Positions 1 to 64,000 of a stretch of 64,000 nucleotides of DNA are shown piece after piece. This stretch comes from Serratia sarumanii (GTDB taxonomy: Bacteria; Pseudomonadota; Gammaproteobacteria; Enterobacterales; Enterobacteriaceae), in NCBI RefSeq assembly GCF_029962605.1, contig NZ_CP124750.1, positions 3,720,001 to 3,784,000 on the forward strand. The letters are read 5' to 3'. Position 1 is the stretch's first letter. Each line of letters opens with the position of its first letter. The notes below the pieces were generated by a model. It was not told the DNA's origin, made no database searches, and saw nothing but the letters and a program-made list of their open reading frames with translations. The translations under genes and the position numbers were made by a program.

Positions 1-644
1 GCCAGCGCGAAGAAGTTGATCACCCCGAGCCCGTGGCGCTGCGCCACGCCTTCCAGCTCAGCTTCATAGCCTTCGCGCGCATAAAGATTATATTCCGGCT
101 GCAGGGTTTCGTAGCGCGCCAGCCCGTTGCTTTCGCTCACCCGCAGCGCTTCTTCCAGGCGATCCGCCTGATAGTTGGAGGCGCCGATCGCCCGCACCTT
201 GCCGGCCTTGATCAGCGCATCGAACGCCGCCAGCGTCTCTTCCAACGGCGTATCGCGGTCATCGTCGTGCGACTGGTAGAGATCGATATAATCGGTTTGC
301 AGGCGGCGCAGCGAGTCCTCCACCGCCTGCTGAATATAGCGCGGCGACAGCCCCTGTTTGCCTTCGCCCATCGGTTTGCCCACCTTGGTGGCGATGATCA
401 CCTGATCGCGCTTGCCGCTCTTCTTGAGCCATTCGCCGATAACGGTTTCCGATTCACCGCCCCTATTGCCCGGCACCCAGCTGGAATAGACATCGGCGGT
501 ATCGATAAAGTTAAGTTGATTGTCCACCAGCGCATCCAGCAGGCTGAAAGAGGTCGCCTGATCCGCCGTCCAGCCGAACACGTTGCCGCCGAAGGTCAAC
601 GCCGGCACCTGAATGCCCGAACGGCCCAGTTGTTTCTTGCTCAT
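1..644 (-). CDS. Aldo/keto reductase (3' end outside window)
   Basis: The minus strand reads open from an ATG at 644 to the window edge, so the C-terminus is missing. The protein begins MSKKQLGRSGIQVPALTFGG, typical of the NADPH-dependent aldo/keto reductase superfamily. The usual catalytic tetrad is visible: Asp48 and Tyr53 in FIDTADVY, Lys87 in ATKVG and His126 in YQSHDDD. Family members reduce carbonyl compounds in the cytoplasm; the substrate cannot be told from sequence. A GGAGC motif lies just upstream of the start. It is divergent from mdtA and probably unrelated to it. Confidence 0.85.
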   Translation of the reverse strand, partial: MSKKQLGRSGIQVPALTFGGNVFGWTADQATSFSLLDALVDNQLNFIDTADVYSSWVPGNRGGESETVIGEWLKKSGKRDQVIIATKVGKPMGEGKQGLSPRYIQQAVEDSLRRLQTDYIDLYQSHDDDRDTPLEETLAAFDALIKAGKVRAIGASNYQADRLEEALRVSESNGLARYETLQPEYNLYAREGYEAELEGVAQRHGLGVINFFAL

Positions 645-916
645 CACAAAGGCTCCATGGGTTAAATGATTTGCCTGTTAATTATTAGCGCCAAACACAG
701 GAAATCGTTAAAACGCATTGGCTATAAGCCGGAATAAATCACTTATAAACATAGCACGCTCAAATCACCCACTTATTAGGACAATGCTGACGGTTCCTCC
801 ATATTTCCTTCATTTTTATGCCGTCTTCGCTGGCTAAACTAGTATCCTGTAAGGAGTGTCATTTTTGTGGCAATGAGTGCCCGCGCCCCTGCCTTTTGGA
901 GAGAATTTTCACCACC
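645..916. promoter_or_regulatory. Intergenic promoter region between the reductase and mdtABCD-baeSR
   Basis: About 270 bp separate the two divergent genes. The stretch is AT-richer than its flanks, as expected for two promoters. In E. coli the mdtA promoter is activated by BaeR, and by CpxR in some conditions. I could not place a BaeR box with confidence. An in-frame extension of mdtA to 818 exists, but it lacks similarity to MdtA and is not used here. Confidence 0.4.
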
Positions 917-2170
917 ATGAATGCAAAACCCCAACGTCGTTCCCTGCTGCTGCGCCTGCTGGTTGCGGCGATTGCGATCATCGTCGCCGTTCTGGCCTGG
1001 CGCCATTTCAGCGCCGCCCAACCGACCGCCGGGACGACGCCGGGCGCGCACCAGGCCGCCGGTAAAACGGGAGCGGGCCGCGCGGCGGGCGGCAGACGCG
1101 GCGCGCCGATGTCGCCGGTACAGGCGGCGACCGCCACCCGCCAGACGGTGCCGCGCTATCTTTCCGGCTTGGGCACCGCCACCGCCGCCAATACCGTGAC
1201 CGTCACCAGCCGGGTCGATGGCCAACTGATGGCGATCCACTTTACCGAAGGCCAGCAGGTGAAAGCCGGCGATCTGCTGGCGGAGATCGATCCCCGGCCG
1301 TTCCAGGTTCAGTTGACCCAGGCTCAGGGGCAGTTGGCAAAAGATCAGGCCACGCTGGCCAACGCCCGGCGCGATCTGGCGCGCTACCAGCAACTGGTGA
1401 AAACCAATCTGGTTTCCCGTCAGGAGCTGGATACGCAAGCCTCGCTGGTGCAGCAGACCGAAGGCGCGATCAAAGCCGATCAGGGCGCGGTCGACAGCGC
1501 CAAACTGCAGATCACCTACAGCCGCATCACCGCGCCAATCGACGGCCGCGTCGGCCTGAAACTGGTCGACGTCGGCAACTATGTCACCAGCGGCAGCACC
1601 ACCGGTCTGGTGGTGATCACGCAGACGCACCCGATCGACGTGGTGTTCACGCTGCCCGAAGGCAACATCGCCGATCTGCTCAAGGCGCAAAAAGCCGGGC
1701 CGGTGAGCGTCGAAGCCTGGGATCGCACCAATCAGAACAAGCTGACGACCGGTTCGCTGCTGAGCCTGGACAACCAAATTGATACCGCCACCGGCACCAT
1801 CAAGCTGAAAGCGCGCTTCACCAACGAAGATGACGCACTGTTCCCCAACCAGTTCGTCAACGCGCGGCTGCAGGTGGATACCCTGCACGATGCGGTGGTG
1901 ATCCCGACCGCCGCCCTGCAGATGGGCAACGAGGGCAACTTCGTCTGGACGCTCGGCGAAGACAACAGGGTCAGCAAACACCGGGTCACCGCCGGCGTGC
2001 AGGACAGCCGGCAGGTGGTGATCAGCGCCGGCCTCAGCGCCGGCGATCGGGTGGTGACCGACGGCATCGATCGCCTGACCGAAGGCATGCAGGTGGAGGT
2101 TCTGGCGCCAAACGCCGCGCCGGCAACGAACAAAACCCACCGCCAGCCTGACGTGCAGGGGAAATCCTGA
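917..2170 (+). CDS. mdtA: MdtA, periplasmic adaptor of the MdtABC RND pump
   Basis: HlyD-family membrane fusion protein that links the inner-membrane MdtB/MdtC pump to the TolC outer-membrane channel. The chosen start gives 417 aa, close to the E. coli protein. An N-terminal membrane anchor (about residues 8-30) is followed by a low-complexity Ala/Gly stretch. After it come the barrel-sandwich segment ([20 protein letters not shown]), a coiled-coil hairpin rich in Gln and Ala, and a beta-barrel. Its stop overlaps the mdtB start by one base, so the two are translationally coupled. Substrates in E. coli include bile salts, novobiocin and some metal-linked siderophore products. Confidence 0.97.
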
Positions 2171-5100
2171 TGCAGGTGATGCCTCCCAACCCCGGCGGCG
2201 GCCCGTCCCGCCTGTTTATTCTGCGTCCGGTCGCCACCACGCTGCTGATGGTGGCGATATTGCTGGCGGGGATTATCGGCTACCGCGCGCTGCCGGTGTC
2301 CGCCCTGCCGGAGGTGGATTACCCCACCATCCAGGTGGTGACGCTGTATCCCGGCGCCAGCCCGGACGTGGTGACCTCCGCCATTACCGCGCCGTTGGAA
2401 CGTCAGTTCGGCCAGATGTCCGGCCTCAAACAAATGGCGTCGCAAAGCTCCGGCGGCGCCTCGGTGGTCACGCTGCAGTTCCAGCTGGCGCTGCCGCTCG
2501 ACGTCGCGGAGCAGGAAGTGCAGGCGGCGATCAACTCCGCCACCAACCTGCTGCCGACCGATCTGCCCTACCCGCCGATCTACAGCAAGGTTAACCCGGC
2601 CGATCCGCCGATCCTGACGCTGGCCGTGACCTCCACCGCCATGCCGATGACGCAGGTGGAAGACATGGTGGAAACCCGCGTGGCGCAAAAAATTTCTCAG
2701 GTGACCGGCGTCGGCCTGGTGACGCTGGCCGGCGGCCAACGCCCGGCGGTGCGCGTAAAATTGAACGCCGCGGCGGTCGCCGCCTATGGCCTGAACAGTG
2801 AAACCATCCGCGCCGCCATCAGCAACGCCAACGTCAACTCGGCGAAAGGCAGCCTGGACGGCCCGACCCGATCGGTCACCCTGTCCGCCAACGACCAAAT
2901 GAAATCCGCCGACGACTATCGCCAGCTGATCGTCGCCTATCAGAACGGCGCGGCGATCCGCCTGCAAGATATCGCCACCATCGAACAAGGGGCGGAAAAC
3001 ACCCGGCTGGCGGCCTGGGCCAACAAGCAACAGGCGATCGTGCTGAACATTCAGCGTCAGCCCGGCGTCAACGTCATCACCACCGCCGACAGCATCCGCG
3101 AAATGCTGCCGACGCTGATTAAAAGCCTGCCCAAGTCGGTCGACGTCAAGGTGCTGACCGATCGCACCACCACCATCCGCGCCTCGGTCAGCGACGTGCA
3201 GTTCGAGCTGCTGCTGGCGATCGCGCTGGTGGTAATGGTGATCTACGTGTTCCTGCGCAACGTGCCGGCGACCATTATCCCCAGCGTGGCGGTGCCGCTG
3301 TCGCTGGTCGGCACCTTCGCCGCCATGTACTTCCTCGGCTTCTCCATCAACAACCTGACGCTGATGGCGCTGACCATCGCCACCGGTTTCGTGGTGGACG
3401 ACGCCATCGTGGTGATCGAGAACATCTCGCGCTACATCGAGAAAGGGGAAAAACCGCTCGACGCCGCGCTGAAAGGCGCCGGCGAGATCGGCTTCACCAT
3501 CATCTCGCTGACCTTCTCGCTGGTGGCGGTGCTGATCCCGCTGCTGTTCATGGGCGACATCGTCGGCCGCCTGTTCCGCGAGTTCGCCGTCACGCTGGCG
3601 GTGGCGATTTTGATCTCCGCCGTGGTGTCGCTGACGCTGACGCCGATGATGTGCGCGCGCATGCTCAGCCACGAATCGCTGCGCAAGCAGAACCGGTTTT
3701 CCGCCGCCTCCGAACGCTTTTTCGACCGGGTGATCGCGCGATACGGCCAGTGGCTGAAAACGGTGCTTAATCATCCCTGGCTGACGCTCGGCGTGGCCGT
3801 CGGCACCCTGGCGCTGACGGTATTGCTGTACCTGCTGATCCCGAAAGGCTTCTTCCCGGTGCAGGACAACGGCATCATTCAGGGCACGCTGGAAGCGCCG
3901 CAGAGCGTCTCGTTCAGCAATATGGCCGAGCGCCAGCAGCAGGTCGCGGCACAGATCCTCAAGGATCCGGCGGTGGAGAGCCTGACGTCGTTCGTCGGCG
4001 TCGACGGCAGCAACGCCACGCTCAACAGCGGCCGGCTGCAGATCAATCTGAAGCCGCTGAGCGAACGCAGCGAGCGCATTCCGGCGATCATCAGCCGCCT
4101 GCAGCAACAAACGGCGCAGTTCCCCGGCGTGAAGCTGTATCTGCAGCCGGTGCAGGATCTGACCATCGATACCCAGGTCAGCCGCACCCAGTACCAGTTC
4201 ACTCTGCAGGCGATGTCGCTGGACGATCTCAGCCTGTGGGTGCCGCAGCTGATGGATGAGCTGAAGCAAACCCCGCAGTTGGCGGACGTCACCAGCGACT
4301 GGCAGGATCAGGGGCTGGTGGCCTACGTCAACGTCGATCGCGATTCGGCCTCCCGCCTCGGCGTCACCATGAGCGACGTGGACAATGCGCTGTACAACGC
4401 GTTCGGCCAGCGCCTGATCTCCACCATCTACACCCAGGCCAACCAATACCGCGTGGTGCTGGAGCACGACGTCAGCGCGATGCCGGGGCTGGCGGCGCTC
4501 AATGAGATCCGTCTGAGCGGCAACGACGGCGCCGTGGTGCCGCTGAGCGCCATCGCCAAAATCGAAGAGCGCTTCGGCCCGCTGTCGGTCAACCATCTCG
4601 ACCAGTTCCCGTCGGCCACCGTTTCGTTCAACGTCGCCGACGGCTACTCGCTCGGCGAGGCGGTGGACGCGGTCACCCAGGCGGAAGAAAATCTCAACAT
4701 GCCGAGGGACATCACCACCCAATTCCAGGGGGCGACCTTAGCCTTCCAGGCGGCGCTCGGCAGCACGCTGTGGCTGATTTTAGCGGCGGTGGTGGCGATG
4801 TACATCGTGCTGGGCGTGCTGTATGAAAGCTTCATTCATCCGGTCACCATCCTCTCCACCCTGCCGACCGCCGGGGTCGGCGCGCTGCTCGCGCTGATGA
4901 TGGCCGGCAGCGAGCTGGACGTGATCGCCATCATCGGCATCATCCTGCTGATCGGCATCGTGAAGAAGAACGCCATCATGATGATCGACTTCGCGCTGGC
5001 GGCGGAACGCGAACAGGGTTTATCGCCGCGCGACGCCATCTATCAGGCCTGCCTGCTGCGTTTTAGGCCGATCCTGATGACCACGCTGGCGGCCTTGCTC

Positions 5101-5289
5101 GGCGCGCTGCCGCTGATGCTGAGCACCGGCGTCGGCGCGGAGCTGCGGCATCCGCTTGGCGTCTGTATGGTCGGCGGTTTGATCATGAGCCAGATCCTGA
5201 CGCTGTTCACCACGCCGGTGATCTACCTGCTGTTTGACAAACTGGCGCGCAACACGCATCGCCAGCCGGATACGCAGGAGCTGCCGTGA
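2170..5289 (+). CDS. mdtB: MdtB, RND multidrug efflux transporter subunit
   Basis: Inner-membrane proton-driven exporter of 1039 aa that forms a heterotrimer with MdtC. It is nearly collinear with E. coli MdtB. The two halves each carry a large periplasmic loop. The TM4 motif [16 protein letters not shown] supplies the paired aspartates of the proton relay. The second half ends with the conserved [24 protein letters not shown] segment and [19 protein letters not shown]. The gene overlaps mdtC by four bases (ATGA). Only MdtB/MdtC-type systems use two different RND subunits arranged in tandem like this. Confidence 0.98.
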
Positions 5290-8200
5290 AATTCTTCGCC
5301 CTGTTCATTCACCGGCCGGTGGCCACCACCCTGCTGACGCTGGCCATCGCCATCAGCGGCGCGATCGGCTTTCGCCTGCTGCCGGTGTCGCCGCTGCCGC
5401 AGGTGGACTTTCCGGTGATTTCGATCAGCGCGTCGCTGCCGGGTGCCTCGCCGGAAACCATGGCGTCCTCGGTGGCGACGCCGCTGGAGCGCGCGCTGGG
5501 CCGCATCGCCGGGGTTAACGAAATGACCTCGATGAGCTCGCTCGGCAGTACCCGGGTCATTTTGCAGTTCGATCTCGATCGCGACATCAACGGCGCCGCG
5601 CGCGACGTGCAGGCGGCGATCAACGCCGCGCAAAGCCTGCTGCCGACCGGCATGCCGAGCCGCCCCAGCTACCGCAAGGTCAACCCTTCCGACGCGCCGA
5701 TCATGATCCTGACGCTGACCTCGGATACCTACAGCCAGGGGCAGCTTTACGATTTCGCCTCCACCCAGCTGGCGCAGAAAATCAGCCAGACCGAGGGCGT
5801 CGGCGACGTTTCCGTGGGCGGCAGCTCACTGCCGGCGGTGCGGGTGGAGCTGAACCCTTCGGCACTGTTCAATCAGGGCGTGTCGCTGGACACCGTACGG
5901 CAGGCCATCGCCAACGCCAACGTGCGCCGCCCGCAGGGCGCCGTGGAAAACCCGCAGCAGCGCTGGCAGATCCAGGCCAACGACGCGCTGAAAACCGCCG
6001 ATGCCTACCGTCCGCTGATCGTTCATTACAACAACGGCTCGGCGGTGCGTTTGGCCGACGTGGCCGAGGTCAACGACTCGGTGCAAGACGTGCGCAACGC
6101 CGGGATGACCGACGCCAAACCGGCGATCATTCTGGCCATCAGCCGTGCGCCGGACGCCAACATCATCGAAACCGTCGATCGCATTCGCGCCGAGCTGCCC
6201 GCCCTGCAGGAGAATATCCCGGCCTCGATTAAACTCAGCGTCGCGCAGGATCGTTCGCCGACCATTCGCGCGTCGCTGGCCGAGGTGGAACAGTCGCTGG
6301 CGATCGCCATCGGGTTGGTGATCCTGGTGGTGTTCATCTTCCTGCGCTCCGGGCGCGCCACGCTGATCCCGGCGGTCGCCGTGCCGGTGTCGCTGATCGG
6401 CTCGTTCGCCGCCATGTATCTGTGCGGGTTCAGCCTCAACAACCTGTCGCTGATGGCGCTGACCATCGCCACCGGCTTTGTGGTGGACGACGCCATCGTG
6501 GTGCTGGAAAACATTTCCCGCCACGTCGAGGCCGGCATGAAACCGATCAACGCCGCGCTGCTGGGCGCGCGGGAAGTCGGTTTCACCGTGCTGTCGATGA
6601 GCGTTTCGCTGGTGGCGGTGTTTATCCCGCTGCTGCTGATGGAAGGCCTGCCCGGCCGGCTATTCCGCGAGTTCGCCGTCACCCTGTCGGTATCGATCGG
6701 GCTGTCGCTCATCGTCTCGCTCACGCTCACGCCGATGATGTGCGCCTACCTGCTGCGCCACCAGCCGCCGCGTTCGCAGCGGCGGGCGCGCGGCTTCGGC
6801 AAAATGCTGCTGGCGCTGCAGCAGGGCTACGGACGCTCGCTGAACTGGGTGCTCGGCCACTCGCGCTGGGTGCTGGCGGTGTTCCTCGCCACCCTTGCGC
6901 TCAACGTCTGGCTGTATATCAGCATCCCGAAAACCTTCTTTCCGGAACAGGATACCGGGCGCCTGATGGGCTTTATCCAGGCCGACCAAAGCATTTCGTT
7001 CCAGGCGATGCGCGGCAAACTGGAAGACTTCATGAAAATCGTGCGCGAAGATCCGGACGTGGAAAACGTCACCGGTTTTACCGGCGGCTCGCGCACCAAC
7101 AGCGGTTCGATGTTCATCTCACTGAAACCCCTGTCGGTACGCAGCGACGACGCGCAGAAAGTGATCGCCCGCCTGCGCGCTCGCCTGGCCAAAGAACCGG
7201 GCGCCAGCCTGTTTCTGATGGCGGTGCAGGATATCCGCGTCGGCGGCCGGCAGGCCAACGCCAGCTACCAATACACGCTGCTGGCGGACGATCTCGCCGC
7301 GCTGCGCGAATGGGAGCCGAAGATCCGCACCGCGCTGGCCGCATTGCCCGAGCTGGCGGACGTCAACTCGGATCAGCAGGATAAAGGCTCGGAAATGGAT
7401 CTGGTCTACGATCGCGAAACCATGGCGCGCCTCGGCATTTCGGTATCCGACGCCAACAACCTGCTGAACAACGCCTTCGGCCAGCGGCAGATTTCGACCA
7501 TCTATCAACCGCTCAACCAATACAAAGTCGTGATGGAAGTGGCGCCGCCCTACACCCAGGACGTGAGCTCGCTGGACAAAATGTTCATCATCAACAGCGA
7601 AGGCAAGGCGATTCCGCTCTCCTACTTCGCCAGTTGGCGGCCGGCCAACGCGCCGCTGTCGGTCAACCATCAGGGGCTGTCCGCCGCCTCGACCATTTCC
7701 TTTAACCTGCCGGACGGCGGCAGCCTGTCGGACGCCACCGCCGCGGTAGAGCGCACCATGACTCAGCTCGGCGTGCCGTCTACGGTACGCGGCGCGTTCG
7801 CCGGCACCGCCCAGGTATTCCAGGACACCCTGAAGTCGCAGCTGATCCTGATCCTGGCGGCTATCGCCACGGTATATATCGTGCTCGGCGTACTGTACGA
7901 GAGCTATATCCATCCGCTGACCATTCTTTCCACGCTGCCTTCCGCCGGCGTGGGCGCGCTGTTGGCGCTCGAGCTGTTCGGCGCGCCGTTCAGCCTGATC
8001 GCGCTGATCGGCATCATGCTGCTGATCGGCATCGTGAAGAAAAACGCCATCATGATGGTCGACTTCGCGCTCGAGGCGCAGCGCAACGGCGGCATCAGCG
8101 CCCGCGAGGCGATTTTTCAGGCCAGCCTGCTGCGTTTCCGGCCGATCATGATGACCACGCTGGCGGCGTTGTTCGGCGCACTGCCGCTGGTGCTGACCAG

Positions 8201-8366
8201 CGGCGACGGCGCGGAGCTGCGCCAGCCGCTCGGCATCACCATCGCCGGCGGCCTGGTGATGAGCCAACTGCTGACGCTGTACACCACCCCGGTGGTCTAT
8301 CTTTACTTCGACCGGCTGCAGGCGAAGTTCCGCCGCAACAAGCAACTGGCCCCGCTGCCGCATTAA
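5286..8366 (+). CDS. mdtC: MdtC, RND multidrug efflux transporter subunit
   Basis: Second RND subunit of the MdtABC pump, 1026 aa. It has the same architecture as MdtB: an N-terminal helix ([20 protein letters not shown]), the TM4 proton-relay motif [18 protein letters not shown], and the C-terminal [17 protein letters not shown] motif. In E. coli, MdtB chiefly moves protons and MdtC chiefly handles the drug; the local sequence is consistent with that but does not prove it. The start overlaps the mdtB stop by four bases. Confidence 0.98.
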
Positions 8367-8376
8367 TGGCCGACCG

Positions 8377-9807
8377 ATGCTGATGACACACGCCGCCACG
8401 GTACGCTGGCAACTCTGGATAGTGGCATTCGGCTTCTTTATGCAGACGCTGGATACCACTATCGTCAACACCGCCCTGCCCTCGATGGCCGCCAGCCTGG
8501 GGGAGAACCCGCTGCGCATGCAGTCGGTGATCGTCTCCTATGTGCTGACGGTGGCGGTGACGCTGCCGGCCAGCGGCTGGCTGGCGGACAAGATCGGCGT
8601 ACAGCGGGTGTTTTTCAGCGCCATCCTGCTGTTCACCCTCGGCTCCCTCCTCTGCGCCCGTTCGGAAACCCTGAACGAGCTGATCGCCTCGCGCGTGCTT
8701 CAGGGCATCGGCGGCGCGATGATGGTGCCGGTCGGCCGCCTGACGGTGATGAAGATCGTGCCGCGCGAGCAGTACATGGCGGCGATGACCTTCGTGACGC
8801 TGCCGGGGCAAATCGGCCCGCTGATGGGGCCGGCGCTGGGTGGCTTCCTGGTGCAATACGCCAGCTGGCATTGGATTTTCCTGATCAACATTCCGGTGGG
8901 CATCGTTGGCGCCATCGCCACGCTGCTGCTGATGCCCAACTACCAAATGCAGACCCGCCGCTTCGATCTCAGCGGCTTTATCCTGCTGGCGATCGGCATG
9001 GCGTCGCTGACGCTGGCGCTCGACGGCCACAAGGGCATGGGGCTGTCCGGCGGCGCCATCGCCGGCCTGGTGGCGCTGGGCGTAGCGGCGCTGTTGGGGT
9101 ATGTTTGGCATGCCTACGGCAATAGCCGCGCCCTGTTCTCGCTGCGGCTGCTGCGCACCCCGACTTACAAGATCGGGCTGCTGGCCAGCCTGCTGGGGCG
9201 CATCGGTAGCGGCATGCTGCCGTTCATGACGCCGCTGTTTCTGCAGGTCGGCATGGGCTTCAGCCCATTCCACGCCGGGCTGATGATGATCCCGATGATC
9301 ATCGGCAGCATGGGCATGAAACGCATCGTGGTGCAGGTGGTCAACCGCTTCGGCTACCGTAACGTGCTGGTGGCCGCCACGCTGCTGCTGGCGCTGGTCA
9401 GCCTGAGCTTCCTGCTGGCGGCGATGCTCGGCTGGCTGTGGCTGCTGCCGGTGGTGCTGTTCTTCCAGGGGATGGTCAACTCGCTGCGCTTCTCGGCGAT
9501 GAACACCCTGACGCTGAAAGATCTGCCTGACAGGCTGGCCAGCAGCGGCAACAGCCTGTTATCGATGGTCATGCAGCTGTCGATGAGCCTTGGCGTCAGC
9601 GTCGCCGGCATCTTGATCGGCAGCTTCGCCCATCATCAGGTGGTGGCCGATAGCCCGGCCATTCACAGCGCATTTATTTACAGCTACTGCTGTATGGCGT
9701 TGATTATCGCTCTGCCCGCGCTGGCCTTCGCGCGTGTGCCGGCCGATAGCGCGCCCAACCGCACGCTGACCAAAGAGCCGGGTACCGGCTCAACGAGGTT
9801 GCAATGA
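8377..9807 (+). CDS. mdtD: MdtD, MFS exporter of the mdt operon
   Basis: Major facilitator of the DHA2 (14-helix) drug:proton antiporter type, 476 aa. It begins with the typical [19 protein letters not shown] and NTALPSMA segments. The A-like motif is LADKIGVQR, and antiporter motif C is in the segment ending LGPALGG-like at [21 protein letters not shown]. coli MdtD (IceT) follows mdtC in the same way and has been linked to iron-citrate export. The gene starts 10 bp after mdtC and overlaps baeS by four bases, so it belongs to the BaeR-controlled operon. Confidence 0.95.
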
Positions 9808-11186
9808 GGATAGGCATTACCGGGAAACTGTTCCTGGCCATTTTCGCTACCTGCATGCTGGTGTTGATCACCATGCATTGGGGGGTGCGCGTCAGCTTTG
9901 AGCGCGGCTTTATCGATTACATCAAGAGCAGCAACGAGCAACGCATCAACATGCTGAGCGAAGCGCTGGAGGAACAGTACAGCCACCATGGCAACTGGAT
10001 ATTCCTGCGCAACAACGATCAGGTGGTCTACCAGATCATGCGCTCGTTCGAGCAGAACAGCGACAGCAGCCACAATCTGCCGCCCAAGGGCTGGCGCACC
10101 CAGTTTTGGGTGGTGGACAGCCAGTTCAATCGTTTGGTCGGGCATTCTGGCCCCCTGCCGAAAGAGGGGCCGCGCCACCCGATCCGTTACAACAACCAGA
10201 TCGTCGGCTGGGTGCTCACCACCCCGGTCGAGCGCCTGACGCGCAATACCGACATCAACTTCGATCGCCAGCAGCGGCGCACCAGTTGGATTATCGTCGC
10301 GCTCTCCACCCTGCTGGCGGCGGCGGTGACCTGGCTGCTGTCGCGCGGCATGCTGGCCCCGGTCAAGCGTCTGGTGGCGGGCACCCACCGCCTGGCGGCG
10401 GGCGATTTCACCACCCGCGTGGCGGTCAGCAGCCAGGATGAACTGGGCCGGCTGGCGCACGACTTCAACCAGCTGGCCACCTCGTTGGAAAAAAACGAGC
10501 AGATGCGCCGCGCCTTTATGGCCGACGTATCGCACGAGCTGCGCACGCCTCTGGCGGTGCTGCGCGGCGAACTGGAAGCGCTGCAGGACGGCGTGCGCCA
10601 GCCGACGCCGGCGTCGCTCAGCTCGCTGCAGGCCGAGGTATCCACCTTGACCAAACTGGTCGACGATCTGCACCAGCTGTCGCTCTCCGATCTCGGCGCG
10701 CTGGCCTATCGCAAATCGTCGGTGGACTGCGTACACCTGCTGCAGATCGCCGTCGCCGCCTTTCGCGAACGCTTCCGCGCCAAAGGGCTGGAGATCGTCA
10801 CCCATCTGCCGCCCCAGGCGCCGCTGTTCGGCGATCCCGATCGCCTGAACCAGCTGTTCAATAACCTGCTGGAAAACAGCCTGCGTTACACCGACGCCGG
10901 CGGCCGGCTGGAGATCGGCGCCGAGCTGCAGCCGGGGCGGCTGCTCCTCTACTGGCAGGACAGCGCGCCGGGCATCAGCGATCAGCAACTGACGCGCATT
11001 TTCGAACGTTTCTACCGGGCGGAAGGTTCACGCAACCGCGCCAGCGGCGGTTCCGGGCTCGGGCTGGCGATCTGCCACAACATCGTGGAAGCGCACGACG
11101 GGAAAATCCGCGCCGAGCATTCGCCTTTAGGCGGCGTGCGCATTACAGTAGAATTTGCTACCCCGATAAAAAATAAGGCGCCCTGA
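9804..11186 (+). CDS. baeS: BaeS, envelope-stress sensor histidine kinase
   Basis: Inner-membrane sensor kinase, 460 aa. It has an N-terminal transmembrane helix (about 7-27), a periplasmic sensor region, a second helix (about 162-180) and a HAMP domain. The dimerization domain carries His244 in [10 protein letters not shown], and the ATPase domain has N, G1 and G2 boxes ([21 protein letters not shown]). BaeS responds to indole, flavonoids, tannins and other envelope-damaging compounds in E. coli. It phosphorylates BaeR, whose start codon overlaps the baeS stop. Confidence 0.96.
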
Positions 11187-11902
11187 TGGACATTCAGAAT
11201 CAACCCGTGCAGATCATGATTGTTGAAGATGAGCCCAAGCTGGGCCAGCTGCTGGTGGATTATCTGCAGGCGGCGGGCTACGCCACCCGCTGGCTGACCA
11301 ACGGCAACGAGGTGGTGCCGACCGTGCACCAGCATCCGCCGGCGCTGATCTTGCTCGACCTGATGCTGCCGGGCGCCGACGGGCTGACGGTGTGCCGCGA
11401 GCTGCGCCGCTTCAGCGACGTTCCGATCGTGATGGTGACGGCGAAAATCGAAGAGATTGACCGCCTGCTGGGGCTGGAGATCGGCGCCGACGATTACATC
11501 TGCAAACCCTACAGCCCGCGCGAAGTGGTGGCGCGGGTGAAAACCATCCTGCGCCGCAGCTATCGGCCGCAGGAGAGCGCGCGGGAAGATGACCTGCTGC
11601 ACATCGATGAACCGCGCTTCCAGGCCAGCTATCAGGGGCAGTTGCTGGATCTGACGCCGGCGGAATTCCGCCTGCTGAAAACGCTGGCCAGCCAGCCGGG
11701 CAACGTATTTTCTCGCGAGCAGCTGCTGAACAACCTGTACGACGACTACCGGGTGGTCACCGACCGCACCATCGACAGCCACATCAAAAACCTGCGCCGC
11801 AAGCTGGAACTGATCGACGGGGAAAAATCCTTTATCCGCTCGGTATACGGCGTGGGCTACCGCTGGGAAGCCGAGCCCTGCCGGCTGGTGAATGGGGTTT
11901 AG
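11186..11902 (+). CDS. baeR: BaeR, OmpR-type response regulator
   Basis: Response regulator of 238 aa. The receiver domain has the acidic pocket (VEDEP) and the phosphoacceptor Asp58 in [10 protein letters not shown]. The C-terminal OmpR/PhoB winged helix ends with the wing [14 protein letters not shown]. Phosphorylated BaeR activates mdtABCD, acrD and spy in E. coli, so this operon is autoregulated. It is the last gene of the mdt operon and converges on vapC with only 7 bp between the stops and no obvious terminator hairpin. Confidence 0.96.
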
Positions 11903-11909
11903 GGGGAAA

Positions 11910-12299
11910 TCAGCGCGTCCAGTCTTCAACCGCCAACCCGGGCACCATGGCGAATGCGCGATCGTTGGTCACCAGCGTCGCGCCACGGCTCTGCGCGTGC
12001 GCGGCGATCAGTTGATCCAGCGCGCCCATGATTTTGCCTTTTTTCTCCATGTTCGCGCGCATTTCACCGTAGCAGCGGGCGGCCTCGCTATCCCATGCAT
12101 AGACCGTCACCGCGGCAAGAAAGGCCTCGACCATGCTTTGCAACGCCTTGTTCCGCCGTTTAGCCACACCGTAAAGCAGTTCCGCCTCCGTGACGCTGGA
12201 AATACATACGGCAGAAGGCGGGAGCTTTTCCATGACGTTAAGCACCTGCGGATGCTGCCGAAACAAGTGGCTGACGGTGTTGGTATCAAACATGTACAT
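11910..12299 (-). CDS. vapC: VapC-type PIN-domain toxin
   Basis: PIN-domain ribonuclease toxin of 129 aa. The PIN acidic residues are visible: Asp5 (MFDTNT), Glu38/Glu40 (SVTEAELL), Asp95 (ALDQLIAAHA) and Asp113 (VTNDRAF). The related enterobacterial VapC cleaves initiator tRNA at the anticodon loop; that is family knowledge, not shown here. Two closely spaced start codons exist at 12299 and 12293, and I use the first. The start lies 3 bp past the vapB stop, so toxin translation should depend on antitoxin translation. Confidence 0.92.
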   Translation of the reverse strand: MYMFDTNTVSHLFRQHPQVLNVMEKLPPSAVCISSVTEAELLYGVAKRRNKALQSMVEAFLAAVTVYAWDSEAARCYGEMRANMEKKGKIMGALDQLIAAHAQSRGATLVTNDRAFAMVPGLAVEDWTR

Positions 12300-12302
12300 C
12301 GC

Positions 12303-12566
12303 CTACTCTTCCTCTGAGAATGGATCGCGGTCTGCAACCCCTTGCTGACGATCTTCCGCGCCAAGAAACTCTTGCGGCACCGGCGTTTGGGCGATAATGC
12401 TCAGCAGCGGTGCCCAGCTGTCCGGCTTTGCCGGATATTTGGATAAAATCACGTTGCCCTCCCGATCGCGACGGATATAGACACGATCCGTATCAAATTC
12501 AAATTCCACCGGTAACCTCACCGCCTGATTTCTGCCGTTTTTAAACAGCTTTGCGATTCTTTCCAT
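12303..12566 (-). CDS. vapB: VapB-type antitoxin
   Basis: Antitoxin of 87 aa with an AbrB/MazE-like swapped-hairpin DNA-binding N-terminus (AKLFKNGRNQAVRLPVEFEF). An acidic C-terminal tail should wrap the VapC active site. The open frame extends upstream, but the MERIAKLF start at 12566 matches the family and follows a GGAGG-like motif. VapB and the VapBC complex normally repress their own promoter, which would lie at about 12570-12650. The pair is a self-contained module between the baeSR and yegP blocks. Confidence 0.92.
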   Translation of the reverse strand: MERIAKLFKNGRNQAVRLPVEFEFDTDRVYIRRDREGNVILSKYPAKPDSWAPLLSIIAQTPVPQEFLGAEDRQQGVADRDPFSEEE

Positions 12567-12905
12567 CTCGACAACCTCCACAGCAGGCATAGGCCAAAGC
12601 ATATGCCTGTAGCGTGTCGATGCCAAGATGTATCGCTCATTTTTCATCCATATTGACGAAACGGCCAAACCGTAACGTACAATCTCACGGGGTGAAACCC
12701 TGTTCCCCTTGTTATGCGGCGCACTGCGCAATCACCGCGCCTTCCCTTAGCTTCCCGTGCGGCGCCAGGTTCACCGAATGAAAACTCCGCGCCGGCGCAA
12801 AAAAACTGCGCATTTTTTCGACTAAGCTGCTGTGAGGTTTAGCCGCCGATTTTCAAGCGATTGGCTACACTTACATCACGAATCGGAACCTACAGGAGAA
12901 GAACC

Positions 12906-13244
12906 ATGGCAATCGGTCATTATGAGCTGAAAAAAGCAAAGAACGGGCAGTACCACTTCAACCTGAAAGCCAGTAACGGCGAGAGCATTCTGGCCAGCGA
13001 AATGTACGCCAGCAAAGCCTCGGCGGAGAACGGCATCGCTTCGGTGCAGACCAATTCACCGCACGAAGCGCAGTACGAACTGAAGCACAGCGCCAGCAAT
13101 CAGCCCTATTTTGTGCTGAAGGCAAAGAACCATCAGGTGATCGGCGTCAGCGAAATGTACAGCTCCGAAAGCGCCGCCAAAAACGGTATCCAATCGGTGA
13201 TGAAAAACGGCCCGACCACCGATATCCGCGATTTGAGCGCCTGA
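12906..13244 (+). CDS. yegP: YegP-type tandem DUF1508 protein
   Basis: Small protein of 112 aa built from two DUF1508 repeats. Each repeat has the pattern YELKKAKNGQYHFNLKASNG / YELKHSASNQPYFVLKAKNH followed by SEMYxSxxAAxNGIxSV. The function of this family is not established; it is predicted to be cytosolic. The start at 12906 follows AGGAGAA closely and discards a 15-codon upstream extension. In E. coli yegP also sits near yegQ, so the order is conserved. Confidence 0.9.
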   Translation: MAIGHYELKKAKNGQYHFNLKASNGESILASEMYASKASAENGIASVQTNSPHEAQYELKHSASNQPYFVLKAKNHQVIGVSEMYSSESAAKNGIQSVMKNGPTTDIRDLSA

Positions 13245-13291
13245 TCTTTCCCTTTCTCCCGCGCGGTGGCCCGCCGCCGCGCATTTTCCGT

Positions 13292-13305
13292 TTGACCAAG
13301 ATCAA
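13292..13305. promoter_or_regulatory. Candidate FNR box upstream of trhP
   Basis: The 14 bp TTGACCAAGATCAA match the FNR consensus TTGAT-N4-ATCAA at all but one position. The site lies 120-133 bp upstream of the trhP start, in a 180-bp intergenic region. It would link trhP expression to oxygen, which fits its role as the oxygen-independent tRNA hydroxylase. This rests on a motif match only. Confidence 0.4.
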
Positions 13306-13424
13306 TCTCCCCTGAATAAATCCGGTTAACTGCTGATTTCTTGCCGCGCTGCGGCTACAATTCCCCGCTTTTACTGCGCCATCAGGTGGCGTGGTGCTGA
13401 CCTGAAATCAGACCGAGACACACT

Positions 13425-14777
13425 ATGTTTACACCGGAACTTCTCTCCCCGGCCGGAACGCTGAAAAACATGCGTTACGCCTTCGCGTACGGCGCCGATG
13501 CGGTTTACGCCGGCCAGCCGCGCTACAGCCTGCGGGTGCGCAACAACGAGTTCAACCACGAGAATCTGGCGCAGGGCATCAATGAAGCCCATGCGCTGGG
13601 CAAAAAATTCTACGTGGTGGTAAACATCGCCCCGCACAACGCCAAGCTGAAAACCTTCCTGCGCGATCTGAAGCCGGTTATCGATATGGGCCCGGATGCG
13701 CTGATCATGTCCGATCCCGGCCTTATCATGATGGTGCGCGAAGCCTTCCCGCAGATGGATATCCACCTGTCGGTGCAGGCCAACGCCGTTAACTGGGCGA
13801 CGGTGAAGTTCTGGCAGCAAATGGGCCTGACCCGCGTGATCCTCTCGCGCGAACTGTCGCTGGAAGAGATCGCCGAGATCCGCGCCGAAGTGCCGGACAT
13901 GGAGCTGGAGATCTTCGTGCATGGCGCGCTGTGCATGGCCTACTCCGGCCGCTGCCTGCTGTCCGGCTACATCAACAAGCGCGATCCCAACCAGGGCACC
14001 TGCACCAACGCCTGCCGCTGGCAGTACAAAGCGGAAGAAGGCAAAGAGGACGACACCGGCAATATCGTGCACCTGCACGAGCCGATCCCGGTGCAAACCG
14101 TCGAGCCGACGTTGGGCATCGGCGCGCCGACCGACAAGGTGTTCATGCTGTCTGAAGCGCAAAAGCCAGGCGAATATATGAGCGCCTTCGAAGATGAACA
14201 CGGCACCTATATCATGAACTCCAAGGATCTGCGCGCCATCCAGCACGTGGAGCGTCTGACGCAGCTCGGCGTGCACTCGCTGAAGATCGAAGGCCGCACC
14301 AAATCCTTCTACTACTGCGCCCGCACCGCCCAGGTCTACCGCCGCGCCATCGACGACGCGGCCGCCGGCAAACCCTTCGATCCGACTCTGCTTACCACGC
14401 TGGAAGGCCTGGCGCACCGTGGCTACACCGAAGGCTTCCTGCGCCGCCACGTGCACGAAGCGCAGCAGAATTACGACTACGGCTCCTCGCTCTCCGAGCG
14501 CCAGCAGTTCGTCGGCGAATTTACCGGCGTGCGCCGCGATGGCTGGGCGGAAGTCGACGTGAAGAATAAGTTCGCGCTCGGCGACAGCGTCGAGATGATG
14601 ACGCCGGGCGGCAACGTGGTGTTCACCCTCGAGAGCATGCAAAATAAGAAAGGCGAGCCGATTGAGGTGGCGCCGGGCAACGGCCATATCGTTTATTTGC
14701 CGATCCCGCAGGATATCGATCTCAATTATGCGTTGCTGATCCGCAATTTGGCGGAAGAAAATAGCGCCGGGGCATAA
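13425..14777 (+). CDS. trhP: TrhP, prephenate-dependent tRNA U34 hydroxylase
   Basis: Peptidase-U32-like protein of 450 aa, formerly YegQ. It carries out oxygen-independent 5-hydroxylation of U34 in tRNA, using prephenate-derived chemistry and an iron-sulfur cluster. The U32 signature lies in EIFVHGALCMAYSGRCLLSG, and the cysteines in this segment and in GTCTNACRW are the probable cluster ligands. The C-terminal half has the expected small barrel. The product feeds cmo5U/mcmo5U synthesis. The gene is monocistronic and followed directly by the cyaR small RNA, as in E. coli. Confidence 0.96.
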   Translation: MFTPELLSPAGTLKNMRYAFAYGADAVYAGQPRYSLRVRNNEFNHENLAQGINEAHALGKKFYVVVNIAPHNAKLKTFLRDLKPVIDMGPDALIMSDPGLIMMVREAFPQMDIHLSVQANAVNWATVKFWQQMGLTRVILSRELSLEEIAEIRAEVPDMELEIFVHGALCMAYSGRCLLSGYINKRDPNQGTCTNACRWQYKAEEGKEDDTGNIVHLHEPIPVQTVEPTLGIGAPTDKVFMLSEAQKPGEYMSAFEDEHGTYIMNSKDLRAIQHVERLTQLGVHSLKIEGRTKSFYYCARTAQVYRRAIDDAAAGKPFDPTLLTTLEGLAHRGYTEGFLRRHVHEAQQNYDYGSSLSERQQFVGEFTGVRRDGWAEVDVKNKFALGDSVEMMTPGGNVVFTLESMQNKKGEPIEVAPGNGHIVYLPIPQDIDLNYALLIRNLAEENSAGA

Positions 14778-14817
14778 AAATGAATCGCCGTCATTCGGCA
14801 GCGATTTTTAGCAAATA

Positions 14818-14860
14818 TTAGAATTGGATCACATCAATGTGCGCGCAGCTTGGTTACTAT
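14818..14860 (+). promoter_or_regulatory. cyaR promoter with CRP site
   Basis: A -10 element TACTAT lies at 14855-14860. A CRP-like site (TTAGA-N6-TCACA, 14818-14833) is centred 41.5 bp upstream of the predicted start at 14867, the class II position. E. coli cyaR is CRP-activated, so spacing and sequence agree with the known control. Confidence 0.6.
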
Positions 14861-14866
14861 CACGCT

Positions 14867-14956
14867 GCTTAAAACGAACAACGAAAATATTTGCATAGCA
14901 ATACTAGGAACCACCTCCTTAGCCGGCCCAATCTCCCTTGGGCTGGCTTTTTCTTT
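14867..14956 (+). ncRNA. cyaR: CyaR small regulatory RNA
   Basis: Hfq-dependent small RNA of about 90 nt, located just downstream of trhP as in E. coli. The conserved core AGGAACCACCTCCTTAGCC is intact and contains the anti-Shine-Dalgarno seed (CCACCTCCTT at 14911-14920). It is followed by the terminal hairpin and a T-rich tail (CTTTTTCTTT). The 5' end GCTTAAAAC resembles the E. coli GCTGAAAAAC. Known targets include ompX, luxS, nadE and yqaE mRNAs, which it represses at the ribosome binding site. Confidence 0.93.
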
Positions 14957-15243
14957 ATGGGTGCGCCTATTTTTTTCGCCGCGCCGATTTCCATAACTTA
15001 TTCCCGTTATCCGTTTTAATAATAATAATCACGTCGCCTCGATATATAAATAACGCTACAGCGATTAATCCTCTCGTCTTTAAAACCTGGCTTATTTCCG
15101 GGTAAAATTCAGATAAATTCGCCTTGTTTCTTATTCACTGAACGCCGGGAAATAACCAGAATTAGCTGAATATTCTGATGGCCTGGTGGCGGCAGCTGGT
15201 TTATCTTGAGGCATTCTTGGTTTTCCGCCGGAGGATATCGGCA
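14957..15243. other. AT-rich intergenic region before yegS
   Basis: About 290 bp, strikingly AT-rich compared with the flanks. I see no gene or clear hairpin after the CyaR terminator. It presumably carries the yegS promoter. An upstream GTG/ATG-in-frame extension of yegS into this stretch has no family similarity. Confidence 0.4.
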
Positions 15244-16149
15244 ATGCCTCAACACTCACATGCGCCCGCCCTGCTTATCATCAACGGCAAAGGCGCCGGT
15301 AACGAAGAGCTGCGTCAGGCGGTCAAACGCCTGCGCGCAGAGCAAATCACGCTGCACGTGCGCGTGACCTGGGAGCACGGCGACGCCGCGCGCTATGTCG
15401 CAGAAGCCACGCAGCTCGGCGTCGGCACCGTCGTCGCCGGCGGCGGTGACGGCACCATCAACGAAGTGGCCGCCGCGCTGGTGCAACTGCCGGCGCACAA
15501 CCGGCCGGCGCTGGGCATCCTGCCGCTCGGCACCGCCAACGACTTCGCCATGGCCTGCAACATTCCCCCGTCGCCGGAACAGGCGCTGCAGCTGGCGATC
15601 AAGGGCCGCTCGGTGCCGATCGATCTGGCGAAGGTCAACGGCGAGCGCTACTTCATCAACATGGCCACCGGCGGCTTCGGCACCCGCATCACCACCGAAA
15701 CGCCGGAGAAGCTGAAGGCGGCTCTCGGCGGCGTGTCCTACTTCGTGCACGGCTTGCTGCGCATGGATACGCTGCAGGCCGACCGCTGTGAAATCCGTGG
15801 GCCGGACTTCCGCTGGGCCGGCGAGGCGCTGGTGATCGGCATCGGCAACGGCAAACAGGCCGGCGGCGGCCAGGAGCTGTGCCCCAGCGCGCTGATCAAC
15901 GACGGCCTGCTGCAGCTGCGCCTGCTGATCGCCGATGAGCTGCTGCCGGCGCTGGTCGCCGCCCTGTTCAACGACGAAGAGAGCAACAGCATCCTCAGCG
16001 CGGCGCTGCCGTGGCTCGAGATCGACGCGCCGCATGAGATGACCTTCAACCTCGACGGCGAACCGCTCAAGGGTCGCCATTTCCGCATCGAAGTGCTGCC
16101 GCAGGCCATCGAATGCCGCCTGCCGCCTAACTGCGCCCTGCTGGGCTGA
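15244..16149 (+). CDS. yegS: YegS-type lipid kinase
   Basis: Diacylglycerol/sphingosine-kinase-fold lipid kinase of 301 aa. The nucleotide-binding motif [17 protein letters not shown] is intact, followed by [10 protein letters not shown] and the GFGTRIT segment. E. coli YegS phosphorylates phosphatidylglycerol in vitro. The start at 15244 follows GGAGGATATCGGCA, and the 22-codon upstream extension is rejected. The gene stands alone and is followed by a strong GC-rich inverted repeat at 16154-16178. Confidence 0.93.
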
Positions 16150-16153
16150 CCTT

Positions 16154-16178
16154 GTCGGGCGCAGCCGCTGCGCCCGAC
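16154..16178. repeat. GC-rich inverted repeat after yegS
   Basis: Two 11-nt arms (GTCGGGCGCAG and its complement) around a 3-nt loop form a very stable hairpin 4 bp after the yegS stop. No T-tract follows, so it may stabilise the mRNA 3' end or act as a weak terminator. The remaining ~260 bp up to fbaB hold no gene and must contain the fbaB promoter. Confidence 0.5.
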
Positions 16179-16438
16179 ACCTTGCTGTTCCCAATTGCCC
16201 AGCAGAACACCGAGTGGTTCGAGATCGAATAATCAATCGTTTAGCGCGCCGGGGGCGATCGTGCCCGCGTATTTGGCCTCGCAAATGGCATTTCCTCTCA
16301 ATCGCATCTATTGTTTGTCCTTGCCGGATCCAGTTCGGTAGTATCGCTTTACAGCTTCAATCACCGCTTTTTTACTGCGCCGGTGGTCAAAAACCCTTGC
16401 ATTGCCGGTGTATGAAGAAGCTTAATCGGGAGTGAATC

Positions 16439-17488
16439 ATGACTGATATTGTGCAGTTGCTAGGAAAGGAAGCGGAAGATCTGCTGCAACACCGCTGTAC
16501 CACTATCCCCGCCGAGAATCTCTACCTGCCGGGCGACGACTTCGTTGACCGCGTAATGATCGATAACAACCGTCCCAACAGCGTGCTGCGTTCGATGCAA
16601 ACCCTGTTCAACCACGGCCGCCTGGCCGGCACCGGCTACCTGTCGATCCTGCCGGTCGATCAGGGCATCGAGCACTCCGCCGCCGCCTCGTTCGCCGCCA
16701 ACCCGCTGTATTTCGATCCGAAGAACATCGTCGAGCTGGCGATTGAAGCCGGCTGTAACTGCGTCGCTTCCACCTACGGCGTGCTGGCGTCGGTATCGCG
16801 CCGCTACGCGCATAAAATTCCGTTCCTGGTCAAACTCAACCACAACGAAACGCTGAGCTACCCGACCCAGTACGACCAGACCCTGTACGCCAGCGTCGAG
16901 CAGGCGTTCAACATGGGCGCAGTGGCGGTCGGCGCCACCATTTACTTCGGCTCCGAGCAGTCGCGCCGCCAGATCGAAGAGATCTCGATCGCCTTCGAGC
17001 GCGCGCATGAGCTGGGCATGGTCACCGTGTTGTGGGCCTATCTGCGCAACCCGGCATTCAACAAGGACGGCGTGGACTACCACTCCAGCGCCGATCTGAC
17101 CGGCCAGGCCAACCACATCGCCGCCACCATCGGCGCCGACATCGTCAAACAGAAAATGGCGGAAAACAACGGCGGCTACCGCGCGGTGAAATTCGGCTAT
17201 ACCGACGATCGCGTCTACACCAAGCTGACCACCGATCACCCGATCGATCTGGTGCGCTACCAGTTAGCCAACTGCTACATGGGCCGCGCCGGGCTGATCA
17301 ACTCCGGCGGCGCCGCCGGTGAGAACGATCTGCAGGAATCGGTGCGCACCGCGGTGATCAACAAACGCGCCGGCGGCATGGGCCTGATCCTGGGGCGCAA
17401 GGCGTTCAAGAAATCGATGAAAGACGGCGTGGCGCTGATCAACGCCGTGCAAGACGCCTACCTGGACAAGAAGGTCACCATCGCCTGA
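16439..17488 (+). CDS. fbaB: Class I fructose-bisphosphate aldolase FbaB
   Basis: DhnA-type class I aldolase of 349 aa that cleaves fructose 1,6-bisphosphate to dihydroxyacetone phosphate and glyceraldehyde 3-phosphate by a Schiff-base mechanism. It is close to E. coli FbaB over its full length, including [25 protein letters not shown] and the [15 protein letters not shown] segment. In E. coli it is expressed mainly during gluconeogenic growth. A GGGAG motif lies 6 bp upstream of the ATG, and a strong terminator follows at 17510. Confidence 0.96.
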
Positions 17489-17509
17489 TGTGACGGACCG
17501 CCTGTCCTC

Positions 17510-17537
17510 AAGCCCGGTTCGCCGGGCTTTTTTGTGC
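17510..17537 (+). terminator. fbaB intrinsic terminator (copy 1 of a near-identical pair)
   Basis: Stem AGCCCGG / CCGGGCT followed by T6. The 28 bp here recur at 18398-18425 with a single difference (G/A in the loop), on the far side of the AT-rich lipoprotein gene. Confidence 0.9.
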
Positions 17538-17825
17538 ATCGAGGGAGGTCTTGACAAGGAAATAATGCAACCGAATGTATTTTATGAGCAAAAATAAGAG
17601 CTGGTTTTTATTTAATCTCCCTGCGCTTTTTTTATTCCAAATATGCGAAAGAGAACGACATAAATCATTAAAGATTGAAAGTTAACCTTATCAAATTTCA
17701 AATTCCCCACCTTTTCCGAAAACACAAAAACTTAGCGCATTAATAATTATTATAGTTCATTGTTATTTATGGACTTTTGGCTAAATTTTACGCTAGTTAA
17801 TCCACATTTTTATGGTGGTGCCATC

Positions 17826-18353
17826 ATGAAAGTCAATATTGTAATCATCTCCCTGCTCATCCTTTCGCTATCGTCTTGCGCGCTATTTAAATCTCCGGCC
17901 TCTAGGCATGAGTTGAAACCTGGAGAAACGTATTGGTTTGACTATGACTCAACAAGAAGCAGCGCCATTTATATTCCCGCAGACTCAAATATCAAGTACT
18001 GCGTGGCTCCACCGCCTGATGTCGCGCAGTCCGTTATTGCCGCGCTGAAAGCTGAAATGAGCACGGAACAAATTCAAAAAGTCAGTGGCGATGCAGAGTT
18101 CAGCACCGCCGTAGTCGATCTGGCTCGGCGCACCACCACGGTAAATTTTATCCGCGATACGTTGTATCGCGTCTGCGAAGCCAGACTACAAGGCCCGCTC
18201 ACCGCGACGGAAAAAGAAATTTTCCTGGCCGCGATAGCCGCCGCCAAAGATATGGCAATCGCTGAAAAAGACAAACAAAAGCAAGAACTGGCCCAAACGG
18301 CCGAAAGAAACGGTGCTTCCGTAGAGACAATACAAAAGATTCTCGAGCAGTAA
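17826..18353 (+). CDS. Putative lipoprotein of unknown function
   Basis: 175-aa protein with a lipoprotein signal (VIISLLILSLSSC, lipobox Cys18) followed by an Ala/Gln/Lys-rich helical C-terminus. I do not recognise a family. The gene and its ~290-bp upstream region are markedly AT-rich against the neighbours, and near-identical terminators bracket the block. The ATG at 17826 is chosen because it gives a proper lipoprotein signal; an upstream in-frame ATG does not. It is an accessory gene inserted between fbaB and the srl operon. Confidence 0.75.
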   Translation: MKVNIVIISLLILSLSSCALFKSPASRHELKPGETYWFDYDSTRSSAIYIPADSNIKYCVAPPPDVAQSVIAALKAEMSTEQIQKVSGDAEFSTAVVDLARRTTTVNFIRDTLYRVCEARLQGPLTATEKEIFLAAIAAAKDMAIAEKDKQKQELAQTAERNGASVETIQKILEQ

Positions 18354-18397
18354 CAGAAACACGCTAACAACGGCGATTTCCGTATACCCCCTCCCCA

Positions 18398-18425
18398 AAG
18401 CCCGGTTCACCGGGCTTTTTTGTGC
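18398..18425 (+). terminator. Lipoprotein-gene terminator (copy 2)
   Basis: Hairpin AGCCCGG-TTCA-CCGGGCT with T6, identical to the fbaB terminator but for one base over 28 bp. Confidence 0.88.
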
Positions 18426-18504
18426 CCGCGCTCTCCCCCTCATGCCACAGACCTTCTCTTTCTTTCATTTTAAACTTTCAAAATAAAATATTTATCTTTC
18501 AAAT

Positions 18505-19160
<656 letters not shown>

Positions 19161-19175
19161 TTCGTGGAGTGCAGC

Positions 19176-20156
19176 ATGAGTGCTTATATCCGTATTGAAA
19201 AAGGCGCCAGCGGCTGGGGCGGCCCCCTGGAGCTGCCGATAGAGCCCGGCAAGAAAGTGGTGTATATCACCGCCGGCACCCGACCTTCGATCGTCGATCG
19301 CCTCAGCGAATTGACCGGCTGGCCGGCCGTCGACGGCTTCAAAGAAGGTGAACCGCCGGCGGAAGAGATCGGGGTGGCGGTGATCGACTGCGGCGGCACC
19401 CTGCGCTGCGGCCTGTATCCGAAACGCCGCATTCCGACGGTCAACATCCACGCCACCGGCCAGTCCGGCCCGCTGGCGCAGTTTATCCTCGAAGACATCT
19501 ATGTCTCCGGCGTGCGCGACCACAACATCAGCCGAATCGAAGCGGCAGATAGCCAGCCCGCCGCCACCGTTGCAGCGCCGCCCAAGGCGCGCGACTACGA
19601 CACCAGCAAGAAGATCACCGAGCAAAGCGACGGGCTGCTGGCGAAGGTCGGCATGGGCATGGGATCGGTGGTGGCGGTGTTCTTCCAGGCCGGGCGCGAC
19701 ACCATCGACACCGTGCTGAAGACCATCCTGCCGTTTATGGCGTTCGTCTCGGCCTTGATCGGCATCATCATGGCCTCCGGCCTCGGGGACTTTATCGCTC
19801 ACGGCCTGACGCCGCTCGCCAACAGCCCGATCGGCCTGGTGACGCTGGCGTTGATCTGCTCATTCCCGCTGCTGTCGCCGTTCCTCGGTCCCGGCGCGGT
19901 CATCGCCCAGGTGATCGGCGTGCTGGTCGGGGTGCAGATCGGCCTCGGTCATATTCCGCCGCAGCTGGCGCTGCCCGCGCTGTTCGCCATCAACGCGCAG
20001 GCCGCCTGCGACTTCATTCCGGTCGGCCTGTCGCTGGCGGAAGCCAAGCAGGACACCGTGCGGGTCGGCGTGCCTTCGGTGCTGGTCGGCCGCTTCCTGA
20101 CCGGCGCGCCGACGGTGTTGATCGCCTGGGCCGCCTCGGCCTTCATTTATCAATAA
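19176..20156 (+). CDS. srlE: Sorbitol PTS IIBC component SrlE
   Basis: 326-aa subunit with an N-terminal IIB domain whose phosphorylated cysteine lies in [21 protein letters not shown] variable linker and a C-terminal IIC membrane domain follow, the latter including [20 protein letters not shown] and [18 protein letters not shown]. It receives phosphate from SrlB and passes it to sorbitol during transport. I use the ATG at 19176 ([10 protein letters not shown]), four codons after an alternative GTG, because it aligns with the family. Confidence 0.96.
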
Positions 20157-20178
20157 GCTGATTTCCTGGGGGACGTTT

Positions 20179-20541
20179 ATGCACACCATTTTTCACACCA
20201 CCATCACGCAGATCGGCGGCTGCGCCCGCGACGCGTTGCTGGACAACATGCTGATCACCTTCCGTGAAGGCGCGCCGGCGGATATCGAAGAGTTCTGCTT
20301 CATCCACCGCCACGGCGCGACCGCCGGCGAGCTGCAGGTCGGCGGCGTGATGGAACTGGCGCAGCGGCGCTACGCCATCACCGCCGTCGGCAGCGTCGCC
20401 ACGCAGAATCTGCGCGAGCTGGGCCACATCACCGTGCGCTTCGACGGCGAAGCCGAAGCCGAATTCCCCGGCTCGATCCACGTATCCGGCCCGACGCCGA
20501 CCGATATCCCGTTGGGCAGCACGCTGTCATTTATCGCATAA
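20179..20541 (+). CDS. srlB: Sorbitol PTS IIA component SrlB
   Basis: 120-aa cytoplasmic phosphocarrier of the glucitol PTS. The family's active-site histidine is in the FCFIHRHG segment. It takes phosphate from HPr and hands it to SrlE. GGGGGACG precedes the ATG, and srlD follows after 10 bp. Confidence 0.95.
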   Translation: MHTIFHTTITQIGGCARDALLDNMLITFREGAPADIEEFCFIHRHGATAGELQVGGVMELAQRRYAITAVGSVATQNLRELGHITVRFDGEAEAEFPGSIHVSGPTPTDIPLGSTLSFIA

Positions 20542-20551
20542 GGAGTAGACC

Positions 20552-21331
20552 ATGTCTGAAGTAGCTGTAGTGATTGGCGGCGGCCAAACGTTAGGCGCCT
20601 TTTTGTCCCACGGGCTGGCGCAGGCCGGTTATCGGGTGGCGGTAGCCGATCTGAACGCCGATAATGCCAATCAGGTGGCACAGCAGATCAACGAAGCGTT
20701 TGGCGCGGGCAGCGCCTGCGGTTTTCAGGCCGACGCCACCGACGAGCAGAGCGTGATCGCGCTGGCGGCGGCGGTTGACCGGGCATTCGGCCAGGCCAAC
20801 CTGCTGGTGTACAGCGCCGGCATCGCCAAGGCGGCACCGATCACCGATTTTCCGCTGGGCGACTTCGATCGCTCGCTGCAGGTGAACCTGGTGGGCTATT
20901 TCCTCTGCGCCCGCGAGTTCTCGCGCCTGATGATCCGCGACGGCATCGCCGGGCGCATCATTCAGATCAACTCCAAGTCCGGCAAGGTCGGCAGCAAGCA
21001 CAACTCCGGCTACAGCGCCGCCAAGTTCGGCGGCGTGGGGCTGACGCAGTCGCTGGCGCTCGATCTGGCGGAGTACGGCATTACCGTGCATTCGCTGATG
21101 CTCGGCAACCTGCTGAAGTCGCCGATGTTCCAGTCGCTGCTGCCGCAGTACGCGCAAAAACTGGGCATCGCGCCGGATCAGGTGGAGCAGTACTACATCG
21201 ACAAGGTGCCGCTGAAGCGCGGCTGCGACTACCAGGACGTGCTGAACACCCTGCTGTTCTACGCCAGCGACAAGGCCTCTTACTGCACCGGCCAGTCGAT
21301 CAATATCACCGGCGGCCAGGTGATGTTCTGA
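20552..21331 (+). CDS. srlD: Sorbitol-6-phosphate 2-dehydrogenase SrlD
   Basis: 259-aa short-chain dehydrogenase that oxidises sorbitol 6-phosphate to fructose 6-phosphate with NAD. The coenzyme fold starts at VVIGGGQTLGAFL. The catalytic residues appear as Ser in IIQINSKSGKVGSKHNSGYSA with Tyr and Lys in the YSAAKFGG motif. It delivers the sugar into glycolysis. A palindromic hairpin at 21339-21362 separates it from gutM. Confidence 0.96.
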   Translation: MSEVAVVIGGGQTLGAFLSHGLAQAGYRVAVADLNADNANQVAQQINEAFGAGSACGFQADATDEQSVIALAAAVDRAFGQANLLVYSAGIAKAAPITDFPLGDFDRSLQVNLVGYFLCAREFSRLMIRDGIAGRIIQINSKSGKVGSKHNSGYSAAKFGGVGLTQSLALDLAEYGITVHSLMLGNLLKSPMFQSLLPQYAQKLGIAPDQVEQYYIDKVPLKRGCDYQDVLNTLLFYASDKASYCTGQSINITGGQVMF

Positions 21332-21338
21332 CGCCATC

Positions 21339-21362
21339 GACGCCCCCTTCCGCGCAAGGGGG
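21339..21362 (+). repeat. Hairpin in the srlD-gutM gap
   Basis: GCCCCCTT-N6-AAGGGGGC type stem-loop directly after the srlD stop, with no T-tract. It probably protects the upstream message or tunes expression of gutM-srlR-gutQ relative to the PTS genes. Confidence 0.55.
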
Positions 21363-21377
21363 CCTAAGGAGAACCCC

Positions 21378-21734
21378 ATGACTCAAGCTCTGATCGCCTT
21401 CGCGCTGCTGGCCTGGCTGCTGCAAATCGCCTTTGGCTGGTGGCAACTGCAGCGCTTCAACCGCGCCTTCGACGGCCTGTGCCGGCTGGGCGCCGTTGGC
21501 GTCGGCCGTTCCGGCGGCCGCTTCCGCCCGCGAGTGGTGCTGGCGCTGGCCTTCGACGCCGATCGACGGGTGTGCGGCAGCCTGTTGCTGCGCGGCCTGA
21601 CCGTTTTCGCCCGGCCCCGCCCGCTGCCTCGATTGCACGGTTTGCATCAGCGGGATTTGCACCCGGATGTGATCTTCCCCGAGGATCGCGCATGCCAGTC
21701 TGCACTATCGTTAGCGATTGAACCCAAATCGTGA
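21378..21734 (+). CDS. gutM: Sorbitol operon activator GutM
   Basis: 118-aa GutM-family protein with an N-terminal hydrophobic segment (LIAFALLAWLLQIAFGWWQ) and the QRFNRAFDGL motif. E. coli GutM (SrlM) activates the srl operon in concert with the repressor SrlR. It sits between the catabolic genes and srlR, as in E. coli. Confidence 0.92.
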   Translation: MTQALIAFALLAWLLQIAFGWWQLQRFNRAFDGLCRLGAVGVGRSGGRFRPRVVLALAFDADRRVCGSLLLRGLTVFARPRPLPRLHGLHQRDLHPDVIFPEDRACQSALSLAIEPKS

Positions 21735-21817
21735 TATTTTCACATTAAAAGACATTACCTTTCATAGTGAATTATTCAGCGAGGGGAAATGCCCAACTCT
21801 TGTGAACGGGAATCGCG

Positions 21818-22591
21818 ATGAAACCAAAGCAGCGGCAGGCCGCTATCCTTGAATATCTGCAGCGGCACGGCAAAACGGCAGTGGATGCCCTGGCCGAGCA
21901 TTTCTCCACCACCGGCACCACCATCCGCAAAGATCTCACCCTGCTGGAAGAAGAAGGCGAGGTGATACGTACCTACGGCGGCGTGGTGCTCAGCCGCGAC
22001 GACGGCGATCAGCCGATCGACCGCAAAACCCATATCAACACCGAGAAAAAACGCCACATCGCCAGCGCCGCCGTGGCGCTGATCGCCGACGGCGACTCGC
22101 TGATCTTCGACGCCGGCAGCACGGTGCTGCAGATGGTGCCGCACCTGGCGCAGTTCAATAACATCACGGTGATGACCAACAGCCTGACCATCGTCAACGC
22201 GCTGGTGGAGCTGGACAACGATCAGACCATCCTGATGCCCGGCGGCACCTACCGCAAAAAATCGGCCTCGTTCCACGGCAGCCTGGCCGAATCGGCGTTT
22301 CAGCAGTTCAGCTTCGACAAGCTGTTTATCGGCGCGGACGGCGTCGATCTCAACGCCGGCGTCACCACCTTCAACGAAGTGCACAACGTCAGCAAAGCGA
22401 TGTGCGAAGCCGCCGGCCGCATTATTCTGTTGGTAGACTCCTCGAAATTCGGCCGCAAGAGCCCGAACGTGGTGTGCGAACTCAGCGCCGTCGACACGCT
22501 GATCACCGACCGAGACATCAACCCCGATTACCTCGCCGCCCTGCAGGCGAAAGGCATCAATATCCTTCTGGTAGGAGACCCTGATGAGTAA
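21818..22591 (+). CDS. srlR: Sorbitol operon repressor SrlR
   Basis: DeoR-family regulator, 257 aa. The N-terminal winged helix ([20 protein letters not shown] ... [15 protein letters not shown]) is followed by a sugar-phosphate sensing domain of the ISOCOT fold ([25 protein letters not shown]). It represses the operon in the absence of sorbitol. An 83-bp AT-rich gap before it could hold a secondary promoter. It overlaps gutQ by eight bases. Confidence 0.94.
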
Positions 22592-23555
22592 CGCCAACGC
22601 CCTGCTCGCCTTCGCCCGCGAAACGCTGGAGATCGAGCTGACCGAAGCGCAACGCCTGCTGGCGCGCCTGGACGACAACTTCGTCAGCGCCTGCGAACTG
22701 CTGCTAAACTGCCGTGGCAAAGCGGTGATTTCCGGCATCGGCAAATCCGGCCACATCGGCAAGAAAATCGCCGCGTCGCTGGCCAGCACCGGCACACCGT
22801 CGTTCTTCGTGCACCCGGCAGAAGCGCTGCACGGCGATCTCGGCATGATCGGCGCCGACGACGTGGTGGTGTTCATCTCCTACTCCGGCCGCGCCAAAGA
22901 GCTGGATCTGATCCTGCCGCTATTGGCGGAGAACGGCATTCCGGTGATCGCCGTCACCGGCGGCAAAGAGTCGCCGCTGGCGCAGGCCGCCGCCTGCGTG
23001 TTGGATATCGGCGTCGAGCGCGAAGCCTGCCCGATGGGGCTGGCACCGACCTCCAGCGCGGTCAACACCCTGATGATGGGTGATGCTCTGGCGATGGCGC
23101 TGATGCGCCAGCGCGGTTTCAACGCGGAAGATTTCGCCCGCTCGCACCCGGGCGGCAGCCTGGGGGCGCGCCTGCTGAACCGCGTGCATCACCTGATGCG
23201 CACCGGCGATCGCCTGCCGCGCGTGAGCGAAAGCGCCAACGTGATGGAAGCGATGCTGGAGCTGAGCCGCACCGGGCTCGGGTTAGTGGCGGTCTGCGAC
23301 GCGCAGCAGCGGGTGGTGGGCGTGTTTACCGACGGCGACCTGCGCCGCTGGCTGGTGAAGGGCAACAGCCTGCAGGATCCGCTCAGCCCGGCGATCACCC
23401 GCCCCGGCTATCGGCTGCCGGAGCAGTGGCGCGCCGGCGAGGCGCTGGAGGCGCTGCACGAACAGCACATCAGCGCGGCCCCGGTGGTCGATATGGACGG
23501 CGTGCTGGTGGGGGCGCTCAACCTGCACGATCTGCATCAGGCCGGCATCGGCTGA
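22584..23555 (+). CDS. gutQ: Arabinose-5-phosphate isomerase GutQ
   Basis: 323-aa enzyme with an N-terminal SIS domain ([32 protein letters not shown]) and two C-terminal CBS domains. It interconverts ribulose 5-phosphate and arabinose 5-phosphate, like KdsD, and supplies a Kdo precursor. In the srl operon, arabinose 5-phosphate is thought to act as a signal. It overlaps srlR, so translation is coupled. Confidence 0.95.
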
Positions 23556-23561
23556 TCAACG

Positions 23562-23592
23562 CCGGGGGGCGCCATCACCGGCGCCCCCGGTC
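23562..23592. terminator. Bidirectional hairpin between gutQ and ivy
   Basis: A long GC-rich inverted repeat (about CCGGGGGCGCC arms around a short loop) occupies the 40-bp gap between the convergent gutQ and ivy genes. No long T-run is present. Confidence 0.55.
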
Positions 23593-23595
23593 AGA

Positions 23596-24054
23596 TCATT
23601 TCCAGTCGGGATTGTTCTCGAACTGCTGCTTCAGCAGCGCCTTCATGTCGTCATCCGGTTTGCCGAGCCACTGATACTTGGCGTATTTCTTCGGATGGTC
23701 GACGGCTTCCGGCCGGTCTTCCACCGCCACCCGCACGCCCCAGGCCTGGGATTTGTCCGCGCTGAACGCCACGATCAAAAAGTTGTTGCCGCAGTCGTGC
23801 GGTTTGCACAGATTGCCGACCAGATACTCTTTGCCCTTCCAGCTCAGGTTCTGCGCCGGCGTCGAGGTGCCGACGCCCTTGCGCGCCCAGCCCGGCATCC
23901 GCGCCTGGCCTTTCACCATGTTTTGCCAGCTGGCCTGATACCCCGGCTGCTGAATCAAATCCGACGTGGTGACGATCTGCTGAGCAAAGCTGCCCGCGCT
24001 GAAGCTGAGCAGTGCGCCGAAGAGGGCGCAACGCAGCGCCTGGTGTCCCGTCAT
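23596..24054 (-). CDS. ivy: Ivy-type periplasmic C-type lysozyme inhibitor
   Basis: 152-aa secreted protein with a cleavable signal peptide (about 1-25, ending AGSFAQ). The lysozyme-inhibitory loop CKPHDC (Cys83-Cys88) is intact; in E. coli Ivy the loop histidine inserts into the lysozyme active site. Ivy protects Gram-negative bacteria from host lysozyme and can also restrain lytic transglycosylases. The gene is monocistronic and convergent with gutQ. Confidence 0.95.
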   Translation of the reverse strand: MTGHQALRCALFGALLSFSAGSFAQQIVTTSDLIQQPGYQASWQNMVKGQARMPGWARKGVGTSTPAQNLSWKGKEYLVGNLCKPHDCGNNFLIVAFSADKSQAWGVRVAVEDRPEAVDHPKKYAKYQWLGKPDDDMKALLKQQFENNPDWK

Positions 24055-24138
24055 AGTCCTTCTCCCTAGGTTAAATCAGGTTTCGCCCATAAAACCGGGC
24101 CTGAACTAGTCAGACCACGGTTGCGGCAAAAAGTTGAC

Positions 24139-24939
24139 TCACCACCAGGCGTGGAAATGATGCACCGGCCCGATGCCGTGCCCCACTTCCAGCGTGTCCG
24201 CCTGTTGCAGTGCTTGTTGCAGGTAGTCCTTGGCGGCGGCCACCGTGGCCGCCCAGTCGGCATGGCGCGGGCGCAGCGCCGCCAGCGCGCCCGAGAGCGT
24301 GCAACCGGTGCCGTGGGTGTGGCGGGTGGCGACGCGCGGCGCGGTAAAGCGCTGCTCGCCTTCTGCGGTAAACAGCCAGTCCGGGCTCTCGCTTTCGCTC
24401 AGGTGGCCGCCCTTCATCAGCACCGCCCGGCAGCCCATCTCCAGCAGCGCCCGCCCCTGCTCGCGCATCTGCGCTTCATCTTCCGCCGGCGCGCACGCCA
24501 GCAGCGCCGCCGCTTCCGGCAGGTTCGGCGTAATGATCGACACCAGCGGCAACAGCTCGCTCCGAATAGACGCCACCGCCTCCGGCGCCAACAACGGATC
24601 GCCGCTTTTCGCCAGCATCACGGTGTCCAGCACCACGAATTCCGGCCGGTAATGGCGCAGCCGTTCGGCCACCGCCTGCACGATGTCGGCGTTGGCCAGC
24701 ATGCCAATCTTGACGCTGTCGATGCGCACGTCGCTGAACACCGAGTCCAGCTGCGCGGCGACGAACGCCGGATCGATGTAATACACCGACTGCACGCCGC
24801 GGGTATTCTGCGCCACCAGCGCGGTGATCACCGAGGTGCCGTAGGCGCCAAGCGCCGAGAAAGCCTTCAAATCGGCCTGAATGCCGGCGCCACCGCTGGG
24901 ATCGGTGCCGGCGATGGTCAGGGCGTTAATGCGTTTCAT
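24139..24939 (-). CDS. thiD: HMP/HMP-phosphate kinase ThiD
   Basis: 266-aa ribokinase-like kinase that phosphorylates hydroxymethylpyrimidine and then its monophosphate in thiamine synthesis. It starts NALTIAGTDPSGGAGIQADL and has the anion-hole motif HGTGCTLSGALAA. The open frame runs upstream, but the ATG at 24939 overlaps the thiM stop by one base and matches the family start. Second gene of thiMD. Confidence 0.96.
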   Translation of the reverse strand: MKRINALTIAGTDPSGGAGIQADLKAFSALGAYGTSVITALVAQNTRGVQSVYYIDPAFVAAQLDSVFSDVRIDSVKIGMLANADIVQAVAERLRHYRPEFVVLDTVMLAKSGDPLLAPEAVASIRSELLPLVSIITPNLPEAAALLACAPAEDEAQMREQGRALLEMGCRAVLMKGGHLSESESPDWLFTAEGEQRFTAPRVATRHTHGTGCTLSGALAALRPRHADWAATVAAAKDYLQQALQQADTLEVGHGIGPVHHFHAWW

Positions 24940-25730
24940 CACAGATCCTCCCCGCGCAGCTGATACAGGGCGTCGAGGAACGCCGGCGTAAAGCTGCCCG
25001 GCCCGGTGGCCTGTCTGGCCGCGAGGCCGCCGCAGTGGGACATCACCCGGCAGGCGGTCGCCACGTTGTCCAGGCGATCGCCCGGCAGGGCGCAAAACGC
25101 TGCCACGACCGCCGACAGCGCGCAGCCGGTGCCCACCACCCGCGTCATCAGCGGGGAACCGCCTTCGATCGCCCAATCGCGTTGGCCGTCGGTGACGTAA
25201 TCCACCGCGCCGGTGACCGCCACCACCGCGCCGCTGCGCTGCGCCAGCTCACGCGCGGCGGGCAATGCCGCCAGCGAATCGTCGCCGCTGTCCACGCCGC
25301 GGCCGCTGGCCAGCAACCCGCTGAGCGCCATGATTTCCGAGGCGTTGCCGCGTATCGCCGCCGGTTTCTCGTCCAGCAGCTGTTTAGCAAAGGCGGTGCG
25401 GTAGGAGAGCGCGCCGACCGCCACCGGATCCAGCGTCCAGGGCTTGCCGGCCTGATTGGCGGCGGCCACCGCCACCCGCATCGATTCGGCGCGCAGCGCA
25501 TTGAGGGTGCCGACGTTGATCAGCAGGCCGTCGGCCAGCACGCTGAACTGCGCCGCCTCTTGCGGCTCCACCACCATCGCCGGGGAGGCACCCAGCGCCA
25601 ATAGCACGTTGGCGGTCAGCGATTGCACCACTTCGTTGGTCAGGCAGTGGATCAGCGGAGGCCGCTGTTGGAATTGGGTCAGACAGGCCGCGGCGCGCGC
25701 GCCGGGTAGTGCATCAGGTCGAGCGATCAT
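24939..25730 (-). CDS. thiM: Hydroxyethylthiazole kinase ThiM
   Basis: 263-aa kinase that salvages the thiazole moiety for thiamine. Typical segments are [20 protein letters not shown] and [15 protein letters not shown] with the catalytic cysteine. It is the first gene of the thiMD operon, and a TPP riboswitch controls it from the leader. Confidence 0.96.
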
Positions 25731-25780
25731 ATTCCTCCCAACCGGCGTTCAAGAAGGCGGCGCCGGCTGGGCGGCCGTGA

Positions 25781-25857
25781 CTTCCCTACGCTGGCATTAT
25801 CCAGATCAGGTAATACGGGTATTTCTCAGCCTTCACGTAGAAGGGCACCCCGAGTCA
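25781..25857 (-). promoter_or_regulatory. TPP (THI-box) riboswitch of thiMD
   Basis: On the minus strand the leader contains CTCGGGGTGCCCTTC, the universal GGCTGAGAAATACCC element and ACCTGATCTGGATAATGCCA, ending in CGTAGGGAAG. This is the complete thiamine pyrophosphate aptamer. It ends about 50 nt before the thiM start, leaving room for a ribosome-binding-site sequestering stem as in E. coli thiM. Confidence 0.97.
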
Positions 25858-26004
25858 TGAAAATCAATAGGTTGTGATCAACGTTGCGTTAATCCCTGCA
25901 GGGGATCATGCCAGCGGCGACGCAGACAAACAAGCGAATAAATTGGCCCGGCAGGCATACACCGCGCTATGCGCTATAGTGAGCACAAACCACCGGGAGA
26001 TGCC

Positions 26005-26430
26005 ATGCAGATAAGACCCTATCAAGAAACCGATCGCCCCTTTCTGCGCACGCTGTACCTGGCGTCGCGCAAGGCGGCGTTCGGCTGGCGCGATACCTCA
26101 AACTATCAGTTGGAAGATTTCGACGGCGCGACGCTGGGCGAAGCGATTTGGGTGGCGGAAGACGGCGGCACGCTGCTGGGATTCGTCTCCATCTACCGCG
26201 AAGACAACTTCATTCATAACCTGTATGTCGATCCCCATCAGCCGCCGCGCGGCGTCGGCAGTGCGCTGCTGCAGGCGGCGGAAGCTACCTTCACCGCCAC
26301 CGGCTCGCTGAAATGCCTGGTGAAGAATGAAAAGGCGCTGGCGTTCTACCGCAAACACGGCTGGCGCATCATCTCTACCGGCAACGACGGCGAAGAAGAT
26401 TATTACCTGCTGCATTCGCCGGCCCGCTAA
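26005..26430 (+). CDS. GNAT-family N-acetyltransferase
   Basis: 141-aa acetyltransferase. The acetyl-CoA fold is seen in FVSIYREDNFIHNLYVDPHQ, the pyrophosphate loop PPRGVGSALLQAAE, and the C-terminal NEKALAFYRKHGWRIIS motif. The substrate is unknown. The start at 26005 follows GGGAGATGCC. Confidence 0.88.
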   Translation: MQIRPYQETDRPFLRTLYLASRKAAFGWRDTSNYQLEDFDGATLGEAIWVAEDGGTLLGFVSIYREDNFIHNLYVDPHQPPRGVGSALLQAAEATFTATGSLKCLVKNEKALAFYRKHGWRIISTGNDGEEDYYLLHSPAR

Positions 26431-26531
26431 CGCCGCCTTTCCCGTCACAGAACTCATTAATGATAATGGATTTCATTATCATTTAAGCATACCCTTCCTT
26501 GTCTCTCTCAATGAACTTTGCAAGGAAGGTT

Positions 26532-27212
26532 ATGCAACATCAAACGGATACACGCTTCCCCGATGCCGCGGCGGCGGACTACGATCGCCGTATTCTGACC
26601 CTGGTGCCCGGCTATCAGTTTGCTCAGTCGCTGCTGACGGCGACGCTCGCGCAGACGCTGCCGAATGACGCCACGCTGTTGCTGGCCGGCTGCGGCACCG
26701 GCAGCGAACTGTCGGCGCTGGCCGCCGCCAACGCCAGCTGGCGTTTCAGCGCAGTGGAACCCTCCGCCGGCATGCTGGCGGCCGCGCGCGCCAAGGCCGA
26801 AGCCGCGGGTTATGCACAACGGGTGAGTTTCCAGCCCACCTTGCTGCAACAAGCGCCGCAAACCCGCCACGGCGCGGCGGTGTGCTCATTGGTGCTGCAC
26901 TTTATCGCCGACGATGGCACCAAACTGGATTTCCTGCAGCAGTTGGCACAGCGCCTCTCCCCCGCCGCACCGCTGCTGCTGTTCGACTATCAACCGGAGG
27001 GCCTGCCCGCCAGCCACTACCAACACTGGCTGCAAAGCGCCGGGCACTCGGCGGCGCAGGCGCAGGAGGTGATCGAACGCACCCGCCGCAACTGGCACCC
27101 GATGACGGCGGCACGCAGCCGTCTCCTCCTGGCGGAAAGCGGCTTCACCGCGCCTCAGCAGTTGTGCGGTGCGCTGGGCTTCCAGCTTTCACTGCTCCAC
27201 CGCCGCCGCTGA
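26532..27212 (+). CDS. Class I SAM-dependent methyltransferase
   Basis: 226-aa protein. Motif I is LLLAGCGTGSELSALA, followed by an acidic residue in FSAVEPSAGMLAAARAKAE that should bind the SAM ribose. Motif post-I/II is at GAAVCSLVLHFIADD. It resembles small-molecule methyltransferases of the Methyltransf_25 type, with unknown substrate. AAGGAAGG precedes the ATG at 26532. Its 3' end overlaps the convergent MFS gene by 24 bp. Confidence 0.85.
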   Translation: MQHQTDTRFPDAAAADYDRRILTLVPGYQFAQSLLTATLAQTLPNDATLLLAGCGTGSELSALAAANASWRFSAVEPSAGMLAAARAKAEAAGYAQRVSFQPTLLQQAPQTRHGAAVCSLVLHFIADDGTKLDFLQQLAQRLSPAAPLLLFDYQPEGLPASHYQHWLQSAGHSAAQAQEVIERTRRNWHPMTAARSRLLLAESGFTAPQQLCGALGFQLSLLHRRR

Positions 27213-28418
27213 GGGCGGCATGCCGCGCAGCGTCAGCCGCCAAAACAGCAGCGCGCTCAGGCTGACGCCCGCCCCCAGCCAGCAGACGCCGCTCCAGCCC
27301 GCCCAGGCGTACATATGGGTGCCGGCAAAGGCGCCCAGACCGCTGCCGACGGCGTAAAACAGCATGTAGCAGCCCACCAGCCTGCTGTGCGACTGCGGGT
27401 GCGCGCTGAAGATCATGCTCTGGTTCAGCACGTGGATCGCCTGGCCCGCCAGATCCAGCAATACGATGCCCGCCACCAGCCAAACCAGGCCGCTGCCGAG
27501 TAAACCGAGCGGCAGCCAGGCCAGCGTCAGCAGCAGCAGACACACGCCGCTGGCCACCTGCCCCAGTCCGCGATCCGCCAGATGCCCGGCGCGCACCGCC
27601 GCCAGCGCGCCCACCGCGCCGACCAGGCCGAACGCCCCCACCGCGGCATGGGTGAAGTTGAACGGCGCCTGACTCAGCGGCAACACCAGCGAACTCCAAA
27701 AGAGGCTGAAAGCGCCGAACATCAGCAGCGCCAACATGCCGCGAATTTGCAGCGTGCGGTCATGCAGCAGCAGGGTCAGCATTGAACGCAGCAGCGCGGG
27801 ATAGCTCAGCGTACTGGGAGCGGTGCGCGGCGCAGGCAGCAGGCGCGACAGGATCGGCAGCAATACCAGCGTCACCCCGGCAGAGAAGAAGTACACCGTG
27901 CGCCAGCCGCCGACATCCGCCAGCGCGCCGGACAGGGTGCGCGCCAGCAGCAACCCCAACACCACTCCGCCCTGCGCCGCACCAACCACCCGCCCGCGCT
28001 CCTGCGGCGCCGCCAGTGCTGCGGCGAAAGCGATCAGCCCCTGCGTCATGGCGGTACCCAATAAGCCTACCAGCAACATCCCCGCCAGCAGCCAGGGCGC
28101 GCTTTGCGCCCAGCCCACCAGCAGCAGCGCGCCGATCAGCCCCAGCTGTTGCCCCGCCAGCAACCAATGCCGGTTCAGCCGATCCCCAAGCGGCACCACC
28201 AACAGCAGCGCCAGCGCGCAGCCCAGTTGGGTCACGGTGATCACCATGCCGACCGCCGCCAGGCTGATGGAAAAATCATGGGCGATGGCGTCCAGCAGCG
28301 GCTGCGCATAGTAAACGTTGGCCACGCTAAAGGCGCTGGCGGCGGCCAGCAGCAGCACCAGAGGGGCCGGCAGGCGCCCCAGCGCCGCACAGGGGGGATC
28401 CAGCAGTTTGTCGCTCAT
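27189..28418 (-). CDS. MFS transporter (12-helix exporter type)
   Basis: 409-aa major facilitator with 12 predicted helices. Motif A appears as PLGDRLNRHWLL, and the first helix carries SVANVYYAQPLLD, common in the putative exporter subfamily next to regulators. The ATG at 28418 is preceded by GAGG at good spacing; an in-frame TTG 12 bp upstream is less likely. The divergent HxlR-type gene 95 bp away probably regulates it. Confidence 0.88.
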   Translation of the reverse strand: MSDKLLDPPCAALGRLPAPLVLLLAAASAFSVANVYYAQPLLDAIAHDFSISLAAVGMVITVTQLGCALALLLVVPLGDRLNRHWLLAGQQLGLIGALLLVGWAQSAPWLLAGMLLVGLLGTAMTQGLIAFAAALAAPQERGRVVGAAQGGVVLGLLLARTLSGALADVGGWRTVYFFSAGVTLVLLPILSRLLPAPRTAPSTLSYPALLRSMLTLLLHDRTLQIRGMLALLMFGAFSLFWSSLVLPLSQAPFNFTHAAVGAFGLVGAVGALAAVRAGHLADRGLGQVASGVCLLLLTLAWLPLGLLGSGLVWLVAGIVLLDLAGQAIHVLNQSMIFSAHPQSHSRLVGCYMLFYAVGSGLGAFAGTHMYAWAGWSGVCWLGAGVSLSALLFWRLTLRGMPPSAAAVEQ

Positions 28419-28513
28419 CGCATACCTCAATCTAGTTTCATTATTAAACCCAATGAACTTTAGGCGCAGAGGTTTTATAATGCAACCAGAATGTGCAGTT
28501 GGAGATAACCGTC

Positions 28514-28963
28514 GTGAAACGTAAAAGCCTGGAAGACGCGCCGTGCCCGGTGGCGCGCACGCTGGATGTGATTGGCGACTGGTGGTCGCTGCTGATCGTG
28601 CGCGACGCCTTCGACGGCGTCACCCGCTTCAGCGAATTTCAAAAAGGGCTGGGGATGGCGAAGAACATCCTTGCCACCCGCCTGCGCGCGCTGGTGACGC
28701 ACGGCGTGCTGGAAATCGTGCCCGCCGCAGACGGCAGCGCCTATCAGGAATATGTGCTGACCGAGAAAGGCCGCGCGCTGTTTCCGGTGATCGTCGGCCT
28801 GCGCCAGTGGGGGGAAGATCATCTGTTCGCCGAGGGAGAAGCGCACTCAACGCTGGTGGAAAGCGACAGCGGCCGCCCCGTCCCGCGCCTGACGCCGATC
28901 GGCAGCGCCGGGCAGACGCTCACCCCGCTGAATACCCGGGTGGTGAAGGTGGAGGAACGGTGA
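28514..28963 (+). CDS. HxlR-family transcriptional regulator
   Basis: 149-aa winged-helix regulator with the HxlR signature CPVARTLDVIGDWWSLLIVRDAFDGVTRFSEFQ and Cys in the N-terminal segment. Many family members sense aldehydes or electrophiles through such a cysteine. The likely start is the GTG at 28514, with GGAG upstream; a second GTG lies 21 bp earlier. It is divergent from the MFS gene and probably controls it. Confidence 0.88.
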   Translation: MKRKSLEDAPCPVARTLDVIGDWWSLLIVRDAFDGVTRFSEFQKGLGMAKNILATRLRALVTHGVLEIVPAADGSAYQEYVLTEKGRALFPVIVGLRQWGEDHLFAEGEAHSTLVESDSGRPVPRLTPIGSAGQTLTPLNTRVVKVEER

Positions 28964-28969
28964 TGAGAG

Positions 28970-29230
28970 TTAGTGGCGGTGCCCGCAGCTCACCCGCTGA
29001 AAAACCTGGCGGATAAAGAGCCATTCCAGACACCCGGCCAGCAGATAAACCGCGCCAAAAATGAGCGCACCAAACCATTCCGTATCGTTAAAATGGAAAA
29101 ACTCGCTGGCGTCAATCAGCCAAGCGGTTTGATCCTGGTTTAGCCTGGGTACAGGAAAAAGCTTTATTGTCAGCACAGCCAGCCCAACAACAGCCAATGC
29201 GTTAGCGAGCAACAGGGCAAGTTTTTTCAT
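28970..29230 (-). CDS. Small membrane protein, probable immunity partner
   Basis: 86-aa protein with two hydrophobic segments (about 4-24 and 53-73). The intervening loop (FPVPRLNQDQTAWLIDASEF) should face the periplasm. I recognise no family. Its start lies inside the last 29 bases of the Tlde1-like gene, and such overlap is typical of effector-immunity pairs. It is AT-rich like its partner. The immunity role is inferred from position, size and membrane topology only. Confidence 0.6.
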   Translation of the reverse strand: MKKLALLLANALAVVGLAVLTIKLFPVPRLNQDQTAWLIDASEFFHFNDTEWFGALIFGAVYLLAGCLEWLFIRQVFQRVSCGHRH

Positions 29231-29711
29231 AGCCTTTCACCTCGATAGTCCCATATGCCTGTAATGTCGTTCCCGGAACTCTGGCTGTTTTCGATTTCAG
29301 CAATGCAGCTCGCAGACGATTGAATTCGTTTTGGGAATAAAAGGTTACACATCCTTCGGATAATCCAAGTGGACCGATTGGATGCAACCTGAATTGCCCA
29401 CGCATAATGCCGTTAATCCATGTTCTATCGTTAACTGTTCCATCATCTCTGTATAAAGCAAACCAACTATTGTGATCTACATTGGTCACAATATCTTTTA
29501 TGAAAGTAATAGTCTGCGACTTTAAACCACCGGATGGCCGATCCACAATCCAGTAAGTACCGGCTGGTATAGCCCCGTGATTGGGAACATCTGTACATCC
29601 TGGTTGATTTGTATACTGTTTATTACCAGAAAACACAGAGAACATCCCAACCCCTTGACACAACAGAGTGTTTATTTTGTTTCCATTATGAACTAAAAAG
29701 CAGCGAAGCAT
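29202..29711 (-). CDS. Tlde1-like (DUF2778, L,D-transpeptidase-fold) effector
   Basis: 169-aa protein with a C-terminal L,D-transpeptidase-like active site: His110, Ser118 and Cys121 in HPIGPLGLSEGCVTFYS. The N-terminus (MLRCFLVHNGNKIN) and GAIPAGTYWIVDRPSGG are typical of DUF2778 proteins. Salmonella Tlde1 is a type VI effector of this family that damages target peptidoglycan by cleaving and exchanging D-amino acids in stem peptides. No signal peptide is visible, as expected for T6SS delivery. The gene is AT-rich, starts after GGGGGA at 29711 and overlaps a candidate immunity gene. No T6SS structural gene lies in the window. Confidence 0.78.
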   Translation of the reverse strand: MLRCFLVHNGNKINTLLCQGVGMFSVFSGNKQYTNQPGCTDVPNHGAIPAGTYWIVDRPSGGLKSQTITFIKDIVTNVDHNSWFALYRDDGTVNDRTWINGIMRGQFRLHPIGPLGLSEGCVTFYSQNEFNRLRAALLKSKTARVPGTTLQAYGTIEVKGYEKTCPVAR

Positions 29712-29939
29712 TTTATTTCCCCCATCCTTTGGCTGAGCACCGATAATATCCAGCAAATAAGATTTTATCTATCTTATTGATTTTTTGAATATTGTTAACT
29801 CGTGATGATAGAATCAGCAATGAGTAAGGCCCAATCAGCATTGATGGCGCGTGCATCACCTTGAGCTATTACATCTATTCTCTAACAGCTTCCGCAATCC
29901 CCTGCAGGTAATGTATAGTCCGCGTTTTACGGAGATCCC
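29712..29939. other. AT-rich intergenic region before rluF
   Basis: About 230 bp with low GC near the effector gene. It should contain the divergent promoters of the effector pair and rluF. No hairpin or gene is evident. Confidence 0.35.
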
Positions 29940-30809
29940 ATGCTGACTAACTCATCCATTCGTCTGAACAAATACATTAGCGAGAGCGGTATCTGCTCAC
30001 GCCGCGACGCCGATCGATACATCGAACAGGGCAACGTTTTCATCAACGGTAAACGCGCCACCGTTGGCGCCCAGGTATTTGCCGGCGATGTGGTGAAGGT
30101 TAACGGTCAGCTGATCGAACCGCGCAATGAAGAAGATCTGGTGCTGATCGCGCTGAACAAGCCGGTCGGCATCGTCACCACCACCGAAGACGGCGAGCGC
30201 GACAACATCGCCGACTTCGTCAACCACAGCAAACGCATTTTCCCGATCGGCCGCTTGGACAAAGATTCGCAGGGGCTGATCTTTCTGACCAACCACGGTG
30301 ACCTGGTCAACAAGATCCTGCGCGCCGGCAACAATCACGAGAAAGAGTATCTGGTGACGGTCAACAAGCCGGTGACCGACGAGTTTATTCGCGGCATGGG
30401 CGCCGGCGTGCCGATGCTGGGCACGGTGACCAAAAAGTGCAAGGTGAAGAAAGAGGCACCTTTCGTGTTCCGCATCACGCTGGTGCAGGGGCTGAACCGC
30501 CAGATCCGCCGCATGTGCGAACACTTCGGCTACGAGGTCACCAAGCTGGAACGCACGCGCATCATGAACGTCAGCCTCAAAGGCTTGCCGCTGGGCGAAT
30601 GGCGCGATCTGACCGATGACGAGCTGATCGAGCTGTTCAAACTGATTGAAGGCTCTTCATCCGAGGCCAAGCCGGCGAAGAAGGCCCCGGCCAAATCCGC
30701 CGCGGCGAAAAAACCGAGTGCCGGCGGCCCCAAAAGCGCCGACAAAGCCGCTGCGCCGGCCGGCCGCAAGCGCTTTACCCAGCCAGGGCGCAAGAAAAAA
30801 GGGCGTTAA
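29940..30809 (+). CDS. rluF: 23S rRNA pseudouridine 2604 synthase RluF
   Basis: 289-aa RsuA/RluB/E/F-family pseudouridine synthase. An N-terminal S4 RNA-binding domain ([20 protein letters not shown]) is followed by a catalytic domain with the aspartate in [13 protein letters not shown]. The C-terminal Lys/Ala-rich tail ([15 protein letters not shown]) is basic and should be disordered, as in E. coli RluF. It modifies U2604, and less often U2605, of 23S rRNA. A terminator follows at 30832. Confidence 0.95.
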
Positions 30810-30831
30810 CCCCCCGCTCACGCTTCTCGCC

Positions 30832-30856
30832 AAGCCCGCCGTTGCGCGGGCTTTTT
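30832..30856 (+). terminator. rluF terminator
   Basis: AAGCCCGC-CGTT-GCGCGGGCTTTTTC hairpin with a short T-run, 22 bp after the rluF stop. Confidence 0.85.
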
Positions 30857-30897
30857 CATCATAAAAGTCAGCCACAGGCCGCCACTGAGTTCTCACC

Positions 30898-30926
30898 ATA
30901 AAAAAGGCCCGCATCAAGCGGGCCAG
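30898..30926 (-). terminator. Autotransporter terminator
   Basis: Read on the minus strand, the stem GGCCCGC-TTGAT-GCGGGCC is followed by T6, 30 bp after the autotransporter stop. It backs onto the rluF terminator. Confidence 0.85.
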
Positions 30927-30954
30927 TCAGTACCAGAGAAGTCTAGAGGAAGAA

Positions 30955-33900
30955 TCAGAACGACCAGCGCAGGTTGGCGTTGACCGAATTAACGCGGGTA
31001 TCGGCGCCGAATTGCCCCTGATAGCCGACATCCAGCGTCGCGGCGCGCGACAGTTTCACGCTCACGCCGATATCGCCCACCATCACGTTGTCATCCACGG
31101 CCTGGCCCTGAGTGACGAACGCGTCACTGCCGGCAAACGCCATGCGCGATGAGGTGTTCTTATCGCCGTAGGCGTGCTGCCAGCCGAGCGAGCCGTAGAG
31201 GCTGACGTTCTTCGGCAGCTCGGTCACGCCGCGCACCCCGAGCGTGGAGTAGAAGGTGTTCATCGTTTCATTGCGCACGCTCAGCGCCGCCGCGCCCCCC
31301 GACTCCTGGAAGCTGTCGGTATGCAGACGGATGTAGCTCAGGTTGATGAACGGTTCGACGTTCATCTCCGGCTGGCCGAAACGGTAGCCCGCTTCGGTGA
31401 ACGCCAGCAGCGAGTTGGCATCGTAGTCCGACTTCAGCCGATCCGAGAAGCCGCTGAAATCGACGTTGCGCTTGCCTTCAATCTTGTGCCAGGTGTAACC
31501 CAGCGCGCCGCGCAGCGAGAACGCATCCTGCTGCCCCGCCGCATACAGGCCGAGGTGGTAGTTGTCGGTATCGGCCTTGGAACGGCGGCTGTCGACGTCG
31601 TAGTCGCCGCGGCTGTAACCGAAGTAGCCGCCGATACGCACGTTATGATCAGTCAGCTTGCGATCCGCCCCCAACAGGAAGCCGGTGGTGTTGCCATCCA
31701 GCTTGCCCACGTTGCCGTTGCCGCTGTTTTTGCCCCATGAACTGAAGGTCTGCCCCCAGACGCCGCTGTTTTGCGCCTGCGCCGGTTGCACCAGCGACAT
31801 CGCCAACGGCGGTATCGGCAGGCTGTCGTTGTCGAACAGGCGCAGCATGCGCTGGTTCAGCACGTTGAACAGCTGGGTGCTGCCGGCGATCAGGTTAGAC
31901 TGCATCGACGGATAGACTTCGCCGGACAGCTGATTGAACGCCTCGCGCGCTTCCGGCGCACTCAGCAGCAGCAGCGAGTTGTACAGCGCCAACGAAGGGC
32001 CGCTCTGCGTCAGCGTCGAGAGCGCACCGGCGGTATTCCACTGGTTGCCGCTTTCGGCCACCGTTTGGAAAATGCCCGGCTTGCCGCTGCCTGGGTTCTC
32101 GCCCCCCGGATTTTCACCGCCTGGGTTTTCCCCACCCGGGTTCTCGCCCCCTGGATTCTCACCGCCTGGGTTTTCTCCACCCGGGTTTTCGCCCCCTGGA
32201 TTCTCACCGCCTGGGTTTTCTCCACCCGGGTTTTCGCCCCCTGGATTTTCACCGCCCGTGTCTTTCTGCGCGATGGTCAGATCCACGGCGTTGGCGCTGT
32301 GATTCAGCGCTACATCGAGGAAGGCAGACTTGGAGACCGCCGCCGCGAACTGGCCGTCAATGCCGCCGTCCGAGGTCAGAATGCGATAGCTTTGGCCGGT
32401 TTTATAGCTGGTTTGCGGATCCAGCGCCGTAACCTGCACCTTGGCCCGATCGCTGATGGTGGTTTTGCCCGCCACCAGCAACTGGTCGCTGCGGCCGTCG
32501 CCGGCGATATCGACGTCGTAGAAGGATTCGCCGATAAAGTTCAGGTAGCGTTTCAGCGTCAGCGTGCCGATATTGCCGTCGCCGGGCGAGATATGGCCGC
32601 CGGACTGGATCTCGGTCTGGCCCAGCGTGCCGTTGCCGCCCAATGTGCCGCCGGCCTTGATCGACGCGGCGCTGCTGTAGCCCTGCCCGTTATTGACGTC
32701 GGAACCCGCCGTCGCGTTGAGGATCAGCGTGCCGCCGTTCTCTGCGCTGAGGGTTTGGATCTCGAAGATGTCGTCTTCTTTCTGGGTATTGATGTCGCTG
32801 GCGATGATGAGCTTGCCGCCGCGCGCGGTGACGTTCGCCTGCAGCTCAGAGAGATCGCCGTTCAGCGTCGTGTGCCCGGCGCTGTTGATCACCTCGCCTT
32901 CGCCGCTCATCTTGTTGCTGAAAACGTAATTGCCGTCGGTATGGTTAAAGTACACATAGCTGCGGAACAATCCGCCCCGCAGGGCGATCGCCGTCTGGGC
33001 ATCGATGGTGCCTGCGGCGCCCGCCGCGCCGAGCGTCGGCTCAGTCAACCCGGTGCCGGTGTCCATGTTGCCGCGGCTGCCGATAATCAGCGCGCCGCGG
33101 TTAGAGCCGGAGCCGGTCTTGCCCAGCACCACTTCGTTGCCGCCGGCGGAGAATGTCCCGCCGTCCATGACCGCCAGCACGCCGTTGCCGTAATCGCCGA
33201 CGTTGACGCTGCTGCCGCTGGTAAACCGTGAGCCGTTGCCGGCGATCGTCAGCTCGGCGGTTTTACGCGCGCCGGAGACGCCCGCCACTTCGATGCTGCC
33301 AACGCTGACCGCGCCACCGTTCAGCACGTCCAGATCGCCGTAAAGCGTGAGCGCGCGGCCGACGTTCCATTGGGAATTGGCCCCGGTGACCGTGGCTTTC
33401 GGGCTCAGCGTATCGGTCTCGCCCGGCCCGCTACCATTGCCGATGCGCGCGTCAAAGGCGGTGTTCAGCACCGCGCCGTCTTCAATCGCCAGCGTGGATC
33501 GTGCCCCTAAATCGGTGCCGACGCTGAGAAAATTGCTGGTGACGCGAGAACCGGCGCCGGTGGCGATCAGATGGCTGTCGTAGCCACGCGTGGTGCCGAC
33601 CACGATCTCTTTCGCGCTGGCCAGCGCGCCGTCTTCAACCCGCAGGGTGCCCCGCCCCAGATTCAGGCCGCCGCGCAGCACGAACTGATCGTTCACCGCG
33701 TTCAGCTCGGCGTTCGGCCCGCGGACCGTGACCAGGCTTTCATGAATTTGGCCGTTGAACATCCGGCCGATATTGATGTTATAGGCGCTGATCTTGCCAT
33801 TATCGATCAGCAGGTTGCCGCTTTGATTACGGCCGACGTAAACGTCCCCGGTGTAGGCCAATGATTCGGTAATTTTTGCGTCGCCATCAAAAATGGCATC

Positions 33901-34017
33901 ATCTGCGCGAGCGATATCGGCGGGCGCCAGCATCAACAGCGGCGCAGAAAATAGAGCGAGGTAAAGTTTGGAAAGCGGTGTTTTAACCGCTAAAGGATGC
34001 GATGTCTTGTCATTCAC
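30955..34017 (-). CDS. Autotransporter with GGENP-repeat linker
   Basis: 1020-aa type Va autotransporter. A signal peptide (about 15-38, ending ARADD) precedes a beta-helical passenger made of repeated Gly/Asn-rich rungs (for example GRGTLRVEDGALASAKEIVV). At about residues 589-643 lie 11 tandem copies of the pentapeptide GGENP. The C-terminal 12-stranded beta-barrel starts near SGVWGQTFSSWGKN and ends in the BAM-recognised NANLRWSF with terminal Phe. No protease triad or RGD motif is evident, so adhesion or aggregation is more likely than proteolysis. A terminator follows. Confidence 0.88.
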   Translation of the reverse strand: MNDKTSHPLAVKTPLSKLYLALFSAPLLMLAPADIARADDAIFDGDAKITESLAYTGDVYVGRNQSGNLLIDNGKISAYNINIGRMFNGQIHESLVTVRGPNAELNAVNDQFVLRGGLNLGRGTLRVEDGALASAKEIVVGTTRGYDSHLIATGAGSRVTSNFLSVGTDLGARSTLAIEDGAVLNTAFDARIGNGSGPGETDTLSPKATVTGANSQWNVGRALTLYGDLDVLNGGAVSVGSIEVAGVSGARKTAELTIAGNGSRFTSGSSVNVGDYGNGVLAVMDGGTFSAGGNEVVLGKTGSGSNRGALIIGSRGNMDTGTGLTEPTLGAAGAAGTIDAQTAIALRGGLFRSYVYFNHTDGNYVFSNKMSGEGEVINSAGHTTLNGDLSELQANVTARGGKLIIASDINTQKEDDIFEIQTLSAENGGTLILNATAGSDVNNGQGYSSAASIKAGGTLGGNGTLGQTEIQSGGHISPGDGNIGTLTLKRYLNFIGESFYDVDIAGDGRSDQLLVAGKTTISDRAKVQVTALDPQTSYKTGQSYRILTSDGGIDGQFAAAVSKSAFLDVALNHSANAVDLTIAQKDTGGENPGGENPGGENPGGENPGGENPGGENPGGENPGGENPGGENPGGENPGGENPGSGKPGIFQTVAESGNQWNTAGALSTLTQSGPSLALYNSLLLLSAPEAREAFNQLSGEVYPSMQSNLIAGSTQLFNVLNQRMLRLFDNDSLPIPPLAMSLVQPAQAQNSGVWGQTFSSWGKNSGNGNVGKLDGNTTGFLLGADRKLTDHNVRIGGYFGYSRGDYDVDSRRSKADTDNYHLGLYAAGQQDAFSLRGALGYTWHKIEGKRNVDFSGFSDRLKSDYDANSLLAFTEAGYRFGQPEMNVEPFINLSYIRLHTDSFQESGGAAALSVRNETMNTFYSTLGVRGVTELPKNVSLYGSLGWQHAYGDKNTSSRMAFAGSDAFVTQGQAVDDNVMVGDIGVSVKLSRAATLDVGYQGQFGADTRVNSVNANLRWSF
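32092..32256 (-). repeat. 11 x 15-bp tandem repeat encoding GGENP
   Basis: Eleven in-frame 15-bp units, with a higher-order 45-bp pattern visible from alternating synonymous codons (GG[G/A]-TT[C/T] on the plus strand). It forms the linker between passenger and barrel and should vary in copy number by slippage without shifting the frame. Confidence 0.92.
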
Positions 34018-34212
34018 GGGCTATCTCCGTACTCGTTGGCATGATGGCGCGAAATTTATTGTTATAGGGAAACTCAATGCACTAGAGGAGGTGTAAGGCG
34101 TTATTTCGCGCACGCCGGTTTAGTGATCGTCGAAGCAAAAGCTTATTGCCCCCCGGCGCTGACGCTCCGACGATGGAAAACCAGGAAGCGGCAATACCGC
34201 CCCCAAAGCGAA

Positions 34213-34527
34213 TTATTTATGCGTGACCACCGGCGTACAGGTCGGCGCGCTCAGCGACGGCGACGACCCTAAAATTCCCGGCATCATCAGCGACGAACAA
34301 TCGAAAATGCGGCCTTTTTCCGTGGTGGCACGATAAGAAAGTTTTTGGCCGCCCAGCGCATCTGGCTGTGCGCCATTGACATTGGTCACGGTAATTTCGT
34401 CCGATGAGCCCAGGCCCAGCATTTTGGCGGTTTCCGCCTGCAGTAATGGAATGGCCTGATCGGTTTTCAGGGTGGAACAACCGGCTATCATCATCGTAAC
34501 GGTTAAAGCGATAAGTGGTTTTTTCAT
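34213..34527 (-). CDS. Small putative lipoprotein
   Basis: 104-aa protein with a lipoprotein signal (ALTVTMMIAGC, Cys17) and a globular tail containing one further Cys pair (DCSSLM, APTCTP) that may form a disulfide. I do not recognise a named family; small Serratia lipoproteins of this type are common. It has its own AT-rich upstream region and is not obviously part of an operon with the autotransporter. Confidence 0.75.
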   Translation of the reverse strand: MKKPLIALTVTMMIAGCSTLKTDQAIPLLQAETAKMLGLGSSDEITVTNVNGAQPDALGGQKLSYRATTEKGRIFDCSSLMMPGILGSSPSLSAPTCTPVVTHK

Positions 34528-34624
34528 AAATTATCCTTTATAACCAATCAGTTAAAATTATCGATTGGCTTTATGTTTTCTCTTATCCAAATCCTCGAAT
34601 AATATATTTCCCTTTCCTAAACGA

Positions 34625-34652
34625 AAAAACCCTCCTAAAGTAGGGAGGGTTG
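34625..34652 (-). terminator. Orphan hairpin, terminator-like on the minus strand
   Basis: The arms CCCTCCTA and TAGGGAGGG-type complement form a stem. The T6 run follows only when read on the minus strand. It lies between the divergent starts of the lipoprotein and the response regulator, where no minus-strand gene ends. Confidence 0.5.
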
Positions 34653-34702
34653 ATAATAATTCATCAGACCTATCTGAACTGTGAAGGCGAAAGGAGAATC
34701 CT

Positions 34703-35335
34703 TTGGGGCAGGATTATGCGTTGGTCGTTGATGACCATCCATTGGTAGCAAGCGGTATCGCTAACTTTCTCAGCACGCATTGCCGATTCAAACAGGCACA
34801 TGTGGTGACCAATGAAGAAAATTGCTACCGTCATATTAGGGAAAATGGCCCGCCGCGTTTACTGGTGATCGATTTTTGGCTCTCTTCCGGTACGGCGTTG
34901 AAATTACTCAAAGAAGTAAAACAACGTTATTCTCAGGTGCGCATTTTGGTGGTCAGCGGCGACGAAAATAACGATATCTGGCAGAAAGTGCACAATGCCG
35001 GCGGGCATGGGTTCGTATTAAAAAATGAACCCCCGGAATTATTCGCCAGAGCGGTTTTTGCGTTGAATAATAATCAGGAGTGGTTCCCGGAAGGAAATGA
35101 ATCCGCCATTAAAAACAGTCATGAACATTTAAATAAATTCAATTTAACGCCGAGACAAATCGACGTATTAACTATGATACTGCGCGGCCTGCCGAATAAA
35201 AGGATCGCGACGCAGCTGTCTATTTCCGAACCCACCGTGAAAGAGCATATCAGTAATATCTTGAAAAAGATCGGCGTCAACAGCCGGGTAGAAGCCATCA
35301 CGCTGTTGCACGGCAAACGGGATCCGTCACAATGA
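34703..35335 (+). CDS. NarL/FixJ-type response regulator (TTG start)
   Basis: 210-aa regulator. The receiver domain has the pocket VVDDHPLV, the predicted phosphoacceptor Asp57 in LLVIDFWLSSG and the conserved Lys in FVLKNEPP. The C-terminal LuxR-type HTH is LTPRQIDVLTMILRGLPNKR and onward (about 147-200). No ATG fits; the TTG at 34703 is preceded by AAGGAG at 6-bp spacing, so initiation is probably from TTG. It overlaps the hybrid kinase gene by four bases, so the two form one signalling unit. Confidence 0.88.
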   Translation: MGQDYALVVDDHPLVASGIANFLSTHCRFKQAHVVTNEENCYRHIRENGPPRLLVIDFWLSSGTALKLLKEVKQRYSQVRILVVSGDENNDIWQKVHNAGGHGFVLKNEPPELFARAVFALNNNQEWFPEGNESAIKNSHEHLNKFNLTPRQIDVLTMILRGLPNKRIATQLSISEPTVKEHISNILKKIGVNSRVEAITLLHGKRDPSQ

Positions 35336-37113
35336 AGTTTTTCCAGAATTTACAAAATGATGGCATCTCCTCACGCGCGCAGATCCGCCTGCTGGACAAC
35401 ACCTTCATGCGGTTGGTGTTCAGCTTCACCGCCGTGCCTTTCGTCGGCATCCCGTTCGCCATCTGGATTTATTTGCTGGGGGATGAACTCGGCCCAACCA
35501 TTGCCTGGATCATGGTTTACCTGCTATGCGCCGTGGCGATCAGAATATGGCATCGGCGCTACCAACGCGAGGCCAAAGAAAATGATGAAGACGCCGTGCT
35601 GCGCCGCTGGCTGCCGCGCATTAATAAGGTGGCGTTTATTCACGGATTGGGGATCTCATCACTCTATTTAATTACGCCGCAGACCCATAACTTTGACTTT
35701 TTTCTGCTGCTCAATATCAGCATCGCCGCGATCGTCGCCGCCAACGCAACGCATCTGACGCCGGTTATCAGCACCTTTACCCGCTTTTTCTTCGCTTCCT
35801 GGGGGCTGCTGAACCTCGGCATCATCTGGCGGCTGGAAGACGTGATGTTCATCGTGCTGATGCTGAACTTGCTGTACGGCTTCGCCATTTACCGCCACGC
35901 GTTAACCTCGCATGCGTTCTTTATCCAGCAGGCGTTGCTCGAAGAACAAAGCTCCCGCCTGGCGGAACAGTTCCGGCAAGCTAAAGAGGAGGCGGAACAG
36001 GCGCTGCTGGACAAGAACCAGTTCCTGACCACCGCCAGCCACGATCTGCGCCAGCCGGTGCACGCCATGGGCTTTCTGATCGAAGCCATCATCCACAAGA
36101 ACCGCGACGACAGCCTGACGCCGCAGCTGCTGGATCTGCAACAGAGCGTGCGTTCGGTGCATTTGATGTTCAATTCGCTGCTCGATCTCAGCAAGATCGA
36201 GTCCGGCAACGTGCGCACCGCCGCCACCCATGTGGATATCGGCGCCCTGCTCGACTCGGTGATCACCCTGTTCCGCGAAGAGGCCAACAGCCGCGCCCTG
36301 GCGCTGCGCACCTGGCGGCCTAAACGGCGCATCAGCGTGATGGGCGATCCGCTGCTGGTGCGGCAATCGTTGATCAACCTGATCCAAAACGCCCTGCGCT
36401 ACACGCAACGGGGCGGCGTGCTGATCGCCATCCGCCCGCGCGGCACCGAGTGCCTGGTGGAAGTGTGGGACACCGGCGTGGGCATCGCCGACGAAGAGAA
36501 AAGCAAAATCTTCTCCCCTTACTACCGCCCCGAACTGGCGTGGAAAATCGACAGCGCCGGCCACGGGCTGGGGCTGGCGGTGGTGGCGCGCTGCGCCAAG
36601 CTGATGAAGGTGAAGTACGGCATGCACTCCGTCGAAGGCAAAGGTTCGCGCTTCTGGATGCGCTTCACGCAATACATCGGCGAAGACAAAGCGCCGGAAA
36701 CCGCGGCCGCCTACGACAACACCGCCACGCCCATCCGCTATGCGCCGCTGCGCGGCGCCTGCCTGGTGGTGGACGACGATCCTTTGGTGACTTCAGCCTG
36801 GGAGAGCCTGATGAGCACCTGGGGCATCACCGTGCGCTGCGCGGCCTCCGCCGAGGAAGCCTTCGCCATCGTCGACGACGGTTTTACGCCGTTCGCCGTG
36901 CTGTGCGACCAGCGCCTGCGTTCCGGCGAGAGCGGTTTCGACATCCTGAAAGCGCTGTTCGAACGCCTGCCGGACGTGAGCGGCGCCATGGTCAGCGGCG
37001 AGTTCAACTCGCAGATATTGCAAGAGGCCGAGCAGGAAGGCTATCTGGTGCTGCGCAAACCGCTGGAGCCGGCCAGGCTGCATGCGCTGCTGACGCAGTG
37101 GGGGGCCGGCTAG
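35332..37113 (+). CDS. Hybrid sensor histidine kinase/response regulator
   Basis: 593-aa membrane kinase. Roughly six N-terminal helices (about 30-190) have little periplasmic exposure. A coiled-coil (about 198-228), a HisKA domain with His237 in TASHDLRQPVHAMGFL, and a HATPase domain (NLIQNALRYTQRGG, GHGLGLAVV) follow. The C-terminal receiver has VVDDDPLV and Asp526 in LCDQRLRSGESG. The SHDLRQPV H-box is typical of kinases that work with a LuxR-type partner and often carry their own receiver. The signal is unknown. It overlaps the upstream regulator gene and is convergent with the crotonase. Confidence 0.9.
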   Translation: MKFFQNLQNDGISSRAQIRLLDNTFMRLVFSFTAVPFVGIPFAIWIYLLGDELGPTIAWIMVYLLCAVAIRIWHRRYQREAKENDEDAVLRRWLPRINKVAFIHGLGISSLYLITPQTHNFDFFLLLNISIAAIVAANATHLTPVISTFTRFFFASWGLLNLGIIWRLEDVMFIVLMLNLLYGFAIYRHALTSHAFFIQQALLEEQSSRLAEQFRQAKEEAEQALLDKNQFLTTASHDLRQPVHAMGFLIEAIIHKNRDDSLTPQLLDLQQSVRSVHLMFNSLLDLSKIESGNVRTAATHVDIGALLDSVITLFREEANSRALALRTWRPKRRISVMGDPLLVRQSLINLIQNALRYTQRGGVLIAIRPRGTECLVEVWDTGVGIADEEKSKIFSPYYRPELAWKIDSAGHGLGLAVVARCAKLMKVKYGMHSVEGKGSRFWMRFTQYIGEDKAPETAAAYDNTATPIRYAPLRGACLVVDDDPLVTSAWESLMSTWGITVRCAASAEEAFAIVDDGFTPFAVLCDQRLRSGESGFDILKALFERLPDVSGAMVSGEFNSQILQEAEQEGYLVLRKPLEPARLHALLTQWGAG

Positions 37114-37127
37114 CGCGAGGCGGAATC

Positions 37128-37961
37128 TTAGCGGGCCAGATGACGCAGCAGGCCTTCAAGATTGCGCTCCCCCTCCGGGGTTTGCGCTCCGGCCTTCAGC
37201 CCGCCGCGAATCAACCGCTCCGCGGCCGGGCGTGCGAACAATCCTGCCCAGGCGTCGTGCTCGCGATAAAAACCGGCCTGCAGATCCGGCGCAGGCATCG
37301 CCTGTTTGGCCGCCGCAATCACGCCCTCTGGCAATGCCGCGATATTGCGCGCTAACCGATCGACGAAATCATCGAGCTCGGCAGCAGGCAAGGCGCGGTT
37401 AATCCAGCCGTAGCGTTCTGCGGTAGCGGCATCGAAAAGCTCAGCGCCCAGGATCACTTCCAGAGCGCGGCCGCGCGTCATTCGGCTCGTCAGATACTGC
37501 GTCGCGCCGCCGCCGGGCGTAATGCCCATCAAGGCCTCGCACTGGGCCAGTCCCGCCGCTTCCCGTGCAGCGAAAGCCATATCGGCCGCCGCCACAAACT
37601 CGGCGCCGCCGCCGCGCGCCAGCCCAGCCAGCTTAACGAGAGTAACCTGCGGCTGGCTGCGCAGCAGTTCGCCAAACGCCTGGAACGGATTAAGCCCCTC
37701 CGGCGCGTTGCTCGCCAGTTCGTCGAAAGCGTGCGGCTCATCGATCAAGGTCATGTCGACGTGAGCAATAAAGAATTCTGGGTTTGCGCTCTGGAACACC
37801 AACACCCGCGTATCCGGATCGTCACGCACCGCGAGCAATAAACGGCTGATTTCCGACATCAGCGCCACATCAAGTACGTTTACCGGTGGGTTATCGATAG
37901 CGATCGTCATCACGCCGTGCGCATGAGACAGCCTGAGTTTGCTGAAATTTGTATCTGTCAT
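37128..37961 (-). CDS. Enoyl-CoA hydratase/isomerase family protein
   Basis: 277-aa crotonase-fold protein. The N-terminal segment is VMTIAIDNPPVNVLD, the oxyanion hole is in LAGLARGGGAEFVAAADMAFA, and the acidic residue is in QCEALMGITPGGGATQYL. The exact reaction cannot be assigned, since the superfamily also includes isomerases and hydrolases. It is divergent from an HxlR-type regulator 122 bp away that probably controls it. Confidence 0.87.
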   Translation of the reverse strand: MTDTNFSKLRLSHAHGVMTIAIDNPPVNVLDVALMSEISRLLLAVRDDPDTRVLVFQSANPEFFIAHVDMTLIDEPHAFDELASNAPEGLNPFQAFGELLRSQPQVTLVKLAGLARGGGAEFVAAADMAFAAREAAGLAQCEALMGITPGGGATQYLTSRMTRGRALEVILGAELFDAATAERYGWINRALPAAELDDFVDRLARNIAALPEGVIAAAKQAMPAPDLQAGFYREHDAWAGLFARPAAERLIRGGLKAGAQTPEGERNLEGLLRHLAR

Positions 37962-38083
37962 CTCAATGTCCTTTTACCTGGGGTACAAGTGCGGGTTATT
38001 CGCGCCGTGTTTCGAATGGTATACTTTGCATACCTGGCGTCAATTACGCACCTTAAGCATCCCAGGGATGCAGGAAGATACCG

Positions 38084-38446
38084 ATGGATAAGACCGATGT
38101 TGTTTACCGCGCCGACTGCCCGAGCCGCATCGTGCTCGATCAGATTGCCGATAAATGGTCCATGATGGTGCTGGAAGTGCTGCGCGAGCCGCAGCGTTTC
38201 AACGCCATCAAGCGCCGTCTGGATGGTGTCACGCAACGCGTGCTGACCCAGACCCTGCGCAAATTGGAACGCAACGGCATGGTGCATCGCAAAGTGTTGG
38301 ATGGGCGGGTGCTTGGCGTCGAGTATTCGCTGACGCCGCTCGGCAAATCCCTGCAGGGGCCGTTCTCGATACTGTTCGACTGGACGTTAGGGAATATTGA
38401 GGCGATTCAGGAGTGCCAGCGCAAGTATGATGAGCAGGACGGGTGA
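38084..38446 (+). CDS. HxlR-family transcriptional regulator
   Basis: 120-aa winged-helix regulator beginning YRADCPSRIVLDQIADKWSMM, with the conserved Cys before the first helix and the recognition segment GVTQRVLTQTLRKLERNGMV. It is divergent from the crotonase gene. This is the last clearly native gene before the guaA-associated insertion zone. Confidence 0.9.
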   Translation: MDKTDVVYRADCPSRIVLDQIADKWSMMVLEVLREPQRFNAIKRRLDGVTQRVLTQTLRKLERNGMVHRKVLDGRVLGVEYSLTPLGKSLQGPFSILFDWTLGNIEAIQECQRKYDEQDG

Positions 38447-38650
38447 TGCGATCCCCCATAGTCTTTCACTTGCAGGAAAACGAGGGTTAGGCGCCATAGG
38501 GCTATCAGGGCATGATGAATCGCTTAAACAGCAGCTGCTGGATGTCCTGATGGTATGACAATGGGGTCAATACAGTGCCTTACGGTACGCGTGTACTCCA
38601 AGGCCACCTGCTGTTCCACTGCAATCCCTTAATGTTGAGCACTGTAATGT

Positions 38651-38803
38651 TTAAAGCACATCCAACAGCAGTTCCTTCGAGAACACGCGCCCTTCCGCTT
38701 TATCCTTCTCTGACAGCGTCAGCAATTTCAGCAGAGTAATGGCGTTATCTCGCTCCTGCTGCTCATAGGATTCTATAACGTAGTGGATGCTCTCTACTTT
38801 CAT
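38651..38803 (-). CDS. 50-aa protein resembling a Phd/antitoxin C-terminus
   Basis: Short frame starting MKVESIHYVIESYEQQERDN and ending FSKELLLDVL, with GGGGG 5 bp before the ATG. The segment LLKLLTLSEKDKAEGRVFS resembles the C-terminal half of Phd/YefM-type antitoxins, but no DNA-binding N-terminus and no toxin gene is present. It may be a remnant or a stand-alone small protein. The rest of 38447-39006 has no recognisable gene. Confidence 0.45.
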   Translation of the reverse strand: MKVESIHYVIESYEQQERDNAITLLKLLTLSEKDKAEGRVFSKELLLDVL

Positions 38804-38935
38804 CGTGCCCCCAGGCGCTATCAATCATACCAAGGTCTGAACATAGGCCATATTTCGACCACAAACAATGTTCGGCTTTACCCATAACTTACCTCATGGC
38901 TGACAACAGGCAGAAAAGACATGGCCATACAAAGA

Positions 38936-38963
38936 AAAACCCTCTGTAAAAACAGAGGGTTTT
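38936..38963 (-). terminator. Strong bidirectional terminator, probably the original guaA terminator
   Basis: Perfect 11-bp arms (AAAACCCTCTG and its complement) with a 6-nt loop and A/T runs on both sides. It lies 44 bp beyond the left att core. Without the insertion it would follow the guaA stop at that distance, so it is the likely native guaA terminator. Confidence 0.7.
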
Positions 38964-39006
38964 AGTCACTAAGACCTAGTTACGAACAGGCTGAGGGAAG
39001 TGTCAA

Positions 39007-39019
39007 ATCACTCCCACTC
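39007..39019. repeat. Left attachment core
   Basis: ATCACTCCCACTC, identical to the 13 bp at 52099-52111 covering the last codons and stop of guaA. The two copies, in direct orientation, bound the integrative element. Confidence 0.9.
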
Positions 39020-39090
39020 AATTATAAATTACCTGAAAATGCCCATGTAAATCAGTATCTTGCCACCATGACGATTTGCCCAACCATGCA

Positions 39091-39106
39091 AAATACCATG
39101 TTCAAA
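39091..39106. promoter_or_regulatory. Left-end integrase arm-site candidate
   Basis: AAATACCATGTTCAAA occurs here and, with one change, at 51814-51829 near the other end. Shared ACCATG-centred motifs near both ends suggest arm-type binding sites for the integrase. Confidence 0.45.
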
Positions 39107-39304
39107 TCAGAGAGGTAGAGCGCGCTCTGTATCGGCGTCATCCGACCTCTCATCACCTGCCGACGCCGTGGCCATCTGACGCAACAGAATGGCCAGTTCG
39201 GCCGGGTTGCCGTCGCGGCGGACTTCAGCAAGCAGCTCCGCTGCATAGGTCGGATCGCCGCGGAAGTGTTCGGCCATCGCCGTGTCATGCGATCTATCTC
39301 TCAC
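39107..39304 (-). pseudogene. Decayed addiction-module antidote (HigA/RHH-like) gene
   Basis: The frame reads AEHFRGDPTYAAELLAEVRR and then DGNPAELAILLRQMATAS. This is the N-terminal half of the putative addiction module antidote family (about 100 aa). The frame then breaks, and the adjacent frame down to 39052 still shows a degraded MTPIQSALYLS stretch where the HTH should be. No toxin partner remains. It sits just inside the left att core and is a relic of former cargo. Confidence 0.7.
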
Positions 39305-39346
39305 GTACTCTCCTCATCCCGCTTACGCTTCGGTCAAATGCTCCTA

Positions 39347-39498
39347 TGGGCCAGTCAATGTTACCAGTTCACCACATCTCCTACACCATAACTTTCGAGG
39401 TCAAATCTGCTTACTTAGACTTAGCGATTGAAAACGGAAAGCCTTGGCCTTTGTCATTAGCAGCAGAGCATGCGATAACATACCATCCAACACAATGA
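39347..39498 (+). CDS. Possible short ORF upstream of the NTPase gene
   Basis: The frame ATGGGCCAG... encodes about 50 aa ending TYHPTQ. It contains FEVKSAYLDLAIENGKPWPL. It ends 12 bp before the NTPase start and is AT-rich like it. No family is recognised and no good ribosome binding site is seen, so it may be a remnant or leader. Confidence 0.25.
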
Positions 39499-39510
39499 TG
39501 CAGACAAATC

Positions 39511-41391
39511 ATGCGGAACATACTTAATCGAGTTATGAGAAGAAAATCCTCCGACGAAGAGAGTGCTGTGAAAACATATTCAGGCCCAAACACGCCCCTA
39601 GCAAATTATCTAGCATACTATAGCAATCTCAAGTCTCCGGGTTACGCCGTTCTAATAACGGGACCATGGGGTGTTGGAAAAACTTATCAAGTAAAGCAAT
39701 TAATACCAGATTCTGAGAGTTACTTTGTTAGCCTGTACGGCATTGATACTGTAGATGGCATTCACGATGCGGTGCTTGCATCATGCTTGCCGAGCCTCAA
39801 TGCCAGCGAATATGTATCAACAATCGGAGAGGTAGGAAAGGCAATGGGCGATAAGTACGCTCTTGCTGGCTTCGCGAACAGTGTATGGAATGTTTTTCTA
39901 AGACAACGGTTAAAACCAGATCGGACGATTATTTTTGATGATTTAGAACGCAGCTCTTTATGGACAAATCAAAAGAGTGAATTACTGGGTGCAATTAATC
40001 ACTATGTAGAACATCGCGGCTTCCGCGTTATAGTTATTTGTCACGATGAGCGCATAGCTGATCAACTAGCCGAGCTTAAGGAAAAAACATTTGGCCATAC
40101 TGTTATGGTCGAACCACAAATTCATGCGGCTTTTGAAGCGTTTCTAACTGATATTCAAGATAAAGTTGCACAAGATTTTGTCACCAAAAGAAAATCAATT
40201 ATCGAGGAAGTTTGGTCGCAATCCGAGCAGTCTTCTTTGAGAATACTGAAACACGTTATCAACGATGTTGCTAGACTTCGTTTAATAATGAAAGACAGGC
40301 ATCTAGAAAATAAAGACGCTATAGAGCACATTATAAAATTTTTCTGCGCCTTGGATATAGAGGTGCGTGCGGGAAATTTAACACGAGATCTACTCCTTAA
40401 CCGGATGAAACTACATATCGCGGAGAGGATGGATCGCAACAATCAAGACGATATTCGGCCATTAAGTAAAGTAATTTCAAAATATTCATCATCTGATATT
40501 ACAGGCTCAATTCTCAGCGATGAAATTTTAGAGTCAACCCTCATAGAGGGTAGATTTGATTCTGAAATGCTTGCAGCATGGCTCGATCAAACACCTTATT
40601 TTATCCAAGCCTCAGATACCCCTCCGTGGCTCATAGTAATGAAATTCGATGAGCTCGATGATGAAATTATTAAAGAAGGCATATCTCGGATGCAAAAGCA
40701 GTTCGATGAGCGTGCCGTAACTGAAATCGGAGAGTTTCTTCACATCGCGGCACTTCGGCTAATGATGGTTGAACAGGGCGTTATTGCCCACTCTATGGAA
40801 GAAGAAACATCACTCTGCACCACGTATATTGACGACCTTTTAGCAACCAAAAGATTGCCTCCAAAACCTTTGGAATACTCATTTGAGAGGCTATTTGAGG
40901 CTTATGGTGGTTATGGTTATTGGGTTTCAGAGGTTGCGAGACCACATTTCAGGGCCATTTGTGAGCACGTAGACCAAGCGCGGCATCAAGCGCTAGAGGC
41001 CACTTATCCAAGTCATGCCGCAGAAATTTTGCGTCAACTCAAAGAAGATCAAGCGTCTATTTTTAAGACAATTTCACCAACAAACTCTGGAAGCAACACT
41101 CTCGCGCATGTTCCTATCCTCAATCATATACCTGTGAATTCTTTCTTGGACGCTTGGCTTAGCGGTCCGCGCAGTGGATGGCGACAAACAACTATGGCAC
41201 TCGACAATCGATATGAACATGGTCAACTCGATCGGAACTTGAGTACCGAAAGACCTTGGTTAATTGACCTAGAGCGGGAAATGAATGCGCGAATAGATAA
41301 GGAGACTGGTCTCGACGCATTTCGATTGAAGCGAATAAAGCCAAAAATATTTAGTGAGTTACAAGAAATAGAGGCACCAGATCAAAGATAG
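39511..41391 (+). CDS. KAP-type P-loop NTPase (cargo gene)
   Basis: 626-aa soluble protein. Walker A is GPWGVGKT (51-58), with GPWG typical of KAP ATPases. Walker B is IIFDDLERSS (140-149), with the FDDLER signature of that group. A sensor-like VICHDERIADQL follows, then a long alpha-helical C-terminal region of about 400 aa without a recognised domain. No membrane helices are evident, unlike many KAP proteins. The gene is far more AT-rich than the transfer genes, so it joined separately. KAP and related STAND-like NTPases recur in anti-phage loci, so a defence role is plausible but not shown. An ATG at 39535 is an alternative start. Confidence 0.82.
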   Translation: MRNILNRVMRRKSSDEESAVKTYSGPNTPLANYLAYYSNLKSPGYAVLITGPWGVGKTYQVKQLIPDSESYFVSLYGIDTVDGIHDAVLASCLPSLNASEYVSTIGEVGKAMGDKYALAGFANSVWNVFLRQRLKPDRTIIFDDLERSSLWTNQKSELLGAINHYVEHRGFRVIVICHDERIADQLAELKEKTFGHTVMVEPQIHAAFEAFLTDIQDKVAQDFVTKRKSIIEEVWSQSEQSSLRILKHVINDVARLRLIMKDRHLENKDAIEHIIKFFCALDIEVRAGNLTRDLLLNRMKLHIAERMDRNNQDDIRPLSKVISKYSSSDITGSILSDEILESTLIEGRFDSEMLAAWLDQTPYFIQASDTPPWLIVMKFDELDDEIIKEGISRMQKQFDERAVTEIGEFLHIAALRLMMVEQGVIAHSMEEETSLCTTYIDDLLATKRLPPKPLEYSFERLFEAYGGYGYWVSEVARPHFRAICEHVDQARHQALEATYPSHAAEILRQLKEDQASIFKTISPTNSGSNTLAHVPILNHIPVNSFLDAWLSGPRSGWRQTTMALDNRYEHGQLDRNLSTERPWLIDLEREMNARIDKETGLDAFRLKRIKPKIFSELQEIEAPDQR

Positions 41392-41485
41392 GGAAATATG
41401 GATTGCGCAATCCAAAAGCATCGTATGGTGGCAGGTGATCCCACCTCCACCATAGTTCTTGGACCTAAAAACCGAGAGCGCTAGA

Positions 41486-43393
41486 TCAAATTTCCACCCC
41501 TGCACTCTGACCATCTTTGCTGCCGCGACGGCGAGAAGTTTTCCTTGAGTCAGCCTTACCTGAATTCTCCATTTCCTTATGCTCGGCCGTCTCGCGGCGC
41601 ACCTGCTCCATCGCCGGATCGGTGAACGTGACCTTGAGGCCGTGCATACCGGCGAGTTGGGCGACTTCAAGCCGGAACTCGTCTGTGCCTTCCACGATGA
41701 GGGCTTGGCCCTCGAACCGCTTGGACGCCAGTTCGAGCGCAACCAGTGCCGCGCCGGTCGTGGCTTTCTGCGCCTGAACGTGCGTCTTCCGGTCGATCAC
41801 CATGCCGCCGTCGATGGTGCTGTACGCCACCGTCCCGTCTTTCCGGGCCTTGGGCTTGAGCTTGTCGAGAACGACAGCTTTGGCCTTGTCGGCCCGGTCG
41901 GCAGTCAGTAGCTCCCCGTTCCAGCGGCGTGTCCGTTCCTCGCGGTCGCGCAGCACGGCCAGCGCCTCGGAGTTGCCGCGCTCCGCCTGCTGCGTTAGCC
42001 AGTCGGCCCAAGTGGGCATCGTCGTCTGTTTGAACAGTGCCTGACGGCGAGCGTCTGCGCTCTGCCGGTTCTTCTGGCGCGAGGCGTCGGCCTGCTGTTT
42101 GATAGTGCCGTACATCAGGCGTTTGATCGACCCCTTGCCCGCGACCTTCAAAAGCATTCGCTCTGTCTGGCTCCACTGCCTCACTTGCGCATTGAAAGCC
42201 GCACTCTCGCGCTTGATCTGGTCGAGGCCCTGACGGCGGGCCAGAATGGCCGCCTGTCGCTCGCGCTGGTAGTGGTTGAACAGGCCCGCTGTCGTCGGGT
42301 TGTCCGGCCGCCGGGGTCGTGGCTCGTACCGCTTGCGGTTCGCCTTCGCCTCGGCCTGCCGTTCGGAAGGCTGGAACGGGCCAAGACGGTCGGTCAGGGC
42401 CTTCATGGAAAGGTCGCGACCGACGTTGCTGGCCTTCGCCCAAATGCCTAAATCCGGCTCGCCGATGACAAGGCCAGCGCCGCGCTGGCGAACCTCTAGG
42501 CCGTGCTCGGCCGCTGCGTCGTGCAGCTCCTGCCAGCTCGTCGCCTGCCGCATCGCCGGGGCCAGCTCGCGAGCCGCGTACCCGGTCAGAGTCTCGATGC
42601 CGGAGTGCGCCTCCACGCTGGCCACCTTCGCGCCGATGCGGACTGGCTCTGCTTTATCTGCTGACTGCTTCTGTAGACGGGTATCGGACAGCTTGCGCAA
42701 GCCGTTCAGGGTTTTGGCTTCGGGAGGCTCCGATATGCTGAGGTCGCAAGCGTTTCTAAGGTGTTTACGGAATAGGCTATCGCGCTGCTCTGGGGCTTTC
42801 GCTGGCAACAGCTCAATGTCGCGGTTTTGATGCCGCTGCTTTGCCTCCAGACCATGAAACGTTCTTTGCAAGCCATGCTCTACCTCAAGACGCTCACAGG
42901 CCTCCATCAGGCGGAACTGATCGTAATAGGGTTCGATGTTCTGTAAACCGGTCGGGTGAACCTTGTTGATGGCTACATGCACATGCAGGTTATCGGTGTC
43001 GATGTGAACCGCTGATACACGCTGGTGCTCATCAAGGCCGATGGCAGCGCATAGTTCGTCTTCGATGGCGTGCAGCGTCTCAAGGTCTGGCTGCTCGCCG
43101 GGCGGGAAGGAATAGACAAAGTGGTAGGTCTTTTCCGCCTTCGACCTGGTGTTAGCCGCTTGCGTGGCTTGGATTAAGATTGCAGCATCTGCCGGATCAT
43201 CCGTGCCGCAATTCGTGACCCGATAGCTGGCGACCTTCTCGCCCTCGGTCGTACCATTGGCGGAATCCAGAATGTAGTCGGCCGTGCGCTCCCAGCTCGT
43301 CGGGTCAATGCCGCCCTTGGCCGCCACCATATACTTGATTAACCGGGCTGGGCTTGAGGCCTTGCGTTCACGGTTGATGCGATGCGCGATCAT
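41486..43393 (-). CDS. traI: MOBP relaxase of the IncP TraI type
   Basis: 635-aa DNA nickase that cuts oriT and stays attached to the strand. The nicking tyrosine is Tyr21 in SSPARLIKYMVAA. Motif III, HIDTDNLHVHVAINKVHP, has the metal-binding His130, His137 and His139. The N-terminal domain follows RP4 TraI closely (RVTNCGTDDPA, KTYHFVYSFPPGEQPD), and a shorter, more diverged C-terminus follows (RP4 TraI is 732 aa). It overlaps traJ by four bases, so the two are cotranslated. No primase domain is present. Confidence 0.94.
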   Translation of the reverse strand: MIAHRINRERKASSPARLIKYMVAAKGGIDPTSWERTADYILDSANGTTEGEKVASYRVTNCGTDDPADAAILIQATQAANTRSKAEKTYHFVYSFPPGEQPDLETLHAIEDELCAAIGLDEHQRVSAVHIDTDNLHVHVAINKVHPTGLQNIEPYYDQFRLMEACERLEVEHGLQRTFHGLEAKQRHQNRDIELLPAKAPEQRDSLFRKHLRNACDLSISEPPEAKTLNGLRKLSDTRLQKQSADKAEPVRIGAKVASVEAHSGIETLTGYAARELAPAMRQATSWQELHDAAAEHGLEVRQRGAGLVIGEPDLGIWAKASNVGRDLSMKALTDRLGPFQPSERQAEAKANRKRYEPRPRRPDNPTTAGLFNHYQRERQAAILARRQGLDQIKRESAAFNAQVRQWSQTERMLLKVAGKGSIKRLMYGTIKQQADASRQKNRQSADARRQALFKQTTMPTWADWLTQQAERGNSEALAVLRDREERTRRWNGELLTADRADKAKAVVLDKLKPKARKDGTVAYSTIDGGMVIDRKTHVQAQKATTGAALVALELASKRFEGQALIVEGTDEFRLEVAQLAGMHGLKVTFTDPAMEQVRRETAEHKEMENSGKADSRKTSRRRGSKDGQSAGVEI

Positions 43394-43770
43394 TTGGAAA
43401 TCCTCCCCATGAGCGCCCGCATGTCCTCTTGGATTGCGCGGAAATCCATCATCATCGTTTCCACGTCAATCGGTCGAGTACCCTGACCGCGTTTCTCAGC
43501 GAGCCACAATTTCAGCAATCCGGCCACCCGGCCTAGGTCGCCATTCACTTTTGCCAACTGGCGGACAGCTTCCAAATCGGCCCGTGAACCTATAGGCAGA
43601 TTCAGCCCAACAGCGCGAAGGAAAGCGGCATTCGACAATCCCGCCTGATCGGCCCTTTCGGTTAACTCTTTTTTCTCATCAACGCTGACCCAAACCTCAA
43701 TTCGCTCCCGCCGTGGACGTGTCCCACGCGAATGCGGCTTGATAGCCTCAATCGCATTTTCACCGGCCAT
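43390..43770 (-). CDS. traJ: TraJ-type oriT-binding relaxosome protein
   Basis: 126-aa protein with a ribbon-helix-helix-like N-terminus (RERIEVWVSVDEKKELTERA) and the conserved VRQLAKVNGDLGRVAGLLKLWLAE segment shared with RP4 TraJ. TraJ binds an inverted repeat next to nic and recruits the relaxase. The ATG at 43770 follows GAGGGAAGG. The open frame extends 50 codons upstream through oriT but is not real. It is transcribed away from oriT, as in RP4. Confidence 0.92.
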   Translation of the reverse strand: MAGENAIEAIKPHSRGTRPRRERIEVWVSVDEKKELTERADQAGLSNAAFLRAVGLNLPIGSRADLEAVRQLAKVNGDLGRVAGLLKLWLAEKRGQGTRPIDVETMMMDFRAIQEDMRALMGRISK

Positions 43771-43805
43771 AAGCCTTCCCTCTTTGGTGTAAATGTCGCG
43801 GAGCG

Positions 43806-43912
43806 ACTGACAGCCTCGCAGAGCAAGATGCCGTCGAACCGCAGGTGAGTAAGGGGTGGTGTTGGACTGGTGCGGGCTTGCCCGTACCGGTACAACACAC
43901 ATCTTGCCGTAC
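43806..43912. other. oriT of IncP type, with predicted nic site
   Basis: This stretch resembles RK2/RP4 oriT in order and sequence. CAGCCTCGCAGAGCAAGATG (43811-43830) is followed by a CAGGTG..AATAAGGGG-like segment, an inverted repeat CGGGC-TT-GCCCG (43873-43884), the palindrome GTACCGGTAC (43884-43893) and CACATCTTGCC. By analogy with RP4 the nick lies after CATCTTG, between 43906 and 43907. The traJ start lies 36 bp to the left, as in RP4. Confidence 0.9.
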
Positions 43913-43965
43913 TGCTTCATGCGATTCTATGCGACTGGAGCAGAATCGCCAGTAAAATATGGCGC

Positions 43966-44064
43966 AATCGCGTACATTCGCGCTAATTCGCATACATTCG
44001 CGCAGCATCGCATTAATCAATTCTTCTAATCGCATAGAATCGCGTACATTCGCATAGAAACGCG
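43966..44064. repeat. Phased TCGCRTA/ATTCGC repeats beside oriT
   Basis: Near-repeats of TCGCGTACATTCGCG (43968-43982) and TTCGCATACATTCGCG (43987-44002) follow one another. TCGCATAGAATCGCG and TACATTCGCATAGAAACGCG come at 44030-44064. The spacing is about 10 or 20 bp, so they lie on one face of the helix. In RP4 the same position is a bent region bound by TraK. Confidence 0.7.
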
Positions 44065-44244
44065 TTTCCGACTGAGTTCATGAACATCAAGGACGGACTG
44101 ACACCAAAAGGAAGGGTTTTGAGAGGCCATCTGCTAGGCCACCCAAATCTAAGCCTTGTAAATTGCTCGACTCGGGTGAGAACATAGCCTCCGTTTACGC
44201 GCTTTTTTTTCGAAACTCGATCATCAAGAAACAATGGAGTAATC

Positions 44245-44454
44245 ATGGCACGAAAAACCCTCGCAGAGCGCCGTTCTGATGCCCTTTCGGAGCTTGAAAT
44301 GGCGAAAGCCAGATTGGCAAAACTCGACAATGAGGCGGCAGAAAGAATCGGAAGAATTGCAATAAAGTCAGGATTGGTTAATCTTGAGCTGACGGACGAT
44401 CAAGTCCGGGAAGAGTTCGACAAAATCGTGGAAAGGATCAGCAAGGGGAATTGA
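44245..44454 (+). CDS. TraC/MobC-like accessory mobilization protein
   Basis: 69-aa helical protein. The core EAAERIGRIAIKSGLVNLEL and the TDDQVREEFDKIVERI tail resemble the small TraC-like proteins of Ti-plasmid transfer regions and other MOBP/MOBQ accessory proteins. It probably binds DNA at oriT or stabilises the relaxosome. It is divergent from traJ, in the place occupied by traK in RP4. GGAG lies 7 bp before the ATG. Confidence 0.65.
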   Translation: MARKTLAERRSDALSELEMAKARLAKLDNEAAERIGRIAIKSGLVNLELTDDQVREEFDKIVERISKGN

Positions 44455-44456
44455 TC

Positions 44457-44681
44457 ATGAAGACAGCTCACCGCATCAGCACATTGGCCAATCAACTCAA
44501 CGAACTGCAAGCCTGCCTTGGTCGAGCCAGTGGGCGGCCTAGCAAGAGCGTTATGGAAGCCCAGCGCATTGCGGCCGAGCTGGCTTCTTCACTCGAAGAG
44601 TGGCACCTTGAAACGCTGCACATCCCCGAAACGGAGCGTGACCTCTATCGCGCACAGAACCCCTACTACGCGGCCCACTAA
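44457..44681 (+). CDS. Hypothetical small transfer-region protein
   Basis: 74-aa protein (MKTAHRISTLANQLNELQAC...) predicted to be mostly helical, with a GRPSKSVMEAQRIAAEL stretch. No family is recognised. It begins 2 bp after the preceding stop, with AAGGGG upstream, so it is in the same operon as the TraC-like gene. An intrinsic terminator follows 20 bp after the stop. Confidence 0.6.
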   Translation: MKTAHRISTLANQLNELQACLGRASGRPSKSVMEAQRIAAELASSLEEWHLETLHIPETERDLYRAQNPYYAAH

Positions 44682-44700
44682 CGCGCCACGCCGTCTTATC

Positions 44701-44727
44701 AAAAGCTCACTTCGGTGGGCTTTTTTT
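44701..44727 (+). terminator. Intrinsic terminator (start of left twin module)
   Basis: Stem AGCTCAC-TTCG-GTGGGCT followed by T7, with a UUCG tetraloop. Its counterpart is at 50528-50550 on the other strand. Confidence 0.9.
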
Positions 44728-44949
44728 GTCCGCAAAACGTATCAAACCGGACAGTCGCGTCTCTTCGCCACCCCAAGAAAATCCCGTTTCAAATCAGAAT
44801 ATTGGGAACTGCCTTCATCAAGATTGACGGACAGTTTACGGACACAAGCCATTGAATTCTATGCAGATACAAGATTATCCGCATATTTAAAACCGCCCCA
44901 TATCGGTCAATAATCAAACCTCGGATGATGACAAAATGAGGTATTCGGT
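44728..44949 (+). promoter_or_regulatory. Left copy of the twin operator-leader module, driving trbJ
   Basis: With the terminator this forms a ~250-bp block that recurs in inverted, diverged form at 50297-50550. Matching parts, in order, are GTCCGCAAAACGTAT, ATCAAGATTG, TTTACGGACAC, and a 42-bp leader (44908-44949) with GATGACAAAATGAGGTATTC just before the start codon. TTGACGGACAGTTTACGGAC (44824-44843) looks like a paired operator. A TTGAAT/TTATCC pair with 17-bp spacing (from about 44851) could be the promoter. Confidence 0.75.
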
Positions 44950-45744
44950 ATGGTAATAGAATCGAAAAAAATGGCGGCTGGTACTGTCCGAAAATTCGGT
45001 CGAGGCGCGGCGGTAGCTCTGGCAATGGCAAGCGCAGGCCTTGGTGTAAGTCTCTACATTGCACCTGTCCCGGCTTACGCCATCTACTGCTCGAACTGCT
45101 CGACGTTCTATCAGCAGATGTTCGAGTACGCCGAAGCGGTCAACACGCAGCTGAACACCGCCCAGCAACTGGCAACGCAGATTCAGCAGTATCAGAACAT
45201 GGTTACGCAGGGTCTGAGCCTGCCCAACTCCATGTTCGGCAGCATCGCGGCCGACCTGCAAAGCGTGGTGAATATCTACACGAAGTCGCAGGCCTTGGGC
45301 CGCCAAATCCAGAACATGGATTCGCAGTTCAACACGCAGTTTCCGGGCTTCGAGTCCTACCTGAATCAAGCTGCGAACTCGGCAGCAGTACCGGCGCGGG
45401 ATCGTTATCAGAAGTGGTCAGAGCAGGGGCGCGACAACGTGAAAACGGCGATGGAAGCGGCGAACCTCAATACCGGCACTTTCGAGTCTGAGGACGCGCA
45501 GCTTGCCCGCATGGTTTCCCGTTCGCAGTCGGCCGCTGGCCGGATGCAGGCGATTCAGGCGGGCAATGAAATTGCCTCACAGAACGTACAGCAACTGCAA
45601 AAGCTGCGCGATCTGGTGGCCACGCAAATCAACATGCAGGGCAACTACATGGCCCAGCAAGGTGACCGGAGGGCCGCTAGCGAAGCCGCCGAACAACAAT
45701 TCGAAGCTCGGAAGAATAACTGGGGACCTTCGGAGGACTTCTAA
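44950..45744 (+). CDS. trbJ: TrbJ, VirB5-like mating-pair protein
   Basis: 264-aa secreted protein. A Sec signal (about 18-44, ending AYA) is followed by the TrbJ hallmark IYCSNCSTFYQQMFEYAEAV and a long helical Gln-rich body. It ends in FEARKNNWGPSEDF, a 14-residue tail shared exactly with the next small protein. TrbJ belongs with VirB5 minor pilins that sit at the tip or base of P-type pili and affect recipient contact. It opens the four-gene trbJ-trbL operon. Confidence 0.92.
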   Translation: MVIESKKMAAGTVRKFGRGAAVALAMASAGLGVSLYIAPVPAYAIYCSNCSTFYQQMFEYAEAVNTQLNTAQQLATQIQQYQNMVTQGLSLPNSMFGSIAADLQSVVNIYTKSQALGRQIQNMDSQFNTQFPGFESYLNQAANSAAVPARDRYQKWSEQGRDNVKTAMEAANLNTGTFESEDAQLARMVSRSQSAAGRMQAIQAGNEIASQNVQQLQKLRDLVATQINMQGNYMAQQGDRRAASEAAEQQFEARKNNWGPSEDF

Positions 45745-45746
45745 TC

Positions 45747-45932
45747 ATGTTGATATCTAAGACTTTTATCGCTGTGCTGTGCATCGCTTCTGCTCTTGGT
45801 GGTGCTGTTGTGTCCGGTGTCTTTGTTTCCGTCAGCACCAATTGCGCGACTGCTGAACGGCCTATGCCGACAGATGCCGATAAAAACTTCGAAGCCCGGA
45901 AAAACAACTGGGGTCCATCTGAGGATTTCTAA
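45747..45932 (+). CDS. Small membrane/periplasmic protein in the trbK position
   Basis: 61-aa protein with an N-terminal hydrophobic segment (TFIAVLCIASALGGAVVSGVF), a short linker and the tail FEARKNNWGPSEDF, identical to the TrbJ C-terminus. Position between trbJ and trbL matches trbK, the entry-exclusion gene of IncP plasmids, but no lipobox is seen and similarity to TrbK is weak. The trbJ stop lies 3 bp upstream and trbL begins 3 bp downstream. Confidence 0.7.
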   Translation: MLISKTFIAVLCIASALGGAVVSGVFVSVSTNCATAERPMPTDADKNFEARKNNWGPSEDF

Positions 45933-45934
45933 CT

Positions 45935-47554
45935 ATGCAACGTTCAGCACTACTCGCACTCATCGGTGCGGTGCTCTTGCTTTCGGCCGGCACTGCTGCG
46001 GCAGCAGGAGATATAACTCAAGGCAATGAAATGAATGGGCTTTTGCGGATGCTCTATGACGCCGCAAGTGAATGGTCACCACGACTACAGGGCTACGCAC
46101 TCACATTGCTGGCTTCCCTTGCACTAATCCAATTGGTGTGGACGTTCATGCCTTTAGTCATGAAACAAGCTGACTTCGGCGAAATCGTCGGCGAGTTGAT
46201 CCGCTTCTTCATGGCTATCGGCTTTTTCTACGCGATCATTGAGCATTCCGTTCCTTGGGCGACAGCCGTAGTAGACAGTTTTCGAGAAGCAGCGGGCACG
46301 GCTAGCGGTTTAGGCCGTGCGCTTCAGCCGGGCGATATGTTCGCGGTCGCCGTCGATTTCTCGCGCACCATCGTAGAGGGAATCTCAGTTTTCTCTCCGG
46401 GTAAAGCGGTCCTCATCGCGCTTGTTGGCTGTTTGGTTTTACTGTGCTTCGCCTTCATCGCGGCATTCATGTTTGTGACGCTTGTAGAGTCATACGTCAT
46501 CATCAACGCCTCCGTGCTGTTCTTCGGCTTTGGTGGTTCGCAATGGACACGCGACTTTGCAATTGCTCCGCTCCGCTTCGTTATCGCAGTAGGTGCCAAG
46601 CTGTTCGTCCTAACGTTGATCGTAGGAATTATCGTCACGTCGGCGAAGTCTTGGTTAGCAGCGTATACCAACGACGAAGCGTCTCTGATGACATTGGCGG
46701 GCTTGGCTCTGGTATGCGCATACCTGACTAAGACTATTCCCGAATTGATCGGCGGGATGATTAGCGGCACGTCGATGGGCGGTGGATCAGCCATTGGTGG
46801 CATGGCTGCTGCCGGTGCAGCCGGTGCGGCGGCGGCGATCGCAACCATCGCCACGGCCGGTGCCGCTGCTCCGGCTGCTACCGGTGCTCTTGGCGCGGCC
46901 GGGAGTGGTAGTGCAGCGGGGGCAGGTGCGGCGGGTGCCGGTGGGCTTGGCGGCGGCGGTCTGGCGGCCGCGATCAATTCCAGCTTTGCCGGTGGTAGTG
47001 CTCCCGCCGCAGCCGCATCAGGTGGCGGGGCGGCCTCTGGCATCGGCGCGAGCACTGGCGGTCAAGCGGCGGCCAAGGGCGCGTCGTCGGCAGGTGCCAG
47101 AGTGGGCGGCAGCGGCGCACCAAAAACGCCGGGCGCAGCGCCGCAGCAGCCTAACAGCGGCGTACAGCAGGCCGCCAAGCAGGCCGGGAAGTCCGCGCAG
47201 GTCAATGACGACAAAGACCAGCAAGCGACACCAAAAGGGGGAGTTGTCAGCTCCGGCAACGCACTTTCCCAAGCGGCCAACGGTGGCGCAAAGATGCTCG
47301 GCGTGATGGCCTCGATGGCAGTACCGGGCATGGAGAACGCGCACGGCTTGTCTCTTGGCGCGGGATCTGCGTCACCTGTTCCCGACGATACGAGTTCGGC
47401 CGCTCCAGCCAATGGAGCGGAATCTGCCGCGGAACCTACACAAGCGGAATCTAACGTCATCCGTCCGGCCTCGGACAACAGCTCTACTCCCGGCCACCTC
47501 GCCTCGCTCAACGTGCCGGGCATGACCTCGAATAACGACCAACCGGAGAAATAA
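45935..47554 (+). CDS. trbL: TrbL, VirB6-like inner-membrane pore protein
   Basis: 539-aa polytopic protein. A signal-like N-terminus (MQRSALLALIGAVLLLSAGTA) is followed by at least five membrane helices, including LQGYALTLLASLALIQLVWTF and LIALVGCLVLLCFAFIAAFM, up to about residue 290. A long Ala/Gly-rich C-terminal tail follows. TrbL/VirB6 proteins line the inner-membrane channel of P-type conjugation systems. Every other pore gene (trbB-I except J/K/L) is absent from the element. Confidence 0.92.
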   Translation: MQRSALLALIGAVLLLSAGTAAAAGDITQGNEMNGLLRMLYDAASEWSPRLQGYALTLLASLALIQLVWTFMPLVMKQADFGEIVGELIRFFMAIGFFYAIIEHSVPWATAVVDSFREAAGTASGLGRALQPGDMFAVAVDFSRTIVEGISVFSPGKAVLIALVGCLVLLCFAFIAAFMFVTLVESYVIINASVLFFGFGGSQWTRDFAIAPLRFVIAVGAKLFVLTLIVGIIVTSAKSWLAAYTNDEASLMTLAGLALVCAYLTKTIPELIGGMISGTSMGGGSAIGGMAAAGAAGAAAAIATIATAGAAAPAATGALGAAGSGSAAGAGAAGAGGLGGGGLAAAINSSFAGGSAPAAAASGGGAASGIGASTGGQAAAKGASSAGARVGGSGAPKTPGAAPQQPNSGVQQAAKQAGKSAQVNDDKDQQATPKGGVVSSGNALSQAANGGAKMLGVMASMAVPGMENAHGLSLGAGSASPVPDDTSSAAPANGAESAAEPTQAESNVIRPASDNSSTPGHLASLNVPGMTSNNDQPEK

Positions 47555-47556
47555 CC

Positions 47557-47877
47557 ATGATGGACATTCTGATGTTCGGTGGATTTGTAGTACTTGCCTC
47601 GACTTTCGCCATCGGCATGTGGGCGCTCGGCCGGTGGCTGCGTAGCAAGGGCTACGGACCACAGCTCGATAGGCTGGATCGCCAATACACGGCCTTGCAG
47701 CTTCGAGTAAGCCCGCTCGCCTTGTCGGCTTCCTACCGCATGTTTTCCGGGGCGCAGGCTCTGAATCGCCTACCTTTGCTGGGCAGCAAGAATAACGCCG
47801 CCTTGAACCAGCAAGTTTTGATGGCCATCCAAGCCGCGCAGGAAGCCCAGAGGCAAGAAAAGCGCGACAATCGCTGA
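47557..47877 (+). CDS. Hypothetical small membrane protein of the trb operon
   Basis: 106-aa protein with one N-terminal membrane helix (ILMFGGFVVLASTFAIGMWAL) and a basic, Gln-rich helical remainder. No family is recognised. It follows trbL after 2 bp and ends the operon; a terminator lies 22 bp further on. Position suggests a role in pore assembly or exclusion. Confidence 0.65.
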   Translation: MMDILMFGGFVVLASTFAIGMWALGRWLRSKGYGPQLDRLDRQYTALQLRVSPLALSASYRMFSGAQALNRLPLLGSKNNAALNQQVLMAIQAAQEAQRQEKRDNR

Positions 47878-47898
47878 TCGCTGGCCAGCCTCACAGAC

Positions 47899-47926
47899 AA
47901 CCCCGCCTAAGTGCGGGGTTTTGTTT
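47899..47926 (+). terminator. trb operon terminator
   Basis: ACCCCGC-CTAA-GTGCGGGGT hairpin followed by TTTGTTT. Confidence 0.85.
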
Positions 47927-48617
47927 GCCTGCCGCGCTCCCTCCGTCTATTACACACCGTGTAAGGCCCTGTGCTGCACTCTGAGCAATTTTCTGGGATA
48001 GGCGCACCAACCCCATCACTGCACCCTTAAAAAGCGTTTTTGGCGGCTCCTACGGCCTTCTGGTGGGGCGCGATGGGTCATTCGCCCCCAGGCCTTTCCT
48101 TTTGGTGTCTATTCAGATGCCGCAGACGGCACGATGCACCAGGTGCTCGAGGTGGTGTGTGTTCGACGGAGCGAACCGCCCTTCCTTTGGTGTCTAACGG
48201 CCGAAGGCGGACCAAGAGCAGCAAGCGATGAGCTGCGCCATCAAGGCGCGGCGCTAAATGCGTATGCTGGAGATTCTTAGAGAATCTTGGATGGAATTTG
48301 CGAACGGCCCGCAAAGGCCCGCCGTTGCTGGGTTTTCAGAAACTGGCCGGGTACTGTTAAACAGGGGGTGAGGTGCCGTTAAACAGGGGGAGCAGCGTTA
48401 CGGTCGGATGCCTTGGGTCGCCCGATTTCCCATTTGCCCTTAGCGTACTCGTCCAGCCTCCAACCCACGGCAGCAAGCTCGGCCAGCGCCTTGGGGCGGA
48501 GCGAACGCCTTTCATGCGGGAGGGGAGCTGCCGCGAAGCGGTGGGAACCCCGCAGGGGGCCACGCTTTTGGATCGTGGCGCGATTTCGCAAGAATAGGAG
48601 TTCCGAACTAACGGGTG
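47927..48617. other. Non-coding region between the trb operon and oriV
   Basis: Nearly 700 bp without a convincing gene. It holds two direct copies of GTTAAACAGGGGG 22 bp apart (48356-48368, 48378-48390). It also holds a palindrome AGATTCT-N3-AGAATCT (48271-48287) and two copies of a CTTCCTTTGGTGTCT-like motif (48093-48110, 48181-48195), whose complement recurs at 44100-44116. A short minus frame (48379-48591, GWRLDEYAKGKWEIGRPK) might be a gene remnant. The stretch may be part of the replication or partition control region. Confidence 0.4.
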
Positions 48618-48850
48618 GGGGCCATCGACTTATGCACAGGCAAAAGGGTTTTAAACAGTTTTATATATAGTTTTAAAAGATTTAGCGTAAAAAGAAGGAA
48701 ATTTAATCTTTTAATTCAATGAATTACGCGCGACGCCGGTTCCTAATAGACGGATACCGGTTCCTAATAGACGGCGAAACGGTTCCTAATAGACGGTTTC
48801 AGGTTCCTAATAGACGCTTTATCCACAGCGTGGCGGGTTGTTCCCACTTT

Positions 48851-48872
48851 GTCCGCCAACTGTCCGTCAATC
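48851..48872. promoter_or_regulatory. Third copy of the GTCCG operator, beside oriV
   Basis: GTCCGCCAACTGTCCGTCAA plus two more bases match the complement of 44822-44843 at 20 of 22 positions. It lies between the iterons and a hairpin that ends the rep transcript. Confidence 0.6.
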
Positions 48873-48879
48873 AAAATGA

Positions 48880-48905
48880 AAAAAGCCCGCAACGGGGCTC
48901 TTTTG
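48880..48905. terminator. Hairpin terminating rep (bidirectional)
   Basis: AGCCC-GCAACG-GGGCT stem with A-rich left and T-rich right flanks, 20 bp past the rep stop. Confidence 0.7.
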
Positions 48906-48924
48906 CGATCTCACTCACCGTCTA

Positions 48925-49983
48925 TTAGGAACCGCCCAGCGGTTCCGACGAGGAATTGCGGTGCCTCATGACCAGTAGAGGGCCATCCTTCCCCGCTTCT
49001 TCGCACAAGGCATATTCAGGCAGGTCATCGGCTTTGATGATCCCGCGAAGGAAGAAACAGAATTTTTTGAACGAGCCACCGCTTCCGCTGCGTTCGTAAA
49101 GGGTCTTGAAAGCCCATTTAGCGCTATCCCTGCCTGCGGCACGGCGAGCCAGTCGGTAGATAAAGCGTCCTATGCCCGGCTCGATCAAAAAGTAGTCCCG
49201 ATGTACTGTAAGTACCTCCGGCCGCTTGCCCTCGGTGACTTCTCGATAAATCCACTCGGGGGCTTCAATCTCGACAGAACTTATCTTCTTGGTGTCCGTG
49301 CGTGACAGAACACGATAGCGCGCGATCAGCCCCTCGGCTTCGGTTGTCCGGAACTTGCCGCTTTCGCGCACTGTCTTGATGGTAGTACCCCGCAACCGAT
49401 CTAGCGCGGCTTCCACTCCTTGAACCTGACTACTACCGTTACCACGTCGGGCAAATCTGAGGATGTCGCTAACATGCAGCCGAAACACTCTCCCCGGCTT
49501 GCCACCCTTTCCTTCTCGATAGCGGTTCATAGCTTCGGTCAAGTGAGACACCATCATCAGCACAATGTCGTAGTCCCAAACGGAGGCCATTCCGTGCGCT
49601 CCTGCGGACACTTCCACGTATCCATCCGGCAGGTCGTAGCGGATCAGTTCTCCGGCTCGCTTGTCCTTCTTGGACAAACGGAACACGGCCACATCCATGA
49701 CGCTGCGATTGTCGCGGCCGCCCACGTCATAAAGGCTGGGCACAAAAAAATCTGGCTGGGCGTCGCCTTGTGGAGGCCTGCGGACAAGTGACAACGCTTT
49801 GTCCCGCTCTTTCGCCCTTTCCATCTGTTCATGCACGGTCGAGACGTTAGACGGTCTACCGCGTTCAGCAGCCGCAGTTCGGTCACTGTTCCGCTTCCTG
49901 ATATTTTCAAGGCGTTCCAGTAGCCCGCCAGAGTCGCCTATTACCGCGCCTATGGGCTTGAGACCGCTGTTTCGGCTACTCAT
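48925..49983 (-). CDS. repA: RPA-type plasmid replication initiator
   Basis: 352-aa initiator of the replication-protein-A family found on many beta- and gammaproteobacterial plasmids. Typical segments are DFFVPSLYDVGGRDNRSVMDVAVFRL split over residues 78-104, the HGMASVWDYDIVLMMVSHL motif and the C-terminal winged-helix part GIGRFIYRLARRAAG. It should bind the iterons and recruit DnaA/DnaB. It lies directly downstream of alpA on the same strand, and its last codons overlap the inverted fifth iteron. Confidence 0.87.
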   Translation of the reverse strand: MSSRNSGLKPIGAVIGDSGGLLERLENIRKRNSDRTAAAERGRPSNVSTVHEQMERAKERDKALSLVRRPPQGDAQPDFFVPSLYDVGGRDNRSVMDVAVFRLSKKDKRAGELIRYDLPDGYVEVSAGAHGMASVWDYDIVLMMVSHLTEAMNRYREGKGGKPGRVFRLHVSDILRFARRGNGSSQVQGVEAALDRLRGTTIKTVRESGKFRTTEAEGLIARYRVLSRTDTKKISSVEIEAPEWIYREVTEGKRPEVLTVHRDYFLIEPGIGRFIYRLARRAAGRDSAKWAFKTLYERSGSGGSFKKFCFFLRGIIKADDLPEYALCEEAGKDGPLLVMRHRNSSSEPLGGS

Positions 49984-50065
49984 GCGTGCGGCCCAACCGG
50001 TGCCCTATTAAGCCCAGTACAAGCGGTCTATTCGTAAATGTCGCCTGCAAGTCGGTCGCCACAAT

Positions 50066-50296
50066 TCAGGCGCCCATTCCGGGACGAGGGGCCGAGCCGG
50101 AATGTTTGCATGCATCAATCCATGCCTCGACCTCGGCTAAATCCCACACGACCTTGCGGCTACTAAGTGCGATGCGCTGAGGGAATTTCCCCTGCTTTTC
50201 GAAGTTGTAGATCGTGCGCTCGCACAGTGGAATCATCTCTAGCAGCTGCTTTTTGCTAATGAGAACTTTACGCGCGCTCCTTAATTCTCTTTCCAC
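50066..50296 (-). CDS. AlpA-family HTH regulator / candidate excisionase
   Basis: 76-aa MerR-like winged-helix protein: VLISKKQLLEMIPLCERTIYNFEKQGKFP, then VVWDLAEVEAWID. AlpA/Cox-type proteins act as recombination directionality factors or transcription activators of P4-like integrases. The start is a GTG at 50296, preceded by ATGAGGTATTCGGT, the same ribosome-binding context as trbJ. It heads the alpA-repA operon. Confidence 0.87.
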   Translation of the reverse strand: MERELRSARKVLISKKQLLEMIPLCERTIYNFEKQGKFPQRIALSSRKVVWDLAEVEAWIDACKHSGSAPRPGMGA

Positions 50297-50527
50297 ACCG
50301 AATACCTCATTTTGTCATCGTCTGAGGTTCAATTATTGCTACACAATGCCGGTGATTTCCAGCATTTAATCCCATAATTTTTCAATTAAATCAATCACTT
50401 AGTGTCCGTAAATACACGGTTTGACGGACAATCTTGATAACGCAAACCGCTGTTTTTATTAGGTTATAAATAGGCGCTGAAAGCCAATTTATTGCGTCCG
50501 GAAATTCATACGTTTTACGGACAAAAA
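50297..50527 (-). promoter_or_regulatory. Right copy of the twin operator-leader module, driving alpA-repA
   Basis: Read on the minus strand it repeats the parts of the trbJ leader in the same order and nearly the same spacing: GTCCGTAAAACGTAT, ATCAAGATTG with TCCGTCAAACC, TTTACGGACAC, and the 42-bp block (50297-50338) ending GATGACAAAATGAGGTATTC. The distance from TTTACGGACAC to the 42-bp block is 63 bp here and 62 bp in the left copy. Confidence 0.75.
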
Positions 50528-50550
50528 AATGCCCACCGAAGTGGGCATTT
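50528..50550 (-). terminator. Integrase terminator (start of right twin module)
   Basis: TGCCCAC-TTCG-GTGGGCA stem with T7 on the minus strand, 32 bp past the integrase stop. Core sequence is shared with the hairpin at 44701-44727. Confidence 0.9.
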
Positions 50551-50581
50551 CGCTACAGAATGCAGGTCTCTAGGCTCCGAA

Positions 50582-51790
50582 TCAGTCCTTGAGGCGGGGC
50601 TTCCTGATTGTCCACTCGTCGATCATGTCCGCCCAATCCTGTAGCATCGCTCGGCGCTGATCGCGGTATTCGGCCTTGTTGTAGACGGCTCGCACGCCCT
50701 TCTGTTCGTGCGCGAGGCACTTCTCAATCCAGTCGGTGTTATAGCCCGCCTCATGCAGCAGCGTGCTAGCTGTGCGCCGCAAGTCGTGCGGTCCAAACTT
50801 GCCAAGTGACTGCCCTTCCTTCTGCGCCAGACGATAGGTCAGCGTGAGCACCTGATTGAGCGTAGCGCTGCTCATGGGTAAGTCAGAGTCATAGCGCGAT
50901 GGCAGAACGTACTCCGAACCGCCCGCGAACGTTTTCAGGGCGGTGAATATCTCCAGCACCTGCCTAGACAGAAACACCAAATGGGGATTTCGGCGCTTCA
51001 TCCGTTCCTTGGGGATTGTCCAGAGCGCATCGATGAAATTGATTTCGCTCCACGTTGCATTGGTCAGTTCGCTTTTGCGTACCATCGTGAGCAACAGCAG
51101 TTTGGCGGCCGCTCGAATGGAAGGTGTGGTGCCGATACGCTCCATATACTGGTACATCAACCCGATTTCCTCGGGCGTCAGTGCTCGGTCTCGCGGCTCG
51201 AACTTGGCGATAGTTGACGGGCGCACCAGATCGGCCGGGTTCTCAACCTTCTGACCGCGCTCGATGGCCCAACGAAAGACCAGCATCATAATCTCACGGC
51301 AAACTACCGCCGTTGATGGCCTACCTTGTTCCACAATGGCATCAGTCAGCGCCCGCAAATCCTCGTGGGTAATTTCTATGAGTTTCCGGTTGCCAAACTT
51401 CGGCTTTAGATCGCGCTCGTATGTTCCACGGCGCATGTTGCGGGTGGTTTCGCTCATTTGATAACCGCGCAACCACTTCTCGGCCCACGCGCCGAATGTC
51501 TCAGCATCCTTGACGCGTGCCTTGTCCCGTGCCTTCTCCTTGGCCGGTGACTTCCCTGCGGCGATCATCTTCTTGGCTTCGCCCAGCCGTTCGCGGGCTT
51601 CCGCTAGCGTGATCCCGCCGACACCGTAACGGCCGAAGGTGATGGTCTCCTGCCTGCCGTGGATCGAGTAGTTGTAGCGGAATGAAATCGAACCCGCAGG
51701 CGTGATGGCCACGTAGAGCCCGTCACGGTCATTCACTTTATAGAGCTTGTCCTTTGGCTTGAGGTTGCGCAGCTTGGTATCAGTCAGCAT
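50582..51790 (-). CDS. int: P4-type tyrosine integrase for the guaA site
   Basis: 402-aa recombinase. The N-terminal DUF4102 arm-binding domain begins MLTDTKLRNLKPKDKLYKVN. The catalytic residues are Arg238 (MVRKSEL), His335 and Arg338 (HDLRRTAST), His361 (LAHEQ) and Tyr370 (VRAVYNKAEY). The ATG at 51790 follows AGAGGAAA; an upstream extension lacks family similarity. It lies beside guaA and is transcribed away from it, as usual for integrases of genomic islands at this site. Confidence 0.94.
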   Translation of the reverse strand: MLTDTKLRNLKPKDKLYKVNDRDGLYVAITPAGSISFRYNYSIHGRQETITFGRYGVGGITLAEARERLGEAKKMIAAGKSPAKEKARDKARVKDAETFGAWAEKWLRGYQMSETTRNMRRGTYERDLKPKFGNRKLIEITHEDLRALTDAIVEQGRPSTAVVCREIMMLVFRWAIERGQKVENPADLVRPSTIAKFEPRDRALTPEEIGLMYQYMERIGTTPSIRAAAKLLLLTMVRKSELTNATWSEINFIDALWTIPKERMKRRNPHLVFLSRQVLEIFTALKTFAGGSEYVLPSRYDSDLPMSSATLNQVLTLTYRLAQKEGQSLGKFGPHDLRRTASTLLHEAGYNTDWIEKCLAHEQKGVRAVYNKAEYRDQRRAMLQDWADMIDEWTIRKPRLKD

Positions 51791-52098
51791 GGTCGGGTTG
51801 GGTTTCCTCTCAAAAATACCATGCTCAAAAAAGCCCCACAAATCCTCAAAAAACTTGTTTAAGGACAATGCGTTACCTAAATTCGATACCATGAACACCC
51901 CATCAGAGGCGGCATGGTATCGAGTGCCGAACATGGCATCAGGTTCAAATCGTACCATCTACCATGCCATAGAAACGGGGTGCTTGGCGATGCGTAAATT
52001 TGCCAGACAGTGCTACGCCAAGAACGAAAAAAGCCCGCAGTTACGCGGGCTTAGAGGTATTTTAATGCTCTTTGGTGCCGGTCTATGCCGGACGCCAG
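51791..52098. promoter_or_regulatory. Right-end integration region with ACCATG arm-site candidates
   Basis: About 310 bp with no gene. ACCATG-centred motifs occur at 51814-51829 (AAATACCATGCTCAAA), 51885-51896 (GATACCATGAAC), inverted at 51913-51921, and around 51932 and 51952-51970. Several follow one another at short spacing, as in integrase and excisionase arm regions. The int promoter must lie here. Confidence 0.5.
52026..52052 (-). terminator. Element-borne terminator downstream of guaA
   Basis: On the minus strand AAGCCCGCG-TAA-CTGCGGGCTTTTTT ends transcripts about 50 bp after the guaA stop. It replaces the terminator separated from guaA by the insertion (38936-38963). Confidence 0.85.
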
Positions 52099-52111
52099 AT
52101 CACTCCCACTC
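52099..52111. repeat. Right attachment core within guaA
   Basis: The 13 bp read GAGTGGGAGTGAT on the guaA strand: codons E-W-E, stop and one more base. Integration thus leaves GuaA unchanged. Confidence 0.9.
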
Positions 52112-53677
52112 GATCGTCGCCGGCGGCTTGCCGCTGATGTCGTACACCACGCGGGAGATGCCGTCCACTTCGTTGATGATGCGGTTGGAGACGCGGCCGA
52201 GGAAGTCATACGGCAGGTGCGCCCAGTGCGCGGTCATGAAGTCGATGGTTTCTACCGCACGCAGGGAGACCACCCAGTCGTATTTGCGGCCGTCGCCCAT
52301 CACGCCGACCGAACGCACCGGCAGGAACACGGTGAACGCCTGGCTGACTTTGTTGTACAGGTCGGCTTTGTGCAGCTCTTCGATGAAGATAGCGTCAGCG
52401 CGGCGCAGCAGATCGCAGTACTCTTTCTTCACTTCGCCCAGCACGCGCACGCCCAGACCCGGGCCCGGGAACGGGTGACGGAACAGCATGTCGTACGGCA
52501 GGCCCAGCTCCAGGCCGATCTTGCGCACTTCGTCTTTGAACAGCTCTTTCAGCGGCTCGACCAGGCCCAGCTTCATCTCTTTCGGCAGGCCGCCCACGTT
52601 GTGGTGCGATTTGATCACGTGCGCTTTGCCGGTGGCGGAAGCGGCGGATTCGATCACGTCCGGGTAGATGGTGCCCTGTGCCAGCCATTTCACCTGCTCT
52701 TGCTTGCAGGCTTCTTCGTCGAACACTTCAACGAACACGCGGCCGATGATCTTGCGCTTGGCTTCCGGCTCGTCCACGCCCGCCAGCGCGGTCAGGAAGC
52801 GGTTTTCCGCTTCGACGTGCACGATGTTCAGGCCGAAGTGGTCGCCGAACATTTCCATTACCTGCTTGGCTTCGTTCAGGCGCAGCAGGCCGTTGTCGAC
52901 GAACACGCAGGTCAGGCGTTTGCCGATGGCGCGGTGCAACAGCATCGCGGTGACGGAGGAGTCAACGCCGCCGGACAGGCCGAGGATCACGTGGTCTTCA
53001 CCCACCTGCTCGCGGATGCGCTCGACCGCATCTTCGATGATGGTGGCCGGGGTCCACAGGGCTTCACACTGGCAGATGTCCAGTACGAAGCGCTCCAGCA
53101 TGCGCTGGCCCTGGCGAGTGTGGGTCACTTCCGGGTGGAACTGCACGCCGTAGAAGCGTTTTTCTTCGTTGGCCATAATGGCGAACGGGCAGGTGTCGGT
53201 GCTGGCGACGGTCACGAAGTCGGACGGGATCGCGGTCACTTTGTCGCCGTGGCTCATCCACACGTCCAGCAGCGGTTTGCCGGCCGGGCTGATGGCGTCT
53301 TCGATGTCGCGCAGCAGCGCGCTCTCTTTGACGATTTCCACCTGCGCGTAGCCGAACTCGCGTTCGGTGGAACCCTGCACATGGCCACCCAGCTGCATCG
53401 CCATGGTCTGCATGCCGTAGCACACGCCCAGCACCGGCACACCGGCGTTGAACACATAGTCAGGGGCGCGCGGGCTGCCGGCTTCGGTGGTGCTTTCCGG
53501 GCCGCCGGAGAGGATGATGCCGCTTGGGTTGAATTCGCGGATCTGCTCTTCGCTAACGTCCCAGGCCCACAGTTCGCAGTAAACGCCGATTTCGCGCACG
53601 CGGCGGGCGACCAGTTGGGTGTATTGCGAACCGAAGTCCAGTATCAGGATGCGATGCTTATGGATATTTTGTGTCAT
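52100..53677 (-). CDS. guaA: GMP synthase GuaA
   Basis: 525-aa enzyme that aminates XMP to GMP with ATP and glutamine. The N-terminal class I glutaminase has the nucleophile Cys in GVCYGMQTM and His/Glu in FHPEVTHT. The ATP-pyrophosphatase P-loop is GLSGGVDSS, and the C-terminal dimerization domain ends PPATIEWE. The start [11 protein letters not shown] at 53677 is used. It is downstream of guaB in the guaBA operon, and its 3' end is the attachment site of the integrated element. Confidence 0.98.
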
Positions 53678-53779
53678 GTGAGGCGAATTCCAGCAACAAG
53701 AGAAAAAGAGCGAAAATGTGTGTTTCGGGATGGGGCTTAACGCCCCACCCCGGCCTCTCACTCAGGAGAGGTTAAGGCA

Positions 53780-55243
53780 TTAGCCCATGCGGTAGTTCGG
53801 CGACTCTTTGGTGATGGTCACGTCGTGCACGTGGCTTTCCTGAATGCCGGCGCCGCTGATGCGCACGAACTCCGCCTTGGTGCGCAGATCGTCGATGGTG
53901 GCGCAGCCGGTCAGGCCCATGCAGGAGCGCAGGCCGCCCATCTGCTGGTGCACGATGGCTTTCAGCATGCCTTTATAGGCCACGCGGCCTTCGATACCTT
54001 CCGGCACCAGTTTGTCGGCGGCGTTATCGGTCTGGAAGTAACGGTCGGAAGAGCCTTTGGACATCGCGCCCAGCGAGCCCATGCCGCGGTAAGATTTGAA
54101 CGAACGGCCCTGATACAGCTCGATTTCGCCCGGGGATTCTTCGGTGCCCGCCAGCATGGAGCCGACCATCACGCAGGATGCGCCCGCGGCGATCGCTTTG
54201 GCGATGTCGCCGGAGAAGCGGATGCCGCCGTCGGCGATAACCGGGATGCCGGTGCCTTCCAGCGCTTCCACCGCGTCGGCGATGGCGGTGATCTGCGGTA
54301 CGCCCACGCCGGTCACGATGCGGGTAGTACAGATGGAGCCAGGGCCGATACCGACTTTCACCGCGCTCACGCCGGCTTCAGCCAGCGCTTTGGCGCCCGC
54401 TGCGGTCGCGACGTTGCCGCCGACGATCTGCAGATCCGGGTATTTGGCGCGGGTTTCGCGGATGCGCTGCAACACGCCTTCGGAGTGGCCGTGCGAGGAG
54501 TCGATCAGCAGAACGTCAACGCCTGCCGCCACCAGCGCGTCAACGCGCTCTTCGTTGCCGGCGCCGGCGCCGACCGCCGCGCCCACGCGCAGACGGCCGT
54601 GCTCGTCTTTACAGGCGTTCGGTTTGCGTTCCGCTTTTTGGAAGTCTTTAACGGTGATCATGCCCAGCAGGTGGAAGCTGTCGTCCACCACCAGCGCTTT
54701 TTCTACGCGCTTTTCGTGCATCTTCTGCAGTACCACGTCGCGCGCTTCACCTTCTTTCACGGTGACCAGGCGATCTTTCGGCGTCATGACCGCGGTGACC
54801 GGCTGGGTCAGATCGGTCACGAAGCGCACGTCGCGGCCGGTGATGATGCCGACCAGCTCATTGTCTTCGGTGACGACCGGGTAACCGGCAAAGCCGTTGC
54901 GCGCGGTCAGCTCTTTCACTTCCTGCAGCGTGGTGGATGGGGTAACGGTCTGCGGGTCGGTAACTACGCCGCTTTCATGCTTCTTCACGCGGCTGACTTC
55001 TTCAGCCTGGCGCTCGATGGACATGTTTTTGTGGATGAAGCCCAGGCCGCCTTCCTGCGCCAGCGCGATGGCCAGGCCGGATTCGGTAACGGTATCCATG
55101 GCTGCGGACAGCATAGGGATGTTCAGGCGGATGGTTTTGGTCAGTTGAGTGCCGAGCTCTGCGGTGTTAGGCAGAACCGTGGAGTGGGCTGGAACCAGGA
55201 GGACGTCGTCAAACGTCAGAGCTTCTTTAGCGATACGTAGCAT
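53780..55243 (-). CDS. guaB: IMP dehydrogenase GuaB
   Basis: 487-aa enzyme that oxidises IMP to XMP with NAD, the committed step to guanine nucleotides. Two CBS domains interrupt the barrel at about 95-200. The catalytic Cys loop is [18 protein letters not shown], and the flap has the [10 protein letters not shown] segment. The start [11 protein letters not shown] is at 55243. It is the first gene of guaBA, with a 100-bp spacer before guaA. Confidence 0.98.
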
Positions 55244-55295
55244 GGGCAATATCTCACCAGGGTGGGCTGTGAAAAAGATAAAATATTGCCGCGGC

Positions 55296-55322
55296 ATTAT
55301 ACAGAGCGGAATCGGTTGCCTC
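55296..55322 (-). promoter_or_regulatory. guaBA promoter with PurR-box candidate
   Basis: On the minus strand TATAAT lies at 55296-55301, preceded by GAGGCAACCGATTCCGCT, which resembles the E. coli guaB PurR operator. The -35 region is poor. xseA starts divergently about 90 bp away. Confidence 0.55.
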
Positions 55323-55413
55323 CAGCACTTTCTTACAAAAAGTCTTGATTACCTTTTTCAGCCATGTAGTATCGACCAATTAAGTGATTGTTTTGAAATT
55401 TGATCTGGGTCAC

Positions 55414-56790
55414 ATGTCGCTACCTGTTTCGCCTTCCATTTTTACCGTAAGCCGCCTCAATCAGACGGTTCGCCAACTGCTGGAAATGGAAATGGGGCAG
55501 ATTTGGCTCTCCGCCGAGATCTCCAACCTCTCCCAGCCCGCCTCCGGCCACTGGTATTTCACGCTGAAAGACGATCGCGCCCAGGTGCGCTGCGCGATGT
55601 TCCGCAACAGCAACCGCCGCGTCACCTTCCGGCCGCAAAACGGCCAGCAGGTCCTGGTGCGCGCCAGCATTACGCTGTATGAACCGCGCGGCGACTACCA
55701 GCTGATCGCCGAGAGCATGCAGCCCGCCGGCGACGGCCTGCTGCAGCAACAGTTCGAGCAGCTGAAACAGCGCCTGAGCGCCGAAGGGCTGTTCGATCAG
55801 CAGTTCAAGCAGCCGCTGCCCGCCCCGGCCAAACGCGTCGGGGTGATCACCTCCGCCAGCGGCGCGGCGCTGCACGATATTCTGCAGGTATTGCAGCGGC
55901 GCGATCCGTCGTTGCCGATCGTCATCTACCCCACCTCGGTGCAGGGAGCCGAAGCGCCGATGCAGATCGTGCGCGCCATCGAGGCCGCCAACCGCCGCGA
56001 CGAATGCGACGTGCTGATCGTCGGCCGCGGCGGCGGTTCGCTGGAAGATCTGTGGAGCTTCAACGACGAACGCGTGGCGCGGGCGATCTTCGCCAGCCGC
56101 ATTCCGATCGTCAGCGCCGTCGGCCATGAAACCGACGTCACCATCGCCGACTTCGTCGCCGATCTGCGCGCGCCGACCCCTTCCGCCGCCGCCGAACTGG
56201 TCAGCCGCAATCAGCTCGAGCTGTTGCGCCAGCTGCAGTCGCAGCAGCAGCGGCTGGAGATGGCGATGGATTACTACCTGGCGCAGCGCCAGCAGCAGTT
56301 CACCCGCATTCACCACCGTTTACAGCAGCAGCATCCGCATCTGCGCCTGGCGCGCCAGCAGACGCTGCTGTTCAAGCTGCAGCGCCGGATGGAAGACGGC
56401 ATGCAGCAACAGCTGCGCCTGGCCGCCCGCCGCAGCGAACGCGCCCAGCAGCGGCTGGCGCAGGTGCAGCCGCAGGGCCGCATTCACCGCTACCAACAGC
56501 GCGTGCAGCAGCAGGAATACCGCCTGCAGCAAGCGATGGAGCGGCAGCTCAACGCCTACCGCCAGCGCTTCGGCGTGGCCTGCAGCCAGTTGGAAACCGT
56601 CAGCCCGCTGGCGACGCTGGCGCGCGGCTACAGCGTGACGCAAACCCCGCGCGGCGAGCTGCTGAAAACCACCAAGCAGGCGCAGGTCGGCGAACTGCTG
56701 AAAACCCGCCTGCAGGACGGCTGGGTGGAAAGCGAGGTGAAAACCATCACCGTCGCCAAGAAGCCGCGCAAGAAACGCGCGGCCGAGTAA
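55414..56790 (+). CDS. xseA: Exodeoxyribonuclease VII large subunit XseA
   Basis: 458-aa nuclease subunit. The OB-fold N-terminus ([20 protein letters not shown]) is followed by the catalytic core with [32 protein letters not shown] and [23 protein letters not shown] long coiled-coil binds XseB. It degrades single-stranded DNA in mismatch repair and other pathways. The ATG at 55414 matches E. coli; divergent from guaB, as usual. It converges on the GH31 gene with 3 bp between stops. Confidence 0.96.
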
Positions 56791-56793
56791 CCC

Positions 56794-59160
56794 CTACTCC
56801 AGCGTAAAACGCTCGCCCGGTTCGCCGTTCACCCACAGCGCGCGCATTTCGCCTTCCGGCAGGCTGAGCGCCAACGTGCGCCAGGCCGGGCGGAAACGCC
56901 CTTCCGTCGTGATATCCAGCATGATGCGCTGATGGTCGCAGCGCATTTCCCAACGCAGCCACAGCGCATCGCCCTGTCGCCAGCCTTCGCTTTCACCGTC
57001 GTCCTCAAACAACAGCCCGCTGCTTGCGCCGCAGCCCTTGAGCGGAAACAGCCGCAGCTCGCGCCGATCGTCGGCGGCCACGTCCACATGCGCCAGCCGC
57101 TGCGACAGCGGCAGCGCCGCCCCGGCGCGCACCAGCAGCGGCAAACGCTCCAGCGGAGCCGCCAGCGTCACCGTCTGGCCGTCGCCGAACCACTGGCCGC
57201 TGTAGAAGCAGTACCAGCCTTCGCCGTTGTCCGGCAGATACACCGAACGCCGGCGCTGCCCCGGCTCCACTACGCTGGCCACCAGCAGATCGCGGCCGAT
57301 CAGAAAATCGTCGTTCTCGTCGAAGGTGCGCGCATCCTGTTCATGATCGAGAAAGGTCGGGCGCAGCATCGGCTCGTCGTCCGCGCAGGCCTGCCATAGC
57401 AGGGTGTAGAAATACGGCAGCAGCCGGTAACGCAGGTTGATCGCCTCGCGCACCGCCGGGGTGGCGGCCGGGTACATCCAGGGTTCATTGACCGTGGCGT
57501 CGTCGTTCCAGGAGTGGATAGTGAAACGCGGATGCATCACGCCGTTTTGTACCCAGCGTACCAGCAGTTCCGCGTCCGGTTTGTCGCCGGAGAAGCCGCC
57601 GACGTCGTGGCCGAGGTTATACAACCCCGACAGGCTCATGCCCAGCCCCATGCGGATGTTGTAGCGCAACGTCTGCCAGCTGGTGCGGTTGTCGCCGCTC
57701 CAGGTCTGCACGTAGCGCTGCATGCCGGCGCAGCCGGAGCGCGAGATCAGGTACGGCCGCTTCTGCGGCGCGAAGCGCTGCTGGGCCTCCATCGAGGCGC
57801 GCATCATCAGCAGCGGCATCACCGGGCGGATGTGCTTGATGGCGATCGGCCGCCCGAAGCCGTGGCAGCGCGCTTCGCCGTCCCACACTTCGTACTCGTT
57901 GTTGTCGTTCCAGGTCGAGTCGATGCCCATCTCCAGCAGCTGCTGCGTGACACCCTGCTGCCACCAGCGCACCGCCGCCGGGTTGGTGAAGTCGAGGTGC
58001 GATCCCTCATCGTCCCAGAAGCTGGAGCGCTCGGGTGCGTCGCTTTGCGAATCGCGGATAAACAGCCCCTGCGCCGCCACCTCCTGATACTGCGGGTGAT
58101 CCTGCAGCAGGCACGGCTTGATGTTGGCCGCCAGCCTGAGGCCGGCGTCGTGAAACGCCTGGCTCAGTTGCTTGGGCTGCGGCACCTTGTCGTAGTTCCA
58201 GTTGAACACGTAGCGCTTGTTATTGATCGAGGTGTAGCCCGACGACAGCTGGAAAGAGTCGCAGGGAATGGCGTGTTGACGGCACAGCGCGATGAACTGC
58301 TGCAGCTGCTGCTGGGCATCCGGCGCGTCGGTGTAGTGCATGGTCGAACCGCTGTAGCCCAGGCTCCACTTCGGCCCGAAGTGGGTGCGGCCGGTCAGGC
58401 GCACGAAGGCCTTGGTGACGTCCAAGACCTTCGGCCCGAGGAACAGGTAGTAATCCAGATCGCCCGCTTCGGCCTGATAGCGGCGATAGGCCGCGTGGTA
58501 GTTGTCGATCTCGTTGCCCAGATCCAACCAGCTGCTGCTCAGGTTGTCGTAAAACAGGCCGAAGCTCGCCTCCGGCCCGCGGGTGATGGTGAACGGAATG
58601 TGCTTGTACAGCGGATCGGTGCTGGCGGCGTTGTAGCCCATCGCGTCCAGGTTGCGCATTTCGAAGCGGCGGCCGGTGCGTTCCAGATCGCCGGCCTTCT
58701 CCCCCAGGCCGTAATAACGCTCATCGGCGAAACGCCGCTGATAGTGCGCCACGCCGTCGCCGTGCGCATTGAGCAGGTAGGCGCTGGTCGGCCGGTCCGC
58801 CGCCAGCGGCCGCCATTCGCCGGCGGCGTTGCAATATTCCCATTCCAGCCACAGCGGCTGATGCACCGTCACGCGCAGCAGCGGCGTACTGACCATCAGC
58901 CGCTCGCCCTCCTGGCGCAGCTGATAGCCCGGCAGGCTGAAGCCGGCGACGCTGAGCCGATCGCGCCCCTCCCAGGGCACATCCTCCTGCGGCGCGATGC
59001 TCCAGGTGCGATCCAGCGCCAGTTCGCCCTCACGTTTGATCAACACGCGGAATAGACCGTCTTCCAGCACGTACAGGCAGAAACGGTGGCGTTCATCGAC
59101 CAGCAGCTCAACGTGGTCGGCATGCTGCGCCGCCAGCGTCCAGTTTTTCAAGGTTTTCAT
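56794..59160 (-). CDS. Glycoside hydrolase family 31 protein (alpha-glycosidase)
   Basis: 788-aa intracellular alpha-glucosidase/alpha-xylosidase-type enzyme. The GH31 nucleophile region is GIDSTWNDNNEYE and the acid/base Asp is in SGDNRTSWQTL. An N-terminal beta-sandwich (RFCLYVLEDGLFRVLIKREG) and C-terminal beta domains are present. No signal peptide is seen, so it hydrolyses an imported sugar. The start at 59160 is taken; a second ATG lies two codons upstream. It lies just after the MFS gene in one operon. Confidence 0.9.
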   Translation of the reverse strand: MKTLKNWTLAAQHADHVELLVDERHRFCLYVLEDGLFRVLIKREGELALDRTWSIAPQEDVPWEGRDRLSVAGFSLPGYQLRQEGERLMVSTPLLRVTVHQPLWLEWEYCNAAGEWRPLAADRPTSAYLLNAHGDGVAHYQRRFADERYYGLGEKAGDLERTGRRFEMRNLDAMGYNAASTDPLYKHIPFTITRGPEASFGLFYDNLSSSWLDLGNEIDNYHAAYRRYQAEAGDLDYYLFLGPKVLDVTKAFVRLTGRTHFGPKWSLGYSGSTMHYTDAPDAQQQLQQFIALCRQHAIPCDSFQLSSGYTSINNKRYVFNWNYDKVPQPKQLSQAFHDAGLRLAANIKPCLLQDHPQYQEVAAQGLFIRDSQSDAPERSSFWDDEGSHLDFTNPAAVRWWQQGVTQQLLEMGIDSTWNDNNEYEVWDGEARCHGFGRPIAIKHIRPVMPLLMMRASMEAQQRFAPQKRPYLISRSGCAGMQRYVQTWSGDNRTSWQTLRYNIRMGLGMSLSGLYNLGHDVGGFSGDKPDAELLVRWVQNGVMHPRFTIHSWNDDATVNEPWMYPAATPAVREAINLRYRLLPYFYTLLWQACADDEPMLRPTFLDHEQDARTFDENDDFLIGRDLLVASVVEPGQRRRSVYLPDNGEGWYCFYSGQWFGDGQTVTLAAPLERLPLLVRAGAALPLSQRLAHVDVAADDRRELRLFPLKGCGASSGLLFEDDGESEGWRQGDALWLRWEMRCDHQRIMLDITTEGRFRPAWRTLALSLPEGEMRALWVNGEPGERFTLE

Positions 59161-59171
59161 AAGCATTCCAC

Positions 59172-60482
59172 TTAGCTGTGTGAAGGTGTTTTCTTACCGC
59201 CGCGTTCGGCGATCAGGGCAATCAGGAACAGGGCGCCGATCAGGTCGAAGAAACCCATGGCGATGAACAGCGGGTTGAAGCCGATGGTGTCGGATACCGC
59301 GCCGATCAGCAGCGTGAACAGGAAGCTGGCGATCCAGGCGCTGGATCCGCGCATGCCGTTGACCGTCGCCATCTGGTTTTTATCGAACGACTCCACCACC
59401 AAGGCGCTGAGCATGCAGGAGATCACCTGGTGGCCGAAGCCGCCGATCGAGATCAGCGCGATCGCCACATAGGGATCTTGGGTGATCGCCACGAACGCCA
59501 GCGACACCATCAGGAAAGCGCCGGTCACCGAGCTGGCGACCACCGAGTTGACGCGGCTGCAGCCGAACCATTTGCGGTACAGGGTGGTGAGATAGCCGCT
59601 GGCGACGCTGCCGATATCCGCCGCCAGGAACGGCAGCCAGGCGAACATCGCGATCTGTTTCAGATCCATGCCGCGTTCGGTGGCCAGGTACAGCGGCACC
59701 CAGAAGCTGAATACCGCCCAGGCCGGCTCGGCGAGAAAGGCCGGGATGGCGATGCCGTAAAACTTCTTGTTCTTGCACAGGCTGGCCAGCGAGGTGAGGA
59801 ACGGCAGCTTCGGCAACACCGGCTCGTTGTCTTCGCGGATCAGATCCAACTCTTGCTGGCTGAGGTTCGGGTGCTGCTGCGGCGAGTGGTAGAACAGCCA
59901 CCACAGCACCACCCAGATCAGCGCCAGCCCGCCGGAGAACAGGAAGGCGCCCTGCCAGCCGAAAGAGACGTGAGCGATGACGATGATCGGCGGCGCCAGC
60001 ATGGCGCCGATGGAGAAACCGACGCCGGCCCAGCCGGCGGCGATCGGCCGCTCCTTCTTCGGAAACCAGTCGGAGATCGCCTTGGCGTTGGCCGGGGTGG
60101 CCGCCGCCTCCGCGCCCCCCATGAAGAAACGCAGAATGGCCAGTTGCAGCCAGCTGCCGGCGCCGGCGTGCAGCATGCACACCACCGCCCAGATGCCGGC
60201 GCAGATCAGAAAGCCCATCTTCAGGCCGATAACGTCGATCAGCCAGCCGCAGATCGGCTGAAACACCGTGTAGGCCAGCTGGAACGACGCCACCACCCAG
60301 GCATATTGCTCGGTGCTCATGTTCAGGCTGGTTTTCAGCTCCGGCGCCAGAATGCCCAGCGAGTTGCGGGTGATGTAGTTGACCGTGACACCCAGCAAGA
60401 ACAGCGCCAGCATCCACCAGCGCAGCGATTTGAACTTGCGCCGGCCGCTCTGCGCGACCGCCTGATTGATCTCCACACTCAT
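59172..60482 (-). CDS. MFS transporter, anion:cation symporter (hexuronate/sugar-acid) type
   Basis: 436-aa permease with 12 helices, starting RWWMLALFLLGVTVNYITRN, typical of ExuT/GudP-like transporters. The motif FMGGAEAAATPANAKAISDWFPKKERP is also characteristic. It probably imports a glycoside or sugar acid that the GH31 enzyme acts on. First gene of the two-gene operon opposite a LacI-type regulator. Confidence 0.9.
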   Translation of the reverse strand: MSVEINQAVAQSGRRKFKSLRWWMLALFLLGVTVNYITRNSLGILAPELKTSLNMSTEQYAWVVASFQLAYTVFQPICGWLIDVIGLKMGFLICAGIWAVVCMLHAGAGSWLQLAILRFFMGGAEAAATPANAKAISDWFPKKERPIAAGWAGVGFSIGAMLAPPIIVIAHVSFGWQGAFLFSGGLALIWVVLWWLFYHSPQQHPNLSQQELDLIREDNEPVLPKLPFLTSLASLCKNKKFYGIAIPAFLAEPAWAVFSFWVPLYLATERGMDLKQIAMFAWLPFLAADIGSVASGYLTTLYRKWFGCSRVNSVVASSVTGAFLMVSLAFVAITQDPYVAIALISIGGFGHQVISCMLSALVVESFDKNQMATVNGMRGSSAWIASFLFTLLIGAVSDTIGFNPLFIAMGFFDLIGALFLIALIAERGGKKTPSHS

Positions 60483-60639
60483 CGGTTCTCTCCCCGCGGC
60501 CGCCGGCTACGGCGACGCGCGTTTTGGTAGGGTACGTTGTGCTATCAAACACGGGGCGGTGAAAACGGGTCGGCGCCATCTCATTGGCCGACAGACAATC
60601 ACAACCCCATGATTTATTTTTGTTTTCATTTTCGCACAC

Positions 60640-60683
60640 CGTTAAAATTGGACTGACAGATCGCTAAAATTGGTGTACCAATG
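60640..60683. promoter_or_regulatory. Candidate operators of the GH31/MFS locus
   Basis: The perfect palindrome ATTGGTGTACCAAT (60669-60682) and a related TAAAATTGG half-site 22 bp to the left (at about 60644) lie in the 358-bp divergent region between MFS gene and regulator. They are good candidates for LacI-family regulator binding. No other gene is found in this region. Confidence 0.5.
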
Positions 60684-60840
60684 CAGACTACTCAGCGAGA
60701 GCGCGCAGCGAAACGCTGTTTTTTGCAAAGATTTTCACAGGCGGGTGAAAAAATAGTCATAATGACCAAGAAATCCGGTCAAGACGCTGAAAATCTGCAA
60801 TGAAAATATTCTCACGGACGAATTTGAAGGAGATCACAGA

Positions 60841-61923
60841 ATGAACGGAAAGCTGAAAATTCAGGAGATCGCTCGCCAAACCGGGCTGTCGATCAGCACC
60901 GTTTCCCGCGTGCTGGCGGGCAAGGCCAACACCAGCGCCGAGGCGCGCCGCAAGGTGCTGGACTGTGCGCAGCAAAACGGCATTCTGCAGGGCATTTCCA
61001 GCGGCCGACTGATGCTGAACAACGTGATGGTGTTCGCGCCGCAGCGCGCGTTCGACGTGCGCACCGACATCTTCTACTACAAGGTCATTCAGGGTATCGC
61101 CGCCGCGCTGATGGAGCACGAGGTGCGCATCCGCTACTGCGGGCTGGAAGAGCAACACAGCGACGGCGCGCTGTTTCTGGAAAAGATGAGCGACCCGCAC
61201 ACCGAAGCGGCGCTGATCATCGGCATCGACGACGAGCATATCCACACCCTGGCCGCCGATCTGCACAAGCCCTGCGTGCTGATCAACTGCAGCGATCGGC
61301 AGATGCGGCTGGACAGCGTCTCACCGGATCATCAGCTGATCGGCGACTATTCCGCCAGCTACCTGTTTCAGCAGGGGCACAGCCATATCCTCAATCTGCA
61401 ATGCCTGCGCCGCCACACCATGGAGCTGCGGCTGGCGGGCATCCGCCAGGCCTACGCCCGGCATCATTTGCCGTTCGACGACGGCCGCCATCTGATCACC
61501 ACCTCCGGCTTCGGCGGCGAAGAGGCCGAGCAGGCGCTGACCACCTATCTCGACGGCATCCACGGCCACTCCCCGCTGCCGACGGCGATCCTGGCCGGCG
61601 GCGACTACATGGCGGTCGGGGCGGTCAAAGCGCTCAACAAGCGGGGGCTGAGCGTGCCGGGCGACGTCTCGGTGATGAGTACCGACGGCTTCAACCTGGC
61701 GGAAATCCACGATGTGCCGCTGACCTCGGTGCAGGTGCCGCGCGATGAGCTGGGTTACGAGGCGATCCAGCTGCTGCAACGGCGCATGCTGCGCGCCGAC
61801 GCGCCGCCGTGCAATCTGCTGCTGCACGGCCGGCTGGCGGTGCGCGCCTCGGTGCGGCGCATCAGCCCGCACAAGACCGCGCCGGCGGTGAGCACGCATG
61901 ACCACAGGCTTTATGACGAGTAG
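60841..61923 (+). CDS. LacI-family transcriptional regulator
   Basis: 360-aa regulator. The N-terminal HTH is KIQEIARQTGLSISTVSRVL, and the hinge and periplasmic-binding-like effector domain follow (PTAILAGGDYMAVGAVKALN, VSVMSTDGF). AAGGAG precedes the ATG. It is divergent from the MFS-GH31 operon and should repress it until the substrate or its product binds. Confidence 0.92.
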   Translation: MNGKLKIQEIARQTGLSISTVSRVLAGKANTSAEARRKVLDCAQQNGILQGISSGRLMLNNVMVFAPQRAFDVRTDIFYYKVIQGIAAALMEHEVRIRYCGLEEQHSDGALFLEKMSDPHTEAALIIGIDDEHIHTLAADLHKPCVLINCSDRQMRLDSVSPDHQLIGDYSASYLFQQGHSHILNLQCLRRHTMELRLAGIRQAYARHHLPFDDGRHLITTSGFGGEEAEQALTTYLDGIHGHSPLPTAILAGGDYMAVGAVKALNKRGLSVPGDVSVMSTDGFNLAEIHDVPLTSVQVPRDELGYEAIQLLQRRMLRADAPPCNLLLHGRLAVRASVRRISPHKTAPAVSTHDHRLYDE

Positions 61924-61985
61924 GCTACACTTAGGCACAGTGCATTCATTCGATGAGGTAAAATTTTTGCCTAAGGAGAGCCACT

Positions 61986-63011
61986 ATGCCAGCCCAGCGC
62001 ATGCGTTCCGTCATTCCTCCCTACATGCTGCGCCGCATCATTGAACACGGCAACGCCCCGCAGCGCGACTGTGCGCTGCACACGCTGAACCACGTGCAAA
62101 GCCTGCTCGGCAACAAGCCGCTGCGTTCGCCGACCGAGAAAAACGCCCGAGCCGGTGAAGCGCTCCGCGATATCTACGACGCCCAGAACGGCACCCAGCT
62201 GCCCGGCAAACAGGTGCGCAAAGAGGGCCAGCCCAGCAACCACGATGTGGCGGTGGACGAAGCCTACGACTATCTCGGCGTCACCTACGATTTCTTCTGG
62301 CAGGCCTATCGCCGCAATTCACTGGATAACCAGGGGCTGCCGCTGGTCGGCAGCGTACACTACGGCAAGGAGTACCAGAACGCCTTCTGGAACGGCCAGC
62401 AGATGGTGTTCGGCGACGGCGACGGCGAGATCTTCAACCGTTTCACCATCGCCATCGACGTGGTCGGCCACGAGCTGGCGCACGGCGTGACCGAGAGCGA
62501 AGCCGGGTTGATCTACTATCAGCAGTCCGGGGCGCTCAACGAGTCGTTGTCCGACGTATTCGGTTCGTTGGTCAAGCAGTTCCACCTGCAGCAAACCGCC
62601 GATAAAGCCGACTGGCTGATCGGCGCCGGGCTGCTCGCCGAGGGCATCAAAGGCCAAGGGCTGCGCTCGATGTCGGCACCCGGCACCGCCTACGACGATC
62701 CGCTGCTGGGCAAAGACCCGCAGCCCGCCAGCATGAAGGATTATATCCAGACCAAGGAAGACAACGGCGGCGTGCACCTCAACTCCGGTATCCCCAACCG
62801 CGCCTTCTACCTGGCGGCGACGGCGCTGGGCGGCTTCGCCTGGGAGAAAGCCGGTTACGTCTGGTATGACACGGTGTGCGACAAAGCGCTGCCGCAAAAC
62901 GCCGACTTCGCCACCTTCGCCCGCACCACGGTGAAACATGCGCTAGCGCGTTTCGACCAGAGCGTGGCGGACAAGGTGCAGCAAGCCTGGCATCAGGTGG
63001 GGGTGGAATAA
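61986..63011 (+). CDS. Protealysin-type M4 metalloprotease
   Basis: 341-aa thermolysin-like protease. An N-terminal propeptide with the SVIPPYMLRRIIEHGN motif (first ~50 residues) precedes the catalytic domain. The zinc site is HELAH (His162, Glu163, His166) with Glu186 in GALNESLSD. It has no signal peptide, like protealysin and grimelysin of Serratia, which act on actin and help invasion of eukaryotic cells. The stop overlaps the inhibitor gene start by one base. Confidence 0.94.
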   Translation: MPAQRMRSVIPPYMLRRIIEHGNAPQRDCALHTLNHVQSLLGNKPLRSPTEKNARAGEALRDIYDAQNGTQLPGKQVRKEGQPSNHDVAVDEAYDYLGVTYDFFWQAYRRNSLDNQGLPLVGSVHYGKEYQNAFWNGQQMVFGDGDGEIFNRFTIAIDVVGHELAHGVTESEAGLIYYQQSGALNESLSDVFGSLVKQFHLQQTADKADWLIGAGLLAEGIKGQGLRSMSAPGTAYDDPLLGKDPQPASMKDYIQTKEDNGGVHLNSGIPNRAFYLAATALGGFAWEKAGYVWYDTVCDKALPQNADFATFARTTVKHALARFDQSVADKVQQAWHQVGVE

Positions 63012-63352
63012 TGAAACCGCTGCCGACGCTCAATCAGGATACGGTCATTGAGCTGGCGCGCGAGGGAGGCTTCGCCTACATTCCCAAACTGGCGGGCCAG
63101 CGCCGCATCGCGCTGGCCGATATCACGCCGGAGCAGCGGCAGCGCCTGAATCAGTTGCTGAACCAGACGCTGCCCTATGCGCAGGAAGAAGGCCAGCCCA
63201 GCTCCCCCGGCTGCGGCGACCAGCGCTACTACCGCGTGCAAATCAACTACACCAGCCCCACCCTGAGCACTGAGATCGTGCTGTTAATCCCGGAAAGCAG
63301 CGCGCCGCAGGCGCTGGTGGATCTGTGGAAAACCGGCCAGGTGGATGAGTGA
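63011..63352 (+). CDS. Emfourin-type inhibitor of protealysin
   Basis: 113-aa protein of the family that includes emfourin, the tight-binding slow inhibitor of protealysin in S. proteamaculans. The segment ELAREGGFAYIPKLAGQRR is typical. The TAATG overlap with the protease gene couples translation, so enzyme and inhibitor are made together. It keeps the cytoplasmic protease in check until release. Confidence 0.9.
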   Translation: MKPLPTLNQDTVIELAREGGFAYIPKLAGQRRIALADITPEQRQRLNQLLNQTLPYAQEEGQPSSPGCGDQRYYRVQINYTSPTLSTEIVLLIPESSAPQALVDLWKTGQVDE

Positions 63353-63356
63353 GGGC

Positions 63357-63578
63357 TTACAGCGGCTGATAGCTGAAATTCACCCGTTTTTTGGAGATCA
63401 GCCCGTGCCCGTTCTGGCACAGGTAATCCACCGCCCCGCAGGCTTTCAATTCTTGCAGCGGCTGCCCGCACGCCGGGCAGCTCGCCAGCTGCCGATAATC
63501 GCGCTGGCAGGCTTCACAATGGTAGTGACCCGCTACCCACTTCATGGTCTGACGGCAGTGCGGACAGTGCGCTTCCAT
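63357..63578 (-). CDS. yfgJ: YfgJ-type zinc-ribbon protein
   Basis: 73-aa zinc-ribbon protein with two CxxC pairs (CPHC ... CEAC and CPAC ... C) and the conserved KACGAVDYLCQNGHGLISKKRV. The function is unknown. In E. coli yfgJ lies near xseA, so the GH31-to-emfourin block appears to be inserted between them here. Confidence 0.92.
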   Translation of the reverse strand: MEAHCPHCRQTMKWVAGHYHCEACQRDYRQLASCPACGQPLQELKACGAVDYLCQNGHGLISKKRVNFSYQPL

Positions 63579-63590
63579 AACGACTCCAGG

Positions 63591-64000
63591 TTAAATCGCG
63601 CCCCATGAGCGCAAGAAATAAATCCCCAACGCGGTGGTGAAGAACGAACCGACGGTGGTGATGGCGATAATGTTGGCCGCCAGCGTGGCGTTGCCGCCCA
63701 TGGCGCGCGTCATCACATAGCTGCCCGACGCGGTCGGCGTGGCGGAAAACAGGAAGATAATGCCCAGCGCCGCCCCCTGAAACCCGCACAGCCAGCCGGC
63801 CAGCGTCATCAGGCACGGCACCAGAAACAGCTTGGCCGCCGACGACAGCGCAGCCACGTTGGACGAACGGAACATGGCGCGAAAATCCAGGCTGGCGCCG
63901 GTGCACAGCAGCGCCAGCGGCAGCGACAGCGCAGAGATATAGCTGCCGGTCTGGCGGATCACGGTCGGGATGCCCAGCCCGGTTTGCGCGTACAGCAGCC
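63591..64000 (-). CDS. AEC-family (auxin efflux carrier-like) permease, 5' end outside window
   Basis: C-terminal part of a membrane transporter. The frame stays open to the window edge; an in-frame GTG at 63962 is internal. The segment LPLALLCTGASLDFRAMF and ATPTASGSYVMTRAMGGN are typical of AEC/YfdV-type carriers for small organic acids or related compounds. The 3' end lies 12 bp from yfgJ. Confidence 0.85.
   Translation of the reverse strand, partial: LLYAQTGLGIPTVIRQTGSYISALSLPLALLCTGASLDFRAMFRSSNVAALSSAAKLFLVPCLMTLAGWLCGFQGAALGIIFLFSATPTASGSYVMTRAMGGNATLAANIIAITTVGSFFTTALGIYFLRSWGAI

What the first reader, a model, noticed from the sequence alone, without database searches (positions are those of the whole stretch)
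44950..47877. A mobilizable element that carries only trbJ, a trbK-like gene and trbL of the mating pore
Seen: MOBP relaxase, traJ, oriT, trbJ, a small gene, trbL and one further membrane gene, but no TrbB/C/D/E/F/G/H/I and no TraG-type coupling protein anywhere in the element. Known: SGI1-type islands encode their own TraN/TraG/TraH, which replace helper subunits and reshape the mating apparatus. Inference: this element is a P-type analogue whose VirB5-like and VirB6-like proteins replace or compete with those of an IncP-family helper, to favour its own transfer, change recipient contact or block entry. I know of no described system of this exact kind.
Basis: partly seen in the sequence, partly recalled or inferred. 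Interest (0 to 1): 0.8.

Follow-up and report, generated by a model that had tools for sequence, protein, structure and literature searches.

The report
Pilus-part cassette with matched exclusion tails
A piece of mobile DNA carries only two parts of a DNA-transfer machine plus a small protein that looks like a gate-keeper, and this protein ends in a copy of the tail of the pilus-tip part; the same matching shows up in many plasmids and may explain how cells refuse a second copy of a plasmid.

Summary
A 13.1-kb element (39,004-52,114) sits at guaA with its own MOBP relaxase, TraJ and replication initiator. Of the mating machine it has only trbJ (VirB5), a small trbK-like gene, trbL (VirB6) and orf106. 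No other TrbL, and no TrbE or TrbI, was found in the genome. The kind is not new: a 2017 review describes 'IncP islands' and GIsul2 with TrbJ/TrbK/TrbL and proposes that they remodel the helper's machine. pSN1216-29-type plasmids hold the same four genes in the same order within a full operon. New, as far as my searches show: TrbJ and the TrbK-like protein end in the same tail (FEARKNNWGPSEDF in both; 7 silent, 0 amino-acid differences in 14 codons). Tails differ between systems but match within them: among 23 TrbJ clusters the own TrbK matches best in 20 (0 of 20,000 shuffles). VirB5/EexN pairs show it less regularly. Tail type follows the N-terminal part of TrbL, not the TrbJ core. Best reading: an exclusion-specificity module that re-types the helper's machine, letting the element escape the helper's entry exclusion, with its own matching exclusion protein. 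Exclusion and transfer were not tested.

The parts
39004..39022 (.). left attachment repeat
   Evidence: direct repeat with 52096-52114, 89%; empty site in L200 and L201
39511..41391 (+). cargo: KAP-type P-loop NTPase, candidate anti-phage defence (PDC-S49)
   Evidence: Pfam KAP_NTPase 7.8e-08; PADLOC PDC-S49 6.8e-141
41486..43393 (-). traI, MOBP relaxase
   Evidence: NF041893 5.7e-156; 80% aa identity to pSN1216-29 TraI over its first 665 aa
43390..43770 (-). traJ/NikA-type relaxosome protein
   Evidence: Pfam NikA-like 4.1e-18; 62% aa identity to pSN1216-29 TraJ
43812..43909 (-). traJ-II RNA ahead of traJ
   Evidence: Rfam RF01760, 67.5 bits
43921..44065 (.). repeat-rich intergenic region between traJ and traC, probable oriT (inferred from position)
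   Evidence: inverted repeats I11 and I16, direct repeats D2 and D5
44245..44454 (+). traC-like small gene
   Evidence: NF043004 1.2e-07, below its cut-off; 81-100% identical in L032-L034, two pieces (59%, 85%) in L035
44457..44681 (+). 74-aa conserved ORF
   Evidence: 85-97% identical in L032, L033, L034; no hit in L035
44950..45744 (+). trbJ (VirB5-like); last 14 codons 45700-45741 encode the tail FEARKNNWGPSEDF
   Evidence: TIGR02780 2e-77; tail match
45747..45932 (+). trbK-like small membrane protein; last 14 codons 45888-45929 encode the same tail
45935..47554 (+). trbL (VirB6-like); residues 25-60 (46007-46114) and 116-160 (46280-46414) are among the parts that vary with the tail type
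   Evidence: TIGR02783 2.2e-71
47557..47877 (+). orf106, small protein, homologue of the ORF behind tivB6 in pSN1216-29
   Evidence: 34% identity, 4.7e-13; no family hit
48737..48934 (.). repeats GGTTCCTAATAGACG near the replication gene (probable iterons)
   Evidence: repeats D4, I7, I8, I12
48925..49983 (-). replication initiator protein A
   Evidence: Pfam RPA 1.2e-64; 55% identity to pSN1216-29 RepA
50066..50296 (-). AlpA-like regulator
   Evidence: Pfam Phage_AlpA 7.8e-13
50582..51958 (-). tyrosine integrase, beside guaA
   Evidence: Pfam Phage_integrase 3.6e-22
52096..52114 (.). right attachment repeat at the 3' end of guaA

Best explanation
The cassette trbJ-trbK-trbL-orf106 is an exclusion-specificity module taken from a P-type (MPF_T) mating operon. 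In the donor the element's TrbJ and TrbL would replace the helper's VirB5 and VirB6. The TrbJ tail is read by TrbL. TrbK is a small membrane-anchored protein that displays the same tail in the recipient; a machine whose TrbL fits that tail is stopped. The element's tail, TrbK and TrbL N-terminal part form one matched type that differs from those of the related plasmids, so a helper machine re-fitted with element parts should not be stopped by the helper's own TrbK and can enter cells that already hold the helper, as SGI1 does with TraG. The element's TrbK should exclude machines of its own type. Shown by sequence: the cassette, the matched tails, the co-variation, the different tail types of elements and plasmids in my set. 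Inferred: TrbL as the partner, exclusion as the function of the tail, subunit replacement, escape from helper exclusion.
For: (1) Same gene order and homology as tivB5-orf-tivB6-orf of pSN1216-29, without the B11/B2/B3/B4 upstream and B8/B9/B7/B10 downstream. (2) Of 43 loci with TrbJ at least 40% identical, 9 have T4SS genes near, 26 have none of six tested ones with at least 7 kb upstream and 2.5 kb downstream in hand, 8 have shorter flanks; of the latter 34, 22 have guaA and 25 a related integrase nearby. (3) Own TrbK against own TrbJ tail: mean score 48.0 against 17.3 for mismatched pairs, own best in 20 of 23 clusters, 0 of 20,000 shuffles; in 15 of 23 the best match ends exactly at both C-termini. 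(4) Tails agree at protein level: in 35 loci picked for a visible match, 154 of 291 identical non-Met/Trp residues use the same codon (53%); window 6 of 13. (5) Natural mosaics: window and L037 have 198/201 identical residues in TrbJ 40-240 but 9/16 in the tail, 26/60 in TrbK and 10/36 in TrbL 25-60; window and L042 have 167/201, 15/16, 43/60 and 33/36 (DNA profile). Partial r(tail, TrbL 25-60 given TrbJ core) = 0.66 in 24 loci, 0 of 2000 permutations. (6) None of the last-7-residue tails of the 9 T4SS-bearing loci occurs in the other 34. (7) Literature: VirB5 is mounted on VirB6 (PMC9259494 section 6); [quoted passage not shown] of the RP4 genes expressed in recipients only trbJ and trbK, the two tail-bearers, protected against the RP4 machine, and R388 or R6K did not (PMC11045733 passages); SGI1 TraG precedent (PMC5389848 passages).
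Against: No transfer or exclusion data for this element. Tail, TrbK and the start of trbL are neighbours in the DNA, so linked recombination alone can make them co-vary; in the 7 pairs with at least 95% identical TrbJ core but different tails, TrbL 61-115 (0.55) and 116-160 (0.49) differ as much as 25-60 (0.54), and TrbL windows 1-20, 181-200 and 241-280 also correlate with the tail (0.60, 0.49, 0.44-0.46). RP4 TrbK is called the only exclusion protein by the 2017 review, at odds with TrbJ protecting in PMC11045733. In pKPC_UVA01 TrbK is also needed in the donor and it excludes IncP and IncN plasmids, which a strict tail code does not predict. In 3 of 23 clusters (L108, L127, L137) the own TrbK is not best; in 4 more (L093, L102, L112, L134) the match is short or away from the ends. 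Among 27 EexN loci only 5 match clearly and 4 weakly with the ORF upstream. Two loci with T4SS genes (L067, L068, Bartonella) have no TrbK by my rule. No helper genes in the own genome. Some sibling cassettes have broken or short frames (L049, L055, L056, L057, L058). How the recipient's TrbK would meet the donor's TrbL is unknown.
Confidence: 0.6

Rival explanations
1. The donor-side partner of the tail is TrbJ itself (for example the neighbouring subunit in the pentamer), and TrbK jams the VirB5 pilus tip rather than TrbL.
For: VirB5 sits at the pilus tip and would meet the recipient first (review passages); TrbJ alone protects recipients in one study.
Against: The TrbJ core is nearly unchanged (198/201) between window and L037, which have different tails, while TrbL 25-60 changes (10/36); among pairs with at least 95% identical core, TrbL 25-60 identity is 0.54 for different tails (n=7) and 0.98 for like tails (n=24).
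Confidence: 0.15
2. The shared tail is an assembly or export signal read by a common factor, or TrbK is a donor-side place-holder for the TrbJ site on TrbL; exclusion is secondary.
For: Many tails end in an aromatic residue; donor TrbK is required for exclusion in pKPC_UVA01.
Against: A host factor would favour one tail per host, yet Pseudomonas loci carry at least three types (L038, L039, L050); TrbK is dispensable for transfer in pKPC_UVA01.
Confidence: 0.12
3. The tail match is only the trace of a 3'-end duplication of trbJ and repeated gene conversion, with no function.
For: In some loci the codons agree as well (L094 9 of 9, L095 5 of 5), and L036/L061 has two tandem TrbK copies, one with a 19-residue match.
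Against: In most of the 35 loci many synonymous codons differ while residues agree, though the codon identity expected by chance was not computed; the match recurs across IncP, Ti-like, IncN and IncX3 systems with differing TrbK/Eex N-termini.
Confidence: 0.07
4. The cassette is a dying remnant of a former conjugative element.
For: Several siblings have broken or short trbJ or trbL (L049, L055, L056, L057, L058).
Against: The same set of genes, not random leftovers, recurs in many elements; cassettes 97.5% identical over the whole 2.9 kb are on five E. coli chromosomes.
Confidence: 0.06

Closest known systems
IncP island (Burkholderia glumae, Brucella; guaA), as described in PMC5704250 (passages)
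   Same: guaA site, tyrosine integrase, RepA, MobP relaxase, TraJ, and of the pore only TrbJ, a 69-aa TrbK-like protein and TrbL
   Different: Published sequences not fetched here; matched tails not mentioned in the passages seen; cargo differs
GIsul2, as described in PMC5704250 (passages)
   Same: guaA island with TrbJ, TrbK, TrbL, proposed to remodel the helper
   Different: No relaxase according to the review; the window element has one
SGI1 (PMC5389848, passages)
   Same: Works-like: carries substitutes for helper pore parts, of which TraG escapes helper exclusion
   Different: F-type TraN/TraH/TraG, trmE site, no relaxase (table in PMC5704250); not a member
Plasmid pSN1216-29 (AP018710) and relatives
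   Same: Homologous relaxase, TraJ, RepA and the block VirB5-orf-VirB6-orf in the same order
   Different: Full operon with coupling protein; different tail type (..TGSNKGY / ..TGRDKGY)
TrbK / EexN entry-exclusion proteins (IncP, pKPC_UVA01, IncN, IncW)
   Same: Small protein with hydrophobic N-terminus encoded between virB5 and virB6
   Different: The window protein has no lipobox that I can see and no TrbK family hit; exclusion not tested

Membership tests
Mobilizable element of the IncP-island kind | integration at the 3' end of guaA by a tyrosine integrase | tested here: met
   integrase 50582-51958, repeats, and empty site in L200 and L201
Mobilizable element of the IncP-island kind | own MobP relaxase and TraJ | tested here: met
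   NF041893 5.7e-156, NikA-like 4.1e-18
Mobilizable element of the IncP-island kind | TrbJ, TrbK-like and TrbL, no other pore part, no coupling protein | tested here: met
Mobilizable element of the IncP-island kind | transfer by a helper | not testable with these tools
   none
Mobilizable element of the IncP-island kind | sequence relation to the published B. glumae/Brucella elements | not tested
   published records not fetched; L063 (Brucella sp. 21LCYQ03, guaA beside it) carries a related cassette with another tail
TrbK/Eex entry-exclusion protein | small membrane protein encoded between trbJ/virB5 and trbL/virB6 | tested here: met
   61 aa, hydrophobic N-terminal segment by the rule, 45747-45932
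TrbK/Eex entry-exclusion protein | match to curated TrbK families | tested here: not met
   NCBIfam scan lists no TrbK model; therefore called trbK-like only
TrbK/Eex entry-exclusion protein | blocks entry when made in the recipient | not testable with these tools
   none
SGI1-type island | F-type TraN/TraH/TraG and trmE site (as listed in PMC5704250, PMC5389848) | tested here: not met
   P-type TrbJ/TrbL, guaA
Self-transmissible element (ICE) | complete mating pore and coupling protein | tested here: not met

The most novel reading that the evidence does not exclude
Entry exclusion in MPF_T conjugation works through a self-tag: the exclusion protein (TrbK, and in some systems EexN) carries a copy of the C-terminal tail of its own VirB5, so the incoming machine meets its own tail in the recipient and stops. 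Tag, exclusion protein and the VirB6 surface that reads them are exchanged as one module, and satellite elements at guaA carry private versions to slip past, and impose, exclusion.
Probability: 0.55. Interest if true: 0.88.

Novelty: new variant of a known kind. Interest (0 to 1): 0.76.

Why it matters
[quoted passage not shown] The matched tails name a candidate determinant of about a dozen residues on the exclusion protein and, through the mosaics, a candidate reader in the donor (the N-terminal part of TrbL/VirB6). If right, exclusion groups of many MPF_T plasmids could be read from sequence, and it becomes clear why satellite elements carry just VirB5, Eex and VirB6.

Tried and rejected
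Rejected: a conjugation system split over the chromosome (searches found no other TrbL, TrbE or TrbI in the own genome; the other trb genes were not searched there). Rejected: 'no described system of this kind'. Left open: TrbJ rather than TrbL as partner; an assembly signal; gene conversion as sole cause.

Weak or failed: EexN (NF033894) loci. One search repeats it with strands set for 27 of the 30 loci fetched (L179, L180, L181, the weakest, left out): 22 have an ORF of at least 150 aa upstream (not checked to be VirB5), of which 5 match clearly (L163, L164, L172, L177, L178), 4 weakly (L159-L162; L160 and L161 are alike) and 13 not; 5 have no such ORF. No permutation test was run on this set. 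IncX4 (L155): the ORF compared lies behind VirB6 and does not match; IncW: the tail match is short and not the best local alignment. L020: my rule picked a wrong ORF as TrbK; the row was kept. L056: TrbJ frame broken, so the tail used is not the real one; the row was kept. Codon identity expected by chance was not computed, whose 35 loci were picked because they match. The accession numbers that I recalled for R751, pBP136, R46, R388, RK2 and pB10 were not held; IncP plasmids PB5, pMBUI8 and one from E. coli, and R7K for IncW, were used instead. R7K VirB5 is nearly identical to the solved R388 TrwJ, tail included. The window TrbJ found no relative among solved structures. Structure prediction could not be run.
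Full report
What is there. The window holds a 13.1-kb element between imperfect 19-bp repeats at 39004-39022 and 52096-52114, inserted at the 3' end of guaA. In two of three fetched relatives of the same genus the two flanks meet (L200 and L201; L199 shows only the guaA side). The element carries an integrase, an AlpA-like regulator, a replication initiator, a MOBP relaxase, a TraJ/NikA protein with a traJ-II RNA ahead of it, a TraC-like gene, a 74-aa ORF and a KAP-type NTPase that matches the candidate defence family PDC-S49. Of a mating pore it carries trbJ, a 61-aa ORF, trbL and a 106-aa ORF (44950-47877). Search of the window with 32 of 39 pSN1216-29 proteins found none of the other pore parts and no coupling protein. 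The own genome has no other TrbL, no TrbE-type ATPase and no TrbI; a weak coupling-protein-like match lies on another contig. The host genus contains genomes from 1.5 to 5.9 Mb and lies in a family with genomes of about 0.5 Mb; Serratia is my guess and was not tested.

Where the cassette comes from. The best plasmid matches are of the pSN1216-29 type: TraI 80% identical over 665 aa, VirB5 80%, VirB6 61%, orf4 34%; the TrbK-like proteins did not hit each other. The plasmid operon reads B11-B2-B3-B4-B5-orf-B6-orf-B8-B9-B7-B10; the element has B5-orf-B6-orf. pSN1216-29 is among plasmids described as captured and self-transmissible (title and start of abstract in a search listing, PMC6232296). Among 392 genomes of the family, 23 (the own one included) had a TrbJ match; the five strong ones besides the own genome (58-81% identity) are four loci without other pore genes in the stretch read (L032-L035; L034 ends shortly behind orf106) and one plasmid-type locus (L036). 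In a collection of species genomes 55 loci were found. Of 43 loci with TrbJ at least 40% identical, 9 have T4SS genes near, 26 have none of six tested ones with at least 7 kb upstream and 2.5 kb downstream in hand, and 8 have shorter flanks; guaA is near in 22 and a related integrase in 25 of these 34. Among 5426 complete E. coli genomes 77 had a match to the cassette, 65 places on chromosomes and 15 on plasmids; the four chromosomal places that I looked at are beside guaA.

This kind is known. PMC5704250 (passages) describes GIsul2 and the IncP island with TrbJ, TrbK and TrbL at guaA and proposes that they remodel the helper's machine and invade helper-bearing cells, as SGI1 does with TraG (PMC5389848, passages). 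So the element is a member of a described kind on the features in the membership table; the published elements themselves were not fetched.

What was not expected: matched tails. TrbJ ends ..EQQFEARKNNWGPSEDF and the 61-aa protein ends ..DKNFEARKNNWGPSEDF. Over the last 14 codons there is no amino-acid difference but 7 silent ones (6 of 13 non-Met/Trp codons identical). In pSN1216-29 the pair is ..TGSNKGY / ..TGRDKGY; in sibling elements ..FRSRENTRGPSEGF / ..FRSRPNTRGPSEGF..FWEGTDAPGPSKGF / ..FWEGKDEPGPSKGF and others. The same holds in IncP plasmids (..GSYRASPSKTW / ..GGFKPSEKKEW..GTYTKSPAQSW / ..GEFTKSPEKKW) and in two rhizobial plasmids (..RGGQTMEPRW / ..RGGQEMKPRW..EGQKMEPRW / ..EGQEMRPRW). 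VirB5/EexN pairs of an IncX3 and an IncN plasmid match near their ends (..VDYKAAFEQQSYEMN / ..VDYKDAFKNVLGKDGS..GSDGGHNPAPLK / ..GKDNSHSVPKLN), an IncW pair weakly (..GNQGMPTIQ / ..QGDGMPKIR), and an IncX4 ORF behind VirB6 not at all. Of 27 EexN loci from genomes, 5 match the ORF upstream clearly (for example ..SSGEPFELDW / ..SSGEPFELDLSSLKSEEDS), 4 weakly, 13 not, and 5 have no ORF of at least 150 aa there. In four genomes with the TrbJ ending ..RRRFLG(D/T)GTPYTP.. (a type I take from memory to be Tn4371-like) an EexN-type protein elsewhere has a similar segment (..RKRFYGDGETPYTPPKESPKF in G498, about 7 kb away; likewise G1102 and G1082 on the same contig, G1036 on another); these share one motif and give no test of specificity.

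Test. From 141 loci (14 duplicates or cut copies of the same places left out beforehand) a TrbJ frame was read in 136; 5 failed. 93 of the 136 have a small ORF that meets a rule on position and hydrophobic N-terminus, without regard to its tail; 42 have none and L121 was dropped as spurious. With one locus per TrbJ cluster at 70% identity (n=23) the own pair scores 48.0 on average and mismatched pairs 17.3; the own TrbK is best in 20 of 23; no shuffle of 20,000 reaches the mean. In 15 of 23 the best match ends exactly at both C-termini. Not best: L108, L127, L137; short or away from the ends: L093, L102, L112, L134. At 90% clustering n=55, own best in 28 (close relatives share tails), 0 of 20,000; at 50% n=9, own best in 7, 1 of 20,000. 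The loci without a TrbK by the rule include Tn4371-like and Rhodoferax-type systems, two Bartonella T4SS loci, and L061, whose two TrbK genes the rule missed. In 35 loci picked for a visible match, identical residues in the last 14 positions use the same codon in 154 of 291 cases (53%), so recent copying of DNA does not explain the match in general, though it may in L094 and L095.

What reads the tail. The window and L037 (Bordetella genomosp. 2) are almost the same in the TrbJ core (198/201) yet differ in tail (9/16), TrbK (26/60) and TrbL residues 25-60 (10/36), and are more alike further on (61-115: 40/55; 116-160: 34/45; 161-290: 111/130). The window and L042 (Stutzerimonas frequens) are less alike in the core (167/201) yet share tail (15/16) and TrbL 25-60 (33/36). 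In DNA, window against L037 is 94-98% in the trbJ core, falls from about 45.6 kb to 50-54% at 45.75-46.1 kb and rises to 85% by 46.85 kb; window against pSN1216-29 has a similar dip. Over 41 distinct loci (45 of 49 usable; L049, L061, L067, L068 left out) the partial correlation of TrbJ tail with TrbK tail given the TrbJ core is 0.81. For TrbL windows it is 0.56-0.62 in 1-60, 0.15-0.16 in 61-100 and 161-180, 0.50-0.54 in 121-160, and 0.24-0.49 in the other windows between 101 and 280. In 24 loci close to the window the partial correlation with TrbL 25-60 is 0.66, reached by 0 of 2000 permutations; in the 7 pairs with nearly identical cores and different tails all of TrbL 25-160 is different (0.49-0.55). 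Linkage along the DNA is therefore a real alternative for part of this, and relatedness of loci is not fully removed. That 25-60 and 116-160 face the periplasm is a guess from hydrophobicity; no topology program was run.

Function. TrbK of pKPC_UVA01 needs its C-terminal region to exclude and is not needed for transfer, while trbJ and trbL are; no donor partner of TrbK is known for IncP (PMC8923210, sections 4, 14 and 17 read). Against a simple code, that TrbK is also needed in the donor and excludes IncP and IncN plasmids. When RP4 genes were expressed in recipients, only trbJ and trbK protected them from the RP4 machine, and R388 or R6K did not (PMC11045733, passages); the 2017 review calls TrbK the only exclusion protein of RP4. 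In the former study the two tail-bearing proteins are thus the two that mark a cell as 'own'. VirB5 is mounted on VirB6 in the R388 machine (PMC9259494, section 6), and loss of VirB6 loses VirB5 (passage). I infer that the tail docks on TrbL/VirB6 in the donor and that TrbK offers the same tail in the recipient. The 9 T4SS-bearing loci and the 34 others share no tail type, as escape from helper exclusion would require. The element therefore most likely re-types the helper's machine with a private exclusion module.

In print? Searches for TrbK with TrbJ and exclusion or C-termini, EexN with VirB5, and exclusion with mimicry (all rows shown except, 15 of 48) listed no title or abstract start that reports shared VirB5/Eex tails. 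Of ten papers I read passages or sections, none in full; the older subscription literature (RP4 TrbK 1996, R18 1991, RP1 1994) was not available.

On rereading the calls I lowered the probability of the general reading from 0.60 to 0.55 (only 9 of 27 EexN loci match, and TrbL windows beyond 160 also correlate), the confidence of the best explanation from 0.62 to 0.60, and raised that of gene conversion from 0.05 to 0.07.

Noticed in passing
window 39511-41391: Cargo gene is a KAP NTPase matching candidate anti-phage defence family PDC-S49 at 6.8e-141.
   Followed up: partly
window 44908-44962 and 50284-50338: 55-nt inverted copies (87%) in front of trbJ and of the AlpA-like gene, with further shared repeats upstream, suggest joint control of the pore cassette and the integration/replication side.
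   Followed up: no
L036/L061 (Xenorhabdus bovienii), behind trbJ: Two tandem TrbK-like genes, both with the TrbJ-type tail; in one the match runs over 19 residues; the TrbL frame behind them is only 157 aa.
   Followed up: no
L108 with L185, L132 with L184, L128 with L186, L130 with L183: Where the protein next to TrbJ lacks the tail or is missing by my rule, an EexN-type protein elsewhere in the genome carries a TrbJ-like RKRFYGDGETPYTPP segment.
   Followed up: partly
L096, L097, L103, L104 (E. coli chromosomes at guaA): Sibling elements differ in replication module (RepA/RepC types or replication initiator A) and cargo (tet(A) beside L097, restriction-modification genes in L103) while keeping trbJ, the small ORF and trbL.
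   Followed up: no
window 47557-47877: orf106 is conserved behind trbL in sibling elements and pSN1216-29-type plasmids but matches no family; function unknown.
   Followed up: no
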